Assembly: GCA_020742515.1 (NCBI GenBank)
Contig: DYWT01000278.1
Coordinates: 1 to 35,465 of the forward strand
Source: Sporosarcina psychrophila
Lineage (GTDB): Bacteria; Bacillota; Bacilli; Bacillales_A; Planococcaceae
Length of the DNA: 35,465 nt
Reading direction: 5' to 3'
Part shown: piece after piece, positions 1-35,465 of the stretch
Layout: each line of letters opens with the position of its first letter
Numbering within the stretch: position 1 is the stretch's first letter
Made by a program: the position numbers and the translations under genes
Notes under the pieces: generated by a model
The model's database searches: none
What the model saw: the letters and a program-made list of their open reading frames with translations, nothing else
Told to the model about the DNA's origin: nothing

Positions 1-1
1 C

Positions 2-3000
2 AACCTTGAAATTACAGCTAATGCTCGCAAAGAACTCATGAAATGGTCAACGGATGAGCACGCCTTTTTTTCAATGCAAGTTGCCTTTAATGTACATATT
101 GAAAAACGGCCAAACAATAGACATGGCAATATGTCGTTTTCAATTTTCTTTGATAATGATTCGAATGAAGCTTTAGCGAATCGTATAAACAATAGAGTAG
201 CCGTATTGGAATGTGTTTATCAAAATGATGGTTTTCTAGCAACCGGTTTTCATGTGAGAGGTCGCAGAGAACCTGTGCGAACAAATCGGCGTCTTCCTGT
301 ACGTTTAAAATTTCTAGTGGGCCGCAACACCGGCGTTGTGATGCCCATCGAGCTGTACACAAGCATTCGCGAATTGCCGATTGCACAGGAACGTTCTGAA
401 TATGTGAAGAAAAGAATTGCCAGCTGGGAAGGCTATTTACGTATAGAAGAAATAAATGCAGATGTCGCAGATGTGACTGTCACTTTTTCAAGGGCCAGCT
501 TAAATGCAGATTTTAGTAAGTTGAGTCTAGTTTGTAACGGATTAAAAGCGAATGAATGGAATACAATCAAAGGATTCAGTGCAAAAATGAAAGGGCTTCA
601 AAATGATATCGGCAATGTGGTTAATACTGATAAGTCCAAAAAAACTGTCGAAATCGAACTGAGTCGAAATTATAGAGAAATGGCAAGAAGGAATGAATGG
701 CACCCGAATTCATATAAGGAAGTCGTCTTCAGTAATTTTGCCGCACTTAGCCAAGTGAAGAGGTTGAGAAAAGGATTTAAAGATCTTCAAGATGGACTGG
801 CAGCCAATCCGAATTTAGAAAAGGTCCTTTTTGAAGAGCGTCCAGTTGTTCGTATTTCTAAGAAACAGAAGGAGCTTGTTTTCCATAACGAGTTAAATAA
901 GTTCCAACAAGAAGCCGTGACGGGAGCAATGACATCAAATGATCTGTACGTTATCCAAGGACCTCCAGGAACTGGGAAAACTACGGTTATTTCAGAAATA
1001 TGTCATCAAAATGTCAAGGCAGGGTTGCGTACATTCGTAGCATCCCAAGCAAACTTAGCTGTGGACAACGCGTTAGGCCGATTACTATCTCACCAAGATA
1101 TCCGGATTTTACGATATGGCCGGACAGATAGCATTGAAGAAGAAGGTCAAAAGTTTATCGAAGAAAATGTGGCGCTTAACTGGAAAAACGTAACCTTAGA
1201 CGCTGTAAATAATCAACTACAGTCGCATGCTGAGAGAGAAATACAACTTCAAAACAATTTAGCTAGTGCTGAAGATGACCTGAAAAAACTTCGAGATGAA
1301 TTGTTACAGTTAGACAAAAAAGTGAAGTTGAAAGAAGAAGCTCAAGCACAACACATTTTGTATTTAAATGAAATCACAAAGCTTAATAAAAAAATAGTGA
1401 TATTTAAAAATGAACATGAAAGCTTGTCAAAAAGTCAGGCTGTTTTACAGAAATCAGCTGACGATTTAAGTGTTGAAATCAATCGACTTGAACAAATCAT
1501 ACAAACAGAAATCAAAAGCTCAACAGCACTTGATCAGATGGAAAAATTAGAACAACAAATAGAGCAACTTCGTCAGTACATAAGCTATCGTCAAACAGTA
1601 AAAAAGCTAAATGAGACGGAAGATTCTATCGCAATTTCTCATAAAAACCTAGAAATAAAAAATGATAAAATTAACAGTCTACATTTATTTTTGAAAGCAT
1701 TAGATTCCGTAACTAAAATAGATTTATTGAAAAATCGGATGCAGTTTTTCGAAATTGTCCCTACATTTAACACGAATTGGAAAATGACCGAATTAACTCA
1801 ATTAATTGACACGATTAAATCTGATACTTCTAGTGAAGGGTATAGCGAATGGCAAGAACTGAATAACCGACTTTCAACTGCTATAAACATGATTGAGGGT
1901 CTGTTGAAGGAGAATGGATTTCTTACAAAGTCGGCGAAAACAACTAATAACCAAAAATACAATTCAGTCAAGGAAATCCACGGACTTATTGACCGGATAG
2001 GATTATTTCTAATTGATCCTTCGACTAAACGTAGCTTGGAAACAAGGAACTATTCGGCTGAAAAATATGATAATCTTGAAAAAATAGCCGTTGCTTTGGC
2101 GCTGTTACGTGAAAGGAAGAACTATGCGCAATTGCAAGGTGCAAGTTTTGAAAAACAACATCAAGTCAAGTTAGAGTCGAAGAAAATGTTTACTGTCATT
2201 AAAATGGAACTAGCCGAACAGATTAATCAGATGATACTAGAAATCGAACATGAAAGAAAATCTATACAGCACAATCTTGAAAGTCAACAAATGACACTGA
2301 GCAGTCTTCAGCTAACAGCTTCAAAAAGTAAAGAACGAATCGGAATTATTGATGAAATCCAATCAATCCAGTCAGTAAAAGAAGAATTGGAACAGAAAGA
2401 AAAAACCTTTGCCGATTATATAAAAAAGAAGGCTACCCTGCAACAATATGAGCAGGAGCTGAAAACTAAAATGGACGATGCTGAAGTTAATGCTCAAAAA
2501 TCGAAGGAGAATTTAGTTACTCTTCAGTCTATAGAAGAGGAAATTGGATCGGTAAATGAAGAACGACTTGAACAGGAAAAACAACTGGCACCCTTGGCGG
2601 AATTAGTGGCACAAAATCCCGAAGAAGAACGTCAACTTACACTAACTTCCATTCATCAATTGGAAACGAAGACAGAAAAACTTAAAGCGGATAAAAAACG
2701 ATTACCAATCACGCTTAAACTTCAGAAAGAATGGATTTCACTGCTCTCAGAAGCCAACGAATATGATCTTGATGAAATTCGGAAATTGTATGTGGAGCAT
2801 GCCAATGTAATCGGTACAACTTGCGTAGCATCTGCTCGACGTGATTTCATGGAGGAATATCCGACATTCGATGTGGTCATCATTGATGAAGTTTCTAAAG
2901 CGACACCACCTGAACTGCTGTTGCCGATGTTGAAAGGGAAAAAGATAATTTTAGTCGGGGATCATCACCAGTTGCCACCACTTATGGGACAAGCGACACT

Positions 3001-3823
3001 TGAAGAGTTGCTAGAGGAAAGCGACAATCAGGAAGAAAAAAGTGAACTAGAAAAACTATTGAAAGAATCATTATTCGAACGTCTATTCAGAACCTTGCCA
3101 AAGCAAAACAAAACGATGCTGGCCATCCAGTACCGTATGCATGAAAGTATAATGGAAACGATTACGCCTTTCTACCAAGAAGGCGATTACAGCCTCCAGT
3201 GCGGTTTAACGGATTCAGATGCTGTTCGTGACCATATGATCGATTCTCGTTACGTACAAAGAAATGATCATCTCCTATGGTTTGATATGCCGAATGAACC
3301 GAAGTATTTCGAGGAGAAGGTAAAAGGCGGTACAAGTCGCTTCAATCAAGCAGAATTGAACATGACGAGTAAAATTCTCTTGGATTTAGAGAGCGCTTCC
3401 GAAAAAGCGAAAAAGGATGGAACGATGAAACAGGAGGTCAAAAAAAGTGTCGGTGTAATCAGTTTCTATGGCGAACAGGTGAAGAGAATTGATCGGCTGA
3501 TACAACAAGAGCTGATTCCGCAACATTTAAATTGTAGAACGGGATCTGTCGATAAGTTTCAGGGAATGGAAATGGACGTCATTATTTTGAGCTTTGTTCG
3601 AAACCACCAGGATAAGGGCGGTGATATCGGATTTGCGAGAGATTACAGACGTTTAAATGTTGCCTTATCACGTGCACGGGAACTACTCATCATTGTGGGA
3701 AGTGCAGATATGTTCGCAGTACGGGCGAAACACCCAAGTTCAAAAGAAATGTATGGACGACTGCTCGAGAATGTCAAAAAGAAAAATGGGTTGAGGGATC
3801 ATGAAGGAAATAGTAAATTATGA
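2..3823 (+). CDS. Superfamily 1 (Upf1/DNA2-like) helicase with long coiled-coil insert, 5' end missing
   Basis: The reading frame is open to the left edge, so the gene starts outside the window. The Met at 38 has no convincing ribosome binding site, and residues are numbered from it. Helicase motifs are clear: Walker A GPPGTGKTT at 308-316, Walker B VVIIDE ending at E951, GDHHQLPP at 974-981, QYRMH at 1031-1035, VDKFQGME at 1171-1178 and the arginine-finger motif LNVALSRAR at 1206-1214. Residues about 385-885 between Walker A and B are rich in Glu, Lys, Gln and Leu heptads, a long coiled coil. The roughly 300 residues before Walker A are of unknown fold. This is an ATP-dependent nucleic-acid helicase or translocase. 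The substrate is unknown and a repair or defence role is only a guess. The broken winged-helix gene 20 bases downstream is probably co-transcribed. Confidence 0.85.
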   Translation, partial: NLEITANARKELMKWSTDEHAFFSMQVAFNVHIEKRPNNRHGNMSFSIFFDNDSNEALANRINNRVAVLECVYQNDGFLATGFHVRGRREPVRTNRRLPVRLKFLVGRNTGVVMPIELYTSIRELPIAQERSEYVKKRIASWEGYLRIEEINADVADVTVTFSRASLNADFSKLSLVCNGLKANEWNTIKGFSAKMKGLQNDIGNVVNTDKSKKTVEIELSRNYREMARRNEWHPNSYKEVVFSNFAALSQVKRLRKGFKDLQDGLAANPNLEKVLFEERPVVRISKKQKELVFHNELNKFQQEAVTGAMTSNDLYVIQGPPGTGKTTVISEICHQNVKAGLRTFVASQANLAVDNALGRLLSHQDIRILRYGRTDSIEEEGQKFIEENVALNWKNVTLDAVNNQLQSHAEREIQLQNNLASAEDDLKKLRDELLQLDKKVKLKEEAQAQHILYLNEITKLNKKIVIFKNEHESLSKSQAVLQKSADDLSVEINRLEQIIQTEIKSSTALDQMEKLEQQIEQLRQYISYRQTVKKLNETEDSIAISHKNLEIKNDKINSLHLFLKALDSVTKIDLLKNRMQFFEIVPTFNTNWKMTELTQLIDTIKSDTSSEGYSEWQELNNRLSTAINMIEGLLKENGFLTKSAKTTNNQKYNSVKEIHGLIDRIGLFLIDPSTKRSLETRNYSAEKYDNLEKIAVALALLRERKNYAQLQGASFEKQHQVKLESKKMFTVIKMELAEQINQMILEIEHERKSIQHNLESQQMTLSSLQLTASKSKERIGIIDEIQSIQSVKEELEQKEKTFADYIKKKATLQQYEQELKTKMDDAEVNAQKSKENLVTLQSIEEEIGSVNEERLEQEKQLAPLAELVAQNPEEERQLTLTSIHQLETKTEKLKADKKRLPITLKLQKEWISLLSEANEYDLDEIRKLYVEHANVIGTTCVASARRDFMEEYPTFDVVIIDEVSKATPPELLLPMLKGKKIILVGDHHQLPPLMGQATLEELLEESDNQEEKSELEKLLKESLFERLFRTLPKQNKTMLAIQYRMHESIMETITPFYQEGDYSLQCGLTDSDAVRDHMIDSRYVQRNDHLLWFDMPNEPKYFEEKVKGGTSRFNQAELNMTSKILLDLESASEKAKKDGTMKQEVKKSVGVISFYGEQVKRIDRLIQQELIPQHLNCRTGSVDKFQGMEMDVIILSFVRNHQDKGGDIGFARDYRRLNVALSRARELLIIVGSADMFAVRAKHPSSKEMYGRLLENVKKKNGLRDHEGNSKL

Positions 3824-3843
3824 TTCGATAGGAGGCTCCTGTT

Positions 3844-4596
3844 ATGAATGAGTTAAAAGGACGGTTAACAAAGGAGCTTCAACAGGACTTTAATGTGAAA
3901 ATCATGGGTTCCTTGTCATGGAGTTTACCCGTCCATTCTCTTGAGATTGAATACAATACTGTAAAACGGACAAAGATGGATATTCTCATGAAGATGATGC
4001 TGATCGCCTTCGGGAAAGCAGAAATTGCTGCTGCTGAAGAGTTAAGTGAAATTCTTCTTGTTTAACAACTTTTTATTAATGACTTAATCGAAAAAATGTC
4101 TAAAACAGGTGTAATTGAAAAAAGGGAAGGCCTTTTTTCATTGACAGAGGTAGGGGTTCAGCAACTTAAATCAGGAATTTTTGTGCATGAGCAAGAAATG
4201 GATTCAGCACTGATGCTTTATAGTCCCTATCATCAGTCATTTATGAAAGGTGATGTGAAGCATATTTCATACGATGAAAAGGAAGTTTATCGCTATCAAG
4301 ATGAATTTGACGATTGGGACGTAGAGTCTCTTGATGACAGCTTTTTAATAGATGGGCTAAAAACGATGGATGTGGAGTCGAGTGAAGGAAACGTCCAGAT
4401 TGTAGTTTCAGAAATTGTAACTGCATCTGACCGAAAAACCAACTTGGTACCTTGTATTGAATTTCATATGTATAACGAGGTGGAAGATCTAGTATACGCA
4501 CGGGTTTGGAATACACTGACGGAACAATGGGATAAAACGCTCGAAAACCTATTAAACGAAAAAGAACGAAAAAAGTGGCGGGAGAATTATTTATAA
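3844..4596 (+). pseudogene. Winged-helix-like protein split by an in-frame TAA stop
   Basis: A good ribosome binding site (AGGAGG, 3830-3835) precedes the ATG at 3844. The frame runs 73 codons to a TAA at 4063-4065 and continues in the same frame without another stop to the TAA ending at 4596. Without the internal stop it would encode about 250 residues. The codons around the stop read through as EILLV-stop-QLFINDLIEKM. This joins two helices of what looks like a winged helix: AAEELSEILLV, then INDLIEKMSKTGVIEK, then a wing REGLFSLTEVG. The break therefore falls inside the predicted DNA-binding fold. The C-terminal part is acidic and I do not recognise it. It sits just behind the helicase gene, so the two may act together. 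Alternatives are two separate proteins (the second starting at ATG 4096, without a clear ribosome site), stop readthrough, or a sequencing error. Confidence 0.6.
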
Positions 4597-4636
4597 TACT
4601 AGATAACATTTGATTGCTACACTGCTTTTTAACTAT

Positions 4637-4680
4637 AAAGGAAGATTCCTATATTTAGGAATCTTCCTTTATTATTTTCT
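4637..4680 (+). terminator. Rho-independent terminator after the helicase region
   Basis: A perfect 15-bp stem (4637-4651 with 4656-4670) has a 4-base loop and is followed by the T-rich tract ATTATTTTCT. It ends the helicase/winged-helix transcription unit. Confidence 0.85.
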
Positions 4681-4752
4681 TGCAAAACTATAAAATCTCT
4701 TTCCGTGGGTGGATAGAATCAAAACCTTGTGCTACAGTTAATTTGCAAACAA

Positions 4753-4782
4753 TTACAAAAAAAGTTCTTGAAGTAATAAAAT
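4753..4782 (+). promoter_or_regulatory. Candidate promoter of the ROK kinase gene
   Basis: TTACAA (4753-4758) and TAAAAT (4777-4782) are separated by 18 bases. Transcription would start just before the AGGG ribosome site at 4792-4795, so the leader would be very short. Assigned by eye only. Confidence 0.35.
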
Positions 4783-4804
4783 AAGATATGTAGGGATGAA
4801 GCAT

Positions 4805-5695
4805 ATGAAAATACTGGCAATAGATATTGGCGGAACATCTCTTAAAGTTTGTATGGCTACTGAAAAAGGGATCATTTCTGAGTTTAACGAGTTCGATTCT
4901 GAAGCAGGAAAGGGTGGACAATATTTAGTCGACAATCTTATTCAGATAATTACTAAAAATTATTCGGGATATGAGGCCATTGGTATTAGTACTGCTAGTC
5001 AAGTAAACAGTGAAGATGGTTCAATCATTTATGCGAATGAAAACTTTCCGAATTACACAGGAATGAAAGTGAAAGCAATTTTTGAAGAGAAGTTTGGTGT
5101 CCCTGTGAAAGTTGAAAACGATGTGAACGCGGCCGCTTTAGGGGAAAAACATTTTGGAGCTGGTAAGAAGTTCAAGGATTTCTTATGCTTAACTTACGGA
5201 ACAGGGATAGGCGGTGCAATTGTAATTGATTCCTCTGTTTATAAAGGGCTTAATGGAGGTGCAGGCGAATTTGGTCATATGATTTTGTATCCTGGCGGTA
5301 AGAAGTGTAATTGTGGATGTGTAGGATGTTATGAGATGTATGGATCTACTACAGCCTTAGTGAAAAAAGCATTGGAACTGGATAAAAAGTATATTAACGG
5401 TCGAACGATTTTTGAAGGCCTTGAACAAGGTGATGAAAAACTTGAGAAAGTTCTTAATGACTGGGTGCTTGAAGTAGCTTATGGTCTCGTTTCTTTAACG
5501 CATATCTTTAATCCTCCTGCTATTATTATAGGCGGCGGGGTTATGGAGCAAGAAAGATTAGTGTCATTGGTATCGAGTAAAGTAAAAGAATTAATGTTGA
5601 GGAGTTTTTCGGGTGTGAAGATATTGAGGGCCTCTCTTGGAAACAAAGCTGGAGTATTAGGGGCGGCATCACTTCATTTACCGATGAGAGACTAG
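4805..5695 (+). CDS. ROK-family sugar kinase (glucokinase-like)
   Basis: The 296-residue product should phosphorylate a hexose or related sugar with ATP in the cytoplasm. It has the N-terminal phosphate motif DIGGT at residues 7-11, the catalytic-loop motif [19 protein letters not shown], and the ROK zinc site formed by H158 and C168-x-C170-G-x-x-G-C175. The ATG at 4805 is preferred over that at 4796: AGGG at 4792-4795 lies 9 bases from the former but touches the latter, and [11 protein letters not shown] is a typical ROK N-terminus. There is no helix-turn-helix domain, so it is an enzyme and not a regulator. It stands alone between two terminators, ahead of the YesL-like gene. Glucose, mannose or a beta-glucoside are all possible substrates; the sequence does not decide. 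Confidence 0.85.
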
Positions 5696-5775
5696 AGTGT
5701 CTTAACCCGTTCGTGAATGCCCCTCATTAGTAAGCGAATGTGTGAGAAGCCAGTTCTTTTCGTTTTTTGCAGAAT

Positions 5776-5812
5776 GAGAGTAATCACATTAGGTGATTGA
5801 CTCTCTTTTTTG
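5776..5812 (+). terminator. Terminator after the ROK kinase
   Basis: A stem pairs 5776-5787 (GAGAGTAATCAC) with 5793-5805, with one bulged G at 5799. A run of Ts (to 5811) follows. Confidence 0.75.
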
Positions 5813-5893
5813 GCTTTTTACCTTAAACTGCTATGGACGAAGCTGAGGAATACTTCAGAACAAGGAAGAGAAGTTGCCATTCAGCGTCCGTCG

Positions 5894-5922
5894 TTGTAAA
5901 AGGAAAATTTCTTTGATAAAAA
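5894..5922 (+). promoter_or_regulatory. Weak candidate promoter of the YesL-like gene
   Basis: TTGTAA (5894-5899) and TAAAAA (5917-5922) are 17 bases apart, upstream of the AAGGAGG ribosome site at 5938-5944. The -10 match is poor, so this is tentative. Confidence 0.25.
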
Positions 5923-5952
5923 AATAGGATAAAGAAAAAGGAGGATACCAGT

Positions 5953-6648
5953 ATGAATAGCAAGTCAGGTTTCATGGGCGGATTGTATATTATCAGTGAA
6001 TGGATTATGAAATTTTCTTTGATTAATCTATTTTGGATACTCTTTAATATACCCATTGTTTTTCTACTTTTAAATATATTATTTGTTGAACGGATGGAAG
6101 AATTGCCTCTTTTACTAATTCCATTAATCATATTGATACCAATCTTATTCTTTCCAGCAACAACGGCGATGTTTGCAATGGTAAGAGAGTGGATTATTAA
6201 TGATGAGGATAATGGACAACTTTTTAGGTCCTATTGGGGGTACTATAAAGATAATTATAAAAAAAGTGTATTGAGTGGTCTTATTTTAACAATGGCTTGG
6301 CTGATTTTGGCGGTAGATGTCTTTTACCTTTTTGATAAAAATAATAGTATGATGTTTCTCTTTTTGATTATGGGTATTATTTTATTTGTCTTTTCAATCA
6401 ACCTTTTTTCAATTACTGTTCATTATCACATGAGGTTGCTTACTTCATTAAAAAATGCTTTTCTCTTAACGATAGGAAGCCCTGTTTTATTTATGGCGGT
6501 GGCGATTAGCAGTGGACTGGTCTTATATATTAGCGTAAACATCTTCAGGTATTTACTCCCCTTTTTAACAGGTTCGCTTATTGCGTTTTTAACTTTTTCT
6601 GCATTTTATAGAAACCATTTAAAACTTATTGAAAAGAGTGAGAGATGA
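5953..6648 (+). CDS. YesL-like DUF624 membrane protein
   Basis: The 231-residue protein is an integral membrane protein with about five to six hydrophobic segments. Its opening, FMGGLYIISEWIMKFSLINL, is typical of the DUF624/YesL family of Firmicutes. Members are usually encoded next to carbohydrate ABC importers and two-component systems, and their molecular function is unknown. Here it lies directly upstream of the sugar-binding lipoprotein gene, which fits that habit. AAGGAGG at 5938-5944, 8 bases before the ATG, fixes the start. The 180-base gap to the next gene holds two LacI-type operators, so it is probably not in the same transcript as the importer. A role in importer assembly or regulation is inference. 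Confidence 0.75.
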   Translation: MNSKSGFMGGLYIISEWIMKFSLINLFWILFNIPIVFLLLNILFVERMEELPLLLIPLIILIPILFFPATTAMFAMVREWIINDEDNGQLFRSYWGYYKDNYKKSVLSGLILTMAWLILAVDVFYLFDKNNSMMFLFLIMGIILFVFSINLFSITVHYHMRLLTSLKNAFLLTIGSPVLFMAVAISSGLVLYISVNIFRYLLPFLTGSLIAFLTFSAFYRNHLKLIEKSER

Positions 6649-6719
6649 AAAATTAAAAAAGACGACAATTCTTGTTGCGCAATTCTAAATAGAGTGATAA
6701 CCTAAAAGGGCATTACAGT

Positions 6720-6731
6720 GCAACCGGTTTC
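6720..6731 (+). promoter_or_regulatory. LacI-type operator, copy 1
   Basis: TGCAACCGGTTTCA (core 6720-6731) is a near-palindrome with the central CG typical of LacI-family operators. It matches copies at 6787-6798 and 11066-11077. It lies just upstream of a possible promoter, TTGGAG (6741-6746) and AATATA (6764-6769), that would serve the sugar-binding protein gene. The likely regulator is the LacI protein at 10015-11034. Confidence 0.65.
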
Positions 6732-6786
6732 ATAAACAGTTTGGAGGGGATAGATTTATACCCAATATACGCTTACATGGAGTTGT

Positions 6787-6798
6787 GCAACCGCTTTC
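6787..6798 (+). promoter_or_regulatory. LacI-type operator, copy 2
   Basis: TGCAACCGCTTTCA lies 67 bases downstream of copy 1 and 30 bases before the sugar-binding protein start. It would sit at or just after the transcription start and so would block transcription. It also resembles the CcpA cre consensus with two mismatches, so catabolite control is an alternative. Confidence 0.65.
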
Positions 6799-6828
6799 AT
6801 TAAATCAGTACAAAAAAGGGGAGATTAT

Positions 6829-8127
6829 ATGAAAAGCAAAAAGCAGATTATCAGTTTGGTTTCTGTATTATTAATTTCTATTATTGCGTTAGTGGGGTGC
6901 TCAGCTTCGGAAGAGGAAGGTAGTACTGCATCTAAGGACCAGGTAACTGTTGATATTTATCAATTTAAAGTAGAAATTAAAGATCAATTTGAAAGTTTAG
7001 TCAAAGTATATGAAAAGGAAAACCCCGGCGTGAAAATTAATGTTAAAACTGTCGGTGGTGGCAATGATTATGGTGCCACTTTAAAAACATTATTTTCTTC
7101 CGGTGAAGAACCAGACATTTTTAATGTAGGCGGACCATCTGCCGTTGAAGAGTATAAAGATTATTTAGCAGATGTATCTGATACAGCGGCAGTTACGGCA
7201 TCTCTTGATGGGACTTTAACAGCTGTCCAGGATGGCGAAAAAATTTTAGGATTGCCATTTAACCAAGAAGGTTATGGATTGATTTTTAACAAAGCAATTT
7301 TAGAGAAGGCTGGCATTAACCCAGATGAAATAATTACGTTTGAGGATTTAGAAAATGCAGTTGAATTAATAGATAGTAAAAAAGCGGACCTGGGTATTGA
7401 TGCAGTATTCGCCCTACCAGCTAAAGAATTATGGGTTTTAGGGGACCATATCGCAAATATGTTCCTAGCACCAGAGTTTAATAATGATATTTCAGAGGCA
7501 TATAATGCTGAAACAATCGCATTTGAAAAAGGCGATGAGTTAAAAAGATATATTGATTTGCAAAATAAGTATTCTGTTCAGCCAATACTTAGCCTTGACT
7601 ACTCTCAACAGGTAGAACAGTTATTTTCTTTAGAAAAAGTTGCTATGATTCAACAAGGCAACTGGGTATATAATTCCGTTTATGATATGGATCCAGAATT
7701 AGCGGAAAAAGGTATTGGTATTTTGCCAGTTCCGGTGGAAGGCTTTGAAGGAAAGATTCCAGCGGGTGTACCAATGTTTTGGGCTGTAAATGGGAAGAGT
7801 GATCCAAAAGTGGTGCAAGCAAGTAAGGATTTCTTAGATTGGATGTACACATCTGAGACGGGGAAAACTGCAGTGTTAGAAGATTTCAAATTTATCCCTG
7901 CTTATAAGGGGTATGATGCCTCGAAAATTGCTGATCCTCTTTCGCAAAAGATTTATGAATATGCTGAAGCTGGTAACACAATCGAAGGATGGGTATATCA
8001 AGCTACTCCAACAGGATGGAATCAAGAAACACTTGGTGTTAATATGCAAAAGTATTTAAGTGGCGCCATGGAATGGGATGAAGTGATAGCTGAAGCACGT
8101 ACTAAGTGGGAAGAAGAACGAAAATAA
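6829..8127 (+). CDS. Sugar ABC importer, substrate-binding lipoprotein (SBP_bac_1)
   Basis: The 432-residue protein has a lipoprotein signal peptide: a basic N-terminus, a hydrophobic core and the lipobox LVGC with Cys24 as the lipidated residue. The mature part has the family 1 extracellular sugar-binding protein pattern (EKENPGVKINVKTVGGGND; EEPDIFNV near the N-terminus; NQEGYGLIFNKAILEKAGI; a C-terminal WEEERK). It captures a sugar or oligosaccharide outside the membrane and delivers it to the two permeases encoded next. AGGGGAG at 6817-6823 supports the ATG at 6829. Two operator copies upstream point to LacI control. The substrate is unknown; the downstream ThuA and oxidoreductase genes suggest a glucoside-type disaccharide, but that is inference. 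Confidence 0.88.
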   Translation: MKSKKQIISLVSVLLISIIALVGCSASEEEGSTASKDQVTVDIYQFKVEIKDQFESLVKVYEKENPGVKINVKTVGGGNDYGATLKTLFSSGEEPDIFNVGGPSAVEEYKDYLADVSDTAAVTASLDGTLTAVQDGEKILGLPFNQEGYGLIFNKAILEKAGINPDEIITFEDLENAVELIDSKKADLGIDAVFALPAKELWVLGDHIANMFLAPEFNNDISEAYNAETIAFEKGDELKRYIDLQNKYSVQPILSLDYSQQVEQLFSLEKVAMIQQGNWVYNSVYDMDPELAEKGIGILPVPVEGFEGKIPAGVPMFWAVNGKSDPKVVQASKDFLDWMYTSETGKTAVLEDFKFIPAYKGYDASKIADPLSQKIYEYAEAGNTIEGWVYQATPTGWNQETLGVNMQKYLSGAMEWDEVIAEARTKWEEERK

Positions 8128-8144
8128 CATAATTCAGCGTTACT

Positions 8145-8166
8145 CTGCTATCTCTATAGATAGCAG
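8145..8166 (+). other. Intercistronic hairpin after the binding-protein gene
   Basis: A perfect 9-bp stem (CTGCTATCT, 8145-8153, with 8158-8166) has a 4-base loop and no T-run. Without the T-run it is more likely to protect the 3' end of the abundant binding-protein message, or attenuate transcription partly, than to terminate it. Confidence 0.55.
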
Positions 8167-8220
8167 GAGAATGTGAAGTAGGATGTAATATAGTGCAGAT
8201 TCAAATACTATAAGATTGCC

Positions 8221-8248
8221 GCATTCGGCGGATGCCAAGGAATTTGAA
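8221..8248 (+). repeat. Degenerate copy of a GC-rich intergenic repeat
   Basis: This 28-base stretch matches 12933-12960 at 23 of 28 positions, including an unbroken GGCGGATGCCA. Only the left part of the longer element at 12933-13020 is present here. Confidence 0.5.
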
Positions 8249-8253
8249 AAATG

Positions 8254-8291
8254 CAGCTAATAAAAACGTGTGCAAGAGTTTTTGTTAGCTG
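8254..8291 (+). other. Second intercistronic hairpin before the permease genes
   Basis: The segments 8254-8267 and 8278-8291 pair over 14 bp with one G-U wobble and a 10-base loop. The hairpin ends 24 bases before the permease start and close to its ribosome site, so it could influence permease expression. Confidence 0.5.
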
Positions 8292-8315
8292 TACTACATA
8301 TTGGGGGTGCTAGTA

Positions 8316-9176
8316 ATGCGTAATCGTGACCTTTCATTTTGGTTGTTTTTAATGCCAGTGATTTTGAGCTTAGGGATTGTCATCATTATTCCATTTATAT
8401 ATGGCTTTATTTACTCTTTTACAAATTGGAACGGGATGGTAGCAACTGAATTTATCGGTTTTAAGAATTACATCACTTTATTTAAAGATGCAGAGTTCAG
8501 AGCATCCATTTGGTTTACGACTAAGTTTGCAATTACTTCTGTAATTCTTCTTAACTTTTTAGGGCTAGGCCTAGCTTTGCTCGTAACACGGAAGATGAAG
8601 ACAAGTAGTTTTATGCGAACTGTTTTCTTTATGCCAAACTTAATTGGCGGACTCATATTAGGATTTATTTGGCAGTTTGTTTTCATAAGTGTATTTGGAA
8701 GCCTGGGAGATTTGCTTGGGGTTGAGGCATTAACAGGTTGGTTGTCTACGACCGCAACTGGTTTTTGGGGGCTAGTCATTTTGACATCGTGGCAAATGGC
8801 TGGGTACATTATGATTATCTATATTGCTTATTTAGAAAATATACCGAAGGATTTACTTGAAGCTGCAGAAATTGATGGTGCATCTAGTTATCAGCGTTTT
8901 TGGAAAATCACTTTTCCGCTAGTAGCGCCGGCATTTACCGTTAGTATGTTTTTAACACTGTCCAATTCATTTCAAATCTATGACCAAAATCTATCATTAA
9001 CAAATGGTGGACCTTATAACTCCACTCAAATGGTTGCGATGAGCATCGTTAAAGCTGCTTTTACTGAAAACAAAATGGCTTATGCCCAGACGCAAGCCGT
9101 TATTTTCTTTCTCATTATAGCAGCCGTTGCAATCACACAAGTTTACTACAATAAAAAACGGGAGGTAGAGTTATAA
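8316..9176 (+). CDS. Sugar ABC importer permease (MalF type)
   Basis: The 286-residue integral membrane protein has about six transmembrane helices and belongs to the binding-protein-dependent (MalF/UgpA) permease family. The EAA loop that docks the ATPase is visible as ENIPKDLLEAAEIDGASSYQ followed by RFWKITFPLVAP. The ATG at 8316 is used: GGGGGTG at 8303-8309 sits 6 bases before it, and MRNRDLSFWLFLMP is a normal N-terminus. An upstream TTG at 8301 lies within that ribosome site. The gene forms a pair with the next permease, overlapping it by one base, so the two are translationally coupled. No ATPase gene follows. Confidence 0.88.
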   Translation: MRNRDLSFWLFLMPVILSLGIVIIIPFIYGFIYSFTNWNGMVATEFIGFKNYITLFKDAEFRASIWFTTKFAITSVILLNFLGLGLALLVTRKMKTSSFMRTVFFMPNLIGGLILGFIWQFVFISVFGSLGDLLGVEALTGWLSTTATGFWGLVILTSWQMAGYIMIIYIAYLENIPKDLLEAAEIDGASSYQRFWKITFPLVAPAFTVSMFLTLSNSFQIYDQNLSLTNGGPYNSTQMVAMSIVKAAFTENKMAYAQTQAVIFFLIIAAVAITQVYYNKKREVEL

Positions 9177-9994
9177 TGAAGCAAAGTAAACGTAATCTGT
9201 ATATTATTGAGTTTTTTGGCCTCTTGCTTGCTTTGCTATGGCTCTCACCTTTTTACTTAATGCTTACCAATGCGTTTAAAACAAAGAGGGAAATTTTCAC
9301 GGATGTACTTGGATTGCCTAATGAATACACGATGGATAACTTTGTGAAGGCTTTTATTGATTTAGATTTTATGAAATCTCTCTTTAACTCTGTAATAATT
9401 ACCGTTTTAGGAGTAGGAGTTATTATAGTCTTTTCCTCTATGGCAGGTTATGCGTTGGCGCGGAATAAGAGTAAACTGAGCGGCATTATCTTTTTAGTAT
9501 TCGTTGCTGCTATGTTAATTCCGTTCCAATCTGTTATGATTCCCCTTGTTTCGATTTTTGGAAAAGCTGACATGCTAAATCGTACTGGTCTTATCTTTAT
9601 GTATTTAGGTTTTGGTTCTAGCCTCTCCATATTTTTATATCATGGCGCAATGACTGGCATATCCAATTCAATGGATGAGGCAGCAATTATCGATGGAGCG
9701 AATAAATTCCAAGTGTTTTGGAAAATTATTTTTCCGTTATTCAAGCCTATTTCCGTTACAGTAGGAATATTAAACGTGATTTGGATTTGGAACGATTACT
9801 TATTACCGTCTCTAATATTATCGGACTCAAGTGCAACAATCCCAATAAAAATGTTCCTTTTCTTTGGTCAATACACAAAACAGTGGCATTTAGCATTAGC
9901 TGGGTTAACAATCGCTGTTATTCCAGTTATTATTGGGTACTTCTTTGCACAAAAGCAAATTATCGAAGGGGTATCTGAAGGTGCCGTTAAATAA
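9176..9994 (+). CDS. Sugar ABC importer permease (MalG type)
   Basis: The 272-residue protein has six predicted membrane segments and the MalG-type EAA loop GISNSMDEAAIIDGANKFQ followed by VFWKIIFPLFKP. It is the second channel subunit. Its ATG shares the final A of the preceding permease stop codon (TAATG), and a GGGAGGT ribosome site lies in the end of that gene. The C-terminal QIIEGVSEGAVK is the usual ending of MalG-type permeases (the ATPase-contacting tail). It is followed 20 bases later by the LacI gene, so importer and repressor are one operon. Confidence 0.88.
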   Translation: MKQSKRNLYIIEFFGLLLALLWLSPFYLMLTNAFKTKREIFTDVLGLPNEYTMDNFVKAFIDLDFMKSLFNSVIITVLGVGVIIVFSSMAGYALARNKSKLSGIIFLVFVAAMLIPFQSVMIPLVSIFGKADMLNRTGLIFMYLGFGSSLSIFLYHGAMTGISNSMDEAAIIDGANKFQVFWKIIFPLFKPISVTVGILNVIWIWNDYLLPSLILSDSSATIPIKMFLFFGQYTKQWHLALAGLTIAVIPVIIGYFFAQKQIIEGVSEGAVK

Positions 9995-10014
9995 AACTAT
10001 AGAGGATGAAGGTA

Positions 10015-11034
10015 ATGTCAGTAACAATTAAAGATGTTGCGGCCCGGGCGAATGTAGCTCCATCTACCGTATCACGAGTTATTTCAGATAGTCCGCACAT
10101 TAGTGAGAAAACGAAACGGAAAGTCCAAAAGGTTATGGATGAAATGGGGTATCATCTAAACTATAATGCGCAAATGCTTGCAACACAATCAACAAAGACA
10201 ATCGGTATTATTATGAAAAACTCTACGGCAGAATTTATGCATAACTCCTTTTTTCCTGAAGTCATTAGGGGGATAAGTGCTTTGTGCAGTAAGCATGATT
10301 TCAGTATCAGTCTAACTACAGGGGAAACCGAAGAAGAAATCTTTACTGATACTGTGAAAATGGTCCGTGGAAAAAGAGTAGATGGCATGATTGTCTTATA
10401 CTCAAAAAAAGATGATAAAGTAGTTCCTTATTTAATTGAATCGGGCATTCCTTTTGTCGTCATCGGCAAACCTTTAATTGAATCCAGTAAAATCATGTTT
10501 GTAGATAATGATAACGTCCAAGCAGCAAAAGAAGCGACAGATTTCTTACTAAACCTTGGACATAAAAAGCTTGCATTTATTGGTGAAGATGAGCAGTTTG
10601 AAGTAAGTGAAGCCAGGTTAAATGGTTTCATTCAAGCAGTAAAAGGGCAAGGATTGACTGTTTCAGAGGGGTATATCAAGAATATACAATTTGATCCTCT
10701 CCACGGAAAAAAAATCGTCACTGAATTAATGAACTTAGCTGAACCGCCTACTGCATTAGTTGTCTCGGATGACTTAAATGCATTAATTGTGCTGACTGCT
10801 TTAAGTGAGAAAAATATCAAAGTACCGGACGATATGAGTATGATTGTCTTTAATAATTCAGTCATATCAAAAGTAGCCAATCCACCTTTAACGACTGTAG
10901 ATACACAAATATTCCAATTGGGGTATGAATCGGCGAACTGCTTGATCGAGCTGGTGAAAGATCCGCAAATGTTTAAAAAAAGTGTCATCATACCAACTGT
11001 TATTGTGGAAAGAAATTCTTGTTTACCCTTGTAA
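10015..11034 (+). CDS. LacI-family transcriptional repressor
   Basis: The 339-residue protein begins with a LacI helix-turn-helix (VTIKDVAARANVAPSTVSRV, residues about 3-22) and hinge helix, followed by a periplasmic-binding-protein-like effector domain. The ATG at 10015 is chosen over 10006 because GAGG at 10002-10005 is correctly spaced only for the later one. It sits in the operon between transporter and catabolic genes. LacI repressors of this kind sense the imported sugar or a derivative. The three GCAACCG(G/C)TT operators at 6720, 6787 and 11066 all flank genes of this operon, so autoregulation through them is likely; that link is inferred, not shown. Confidence 0.88.
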   Translation: MSVTIKDVAARANVAPSTVSRVISDSPHISEKTKRKVQKVMDEMGYHLNYNAQMLATQSTKTIGIIMKNSTAEFMHNSFFPEVIRGISALCSKHDFSISLTTGETEEEIFTDTVKMVRGKRVDGMIVLYSKKDDKVVPYLIESGIPFVVIGKPLIESSKIMFVDNDNVQAAKEATDFLLNLGHKKLAFIGEDEQFEVSEARLNGFIQAVKGQGLTVSEGYIKNIQFDPLHGKKIVTELMNLAEPPTALVVSDDLNALIVLTALSEKNIKVPDDMSMIVFNNSVISKVANPPLTTVDTQIFQLGYESANCLIELVKDPQMFKKSVIIPTVIVERNSCLPL

Positions 11035-11065
11035 TTAAGGAGAATGCGTAATTCCAAGCATTGGT

Positions 11066-11077
11066 GCAACCGGTTGC
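11066..11077 (+). promoter_or_regulatory. LacI-type operator, copy 3 (perfect palindrome)
   Basis: GCAACCGGTTGC is a perfect 12-bp palindrome between the lacI stop and the ThuA start, and the most symmetric of the three copies. It suggests that the catabolic genes thuA onward have an extra regulated promoter, or that repressor bound here acts as a roadblock or loop anchor with the two upstream copies. Confidence 0.65.
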
Positions 11078-11118
11078 TTGAATTCATGCAACAGATTATT
11101 TCGAAGGAGGAACTATTC

Positions 11119-11844
11119 ATGAACATCGTCGTATGGAATGAAAATCGTCATGAACAAAAAAATCCAGTTGTCTCGACTATTTATCCAAAAGGTATCCATG
11201 GGGCCATTGCTGATTTTTTACAACAAGACGCTAACAATGTAAAAACAGCCATACTAGATGAACCGGAACATGGTTTAACGCAAGAGGTTTTGGATGAAAC
11301 CGATGTACTTGTCTGGTGGGGACATCTTGCACATGATGAGGTACAAGATGAGATAGTAGAAAGGGTCAAGAAGCGTATATTAGATGGCATGGGGTTGATA
11401 GTCTTGCATTCTGCTCATTTTTCTAAGGTATTCAAGACGTTGATGGGGACAACTTGTGATCTTAAATGGCGTGAAGCGGATGAGAAAGAACGATTATGGG
11501 TTGTTGATCCGAGCCATCCGATTACAGAGGGTATCGGAGAATATATCGAACTTGAAAAAGAAGAAATGTACGGGGAGTATTTTGATATCCCTGTACCTGA
11601 TGAGTTGGTGTTTGTCAGTTGGTTTGAAGGTGGAGAAGTTTTTCGAAGTGGCGCAACATTTAAGCGTGGAAAAGGGAAGATATTTTATTTTCGTCCAGGA
11701 CATGAAACGTACCCGACGTATCACAATCAAGATGTACAAACGGTCATTCGCAACGCAGTGAAGTGGGCTTCAAACTCTAATTCGCCTACACCGATGTATG
11801 GCAATGCAAAGCCGCTAGAGAAGATTGCTAATCATAACGAATAA
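11119..11844 (+). CDS. ThuA-domain protein (trehalose-utilisation type)
   Basis: The 241-residue protein is a ThuA-like protein with a class I glutamine-amidotransferase-type fold. Recognisable segments are [35 protein letters not shown] and the C-terminal [13 protein letters not shown]. In rhizobia ThuA works with the Gfo/Idh enzyme ThuB on disaccharides through 3-keto intermediates; the chemistry of ThuA itself is poorly defined. AAGGAGG at 11104-11110, 8 bases before ATG 11119, fixes the start; an in-frame ATG at 11044 would run through the operator and has no ribosome site. A Gfo/Idh gene follows 20 bases later, the ThuA-ThuB order. The substrate here is unknown. Confidence 0.8.
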
Positions 11845-11864
11845 CACCAAGAGGAGTGGAATAA

Positions 11865-12890
11865 ATGTCGAAATTACGAGTTGCAGTTATTGGCTGTGGA
11901 AGTATTGCTAGGTATAGACATTTAGGAGAGTACGCGAATCATTCGGCAGTCGACATTGTTGCGGTCTGTGACATTGTTGAAAAAAGAGCACAAAAAACGG
12001 CACAGCAATACGGTGCAAAGGCTTATACGGATTATAAAAGTTTGCTTGAAGTCGAAAAAATAGATGCAGTTAGTGTTTGTTTACCGAACTATTTACATGC
12101 ACCTGTGTCGATTGCAGCTTTAGAGGCAGGCTGTCACGTCCTATGTGAAAAACCAATGGCAACGTCAAAAGAAGAAGCACTAGAGATGATTAATGCAGCA
12201 AAAAGTCATGATAAAAAGCTAATGATAGCGCATAATCAACGTTTTGTACCATCACATACAAAGGCGAGAGCGTTAATAGCTAGTGGTGAAGTAGGTAAAA
12301 TTTATAGCTTCAGAACGGCTTTTGGACATGGCGGACCTGAAGGCTGGAGTATTGACGGTAAAGACAGTTGGTTCTTCAATAAAGAGCAAGCTTTTATTGG
12401 AGCGATGGGGGATCTTGGCGTACATAAAGCTGATTTGCTCCGCTACTTACTTGGCGAAGAGTTTGTCGAAGTAGCTGGTTTTATTGAAACAAGCGCAAAA
12501 GAAAATACAGATGTTGATGATAATGCAGTTTGTATTTTAAAATCTGAAAGCGGTGTGATTGGCACACTTGCAGCTAGTTGGGCTTATACAGCAAAAGAAG
12601 ATAATTCCACGATTATTTATGGTGACCATGCTACATTGCGTTTAGAAGACAATCCTAACTATTCGTTAATTGTTCAATATAAAAATGGTGAAACCGTTAA
12701 CTACGAATTAGGTGGCATTCAGTCTAATGCCGAAGGCGGTCAAACCACCACGCATATAATCGATCATTTTGTTGAGTCGATTGTTCAAGATACTGAGCCA
12801 TTGATTAATGGTGTGGAAGGCATGAAGTCATTAGAAGTAATTCTAGCAGCTTTGGAATCAATGGAAACAAAACAATTCACCAGAATTTAA
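11865..12890 (+). CDS. Gfo/Idh/MocA-family oxidoreductase, ThuB-like position
   Basis: The 341-residue protein is an NAD(P)-dependent sugar oxidoreductase. It has an N-terminal Rossmann motif (VIGCGSIA), the conserved E95-K96-P97 with the catalytic Lys, and the C-terminal-domain motif MGDLGVHKADLLRYL, in which the GVH histidine is the usual second catalytic residue. A GAGGAG ribosome site precedes the ATG. Its place right after the ThuA gene suggests oxidation of the imported glycoside, or reduction of a keto product, in the cytoplasm. The stop codon lies inside a 15-bp hairpin (12886-12932), so transcription or decay may be modulated before the next gene. Exact substrate and direction cannot be read from the sequence. 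Confidence 0.85.
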   Translation: MSKLRVAVIGCGSIARYRHLGEYANHSAVDIVAVCDIVEKRAQKTAQQYGAKAYTDYKSLLEVEKIDAVSVCLPNYLHAPVSIAALEAGCHVLCEKPMATSKEEALEMINAAKSHDKKLMIAHNQRFVPSHTKARALIASGEVGKIYSFRTAFGHGGPEGWSIDGKDSWFFNKEQAFIGAMGDLGVHKADLLRYLLGEEFVEVAGFIETSAKENTDVDDNAVCILKSESGVIGTLAASWAYTAKEDNSTIIYGDHATLRLEDNPNYSLIVQYKNGETVNYELGGIQSNAEGGQTTTHIIDHFVESIVQDTEPLINGVEGMKSLEVILAALESMETKQFTRI

Positions 12891-12932
12891 CTTGATTCAG
12901 CAGGGTCAAGACTCCTACTGAATCAAGTTAAA
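12886..12932 (+). other. Hairpin overlapping the stop codon of the Gfo/Idh gene
   Basis: The segments 12886-12900 and 12918-12932 are perfect 15-base reverse complements around a 17-base loop. The TAA stop (12888-12890) is inside the left arm. No T-run follows, so it is probably not a complete terminator. Confidence 0.6.
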
Positions 12933-13020
12933 GCCTCCGGCGGATGCCACAGATTTTGAAGGGAGAGAATTGAGCAAGCTCAATTCAAAATCTGGGCACA
13001 AATACGCCGGGGCGTATTTG
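12933..13020 (+). repeat. Compound palindromic intergenic element
   Basis: This short GC-rich element holds nested inverted repeats. CAGATTTTGAA (12950-12960) pairs with a copy ending near 12994 and encloses a GAATTGAG/CTCAATTC hairpin. A second hairpin, CAAATACGCC (12999-13008) with 13011-13020, has a 2-base loop. The GGCGGATGCC left end recurs at 8221-8248. The base composition is unlike the flanks, which suggests a dispersed repeat or mobile miniature element; copy number in the genome is not visible here. Confidence 0.55.
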
Positions 13021-13055
13021 ATTTAAAACAAAGATAACCATTGGAGGTAATATTC

Positions 13056-14024
13056 ATGAAACTAGGCGTATTTGCAGTTTTATTTTCACAAAAGCCATTT
13101 GAAGAAATGCTGGACTATGTAAAAGATGCCGGTTTACAAGCAATAGAAATTGGAACAGGTGGAAATCCAGGGGATGTCCATTGCAATGTAGATGAACTAC
13201 TTGAAAGTGAGGAGAAACGGAAGATCTATCTGGATAAAATTCAATCGCGCGGACTAACGATTAGTGCATTCAGCTGTCATGACAATCCAGTTTCGCCAAA
13301 TAAACAAATCGCACAAAACGCACATGACACATTCGTGAAAACTGTTAAATTGGCACAGTTATTAAATGTGCCTGTTGTGAACACATTTTCAGGAACACCA
13401 GGATCTCATGAAGGGTCAAAACATTCCAACTGGCCAGTATCTCCGTGGCCAACAGAGTACTCGGACATTTATAACTGGCAATGGGAACAAAAACTCATTC
13501 CTTACTGGAAAGAGCAAGGGAAATTTGCAGAAGATCATGGCGTTAAAATTGGAATCGAACTTCATGGAGGTTTTTCAGTACATACACCATTTACGCTGTT
13601 GAAATTAAGAGAAGCAACCTCACCGGCTATCGGAGCCAATTTGGATCCAAGTCATCTCTGGTGGCAGGGGATTGACCCGGTCGCGGCGATCAAGATTTTA
13701 GGAAAAGAAAATGCCATTCACCATTTCCATGCCAAAGATACATTCATTGACCAGGACAATGTGAATATGCATGGTTTAACAGACATGCAGCCATACGGAG
13801 ATTTGCAAACACGCGCATGGACATTTAGATCTGTCGGCTGTGGGCATAGTATCCAAGAATGGTCCGATATGATGAGTGCTTTACGCACCTATGGCTATGA
13901 TTATGTCGTAAGTATCGAACATGAAGATCCGTTAATGTCGGTTGTTGAAGGATTTTCACGTGCAGTGACAAATTTGAAATCTGTAATGATTAAGGATCAA
14001 CCAGCAGATATATGGTGGGTGTAA
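13056..14024 (+). CDS. Sugar isomerase/epimerase-like TIM-barrel enzyme (AP_endonuc_2 family)
   Basis: The 322-residue protein has the xylose-isomerase-like TIM-barrel pattern with a divalent-metal site. Likely ligands are E168 (GIELHGG), D197 (ANLDPSHLWW), H225 (HHFHAKD) and E288 (SIEHEDP). The family includes keto-sugar epimerases, inosose-type dehydratases and lyases acting on 3-keto-glycosides. The ATG at 13056 follows GGAGG at 13043-13047; an in-frame ATG at 13041 has no such site. It is the last gene before a terminator and is separated from the oxidoreductase by the hairpin and repeat element. Co-occurrence with ThuA and Gfo/Idh genes points to work on an oxidised sugar made by them. 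The specific reaction is inferred only at class level. Confidence 0.8.
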   Translation: MKLGVFAVLFSQKPFEEMLDYVKDAGLQAIEIGTGGNPGDVHCNVDELLESEEKRKIYLDKIQSRGLTISAFSCHDNPVSPNKQIAQNAHDTFVKTVKLAQLLNVPVVNTFSGTPGSHEGSKHSNWPVSPWPTEYSDIYNWQWEQKLIPYWKEQGKFAEDHGVKIGIELHGGFSVHTPFTLLKLREATSPAIGANLDPSHLWWQGIDPVAAIKILGKENAIHHFHAKDTFIDQDNVNMHGLTDMQPYGDLQTRAWTFRSVGCGHSIQEWSDMMSALRTYGYDYVVSIEHEDPLMSVVEGFSRAVTNLKSVMIKDQPADIWWV

Positions 14025-14030
14025 GAAATG

Positions 14031-14077
14031 AAAAAGTTGTGCTGTATGAGATAGCTATTCATGCACACAACTTTTTT
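14031..14077 (+). terminator. Terminator of the ThuA/oxidoreductase operon
   Basis: AAAAAGTTGTG (14031-14041) pairs with 14066-14076 across a 24-base loop that can fold further. The right arm ends in six Ts. Confidence 0.75.
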
Positions 14078-14166
14078 ACGGTTAAAAGCGACTGAAGTAA
14101 AGTATACCTTTGAATCCGTTTCGGCGCTTAGGGGATATCATTCACCAAAAACCTGACCGCTGTTCA

Positions 14167-14197
14167 TTGTTAGATGCCTACTCTCAATTTATATAAA
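14167..14197 (+). promoter_or_regulatory. Candidate promoter of the second Gfo/Idh gene
   Basis: TTGTTA (14167-14172) and TATAAA (14192-14197) are separated by 19 bases, or by 18 if ATATAA is taken as the -10. This is consistent with separate transcription after the terminator at 14077. Spacing is longer than ideal. Confidence 0.3.
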
Positions 14198-14247
14198 ATG
14201 TTGAAGAATAAATTGCAGATAATCTAAAATAGAAAAGAGTGTTCTAT

Positions 14248-15288
14248 ATGAAAGTATTAAGAGTGGGAATCATTGGTGCTGGAGCAATTGCAAGAGATGT
14301 ACATATCCCTAGTTATTTGAATAACGAGAATAAGGTGGAGGTAGTTGCTATCGCTGATGTCGTAGCTGAACGTGCTCAAGAAGCTGCAGAGAAATTTAAT
14401 ATCCCACATGCTTTTTCTTCATACACGGAAATGCTAGAAAACGTTAAACTAGATGCAGTTAGCGTTTGTGTACCAAATAAATTTCATGCGGAAGCTACGA
14501 TTGCTGCGCTCGAGGCAGGTTGTCATGTGTTGTGTGAAAAACCACCGGCAATTACTGTGGAAGAAGCGCAATTGATGGCAAAAGTAGCTAGCATGTCTGA
14601 AAAAATTTTAACGTATGGGTTTCACTATCGCTATCGACCTGAAGTAGAAATTACAAAATCGTTTATTGATGCGGGAGAAATGGGCGATATTTATGCTGCC
14701 CGCGTTCATGCTATTCGTAGGAGAGGTATTCCAGGGTGGGGTGTATTTACGAATAAGGAATTACAAGGAGGAGGTCCGTTAATCGATATTGGTGTTCATA
14801 TGCTAGATACCGCTCTCTACCTCATGGGCTACCCAGAGCCTGAAGTTGTGTTGGGGAAAATCCACCAACAAATTGGTCATAAAAAAGGAGTAGGGCTATT
14901 TGGTGAGTGGGACTTTGAAAACTATACAGTAGAAGATATGGCTGTAGGTATGGTGACATTTAAAAATGGAGCCACTTTAACTTTGGAAGCTGCTTTTGCC
15001 GCAAATGTTGAAAAAGATGAGACCATGCAGGTTTCCTTGATGGGGAATAAAGGGGGAGCTGATATTTTCCCTTTGAAAATTTATCAAGAGAAATACAACA
15101 CATTAATCGATAGTACTCCTGCTTATCTACCGGAAGTAAATGGCCATCAACTTGAAATCAATCAATTTGTAGCATGCTGTTTGAAGGGTAAGACCCCATT
15201 AAGCACGCCAGAACAAGGCCTTATCATTCAAAAAATCGTGAATGCTATTTATGAATCTGCGGAAACTGGGATAGCGATACAGTTTTGA
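14248..15288 (+). CDS. Gfo/Idh/MocA-family oxidoreductase
   Basis: The 346-residue NAD(P)-dependent oxidoreductase has an N-terminal VGIIGAGAIARDVHIP Rossmann motif, E97-K98-P99 with the catalytic Lys, and the C-terminal motif GGGPLIDIGVHMLDTALYLMG with its His. The length is normal for the family. The ATG at 14248 is used: a GTG at 14239 would extend it by three residues, and the AAAAGAG ribosome site is weak but better spaced for the ATG. It forms a single-gene unit between two terminators. Its similarity to the 11865-12890 product (shared AALEAGCHVLCEKP block) suggests the two are paralogues that act on related sugar substrates. Confidence 0.85.
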   Translation: MKVLRVGIIGAGAIARDVHIPSYLNNENKVEVVAIADVVAERAQEAAEKFNIPHAFSSYTEMLENVKLDAVSVCVPNKFHAEATIAALEAGCHVLCEKPPAITVEEAQLMAKVASMSEKILTYGFHYRYRPEVEITKSFIDAGEMGDIYAARVHAIRRRGIPGWGVFTNKELQGGGPLIDIGVHMLDTALYLMGYPEPEVVLGKIHQQIGHKKGVGLFGEWDFENYTVEDMAVGMVTFKNGATLTLEAAFAANVEKDETMQVSLMGNKGGADIFPLKIYQEKYNTLIDSTPAYLPEVNGHQLEINQFVACCLKGKTPLSTPEQGLIIQKIVNAIYESAETGIAIQF

Positions 15289-15312
15289 TGAACTATTCAA
15301 GAGATTTAAACC

Positions 15313-15361
15313 AAAAAGGCTGTGTAGTATGAATGTCCAATTCATACTACACAGCCTTTTT
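15313..15361. terminator. Bidirectional terminator between convergent genes
   Basis: A perfect 21-bp stem (15313-15333 with 15341-15361) has a 7-base loop. It carries an A-run on the left and a T-run on the right, so it can stop the plus-strand Gfo/Idh gene and the minus-strand gal operon alike. Confidence 0.9.
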
Positions 15362-16302
15362 TATAAAGTAAGAATTTTTGTCACACTACGAGAAATTTCA
15401 TGTGTATTGATTGTAGATTCTAGTTGTTTATTTTTTACGCATTTTATAAACTCTTCAACTTCATAGTACATCGAATCAAATTCATGTTTAATAGAAATAT
15501 CCTCAGTTTGACCGTCTTTGTATTTGATAGTAATTTGTTTCGGATCACTGATTTTATCTATTTCGATGACACCATTCTCACCCTGTATTTCATTGGCAGA
15601 ATGTGAATCAGAAATTTTTGAGTACATAATAACGGCTTCAAATTCACTGTAATTTAAGATCATACTTCCTTGGCCATCTGCACCAGTGGATAATAAATAA
15701 GTGTTTTTGAGTACAGATTTCGGTTCGCCGACTAGATGAATAATAGGTGCGATACAATAAACACCTAAGTCTGTTTTTGCTCCATTACCCAGTTCGGGTT
15801 TAAAGGCATTTTCAATAATACCTGCTTTGTAGTTATCGTAGCGGGAAGAATATTGATTGTAATGAAATACGAATCGACGGAGTGGACCAATCTTAGCTAG
15901 GTTCTCTTTTAGGTTTAGAAATGTAGGTGTAACTGTGGATTTCATAGCTTCCATATAGGTGGTTTGATACTCTTTAGATGCGTTAATTACTTGATCCATT
16001 TCATGTAAGGATGTTACTGCTGGTTTTTCGCAAAGAACATGAATACCATTCTTCATTGCTGAAATACTTTGTTCTGCATGAAACGCATTTGGCGATGCAA
16101 TATAAACGGCTTCTATATCACCACTTTGAAACATTTCTATCATATTTGTATACACATTTTTGACCTTATGTTTCTCTGCAAACTCTCTTCCAGTTTCTTC
16201 AGTTCTTGAATAGACTGCCCCAATACTAAACTCGGTATGTTCTTTAGCTGCTTTAATAAATCGATCTGTAATCCAATTCGTTCCGATAATTCCAAACTTC
16301 AT
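15361..16302 (-). CDS. Gfo/Idh/MocA-family oxidoreductase at the end of the gal operon
   Basis: The 313-residue protein has an N-terminal FGIIGTNWITDRF nucleotide-binding motif and E92-K93-P94. The second catalytic position is unusual: GAKTDLGVYCIAPIIHLVG, with Tyr where most members have the GVH His. The start at 16302 follows a purine-rich AAAGGGG site; an upstream Met at 16500 would overlap galM and add 66 residues unlike the family. It is the last gene after galK-galE-galT-galM, 148 bases beyond galM, and its stop lies at the edge of the bidirectional terminator. It could be a galactose or keto-sugar dehydrogenase that complements the Leloir route, but that is inference from position. Confidence 0.8.
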   Translation of the reverse strand: MKFGIIGTNWITDRFIKAAKEHTEFSIGAVYSRTEETGREFAEKHKVKNVYTNMIEMFQSGDIEAVYIASPNAFHAEQSISAMKNGIHVLCEKPAVTSLHEMDQVINASKEYQTTYMEAMKSTVTPTFLNLKENLAKIGPLRRFVFHYNQYSSRYDNYKAGIIENAFKPELGNGAKTDLGVYCIAPIIHLVGEPKSVLKNTYLLSTGADGQGSMILNYSEFEAVIMYSKISDSHSANEIQGENGVIEIDKISDPKQITIKYKDGQTEDISIKHEFDSMYYEVEEFIKCVKNKQLESTINTHEISRSVTKILTL

Positions 16303-16450
16303 AGTAAGAGCCCCTTTAGTTATATATGTTGAAATAAAGAATCCCATTGAATTCGTTACACCTTGAATAGCGTCTTCGCTCTGTTTATAAAGGTGTTCAT
16401 TTATTCTATATTTAGTCAATAATAAGTAGTCCCTGTCGTATAGAGTACAT

Positions 16451-17488
16451 TTAGCGCTCGATGCCAAATGAAAAAACTGTCTGCTTTTCATATAGTTCAT
16501 GGGCCTTTAAGATAACGGGCGGAAATCCCGCGTGATGCAAGGAGGCAGGGAAGGCTTGTGTTTCAAAACAGACACCTAAATAAGGTCTGGATTTTCCTTC
16601 TGATAGATCGAGCCCTTCAACGAGGGTATTTGCTGTGTACATAACGACGCCTGGTTGGGTGGTCTTAATTTTCATCACACGGCCACTCGTTACTTCTTTT
16701 ACACGGATGCTTTGTTGTTTATTTTGATTGAAAATAAAGTAATGATCATATCCAGAATTAGCAACTTTATTTTGTGCTGATATGGAATTTATGCCATCAC
16801 CAAGCTTCCTTTCGGTTCGAAAATCAAAAGGAGTATTAGATACATTGATCTTATTACCAGTTGGAATTAGTCTCGTATCAAGTTCAACAAATTCATTACT
16901 TTCCATTGTAACATGATGATTGTGTATCGTTGCGGCTAAATTCCCACTTAAATTGAAATAGGAATGATTAGTCATTGTAAGTACAGTTGTTTCGTCAGAT
17001 TTTCCATCATAATCAAGAATTAGCTTATTGCTATTAGTCAATGTATAGGTAACGGCAACTTCAATAGTACCAGGATATCCGCCTTCACCACCTAAACTTT
17101 TATGGGTTAATTTCACGCCAGCTGTATCATCTGTTTGAAAGGGGCTAGCTCGCCAGATTACTTGATGAAAACCTCCTGATCCTCCGTGCAAATGATGATC
17201 CCCCTCATTTGCTTCCAATAAGAATGTTTGATTTTGGATTGTAAATGAAGCATCTTGAATTCTACCCGCAACACGGCCAATAATTGCGCCAAAGTAGTTA
17301 GAGTTCTTTTCATAATCGGCATAATTTTTGAAGCCAAGAACCACATTTTCTATCGTGTTAGTTTGGTCTGGAACGCTAATGTTAGTTATGATGCCACCAA
17401 AGTCCAAAAAGCTTACTTTCATGCCGTTATCATTTACTAAAGTATATAACTTCCATTTACTCAGGATATCTTGGATTTCTATTTTCAT
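16451..17488 (-). CDS. galM: Aldose 1-epimerase (galactose mutarotase)
   Basis: The 345-residue enzyme interconverts alpha and beta anomers of galactose so that GalK can use beta-galactoside products. Visible family motifs are NYFGAIIGRVAGRI, EGDHHLHGG with His at about residue 101, NHSYFNLSG with the second catalytic His, GYDHYF, and the C-terminal CFETQAFPASLHH with the catalytic Glu. The ATG at 17488 is preferred: AGGTGA lies 8 bases upstream. A GTG at 17500 would add four residues but overlaps that site. It starts 12 bases after the galT stop, so it belongs to the galKETM operon. Confidence 0.92.
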   Translation of the reverse strand: MKIEIQDILSKWKLYTLVNDNGMKVSFLDFGGIITNISVPDQTNTIENVVLGFKNYADYEKNSNYFGAIIGRVAGRIQDASFTIQNQTFLLEANEGDHHLHGGSGGFHQVIWRASPFQTDDTAGVKLTHKSLGGEGGYPGTIEVAVTYTLTNSNKLILDYDGKSDETTVLTMTNHSYFNLSGNLAATIHNHHVTMESNEFVELDTRLIPTGNKINVSNTPFDFRTERKLGDGINSISAQNKVANSGYDHYFIFNQNKQQSIRVKEVTSGRVMKIKTTQPGVVMYTANTLVEGLDLSEGKSRPYLGVCFETQAFPASLHHAGFPPVILKAHELYEKQTVFSFGIER

Positions 17489-17500
17489 TTGACTAGTCAC

Positions 17501-18979
17501 CTACCTATTTAAAGTCTTGATAAATCGTTCACACTCGCTTTGTACTTTAAAAACGCCTGCATCTCCAAGTATTTTGGCAAATTTTATCCCAAGTTCTTTT
17601 TTTAAAAAGTTTTCAATTTGCTCAAGGTTTGATACTTCTCCATACTTATCTTTCATTTGTTCTGCCCATTCCTGATGATAGGTGGCGACAGCACTTGTTT
17701 GATTTAGTAAAAACATCTTGATTTCAGCTAATTCATCTTTAAGACGAGCGGGTAATACTGCGAGTCCCATTACTTCAATAAGCCCAATATTTTCTTTTTT
17801 TATGTGATGGACATCTGTGTGCGGGTGGAAAATCCCAAGTGGGTGGTCAGCTGTAGTCCGATTGTTTCGTAAGACCAGATCGAGTTCAAACTTGTTAGCA
17901 CGCATTCGAGCAATTGGTGTGATGGTATTATGTGGGGTATTTCCACTAAAGGCTCTGATATCCGCTTCCTCATCATTATAATTTTTCCATGTAGTAAGTA
18001 CGTGGTCAGCTGCTTGAATCAATGGTTCTATTTCGTCGCCCTGCAAGCGGATGGTAGTTAGTGGCCATTCTAGGACAGAGGCAGTTATGTGAGTAAACTT
18101 TTCAAAAGTAAATGTAAACGCATTTGTTGCAGTTGTCATTGGGAAATCGTATCTTCCTGTTTGGTAATGATCATGATTCAAAATGGATCCACCGACAATT
18201 GGTAAATCAGCATTTGAACCAATAAAATAATGTGGGAATTTCTCTATAAAAGTAAGTAACCGTTTACAAGTGTCCTTACCAATTTTCATGTCACGATGTT
18301 CTTCAGCTAGTAAAATACTATGTTCATTATAATAAACATAGGGTGAATATTGCAGATACCAATTTTCATTTATAAGTGGTACTTGAATAATACGATGATT
18401 TGCCCTAGCTGGATAACCTGTCCGGCCAGAATACCCTTCGTTTTCTATGCACAATAAACATTTTGGATAATCAACATCATGTTTCAGTTGGCTTTCTCTT
18501 TTAATTTGTTCAGGATCTTTTTCGGGTTTTGACATGTTAATGGTAATATCCATTTCACCATAAATTGTTTCAGCTTTAAAATGGATGTTTTTCTTGATGC
18601 GGTTCATCTGAATGTAATTACTGTTTTTACTTAATTCATAAAAATAATCTGTTGCTTCCTTAGGAGAGTTTCGATATTTTTGTTGAAAGACAGCGTTGAT
18701 AACAGAAGGTCTTGCCACAAAGCAATTCATAATCGATGCCGAAAGTATTTCTTTGTCATCAAACACATCGTCAATCACGTTGTTTTTGATGGCGTAGGCA
18801 ATGATTTTGTCGAGTATATTTGGAATCGAATCATCTGGTTTGCTTTCAGTTGTTGCAGGCATCGATTCGAGATGGAGCAATGCAAGTACTTGGTTCGTTA
18901 CATAAATCTGATCAGTGTCATCGATTAACTCCACCTCGACAGCTTTTCGAATGAGCCCTTTAATCTGTTGGTAAATCAT
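17501..18979 (-). CDS. galT: Galactose-1-phosphate uridylyltransferase, type 2
   Basis: The 492-residue protein transfers UMP from UDP-glucose to galactose 1-phosphate. The length and sequence fit the long Firmicutes type 2 GalT, not the 350-residue HPH type. The active-site histidine motif is NHDHYQ within [19 protein letters not shown]; a second conserved block is [20 protein letters not shown]. The start at 18979 overlaps the galE stop in ATGA, which implies translational coupling. A longer frame from 19078 would overlap galE by about 100 bases and adds residues unlike the family. It is the third gene in the operon. Confidence 0.93.
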
Positions 18980-19980
18980 TTCGCCGTCACATCCTTCTGA
19001 TAACCATTCGGGTTGTTGACATGCCAGTTCCAAGCATCTTGAATGATTTTTTCGATCGAAGTTCGTGTTGGTTTCCAACCTAATTGAGTAGCAGCTTTAT
19101 GAGAGCTTGCGATTAGAATACTAGGATCACCCGCACGGCGTTCACCTGTTTTCTCAGGAATTTCATTACCTGTAACTGCCCGTGCTGTATCAATCATATC
19201 TTTGACTGAAAACCCTTGATTACTGCCAAGATTGAAAATGTCACTTTTTCCATTATTGTTTAAATAATTGAGTGCTAGAAGATGTGCATCGATAAGGTCT
19301 TCTACATGTACATAATCACGGATACATGTGCCGTCGGTGGTATCGTAATCTTCTCCAAAAACAGTAATATGTGATCGCTGTTCGAGAGCTACTTGGAGAA
19401 TGATTGGCACGAGATGTGTTTCGGGATGATGATCCTCGCCAATTTCTCCAGATTCCCGCGCACCCGCCACATTGAAATAGCGTAATGCAACATAGCGAAT
19501 GCCATAGGCTAGTTCGCACCATTTTATCATTTTTTCCATCAACAATTTTGTTTCTCCATAAGTACTTGTCGGATTGGTAGGCATCTCTTCTGTGATAGGG
19601 ACAGATTCTGGCTCCCCGTAAGTGGCTGCTGTTGATGAAAAGACAATTTTTTTGACATTAAACTCTGTCATGACTTGCAGTAATACTTGTGTACCATAGA
19701 CATTATTATCAAAGTACTCTAATGGTTTTTCCATGGATTCACCGACAAGGGAATTAGCCGCAAAATGAACTACTGCATCAATGGATTCATTTGTAAATAC
19801 GTTACGCATAAACGCGATGTCTCGGCTATCACCTTCGTAAAATGTTGCATCTGGATGGACGGCTTCCCTGTGTCCCGTTTGCAGATTATCAATTACTACG
19901 ACATCCAACTGTTGATCGATTAGCTGATAAACCGCATGTGAACCGATATATCCAGCTCCACCTAGAACTAATACACTCAT
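18976..19980 (-). CDS. galE: UDP-glucose 4-epimerase
   Basis: The 334-residue short-chain dehydrogenase/reductase-type enzyme interconverts UDP-galactose and UDP-glucose with bound NAD. It has the Rossmann motif GGAGYIG at residues 7-13, the SSTAATYG segment at about 115-122 with the active-site Ser/Thr, and the catalytic pair Y141 and K145 in YGETK. The start codon follows the galK stop directly (TAGATG), with AAGGAG shortly upstream inside galK. Besides the Leloir route it can supply UDP-galactose for cell-envelope sugars. Confidence 0.95.
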
Positions 19981-21162
19981 CTAGTACACTCCTTCAGTAA
20001 GTTCTCTTGCTCCATCACCAATTGTAGCGGTGTAAAATGATGCTTCATAACCAATTTTTTCACTATAGATTTTATTGACGTTATTCTTAAAGCTATCAAC
20101 TTTATCCTTTTCAATAATTGCAATCGCACAACCACCAAAACCCGCGCCAGTCATACGGGCACCCACAACACCTTTTTGATTCCAAGCTGCTTGAACAATT
20201 GTATCCAGTTCGATGCCTGTTACTTCATAATCCTGGTGAAGCGATTTATGTGATTCATTCATCAATTGCCCAAAGGCTTCTAAATTACCTTGTTGTAATT
20301 TTTCAAAGGCCTTAACTGTTCGTTCATTCTCGTAGACAGCATGTTTCGCACGTTTTCGGGCAGTTTCATGCTTAATGAGGTGCTTGTGCTGTTCGAATTG
20401 TTCTTTTGTTAATTCACCGAGACTCATGATTTGAAGTGTTGTTTGCAAGTCCGCCAAAGCCTGCACACATTGCGCGCGACGTTCATTATATTTTGAACCA
20501 GCCAATGTCCGTTTCTTATTTGTATTAATGATCATAATCACATGGTTATCCATTTCAATAGGTGCATAGTTGTAAGCTAATGTTTGACAGTTTAATAGGA
20601 TGGCATGTCCTTTTTTACCTTTTCCGATTGCAAATTGATCCATAATTCCACTATTGACGCCGATATAATCATTTTCTACTTTCTGTCCAAGTTGAATCAT
20701 CTTTACACGATCAATTTTCAAATCAAATAGACCTTCTAAAAGGACGCCAGTGACCATTTCAATAGAAGCAGATGAGGAGAGTCCGGCACTGTTAGGAATG
20801 TCACCGTGAAATAAAATATCCATTCCACACGATATTTCGAATCCACTTTCTCTCATATAGTGAATCATTCCTTTAGGGAAATTCGCCCAGCCATGTGATT
20901 CATTATAGGCTAACTCAGCAAGACCACATTCTATGGTCCCTGTGTGAGGGAAGTTCAGCGAATAAAAACGTAACTTCTGATCATCACGTTTTTGAGCAAG
21001 TGCGTATGTGCCAAATGAAATGGAGGCAGGGAACACATGGCCACCATTATAATCCGTATGTTCACCAATTAGATTCATTCGACCTGGCGCAAAAAAAACA
21101 CGTGGTGTTCCGGTTATGTTGAAGAGTGATATAAATTCATTTAGTAAATCTTGTTTTTTCAA
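19981..21162 (-). CDS. galK: Galactokinase
   Basis: The 393-residue GHMP kinase makes galactose 1-phosphate from galactose and ATP. It has the galactokinase signature GRMNLIGEHTDY at residues 27-38, the ATP loop GLSSSAS at 127-133, and the C-terminal GHMP motif ARMTGAGFGGCAIAI. The start is a TTG at 21162, with AGGGGG about 9 bases upstream; the next Met (29) is inside the signature, so TTG is the only workable start. It is the first gene of the operon. A candidate promoter and a palindromic operator lie immediately upstream. Confidence 0.95.
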   Translation of the reverse strand: MKKQDLLNEFISLFNITGTPRVFFAPGRMNLIGEHTDYNGGHVFPASISFGTYALAQKRDDQKLRFYSLNFPHTGTIECGLAELAYNESHGWANFPKGMIHYMRESGFEISCGMDILFHGDIPNSAGLSSSASIEMVTGVLLEGLFDLKIDRVKMIQLGQKVENDYIGVNSGIMDQFAIGKGKKGHAILLNCQTLAYNYAPIEMDNHVIMIINTNKKRTLAGSKYNERRAQCVQALADLQTTLQIMSLGELTKEQFEQHKHLIKHETARKRAKHAVYENERTVKAFEKLQQGNLEAFGQLMNESHKSLHQDYEVTGIELDTIVQAAWNQKGVVGARMTGAGFGGCAIAIIEKDKVDSFKNNVNKIYSEKIGYEASFYTATIGDGARELTEGVY

Positions 21163-21178
21163 AGATTGTTGCCCCCTG

Positions 21179-21205
21179 AAGTTAATAAATTAAATTAATT
21201 AAGTT
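21179..21205 (-). promoter_or_regulatory. Palindromic operator of the gal operon, ROK-repressor type
   Basis: The 27-bp palindrome is centred at 21192; 11 of 13 base pairs are symmetric. Its half-site AAGTTAATAAAT (21179-21190) differs by one base from AAGTTAGTAAAT at 31245-31256. It lies just downstream of the proposed -10, a repressing position. AGTTAGT-type half-sites resemble XylR (ROK) operators, so the ROK repressor encoded at 29969 is a candidate. Confidence 0.5.
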
Positions 21206-21206
21206 T

Positions 21207-21235
21207 AGTGTACTATACTTTGAAAGACTATTCAA
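21207..21235 (-). promoter_or_regulatory. Candidate promoter of the gal operon
   Basis: Read on the minus strand, TTGAAT (21235-21230) and TACACT (21212-21207) are 17 bases apart. The predicted start of transcription falls in the operator palindrome. Confidence 0.45.
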
Positions 21236-21381
21236 TATAGTTCGCCATATGCAAGTGTTAGCAGTAAAGAGGTACATCCACTCAACTTGAAGTCTTTATA
21301 GTCGGATAATCACTGATTTGATTGCAGAGAAACTAGCGATTACTATGAAAGAAATAAAATGAAGATAATGGGGGAGTTAGA

Positions 21382-22362
21382 GTGACCATAAAAGTAGGAA
21401 TTATTGGAACGGGTTACTTCAGTATGTTCCATGCGAAGATATTATCGAAAGTAGCGGATGTTAAGATAACAGCCATATATGGAACAAGTATTGAAAAAGC
21501 CGAGTTAATGGCAGACAAGTTTACGCATGCGAAAGGCTATGATAATTTGGAGGGTATGTTGGACGCTGTAAACTTGGATGCTGTCTATATTTGTGTTCCA
21601 CCAATGGTGCATGGAGAGTTAGAACTGGCATTAATTAAGCGAGGAATTCCATTTTTTGTTGAGAAACCATTTAGTCAAGGAAAAGAAATTCCTTTACAGG
21701 TATTAAAAGGAATCAAGAAAAAGTCTTTACTTACATCAGTAGGTTATCAGTATCGCTATAGTGAATCGATTGCCCATTTAAAAAGCATACTAAACGATCA
21801 GAATATTGGCATTGCCCTTGGACATTATATGGGGAGTATGCCTAAAGTGCCGTGGTGGAAAAATCAATCTTGTTCTGGAGGGCAATTTATTGAACAGACA
21901 ACGCATATTGTTGATCTACTTCGCTATATTCGTGGTGAAGTCGACGAGGTATATTCGTTATTTCGCAACCAGATTCTTTCTGCACAAGACAAATCAGTCA
22001 CTGTTGCGGATGTAGGAACGGTAACCATGAAACTATGTAATGGGATTGTAGCTAACATATCAAACACTTGTATACTCCCTGAAAATGTTGGGAAATCAGG
22101 AATCACTTTATTTACAGATCAAGGTATGCTCGATTGGTCATCAAAACGTTTAGAAATCACAAGAAAAAGTTTAACATCAAAATATATCGATAAGGCTAAC
22201 CCCTACCAAACAGAAAGTGAAGTATTTATCCATGCGGTACGCACAGGTGACTCATCTGGGATTCTATCTGACTACGAGGATGCATATAAGACGCATGAAG
22301 TAACCACTGCTACCTTACAATCAGCAATAACAAGTACACCTGTCAAATTGATAACTAGCTAA
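21382..22362 (+). CDS. Gfo/Idh/MocA-family oxidoreductase divergent from galK
   Basis: The 326-residue protein starts at a GTG preceded by GGGGGAG (21370-21376). It has the Rossmann motif VGIIGTGYFSMFHAK and E94-K95-P96 with the catalytic Lys. The second-domain motif reads GGQFIEQTTHIVDLLRYIRGE: the His is kept but the usual Asp-x-Gly before it is replaced by Gln-Thr-Thr. It is transcribed away from the gal operon from the shared 219-base region that holds the palindrome at 21179-21205, so joint regulation is plausible. It may oxidise or reduce a galactose-related compound; no direct evidence names the substrate. Confidence 0.82.
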   Translation: MTIKVGIIGTGYFSMFHAKILSKVADVKITAIYGTSIEKAELMADKFTHAKGYDNLEGMLDAVNLDAVYICVPPMVHGELELALIKRGIPFFVEKPFSQGKEIPLQVLKGIKKKSLLTSVGYQYRYSESIAHLKSILNDQNIGIALGHYMGSMPKVPWWKNQSCSGGQFIEQTTHIVDLLRYIRGEVDEVYSLFRNQILSAQDKSVTVADVGTVTMKLCNGIVANISNTCILPENVGKSGITLFTDQGMLDWSSKRLEITRKSLTSKYIDKANPYQTESEVFIHAVRTGDSSGILSDYEDAYKTHEVTTATLQSAITSTPVKLITS

Positions 22363-22375
22363 CATCATCAAAGAA

Positions 22376-22413
22376 AACCCTCCCTAATTTGAGTGCGTAA
22401 ATTAGGGAGGGTT
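22376..22413. terminator. Terminator between convergent Gfo/Idh and HAD genes
   Basis: A perfect 15-bp stem (22376-22390 with 22399-22413) has an 8-base loop and AT-rich flanks, and lies between two convergent genes. It probably serves both directions. Confidence 0.8.
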
Positions 22414-22421
22414 ACTTTAAT

Positions 22422-23288
22422 TTAGACCTGTTGTTGCAGAATCGCTTCAATTGCCAAACCAACACCATCATATTCATTTGTTGTTGTGATTTCAGTGCAG
22501 GCAGCTTTTATTGCTGCTGGCGCATTGCCCATAGCAACAGCATGTCCTGCACGTACCATCATTGATAAGTCATTATAGCTATCACCAATTACCATGACAT
22601 TTTCCATTGCAATGCCTTTACTGTTAGCATACTGTTCGACCGCTATCCCTTTTTGTGCATTATGATTTGTGATTTCGAGATTCCCTGCACCCGAAGAACT
22701 GATAGCAAGCCCAGGTAACAGTTGAAGTGCATTTCTAGCGTTATCTAACTGCTGTCTATTATAAGAGGTTCCAAATACTTTATAAATTTCATTTCCGCGT
22801 TGGTTAATTAGCTTATCAAATGAATCAAGTTGAACGATAAAGCCTTTTTCTACTCTTTCCATTACTTCTTGACGGATTTTATCAACAGGGGGAATTTGGT
22901 TCGCGGCTTCAGCAAGTTGAATGAAAGTATCGATTTGATCTTTAATACTTTTTGTATAAATGAGCGTATCTATAAATAATTGATAATCTATTGTGTGAGC
23001 GTCCAAAATTGATGTGATTTCATTGATATCATTTTTAGCGATATGAGTTGCTGCAAGCAATTCTCCGAATTCATCTCTAACTTCGGCTCCATTCAGACAA
23101 ATGTATGAGAGATTCAATCCTTCATCGCTAACAGGACCAAAAGCCTCAGAAAAACTTCGTCCAGTTGCGATTACAACCTCGATTCCATTCGATTGTGCAG
23201 CCAAAATCGCTTGTTTATTTTTGGTACTAATAGAGTGGTCAGGACTTAATATTGTCCCATCCATATCGATTGCAATTAGGCGTATCAT
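22422..23288 (-). CDS. Cof-type HAD-family sugar-phosphate phosphatase
   Basis: The 288-residue HAD hydrolase has the nucleophile motif DMDGT with D8 and D10, a Cof-type C2 cap in the middle, and the C-terminal motif VIGDSYNDLSMM that holds the metal-binding Asp residues. The family removes phosphate from sugar phosphates, pyridoxal phosphate or flavin phosphate and is usually promiscuous. AAAGGGGA upstream fixes the ATG. It is a single-gene minus-strand unit. Given the sugar genes around it, relief of sugar-phosphate stress is a reasonable guess and no more. Confidence 0.85.
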   Translation of the reverse strand: MIRLIAIDMDGTILSPDHSISTKNKQAILAAQSNGIEVVIATGRSFSEAFGPVSDEGLNLSYICLNGAEVRDEFGELLAATHIAKNDINEITSILDAHTIDYQLFIDTLIYTKSIKDQIDTFIQLAEAANQIPPVDKIRQEVMERVEKGFIVQLDSFDKLINQRGNEIYKVFGTSYNRQQLDNARNALQLLPGLAISSSGAGNLEITNHNAQKGIAVEQYANSKGIAMENVMVIGDSYNDLSMMVRAGHAVAMGNAPAAIKAACTEITTTNEYDGVGLAIEAILQQQV

Positions 23289-23510
23289 AATTGTCCCCTT
23301 TCTTCTACATAGAGACTGATAATACCAATGAATGCGTTAAATATCAACTTGGCAGTTCGACTGTACTTTCCATATAGCTATTAATTTAGACAATAAGATA
23401 AATTGACTTGAAAAAATACGGCGATGGAAGGATTGAAGTCCAAGACGGATTTGCTTTTTATTTCTCAATATTCCCTGTAGACTGAATAATCAATATATGG
23501 TAATGTTGAG

Positions 23511-23545
23511 AAAATTGTATGGTGAATATTTTACCAAATAATTTT
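23511..23545 (+). promoter_or_regulatory. Palindromic operator upstream of the second sugar importer
   Basis: A 35-bp inverted repeat is centred at 23528, with 13 of 17 pairs matching. Its core GTGAATATTTTACC (23522-23535) matches GTAAATATTTTACC at 31251-31264 in 13 of 14 bases. It is probably a repressor site shared with the OppA-like gene. Confidence 0.5.
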
Positions 23546-23565
23546 ATTGACTCTTTATCTGGCTG

Positions 23566-23579
23566 TGGAAGCGTATTCA
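23566..23579 (+). promoter_or_regulatory. CcpA cre-like site
   Basis: TGGAAGCGTATTCA matches the cre consensus TGWAARCGYTWNCW at 12 of 14 positions. It would allow glucose repression of the galactoside importer operon. Confidence 0.4.
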
Positions 23580-23694
23580 AAAGGGTGTATCGAGATTCAT
23601 AGGTAGAATTAAAAATTTAGCGGGGTGATTGTGTTTTTTTATAATCTTTGGGTTACTGAACAATTATGTTAATCAAAAAGGGGAGGGTATTAGT

Positions 23695-25065
23695 ATGAAA
23701 TCTGTTTTAGGCAAAATGATAATGTTATTGGCTCTATTCACAGTAATTTCGGCGGGTTGCAGTAATGAGAAAGAAGCTGGAAAAGAAGGTATGCCAGCTA
23801 AGGGAGGAGATGCCAACACTGATAGTAAAGAGTTGGAAGTTGCCGTTTTCCAAGGTGGTTATGGGGACGCGTTTTGGAAGCAGCTTGCTGAAAACTTCGA
23901 AAAAGAGAATCCGGGCACAAAGGTTAACGTAACAGCGAACCCGGATATTGGTGAAATGATTAGACCGAAAATCATTGCAGGAAATCCACCTGATGTCGTC
24001 TATCTAAACCAAACAGATCCTTCAGGTGTCACACAAGGATTAATAAAAGAGCATGGTCTTACAGATTTGACTGATTTATTTGACGGCAATGCAATTGATG
24101 AAGACGTACCATTGAAAGATAAAATTCTACCCGGTGTATTGGAATCCGTTTATATGACACCGTACGGCGACGGTAAAATCTACATGGCACCATATAACTA
24201 TAACGTAATGGGTCTTTGGTACAACAAAACACTATTTGATGAAAAAAGTATCCCATTACCAAAAACATGGGATGAATTATTAGATTTAAACTCTGTTGCA
24301 AAAGAAAACGGTCGTGCATTATTCACATATCAAGGTACTGTACCTAGCTACTTAGAAGAGATTCTAATTCCGGCAGTTTACTCGCTTGGTGGACAAGAAG
24401 CGCTGGATCAAATGCTAACGTATGATCCTGAATTCTGGAAAACTGAAACAGCACTTGAAGCATTAGGGATTTTCGAAAAGCTTGCCCAAGAAGATAATGC
24501 ATTGATGAATGGAACAGTTGCACTGGACCATACACAATCACAGACATCCTTTATGCAAGGGAAAGCTATGTTTATTCCTAATGGTAACTGGTTTGAAGGA
24601 GAAATGACAGAAGCGCCAAGAGAAGAGGGTTTTGAATTTGGTTTCCTTGGAATCCCAACTTTCAACGCTAACGATCCACTTCTTGCATTGAATTCTATGG
24701 AACAAATGTATATCCCTAAAGGCGCTGCTAATCCAGAGCTTGCAAAGGAATTTTTACGCTTCATGTATTCACAAGAAAATGTGAAGTTGAATGGTGAATT
24801 AACGAAAGCATCCATGGCGGTAGTTGGTGGTGCTGACTTAGTAGCCGACTACTTATCAGAATCAACTTATAATGTCTTTAAAGCAGTTGAGTCAGGTATG
24901 TATTCTATGTCTGGTAACTTTGCACCTGTACCAACGGGTGTAAATGTTGATCCACGTGAAGTCTTATTCGATCAAGTTGCTAGTATTATGAATAAGGAAA
25001 TGACTGTTCAAGAATGGGCGGATAAGATGTATGAGACCTATTCAAAAGTTGAAGAGAAAAAGTGA
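23695..25065 (+). CDS. Sugar ABC importer, substrate-binding lipoprotein (second system)
   Basis: The 456-residue lipoprotein has the signal peptide lipobox ISAGC with Cys22, then a family 1 sugar-binding domain (AENFEKENPGTKVNV, GNPPDVVYLNQ, YNYNVMGLWYNKTLFDEKSI, FMQGKAMFIPNGNW). The ATG at 23695 follows GGGGAGGG at 23680-23687; an earlier in-frame start at 23629 lacks such a site and would spoil the signal peptide. It delivers its ligand to the permeases at 25176 and 26073. The GH35 beta-galactosidase downstream makes a beta-galactoside or galacto-oligosaccharide the likely ligand, by inference. Confidence 0.88.
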   Translation: MKSVLGKMIMLLALFTVISAGCSNEKEAGKEGMPAKGGDANTDSKELEVAVFQGGYGDAFWKQLAENFEKENPGTKVNVTANPDIGEMIRPKIIAGNPPDVVYLNQTDPSGVTQGLIKEHGLTDLTDLFDGNAIDEDVPLKDKILPGVLESVYMTPYGDGKIYMAPYNYNVMGLWYNKTLFDEKSIPLPKTWDELLDLNSVAKENGRALFTYQGTVPSYLEEILIPAVYSLGGQEALDQMLTYDPEFWKTETALEALGIFEKLAQEDNALMNGTVALDHTQSQTSFMQGKAMFIPNGNWFEGEMTEAPREEGFEFGFLGIPTFNANDPLLALNSMEQMYIPKGAANPELAKEFLRFMYSQENVKLNGELTKASMAVVGGADLVADYLSESTYNVFKAVESGMYSMSGNFAPVPTGVNVDPREVLFDQVASIMNKEMTVQEWADKMYETYSKVEEKK

Positions 25066-25089
25066 TCCAAATCGATTAAATTGAACAAC

Positions 25090-25121
25090 ATTCCCCTAGT
25101 CTAGCAGTAGATTAGGGGAAT
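25090..25121 (+). other. Intercistronic hairpin after the second binding-protein gene
   Basis: The segments 25090-25102 and 25109-25121 pair over 13 bp with one G-U wobble and a 6-base loop. No T-run follows. It occupies the same place as the hairpins in the first importer operon, so a message-protecting or attenuating role is likely. Confidence 0.6.
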
Positions 25122-25175
25122 ACTTCTAAAAGAAATTACATAAAAGTCAAATAGTTTCGAAGGTAGGTGTTTATC

Positions 25176-26057
25176 ATGAAAAGTAAAGAGCGAACAGCTT
25201 TTATATTATTTTGTATCTTGCCGACATTGGCTATATTTTCGATATTTATAGTCTATCCGGTAACACAGGTTTTCATTAAATCTATGTATAGTAGTTCGGG
25301 TTTTGGGGGGAATGAAGAATTTATCGGATTGGCTAACTTTGTCGAATTATTTCAAGATGATATTTTTCTTCAATCATTAAAAAATACAGGTTTTCTGATG
25401 TTAGTTGTTCCGGCTATTACACTGTTCTTATCCCTGGTGTTTGCTTCAATCTTATCTTTTGGCGAGTTAAGAGAAAAACACTTATATCGGACTATTTTCT
25501 TTTTCCCGAGTATCCTATCCTTTGTTGTTATCGGAATCCTTTGGGCTTTCATTTACCACCCGAATATGGGGATTATCAATGAAGTGCTCAATTGGATGGG
25601 ATTAGATCAGTTTGCCTTAACATGGCTAGGGAGTAAAGATACCGTGTTATGGGCTATTGCACTTGTGATGGTGTGGCAGGCTGTTGGTTATTATATGGTC
25701 ATGTACCTTGCTGGAATGGATGGTGTTCCAAGGGAACTCTATGAAGCTGCTTCTTTAGACGGTGCAAACGCTATACAGCAATTTTTCAAAATTACTGTCC
25801 CTATGCTATGGGAAATCATTCGTATCACCATTATTTTTAGTATTAATGGAGTACTGAATATCAGTTTTGTTATTGTAATTGTCATGACAGCCGGTGGACC
25901 GAATAATGCCTCGCAAGTTGCACTGACGTATATGTACAAACAAGCCTTCGTTAATGCAAACTTTGGCTATGCGATGGCAATCGCGGTTATCGTCTTCTCG
26001 GTATCGTTAGTACTGTCATTTATTAGTAATAAACTAACCGAACGAGAGGCTCACTAG
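25176..26057 (+). CDS. Sugar ABC importer permease (MalF type, second system)
   Basis: The 293-residue protein has about six membrane segments and the EAA loop GVPRELYEAASLDGANAIQQ followed by FFKITVPMLWE. The ATG at 25176 follows AGGTG at 25165-25169; a GTG at 25167 overlaps that site. It forms the channel with the next permease, whose ATG lies 15 bases after this stop. As in the first operon, no ATPase is encoded nearby. Confidence 0.88.
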   Translation: MKSKERTAFILFCILPTLAIFSIFIVYPVTQVFIKSMYSSSGFGGNEEFIGLANFVELFQDDIFLQSLKNTGFLMLVVPAITLFLSLVFASILSFGELREKHLYRTIFFFPSILSFVVIGILWAFIYHPNMGIINEVLNWMGLDQFALTWLGSKDTVLWAIALVMVWQAVGYYMVMYLAGMDGVPRELYEAASLDGANAIQQFFKITVPMLWEIIRITIIFSINGVLNISFVIVIVMTAGGPNNASQVALTYMYKQAFVNANFGYAMAIAVIVFSVSLVLSFISNKLTEREAH

Positions 26058-26072
26058 TATGGAGGTGGCAAG

Positions 26073-26921
26073 ATGAGTGGAAGTAAAGGGTTGAAACAAA
26101 AAGGTTCTAAACTATTGTTGAGAATTGTGTTGTTAACGGCAACGTTTATATTTGTCTATCCACTTGTGTGGAACCTACTGGCATCACTGAAAACTAATAA
26201 GGAAATTATGAGCAGCCCATGGGGATTTCCTGCCGTGCTACAGTTTGAAAACTTTGTGCGGGCATTTACGGAATCGAGTATGGGAGAATTTATCATTAAC
26301 TCCTTCTTAGTAACAGGTCTTTCAATGTTGCTCTTGCTTATTTTGGTTATTCCAACAGCCTATGCGTTATCCCGTTTTGATTTTAAAGGAAGAAAGATTT
26401 TACATAACTTTTATATGGCGGGGTTATTTATTCAACCCGTTTATATAATGATTCCTCTGTTTTTGATGTTGAATAATCTTCATATGTTAGATAATCGTTT
26501 TTGGTTGAGTCTTATCTATGCAGCAGGAGCATTACCTTTTTCAATATATTTGCTAACAGGGTTTATGCGTTCTATCCCGAAGGAGTATGAGGAATCGGCG
26601 TTTATCGACGGCAGCGGTTATTTCCGTACGCTAATCAGTATCATTGTGCCGCTTGCAAGACCAGGTATATTAACGGTAATCATTTTCAATTTCTTTACGT
26701 TTTGGAATGAATATGCACTGGCGTTAGTTTTAATATCAAGTGATGAGAAGAAAACCATACCTGTAGGGCTTGCAAATTTAATGGAGGTGCAACGATTTGC
26801 AACGGATTGGGCAGCATTATTTGCGGGTCTTGTGCTCGTCTTACTTCCGACGATTACGCTCTATGCATTAACACAGAAGAAGTTGACAGAAGGTATGTCG
26901 ATGGGTGGACTAAAGGGGTAA
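26073..26921 (+). CDS. Sugar ABC importer permease (MalG type, second system)
   Basis: The 282-residue protein has six predicted membrane segments and the EAA loop SIPKEYEESAFIDGSGYFRT followed by LISIIVPLARPG. GGAGGTGG at 26061 supports the ATG. The tail QKKLTEGMSMGGLKG is the usual MalG-type ending. The beta-galactosidase gene begins within 31 bases, so uptake and hydrolysis are in one transcript. Confidence 0.88.
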   Translation: MSGSKGLKQKGSKLLLRIVLLTATFIFVYPLVWNLLASLKTNKEIMSSPWGFPAVLQFENFVRAFTESSMGEFIINSFLVTGLSMLLLLILVIPTAYALSRFDFKGRKILHNFYMAGLFIQPVYIMIPLFLMLNNLHMLDNRFWLSLIYAAGALPFSIYLLTGFMRSIPKEYEESAFIDGSGYFRTLISIIVPLARPGILTVIIFNFFTFWNEYALALVLISSDEKKTIPVGLANLMEVQRFATDWAALFAGLVLVLLPTITLYALTQKKLTEGMSMGGLKG

Positions 26922-26952
26922 TCATAAAATGATGACAAAAGGAGTTGTAGTA

Positions 26953-28695
26953 GTGCCTTTTTTAAAAGTTGAAGGAAATCAGCTATTGCTAAATAAAGAA
27001 CCTATTCAAATTATTTCTGGTGCCATTCACTATTTTAGGATTGTTCCAGAATACTGGGAAGATCGTTTAATAAAATTAAAAGCATGTGGCTTCAATTGTG
27101 TTGAAACATATGTCCCGTGGAATTTACATGAACCAAAGGAAGGCAAATTCAATTTTGAAGGCATTGCTGATATTGAAGCGTTTATTCGAATGGCAGAACG
27201 TGTTGGATTGCATGTTATCGTTCGACCAAGCCCATATATTTGTGCGGAGTGGGAGTTTGGCGGTTTGCCTGCTTGGCTACTTACAGACAGTAATATGAAA
27301 TTCAGGTCTTATTATGAGCCTTATCTAGAAAAGGTGGATCACTATTATGATGTTTTATTGAAAAAACTAGTACCATTACTACAAACAAACGGTGGACCCA
27401 TTATTGCGATGCAAATTGAAAATGAGTATGGCAGTTTTGGTAATGATAAAAAGTATCTTACTTATATAAAAGATGCGATGATTGATAGAGGAATAGATGT
27501 ATTGCTCTTTACATCAGATGGACCTACAGATTTAATGCTACAAGGCGGTACAGTGGATAATGTTTTGGCGACTGTTAATTTTGGCTCCAAACCAGTAGAA
27601 GCGTTTGATAAGTTACAAGCATATTTTCCAAATACGCCAAATATCGTGATGGAGTACTGGAATGGCTGGTTTGATCACTGGGGGGAAGAGCATCACCAAC
27701 GTGACCCAGCTGAAACTGCCGCTACATTTACAGAAATGCTTAAACGTGGAGATTCGGTTAATTTTTATATGTTTCATGGAGGCACGAATTTTGGCTTTTA
27801 CAATGGCGCTAATTATGGTGATGAATACCAGCCGACGATTACGAGTTATGATTATGATTGTCCGATAAGTGAAACAGGTGACATCACGCCTAAATTCCAC
27901 GCTGTACGCGAAGCAATCGCCAAACATATAGACATCGGCGAATTAATACTACCTGAACCGATTCCGAAAATGAAATATGGACCTGTTATAATGACAGAGT
28001 CAGTTAAATTAGTTGATGCATTAGAAATGATCAGTGAACCGATCCAACGGGCAAACCCCGAGACGATGGAGAAGCTTGGGCAAGATTATGGATTTACACT
28101 TTATCGTACGTTTTTGGAGGGGCCAAAAGAAGAAGCAGCTTTATCAATCCAAGAAGTTCGTGATCGTGCATTAGTATTTGTTGATAATGATTATAAGGGT
28201 GTTATTGATCGGTGGAAAAATAACACCATCTCATTTGCAGTACCTAAAGAAGGTGTCCAAATTGATCTATTAGTTGAAAATATGGGGCGTATTAATTATG
28301 GACCGATGATGAACGATCCAAAAGGAATTACAGCTGGTGTGCGATTTGAGCGTCAGTTCTTATTTGACTGGAAGATGTACCCTTTACCAATGGACAATCT
28401 GCAATTACTTTCGTTTAAGGAGAACAATGAAAAGACTACTGGACCTGCATTTTATAAAGGGATATTTACTGTAGAAGAGATTGGCGATACTTTTGTGGAA
28501 TTACCAGGGTGGGTAAAAGGCTTTGTCGTTGTTAATGGTTTTAATTTGGGGAGATACTGGGAAATTGGACCTCAAGAAACATTATACTTACCAGGTCCGT
28601 TAATAAGGAAAGGCGATAATGAAATTGTTGTTTTTGAATTACATGGAAGTGAAAATCTTACGGTTAATTTAATTGATACACATAAATTGGGCTAA
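26953..28695 (+). CDS. Beta-galactosidase, glycoside hydrolase family 35
   Basis: The 580-residue enzyme is a GH35 retaining beta-galactosidase. The N-terminal TIM barrel opens with IISGAIHYFRIVPEYWEDRL. The acid/base Glu is E158 in IENEYG and the nucleophile is E234 in MEYWNGWFDHWG; C-terminal beta-sandwich segments (PGWVKGFVVVNGFNLGRYW) follow. There is no signal peptide, so it acts in the cytoplasm on imported beta-galactosides. I chose the GTG at 26953 because AAAGGAG (26938-26944) is 8 bases upstream and PFLKVEGNQLLL is the usual N-terminus. ATGs at 26929 and 26932 are alternatives with a poorer site. Galactose released here would go to GalM and GalK. Confidence 0.93.
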   Translation: MPFLKVEGNQLLLNKEPIQIISGAIHYFRIVPEYWEDRLIKLKACGFNCVETYVPWNLHEPKEGKFNFEGIADIEAFIRMAERVGLHVIVRPSPYICAEWEFGGLPAWLLTDSNMKFRSYYEPYLEKVDHYYDVLLKKLVPLLQTNGGPIIAMQIENEYGSFGNDKKYLTYIKDAMIDRGIDVLLFTSDGPTDLMLQGGTVDNVLATVNFGSKPVEAFDKLQAYFPNTPNIVMEYWNGWFDHWGEEHHQRDPAETAATFTEMLKRGDSVNFYMFHGGTNFGFYNGANYGDEYQPTITSYDYDCPISETGDITPKFHAVREAIAKHIDIGELILPEPIPKMKYGPVIMTESVKLVDALEMISEPIQRANPETMEKLGQDYGFTLYRTFLEGPKEEAALSIQEVRDRALVFVDNDYKGVIDRWKNNTISFAVPKEGVQIDLLVENMGRINYGPMMNDPKGITAGVRFERQFLFDWKMYPLPMDNLQLLSFKENNEKTTGPAFYKGIFTVEEIGDTFVELPGWVKGFVVVNGFNLGRYWEIGPQETLYLPGPLIRKGDNEIVVFELHGSENLTVNLIDTHKLG

Positions 28696-28749
28696 ATGAT
28701 GGGATGGTGATCGAACTGCTCTTTCCCGAGTCATAATCGTAAAGAATGA

Positions 28750-29763
<1,014 letters not shown>

Positions 29764-29771
29764 GAGAAGTT

Positions 29772-29784
29772 ACTAATATTTAGT
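29772..29784 (+). promoter_or_regulatory. Possible operator before the ROK repressor gene
   Basis: ACTAATATTTAGT is a 13-bp palindrome with one mismatched pair. The stretch AAGTTACTAATA (29768-29779) is similar to the half-site AAGTTAGTAAAT found near the OppA-like gene. It would permit autoregulation but is weaker than the other copies. Confidence 0.3.
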
Positions 29785-29790
29785 GAGGAG

Positions 29791-29820
29791 TTATTGCTAC
29801 CCGAAGTATAAGGATATAAT
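29791..29820 (+). promoter_or_regulatory. Candidate promoter of the ROK repressor
   Basis: A consensus -10 TATAAT (29815-29820) lies 18 bases after TTATTG (29791-29796). The leader to the start at 29969 would be about 140 bases and shows no clear structure. Confidence 0.45.
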
Positions 29821-29968
29821 ATAACAGCTAAAGAGCGATTCGTTTAATTGTAATAAAGGTTTATGCGGGTTTAGCATTTCTTGCCTTGGCAATGTTATTT
29901 AGTGTACAAGTAAAATAAAGATGTCCTTTGTCGATTATTTTTATTATCTATCAAAGGGGGGCTTTACT

Positions 29969-31129
29969 ATGCGGCAAGGCACATTCCAGTGGATGAAATC
30001 AGTAAATAAGTCCATTATTTTAAATAAAATTCGGACGGATGCACCCATCTCTAGGGCTCAAATTGCCAAAGAGACTAAATTAACGCCACCAACGGTTAGT
30101 AGTAATGTGAAAGAGTTAATTGACCAAGGGATTGTAATAGAAAGCAAGCTTGGTGAGTCTCAAGGTGGTCGAAAGCCAACGATGCTCTTAATTAATAACC
30201 AAGAATTCTATGTAGTAGGCGTAGATGCGGGTCCGGAAATGATAGAGTGTATCCTTACCGATTTATCGGGGAAAATCCTGAAACGAATTTCAAGTAAGAT
30301 GACCACGCCATTAACGAATGACCAATTTCTCATTATTTTAAAAGACTGTATTCGTAATTGTATAATAGACATTTCTGCTACAAGTAAAAAAATTATTGGT
30401 ATAGGCGTAGCGATGCATGGAGTTGTGGACGTAGAAACAGGTACATCTTTGTTTGCTCCTATTTTAAGACTGACAAATATTCCGATCAAAGAAGAATTGG
30501 AAAAAGAATTTGGACTAGAAGTTAAAGTAGAAAATGATGCGCGTGCAATGGCATTAGGAGAATCCTGGTTTGGCGAACACGGTGATTTAACGAGTATGCT
30601 GGTTGTGAATATTGGACGAGGTGTTGGTGCTGGTCTTGTCATTGACAGAAAGCTATACCATGGAGCACAAGATATTGCTGGTGAAGTAGGTCATATGATA
30701 ATCGATTTACATGGGGAAATTTGCGAATGTGGTAATCGTGGATGTTTACAAACGTTTGCAACAGGACCGGCGATTGCTAGGAGAGCAATGAAAGAATTGA
30801 CGATTGATTCAATCACTGCAGAGAAAGTCTATGAATTAGCTGTGAGTGGTAATGAAGAATTTGCGATTATACTAAAGGAAACTGGAAGAGTGATTGGGAT
30901 AGGATTAACAAATTTAATACATATTATTAATCCGCAAAAAATTGTGCTTGGTGGAGGAGTAACAAAAGCTCAAGAGCTTATTTTTCCAGTTGTACTTAAA
31001 ACGATTGAACAATGTGCATTGACACCAAAAGCGAAACAAACTGAAGTCACCATAACAAAACTGGGTGATGATGCAACACTTATTGGCGCTGTTTCTTTAC
31101 TGTTAGTTGATGTATTTGAACCTAATTAA
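29969..31129 (+). CDS. ROK-family transcriptional repressor (NagC/XylR type)
   Basis: The 386-residue protein joins an N-terminal winged helix-turn-helix (ISRAQIAKETKLTPPTVSSN, about residues 27-46) to a ROK sugar-binding domain. The domain has VENDARAMALGE, NIGRGVGAGL, H242 (GEVGHMII) and the zinc cysteines C252-x-C254-G-x-x-G-C259. The ATG at 29969 follows GGGGGG at 29956-29961; a longer frame from 29921 has no such signal. NagC/XylR proteins repress sugar genes until an inducer binds. Palindromes with AGTTAGT-like half-sites before galK, the second importer, the OppA-like gene and the ROK kinase are plausible targets; this link is inference. Confidence 0.88.
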   Translation: MRQGTFQWMKSVNKSIILNKIRTDAPISRAQIAKETKLTPPTVSSNVKELIDQGIVIESKLGESQGGRKPTMLLINNQEFYVVGVDAGPEMIECILTDLSGKILKRISSKMTTPLTNDQFLIILKDCIRNCIIDISATSKKIIGIGVAMHGVVDVETGTSLFAPILRLTNIPIKEELEKEFGLEVKVENDARAMALGESWFGEHGDLTSMLVVNIGRGVGAGLVIDRKLYHGAQDIAGEVGHMIIDLHGEICECGNRGCLQTFATGPAIARRAMKELTIDSITAEKVYELAVSGNEEFAIILKETGRVIGIGLTNLIHIINPQKIVLGGGVTKAQELIFPVVLKTIEQCALTPKAKQTEVTITKLGDDATLIGAVSLLLVDVFEPN

Positions 31130-31144
31130 CTTTTTGACTACATT

Positions 31145-31177
31145 CCTTACGTCCTTTGTGACGTAGGGATTTTTTTA
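31145..31177 (+). terminator. Terminator of the ROK repressor gene
   Basis: A 9-bp stem (CCTTACGTC, 31145-31153, with 31160-31168; one G-U pair) is followed by a seven-T run. Confidence 0.8.
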
Positions 31178-31186
31178 TGGGCAGGT

Positions 31187-31239
31187 AAGACTATTTTTTG
31201 TATTCTGTGTAGACAGAATACTACGTATATGATAGTCTT
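31187..31239. repeat. Nested inverted repeat upstream of the OppA-like gene
   Basis: Outer arms AAGACTAT (31187-31194) and ATAGTCTT (31232-31239) enclose inner arms TATTCTGT (31201-31208) and ACAGAATA (31213-31220). All are perfect complements. The role is unknown; it could be a regulator site or an RNA structure. Confidence 0.45.
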
Positions 31240-31243
31240 TTTA

Positions 31244-31270
31244 AAAGTTAGTAAATATTTTACCTACTTT
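31244..31270 (+). promoter_or_regulatory. Palindromic operator, ROK-repressor type
   Basis: The 27-bp palindrome is centred at 31257, with 10 of 13 pairs matching. It shares half-site AAGTTAGTAAAT with the gal operator (11 of 12 bases) and core GTAAATATTTTACC with the site before the second importer. It lies just upstream of a candidate promoter. Confidence 0.5.
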
Positions 31271-31287
31271 ATTTACTCTGACTTTAC

Positions 31288-31315
31288 TTGACTGTAAATG
31301 TGTAGTGAATATGGT
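31288..31315 (+). promoter_or_regulatory. Candidate promoter of the OppA-like gene
   Basis: TTGACT (31288-31293) and TATGGT (31310-31315) are 16 bases apart. Assigned by eye. Confidence 0.35.
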
Positions 31316-31353
31316 GGCTATAGAGATGGCGTGGTGAAAAATACGTTTAGTGT

Positions 31354-31367
31354 TGTTAACGTTTACG
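31354..31367 (+). promoter_or_regulatory. CcpA cre-like site
   Basis: TGTTAACGTTTACG matches TGWAARCGYTWNCW at 12 of 14 positions. It lies downstream of the candidate promoter, where bound CcpA would act as a roadblock. Confidence 0.4.
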
Positions 31368-31617
31368 GAAGTAGTGATTGTACGAATTGATACCAACAAA
31401 AACATGCATAGGCTATTAGAAATAATAAGTAATCGAGTAGATGTGAAAAAGAAATTGTGCTGAGTCTTTAAATTCATGATGCATCTTTGGAATGCATTTC
31501 GGACTAGAATGCTGTACAGACTTCGTACAAAATTTATCAAAAGTGTGTTCAAGCATTAGAATTAGAAGAAAACATTCTTATGCTAACTTTATAAACAAAT
31601 TTGAGGAGGTAATTGAT

Positions 31618-33315
31618 TTGAAGAATTACAAATTTATTTGGTTGATTAGTATTTTACTTGTGATTAGTGGGTTCCTAGCGGCGTGTGGTGACAAAAAAGA
31701 AAGCGCTGACACTGCTGATGGAGCTGGAAAAAAGGCGACAGAAGGATCAGGTAAAGATGTGCCACAAGTTCTAAATTTGATTGAAATAGCAGAAATTGCG
31801 TCTGCCGACTCAGCAATTGCTGAAGATGCATTAAGTACCAAAGTACTGAACAACGTAATGGAAGGACTTTATCGTGTGAATCAAGAAGGTTTACTAGCGC
31901 CAGCAATGGCTGAAGCAGAACCTGAAATAAGTGCAGATGGAATGACGTATACGTTCAAAATCCGTGATGCCCAATGGTCGAATGGAACACCTGTAACTGC
32001 CCATGACTTTGTATATGCTTGGCAACGCGCTATCGATCCTGATATGGCTTCACCTTACGGACCGTATTTAATGGCGGGTATGATTAAAAATGCAACCGAA
32101 ATTGGTGAAGGGAAAGCAGAAATAGAGGAGCTTGGGGTTAAAGCTACAGACGATAAAACACTTGTCGTTAAACTTGAACGCCCAGTTGCTTACTTCCTTT
32201 CACTGACTTCCTTCGCGACATTTTTACCAGTTAACGAAGAATTCGTAACTGCCCAGGGTGATAATTACGCAACTAACTCTGACGCAATGATATATAACGG
32301 TCCTTTCTCATTAGCAGATTGGGACGGGACTGATAACTGGAAATACGTAAAAAATGACGCGTATTGGGATGTTGCTAGTGTGAAACTTGATGAAATTCTT
32401 GTTGATATTGTTAAAGAAACTTCAACAGCAGTAAAACTATATGAACAAGGCAAGAAAGATCGTGTAATACTGAGTGCAGAATATGCAATGCAGTATGCTG
32501 ATGATCCAAACATTATCAATGAGGTTGAAACGGCTGTTTTCTACTTCAAAATGAACCAACTGCGTGATGGTAAACCGACGCCACTTGCAAATGCTGACAT
32601 TCGTAAAGCAATTGCAAGAGCGTTCAATAAAGAGGAACTTGCAGATGCAGTCTTGGCGAATGGAGCTAAAGCCGCTAATTTCCTAGTTGCAAATGACTTC
32701 ACGCTTGATGAAAATGGTAAAGATTTCCGTGACTACAGTAAGGATTTTGCTGTTTACGATGTTGAAGAAGCACAAGCATTTTGGAAAAAAGGGCTAAAAG
32801 CACTCGGGAAAGACAAAGTAACAATTGAACTCCTTGGTGGAGATACTGAAAACTCTAAGAAACAACAAGAGTGGTACAAATCAGAACTAGAAAGAAACCT
32901 ACCAGGTTTGACAATCAAACTGAAAGAAGTACCTTCGGCGGTACGTCTTGAACTTGATGACACTAGTAATTATGATATCCAAGCATCTGGATGGGGACCT
33001 GACTTTCAGGATCCAATTTCATTCATGGAGTTATTTGTAACTGAAAGTCCGCAGAATAAAATGGGTTACTCAAATCCAATTTATGACGAACTTATTGAAT
33101 CTACAAAAACAACTTATGCAAATGATCCAATCAAACGTTTTGAAGTGTTTGCGGAAGCTGAAAAAATTCTTCTGGAAGATGACGCGGCTATCGCGCCGAC
33201 GTATCAACGCGGTGGAATGTTCCTTAGGAACCCAGCTGTAAAAGGGATTGCTATCAACCCATTCGGTAGTGACTTTACCTATAAGTGGATGTATATAGAA
33301 GCTACAGGAAAGTAG
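31618..33315 (+). CDS. OppA/DppE-like substrate-binding lipoprotein, orphan
   Basis: The 565-residue protein begins at a TTG with AGGAGGT (31604-31610) 7 bases upstream. It has a lipoprotein signal with lipobox LAAC and Cys23, then a family 5 (SBP_bac_5) binding domain with GLYRVNQEGLLAPAMAEAEP, MTYTFKIRDAQWSNGTPVTA, HDFVYAWQRAIDPDMASPYG and a C-terminal SGWGPDFQDPISFMELF. That pattern is typical of oligopeptide-binding proteins. No permease or ATPase gene follows, so it must work with a transporter encoded elsewhere. Family 5 proteins can also bind oligosaccharides, and the setting among sugar genes with a shared operator makes that possible. An upstream in-frame ATG at 31492 would destroy the signal peptide. 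Confidence 0.87.
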   Translation: MKNYKFIWLISILLVISGFLAACGDKKESADTADGAGKKATEGSGKDVPQVLNLIEIAEIASADSAIAEDALSTKVLNNVMEGLYRVNQEGLLAPAMAEAEPEISADGMTYTFKIRDAQWSNGTPVTAHDFVYAWQRAIDPDMASPYGPYLMAGMIKNATEIGEGKAEIEELGVKATDDKTLVVKLERPVAYFLSLTSFATFLPVNEEFVTAQGDNYATNSDAMIYNGPFSLADWDGTDNWKYVKNDAYWDVASVKLDEILVDIVKETSTAVKLYEQGKKDRVILSAEYAMQYADDPNIINEVETAVFYFKMNQLRDGKPTPLANADIRKAIARAFNKEELADAVLANGAKAANFLVANDFTLDENGKDFRDYSKDFAVYDVEEAQAFWKKGLKALGKDKVTIELLGGDTENSKKQQEWYKSELERNLPGLTIKLKEVPSAVRLELDDTSNYDIQASGWGPDFQDPISFMELFVTESPQNKMGYSNPIYDELIESTKTTYANDPIKRFEVFAEAEKILLEDDAAIAPTYQRGGMFLRNPAVKGIAINPFGSDFTYKWMYIEATGK

Positions 33316-33443
33316 GAAGTGAAACGCTGTTGCATAAAAGACTTTGTTTACTAACCCCACATAGGGATTGGAGAATTGTCATGGTTCTTGATGTCTTTTG
33401 TAGCGGTGAATCATTGTGAAGGGGATTCTTTATGTCAACATAT

Positions 33444-33487
33444 ATAGACAGTATAGTTGGTCTATGGTACTATTGAAAAAAATAGTA
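33444..33487. repeat. Two short inverted repeats upstream of the ROK kinase
   Basis: ATAGAC/GTCTAT (33444-33449 with 33460-33465) and TACTATT/AATAGTA (33468-33474 with 33481-33487) lie within the 250-base gap. They may be part of the regulatory region; no firm promoter was assigned. Confidence 0.3.
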
Positions 33488-33498
33488 GTAATAGTTTT

Positions 33499-33518
33499 AC
33501 TGAATAATTTTACTTAGT
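33499..33518 (+). promoter_or_regulatory. Palindromic operator-like site before the ROK kinase
   Basis: The 20-bp sequence has 7 of 10 symmetric pairs. On the minus strand it reads ACTAAGTAAAA, similar to the AAGTTAGTAAAT half-site of the other AT-rich palindromes. It is the weakest of the four upstream copies. Confidence 0.35.
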
Positions 33519-33565
33519 TGAGAGATGTTTTCGGAAAGAAGATAAAGAGATTGTGTGGTGATAAT

Positions 33566-34468
33566 GTGACATATGCATTGGGTGTTGATATTGGTGGTAC
33601 AAAAATTGCCACAGTGATAATTGATCAATATGGAGAAATATATAAACGTTCAGAAGTAGCAAGTGATCCATCGGATAAAGAAAAAATGTTTCAACAAGTT
33701 ATCAAAAGTATTGAAATGGTGTTAAAAGGTTCAAAAGTGCAACTTAATGACATCAAAGGTATGGGTGTAGGCGTACCGGGAAAAATAGATCGTGAGAATG
33801 GGATAGCGATTTTTCAAAACAATTTACCGTGGAGGGACTTTCCAATTGTAAGTCGTTTACAAGATTACTTTTCGTTTACAAACATTGTAATCGATAACGA
33901 TGTATATATGGCTACATATGCAGAATGGAAAGTATCAAACACAAATAAACAGGACACATTTGTATATTTAACAATTAGTACAGGAATTTCCTGTGCGATC
34001 ATTCATCAAGGTTCGTTTATACGCGGGAATGGTTTTGCAGGTGAGCTTGGTTTGTTTCCAGTTTTGGCAGGACAATCATTAAATGGGTTTGAAAACTTAG
34101 AAAAGTCAGCCTCAGGCCCTGCAATAAAAAAACTTGCTGAAAAGCGATTAAACACTCCTAATCTTACAACAAGTGAATTTTTCTTGAAATATGAAGATAA
34201 TGATAAAGAAGCAAAAGTGTTAATGAATGAAGTGGTCGGATCTTTAGCGCATGGAATATATTCAATTATATGTTTGTTAGATCCACACAGTATTGTTCTC
34301 GGTGGTGGAGTCATTAATAAAAATCCTTTTCTATTGGATTTAATAAAAGAATCATTGAAACAATATTTAATCCCTGAACAGCAGAATAGCCTAGAACGCT
34401 TATATATAAGTAAATTGAAAAGTGATTCAGGAATTGTAGGCGCCGGTTTAAAAGGATTGAGTAGTTAA
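33566..34468 (+). CDS. Atypical ROK-family sugar kinase lacking the zinc motif
   Basis: The 300-residue protein has the ROK phosphate motif DIGGT at 8-12, a GVPGKIDRENG segment and the catalytic Asp in DND at 110-112. It departs from the family elsewhere: GTGIGG is ISTGISC, the zinc His in GE(I/L)GH is Leu163, and the CxCGxxGC block is absent (LAGQSLNGFENLEKSASGPA instead). There is no helix-turn-helix. The start is uncertain: GTG 33566 gives the normal TYALGVDIGGT N-terminus, while TTGs at 33551 and 33518 are longer options. The Gfo/Idh gene starts 17 bases after its stop, so the two form an operon. It is probably a kinase for an unusual sugar, or a protein that has lost zinc-dependent folding; the substrate is unknown. 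Confidence 0.75.
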   Translation: MTYALGVDIGGTKIATVIIDQYGEIYKRSEVASDPSDKEKMFQQVIKSIEMVLKGSKVQLNDIKGMGVGVPGKIDRENGIAIFQNNLPWRDFPIVSRLQDYFSFTNIVIDNDVYMATYAEWKVSNTNKQDTFVYLTISTGISCAIIHQGSFIRGNGFAGELGLFPVLAGQSLNGFENLEKSASGPAIKKLAEKRLNTPNLTTSEFFLKYEDNDKEAKVLMNEVVGSLAHGIYSIICLLDPHSIVLGGGVINKNPFLLDLIKESLKQYLIPEQQNSLERLYISKLKSDSGIVGAGLKGLSS

Positions 34469-34485
34469 AGGGAGGATACAAGATT

Positions 34486-35465
34486 TTGAAACACTTTAAA
34501 GATGAGAAAATCATTAAAAAAACAAAAGCAATTTTAATTGGTGCAGGTGATAGAGGGGCTAAAGCATACGCCCCTTACGCCAATGATTATCCACACGAGT
34601 TGGAGTTTGTAGCTGTTGCCGAACTGAATCCTCAGAGACGCGAAGCATTTGCGCAACAATACTCACTTTCGGAAAATCAATGTTATGCCTCATGGGAAGA
34701 AATGTTAGAAGATGACATCGATGCTGATGTAGCTTTCATTTGTACTTTGGATAGGCAACATTATGAGCCTACAGTAAAAGCAATCGAAAAAGGATACCAT
34801 GTTTTACTAGAAAAACCGATGTCACCTGATCCAAAAGAATGTATATCGATGGTGGAGATTGCAAAGGAACATGATAAACTACTAACGATTTGTCATGTTT
34901 TAAGGTATACACCATTTTGGCAAAATATCAAGAGTATCATTGATGAAGGAAAAATAGGTGACATTGTATCGATTCAATTGAATGAAAATGTTGAAGTTAT
35001 GCATATGTCACATAGTTTTGTACGTGGAAACTGGAATAATAGTGATGTATCAAGCCCGATGATCTTGCAAAAATCATGTCATGATATGGATATCTTAATG
35101 TATTTGATGGACCAAAAATGTAAGCATGTCAGTTCGTTCGGGTCATTGATGCATTTTAAGGAATCAAATGCGCCTAAAGATGGCCCTTTACGTTGTTTGG
35201 ATGGATGTCCTATCGAAAATGACTGCGCATTTCATGCTGGAAAGTATTATTTAGGTGAAGGTAAAGGCTGGGCGAAAAAGTTCACAACAGATCATTCGCG
35301 AGAAGGAATTATTCATGCGTTAAATACCACGCCATATGGAAAATGTGTCTATCGTTCTGATAATAATGTTGTTGATCATCAAGTAGTCAATCTAGAATTT
35401 GAAAATGGGGCTACGGCTACTTTTAGCATGTGTGGATTTACAAGAGAGCAAACGCGGATTGTACA
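34486..35465 (+). CDS. Gfo/Idh/MocA-family oxidoreductase, 3' end outside the window
   Basis: The frame opens at a TTG with AGGGAGG (34469-34475) 10 bases upstream and is still open at the last base, so at least 326 residues are present and the end is missing. It has the Rossmann motif ILIGAGDRGAKAYAPY, E109-K110-P111, and the second-domain motif SPMILQKSCHDMDILMYLM, in which the catalytic His is kept. A Cys-rich insert, CLDGCPIENDCAFHAG, is seen in one subgroup of this family and may bind a metal. It is co-transcribed with the atypical ROK kinase, so the two may act on the same sugar. Confidence 0.82.
   Translation, partial: MKHFKDEKIIKKTKAILIGAGDRGAKAYAPYANDYPHELEFVAVAELNPQRREAFAQQYSLSENQCYASWEEMLEDDIDADVAFICTLDRQHYEPTVKAIEKGYHVLLEKPMSPDPKECISMVEIAKEHDKLLTICHVLRYTPFWQNIKSIIDEGKIGDIVSIQLNENVEVMHMSHSFVRGNWNNSDVSSPMILQKSCHDMDILMYLMDQKCKHVSSFGSLMHFKESNAPKDGPLRCLDGCPIENDCAFHAGKYYLGEGKGWAKKFTTDHSREGIIHALNTTPYGKCVYRSDNNVVDHQVVNLEFENGATATFSMCGFTREQTRIV

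Follow-up and report, generated by a model that had tools for sequence, protein, structure and literature searches.

We analyzed a 35,465-nucleotide window of Sporosarcina psychrophila DNA and found a regulated operon whose most likely role is to take up a disaccharide containing glucose and to split it by oxidation, elimination, hydration and reduction instead of hydrolysis. Cleavage by oxidative elimination is a recent alternative to glycosidases. Our evidence comprises gene content, conservation, homology, predicted fold and operator matches. The frame of oxidation, hydration and reduction appears quite likely. For the full explanation, LacI-controlled import followed by five steps with ThuA as the lyase, in which we infer the reactions and the substrate, we see an even chance.

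Open reading frames and Pfam matches agreed that the genes placed at 6829..14024 by a preliminary description are present in the order it gave. All on the forward strand, they encode the extracellular sugar-binding protein (SBP) of an ABC importer (6829..8127; SBP_bac_1, 101.1 bits), two ABC permeases (8301..9176 and 9176..9994; both BPD_transp_1), a LacI-family regulator (10006..11034; LacI and Peripla_BP_3), ThuA (11119..11844; Pfam ThuA, 129.5 bits, cut-off 33.4), the Gfo/Idh oxidoreductase GfoA (11865..12890; Pfam GFO_IDH_MocA) and HYD, a xylose-isomerase-like TIM barrel (13056..14024; AP_endonuc_2, 112.8 bits, cut-off 31.1). The likely starts of ThuA and HYD, 11119 and 13056, were placed by relatives; the first listed start codons are 11044 and 13041, respectively. 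The described extent proved too short, leaving out a glucokinase-like ROK-family sugar kinase (4796..5695; Pfam ROK, 219.5 bits) and a DUF624 membrane protein (5953..6648; Pfam DUF624, 75.9 bits) upstream, and GfoB, a DgpA-like Gfo/Idh oxidoreductase (14239..15288; closest PDB chains DgpA1 and DgpA), downstream, all on the forward strand. The best NCBIfam model for the ROK kinase was ROK_glcA_fam (183.8 bits, under the cut-off of 260.35). An ROK kinase also lies upstream of the module in loci L002 and L004, and a DUF624 relative is close to it in further loci. The importer consists of the SBP and two permeases, with no ABC ATPase (ABC_tran) match within the unit. As previously described, the unit contains no match to any glycoside hydrolase or phosphorylase family. 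A GH35 gene at 26929-28695, 12.9 kb past the HYD gene, is part of a separate sugar system.

Three LacI-type operator matches, all on the forward strand, support putative common control of the unit. The first (6719..6732, no mismatches) and the second (6786..6799, 67 bases from the first) are followed by a third at 11065..11078 (one mismatch), 54 bases before the ThuA start. Two sites with at most one mismatch were found upstream of the SBP gene in all six relatives with SBP identity of at least 69%, and a site with at most two mismatches lay at -48 to -54 of ThuA in L002, L141, L144, L146 and L147. A site preceded 7 of the 11 ThuA genes examined; none was found before the ThuA of L004, whose start is uncertain. 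The third exact match in the genome (C11:26660) falls within an FAD_binding_3 gene, probably by chance. Promoter-like matches in the region showed no excess (25 vs. 35 in shuffles), which leaves the transcript borders putative. A 20-pair hairpin at 15315-15359 lies between the unit and oppositely oriented gal genes.

In the PDB, GfoB was by far closest to DgpA1 (273.6 bits) and to the glycoside 3-oxidoreductase DgpA (259.7 bits), with the next chain at 101.4 bits, and its counterpart in other loci scored 305 bits with DgpA and 131 bits with the next non-DgpA chain. DgpA is described as using 3-oxo-glucose as oxidant and C- and O-glycosides as substrates (PMC11239390). By homology, GfoB appears to provide the unit with a C3-specific glycoside oxidoreductase. 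GfoA was almost equally near DgpA (132 bits; DgpA1, 128 bits) and glucose-fructose oxidoreductase (124 bits). Both Gfo/Idh proteins are candidate reductases of 3-keto-glucose to glucose. Neither reached the cut-offs of the Bacteroides disaccharide and glycoside 3-dehydrogenase models (NF058563 and NF058561; at most 58.3 bits, cut-offs 650 and 750). A levoglucosan pathway was likewise rejected, as the two proteins scored 149.5 and 120.3 bits with levoglucosan dehydrogenase (NF052479; cut-off 650).

An inositol or free-sugar catabolic operon, in which an IolG/IolE-like dehydrogenase and dehydratase act without glycoside cleavage, is very improbable. IolG (TIGR04380) was one of the top NCBIfam matches of GfoA, and IolE (TIGR04379) was the single NCBIfam model for the TIM barrel among the matches listed, but the scores were 161.1 bits for GfoA and 127.5 bits for the other Gfo against a cut-off of 355, and 32.1 bits for HYD against 290. 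For GfoB, DgpA stood far above inositol dehydrogenases, and IolE first appeared at rank 33 of the HYD fold search. We rejected this reading on NCBIfam cut-offs, PDB ranking and fold ranking. The preliminary description had raised clustering with inositol or free-sugar enzymes as a threat to its model; because the Gfo/Idh and TIM-barrel proteins resemble DgpA and AtHYD and score far under the inositol-family cut-offs, that threat appears averted at both sequence and fold level. The same likeness lends support, through homology, to the non-hydrolytic 3-keto-glycoside route proposed there.

A PDB profile search with HYD returned 2zds, of unknown function, and 8ro4, AtHYD (35.1 bits), which is a 2-hydroxy-3-keto-glucal hydratase (PMC10628242). 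The HYD structure was modeled from a deep alignment (pLDDT 95), and the predicted fold matched AtHYD with a TM of 0.82 by query length. Since 2zds and AtHYD are nearest both by sequence and by confident predicted fold, HYD looks like a 2-hydroxy-3-keto-glycal hydratase and not like a 3-keto-glycoside lyase. The TIM barrel had earlier been assigned, with the Gfo/Idh protein, to oxidative cleavage, and a structural comparison with 3-keto-glycoside lyases had been proposed; the best characterized relative is the hydratase AtHYD, and AtOGE-like lyases are a different TIM protein of a separate family, which makes a lyase role for HYD less likely. HYD residues E168, D197, H200, H223, H225, E288 and E290 are invariant among 42 sequences. 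It is not a rare gene, being present in 185 of 398 genomes from the class Bacilli.

In E. coli, YcjS, YcjR and YcjQ carry out oxidation, epimerization and reduction of a glucoside. A comparable modification without cleavage, with the glycosidase located elsewhere, would be compatible with two Gfo/Idh proteins, a TIM barrel and an importer, and the HYD fold search did return many ketose 3-epimerases. However, these epimerases (TM 0.55-0.69) were exceeded by AtHYD, and such a pathway has no role for ThuA; we consider it quite improbable.

With HYD resembling a hydratase, ThuA becomes the candidate lyase. Its sole PDB match was 1t0b, a "ThuA-like protein" without a functional name (401.8 bits), and eight histidines are invariant in its subfamily (14 aligned sequences). 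ThuA is listed as GATase1-like (PMC4765114), and the portions of the open-access literature surveyed assign it no reaction. The OGE profile, used to look for a dedicated TIM eliminase, had no match at E ≤ 1e-15 in the window's own genome; of the three PF01261 proteins found there, the best other than HYD scored 37 bits with OGE, and no PF06439 protein was found. At the same threshold, 12 of 30 further genomes had no match; in one of these 12, no ThuA was found within the 4 kb examined. Related genomes carry genes for an AtOGE-type lyase in sister modules. Two Sporosarcina genomes have tandem modules in which the position held by ThuA in one module is taken by an OGE-like gene in another, which argues for ThuA as the lyase: L147 carries ThuA-GfoA-HYD-GfoB followed by OGE-GfoA-HYD-GfoB, and L141-L143 carry one ThuA-GfoA-HYD and two OGE-GfoA-HYD. 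AtOGE is reported to cleave 3'-keto-cellobiose and not 3'-keto-maltose (PMC10628242). We tentatively propose that ThuA could be a 3-keto-glycoside lyase. A slightly more speculative extension is that it might be a non-TIM-fold lyase for alpha-configured 3-keto-glycosides, the counterpart of the beta-acting TIM-barrel OGE. Modules in Bacilli might then be interchangeable, sharing one oxidase, hydratase and reductase core and differing in a plug-in lyase, which would decide the anomer that is cleaved.

We surveyed module composition with an all-ORF count within 5.2 kb of ThuA or HYD, counting Gfo on the same strand. The trio of ThuA, Gfo/Idh and TIM barrel, whose conservation the preliminary description had wished to see checked, was present on one strand in 66 of 80 ThuA loci from named genomes (60 of the 71 loci whose flanks were complete), so its presence in the window is not due to chance. 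A same-strand Gfo accompanied ThuA in 75 of 80 loci, the ThuAB-type pairing also seen in the window. The module is common in Bacilli. Among 92 HYD-centered modules (8 with incomplete flanks), 83 had a same-strand Gfo, and 25 contained ThuA only, 16 OGE only, 8 both and 43 neither. The OGE of the L142 module, which lies at the end of L141, was counted with L142. Among the 83 modules with Gfo, the corresponding numbers were 25, 16, 8 and 34; a test for mutual exclusion of ThuA and OGE found none (p = 0.47), which counts against the ThuA lyase model. The 43 modules without a lyase candidate imply that HYD may act without one, or that the lyase is elsewhere.

These modules (34 of them with Gfo) are consistent with the main rival explanation, that HYD is a bifunctional eliminase-hydratase and ThuA is accessory, for example in keto-sugar isomer control or repair. 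LgdB2 of Bacillus smithii has been suggested to perform both elimination and hydration, with low affinity for elimination (PMC7676230), so HYD might do likewise, and in our own comparison its E-x-H pair (E168, H170) can be likened to a pair in CGE, a Glu and the catalytic His (PMC10628242). Yet 49 of the 92 modules do contain ThuA, OGE or both, HYD is missing from the neighborhood of ThuA in 14 of 80 loci (9 of them with Gfo, 5 without), and AtHYD is reported to be inactive on 3-keto-phlorizin (PMC10628242). We regard bifunctional HYD as somewhat doubtful.

We take the substrate to be a glucoside and, probably, a disaccharide with an alpha linkage. The closest PDB chain to the SBP was a "maltose-binding protein", 9xor, at 213.7 bits against 69.6 bits for the next chain, and in Paenibacillus sp. 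JDR-2 ThuAB is listed among genes whose expression rises on maltose (PMC4765114). In 8 of 80 ThuA loci, a GH13 gene starts no more than 70 bases past HYD. GH13 genes lay beside 6 of 25 ThuA-only modules vs. 0 of 16 OGE-only modules, a difference that is not significant (p = 0.065), as well as beside 2 of 44 modules with neither gene; we therefore take GH13 as suggestive of an alpha-glucoside and not as proof. Of 130 genes close to ThuA-only modules, 7 matched Alpha-amylase; near OGE-only modules (75 genes) this family was not among the best 25 of 65 families, where GH43 had 3. These counts cover 130 of 141 collected genes (ThuA-only) and 75 of 75 (OGE-only), leaving out two-module loci, both-gene loci and 231 genes near modules with neither.

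The Leloir gal operon and the GH35 gene on the same contig raise the alternative of a galactoside in place of an alpha-glucoside. The galM, T, E and K genes (16451-21162) adjoin the unit, and in Sporosarcina BP05 (L002) and Lentibacillus sediminis (L005) the module likewise has a gal operon next to it. However, the gal genes of the window are oppositely oriented and lie beyond the hairpin, such genes were found in 2 of 80 named loci, and the SBP is nearest a maltose binder. A galactoside is therefore unlikely.

In the pathway with ThuA as lyase, the glucoside would be imported under LacI control, and C3 of its glucosyl unit would be oxidized by the DgpA-like GfoB, or perhaps GfoA. Beta-elimination by ThuA would then free the leaving sugar and yield 2-hydroxy-3-keto-glucal, to which HYD would add water to give 3-keto-glucose. 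A Gfo/Idh protein would reduce this to glucose, separately or through DgpA-type exchange with the next substrate, and the ROK kinase may phosphorylate the product. ThuA would then be the enzyme that breaks alpha-linked 3-keto-disaccharides, whereas AtOGE is reported to be inactive on 3'-keto-maltose (PMC10628242). The operon and its tandem sister modules make ThuA concretely testable as the bond-breaking enzyme. If it is, a reaction would be assigned to the Pfam family "Trehalose utilisation", and the lyase gene would let annotators separate alpha- from beta-glycoside modules.

The closest known systems each share part of this arrangement. The lgdA-lgdB1-lgdB2-lgdC levoglucosan pathway of B. 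smithii likewise proceeds by oxidation, elimination, hydration and reduction, and its Gfo/Idh enzymes and TIM-type enzymes, the latter resembling sugar phosphate isomerases, are encoded beside an ABC importer and LacI; unlike the window, it has its own eliminase, LgdB1, and no ThuA in the cluster figure legend (PMC7676230), and the window Gfo proteins are far from its dehydrogenase, as scored above. The GlycDH/AtOGE/AtHYD/Gfo operon of Agrobacterium tumefaciens (PMC10628242) shares a HYD-like protein, and OGE-like genes in sister modules, whereas the window's genome has no OGE match at E ≤ 1e-15 and the unit has ThuA and oxidoreductases of the Gfo/Idh type. The thuEFGKAB genes of rhizobia and Agrobacterium also join ABC importer genes to ThuA, and ThuA and ThuB are named there as palatinose and trehalose degradation genes, with 3-keto derivatives (PMC6683767); the unit differs in having no match to an ATPase gene (ThuK) and in having HYD and a second Gfo. 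In Paenibacillus sp. JDR-2, also of the Firmicutes, ThuA has an oxidoreductase and a maltose importer as neighbors (ThuA/ThuB genes 5588/5587, raised on maltose), although the account in PMC4765114 describes no TIM hydratase or step past 3-keto-maltose. The Firmicutes combination of ThuA with an AP_endonuc_2 protein, presented earlier as a non-hydrolytic route, is real; ThuAB had been proposed for maltose in that strain (PMC4765114), and the TIM gene is not rare. Finally, the lyase of the dgp puerarin cluster is DgpB-DgpC, whereas the unit has one TIM gene; the two systems meet in DgpA, the nearest solved relative of GfoB (PMC11239390, PMC8563793).

We found all genes listed by the preliminary description (an importer, LacI, ThuA, Gfo/Idh and TIM-barrel operon) among the open reading frames and Pfam matches of the window, with families as stated, but its limits of the unit did not hold. 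A ROK kinase gene (4796-5695) forms the upstream start, followed by a DUF624 gene (5953-6648) before the gene for the importer's sugar-binding protein (SBP), and a second Gfo/Idh gene, GfoB (listed from 14239, with ATG at 14248), extends the unit 3'. The TIM gene is preceded by a gap of 165 bases and GfoB by one of 214 bases, in which an inverted repeat was spotted by eye; GfoB may therefore form its own transcript. Promoter and terminator scans of the window region gave no more matches than shuffled sequences. Between GfoA, the first Gfo/Idh gene, and the TIM gene lies a palindrome-bearing intergenic element (12929-13028) with 14 matches in its own genome including itself, six of which span at least 90 of its 100 bases.

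A 20-pair hairpin (15315-15359) lies 3' of GfoB, and a Leloir gal operon (15361-21162) follows in opposing orientation. The last gene of this operon is its own Gfo/Idh (15361-16500), kept at 91% in Sporosarcina BP05. A further Gfo/Idh (21382-22362) lies behind the operon, followed by a distinct sugar system (23629-28695) with two permeases, a GH35 protein and an SBP scoring above the TIGR03850 cut-off (436.7 vs 299). The source draft genome measures 4.33 Mb, of which the window is one entire contig (35,465 bases), and the window ThuA shares 91% identity with its counterpart in Sporosarcina sp. BP05, which points to a Sporosarcina or a close relation as the probable host.

The unit carries candidate regulatory sites. 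Two 19-base sequences, 89% alike and 67 bases apart, lie 5' of the SBP gene, and both fit a LacI-type palindrome, the operator form of this family. A third match lies 54 bases 5' of ThuA. Allowing one mismatch, the pattern occurred seven times at four places on both strands of the window (expected 0.75), a count reached by 1 of 100 shuffles. Operator-like sites preceded 13 of 40 relatives' SBP genes examined; all six relatives with SBP identity of at least 69% had two each, and five of these six also had the pre-ThuA site. With up to two mismatches, such a site preceded 7 of 11 ThuA genes examined at ten loci.

We analyzed conservation in the best 80 of at least 593 ThuA relatives, in named genomes. 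TIM and Gfo genes lay on the ThuA strand within 5.2 kb at 66 of the 80 loci, Gfo without TIM at nine and neither at five; the ThuA-Gfo/Idh-TIM trio is not rare. With a piece of the window itself added (81 loci), the most frequent order was ThuA-GfoA-Gfo-TIM (53/81), and the window's own order occurred three times. A galactoside is a possible substrate, as the gal operon adjoins the unit in the window; however, gal genes were found at 2 of the same best 80 loci. The TIM gene is itself common, with matches in 185 of 398 genomes at class level (E ≤ 1e-90), 43 of 200 at order level (1e-30) and 47 of 299 at phylum level (1e-10). At loci L095-L111, from two genera of the same family (g5 and g6), the TIM protein has 61-64% identity and mostly adjoins a divergent LacI; relatives of the window's Gfo proteins were not seen in the 3-4 kb around it, and five genomes of this type were also viewed in a wider neighbourhood.

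The preliminary description had cast the TIM barrel as the lyase, an assignment that our comparisons did not support. In PDB, the profile of this protein scored highest against 2zds, a protein of unknown function (46 bits), and next against 8ro4 (AtHYD, a 2-hydroxy-3-keto-glucal hydratase, 35 bits), with two more weak matches at 23-24 bits. A fold search with the predicted structure (mean pLDDT 95.4) ranked AtHYD chains (TM 0.82) and 2zds chains (TM 0.78) in places 1-4, followed by epimerases (TM 0.55-0.69), with IolE at rank 33 (TM 0.65; all by query length). An alignment of 42 sequences, reaching as low as 30% identity, shows no variation at seven residues, E168, D197, H200, H223, H225, E288 and E290, which are read as a predicted metal site. 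On the basis of profile, fold ranking and residues, we named the protein HYD, a predicted 2-hydroxy-3-keto-glucal hydratase; the AtOGE-like lyase is a separate TIM protein.

Against PDB, GfoB matched the glycoside 3-oxidoreductases DgpA1 (274 bits) and DgpA (260 bits), with the next chain at 101. For the Gfo in middle position at other loci, 28 sequences together scored 305 bits against DgpA, while the best chain other than DgpA reached 131. GfoA was less clear-cut (DgpA 132, DgpA1 128, glucose-fructose oxidoreductase 124; with a profile, 173, 154 and 154). As inositol, levoglucosan or Bacteroides 3-dehydrogenases, the Gfo proteins scored far below NCBIfam cut-offs; together with the rank of IolE, this argues at sequence and fold level against an inositol assignment, which the preliminary description had named as a refuting outcome. 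Its general idea of a non-hydrolytic oxidative route stands, given the DgpA-like GfoB and AtHYD-like TIM. DgpA is described in PMC11239390 as working by exchange, in which the glycoside is oxidised and 3-oxo-glucose resets the enzyme; a single Gfo could therefore serve both redox steps.

Sister modules hold a second, shorter TIM protein (OGE), whose best PDB match is 8bvk (145.6 bits), identified in PMC10628242 as AtOGE, a 3-keto-O-glycoside eliminase. H128, H130, D158, H184 and E224, kept in 27 aligned homologues, fit by sequence the residues described there. We assembled 92 HYD-centred modules, picked among the matches listed at about one genome per genus (several more in some genera), including neighbouring copies from one genome and eight modules with incomplete flanks. 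A same-strand Gfo lay within 5.2 kb in 83 of the 92; in the same range, 25 had only ThuA, 16 only OGE, 8 both and 43 neither. In one Sporosarcina, locus L147 carries tandem modules, ThuA-GfoA-HYD-GfoB and then OGE-GfoA-HYD-GfoB; in another, L141-L143 comprise one ThuA-GfoA-HYD and two OGE-GfoA-HYD modules within 52 kb. The three HYD copies of L141-L143 (genome G165) lie in about 43 kb, with companions differing by module; the sister modules L144 and L145 have a divergent LacI between OGE and HYD and extra Gfo genes. The OGE profile found no match at 1e-15 in 13 of 31 genomes, the window's own among the 13; for one of these, G023, the 4 kb examined showed no ThuA. Conversely, we searched for ThuA in 17 genomes that each carry one or more HYD modules without it; ten gave no match, and two of the seven matching genomes have an internal stop in ThuA. 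Mutual exclusion of ThuA and OGE was not found among HYD modules with Gfo (p = 0.47, neighbouring genomes not being independent).

Several observations together point to ThuA as a candidate alpha-3-keto-glycoside lyase. The degradation genes beside the Agrobacterium palatinose/trehalose importer are named ThuA and ThuB (PMC6683767), ThuAB is listed among maltose-raised genes of Paenibacillus JDR-2 (PMC4765114), and AtOGE is reported to cleave 3'-keto-cellobiose but not 3'-keto-maltose, even after 20 h (PMC10628242). In PDB, the window SBP scored 213.7 bits with its closest chain, a 'maltose-binding protein', against 69.6 for the next one. A GH13 gene starts 3' of HYD within 2.5 kb at 11 of the best 80 of at least 593 ThuA loci, and within 70 bases at eight; one representative scores above the cut-off for the alpha,alpha-phosphotrehalase subfamily (562.7 vs 535) and does not reach that of the TreC equivalog. 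Eight histidines of ThuA are invariant across 14 sequences. These cover a single subfamily, as its profile matched 8 of the 29 loci that the Pfam model had retrieved. The GH13 contrast between ThuA-only and OGE-only modules was not significant (p = 0.065, neighbouring genomes again not being independent). It counts against ThuA as lyase that almost half of the HYD modules lack both ThuA and OGE nearby, and HYD could itself perform both elimination and hydration here, because B. smithii LgdB2 is suggested to do both (PMC7676230). Overall, the module is real, conserved and regulated, and of a predicted oxidative-elimination type. What is new relative to known systems is that ThuA, the candidate lyase, occupies the position expected for the known TIM lyase.
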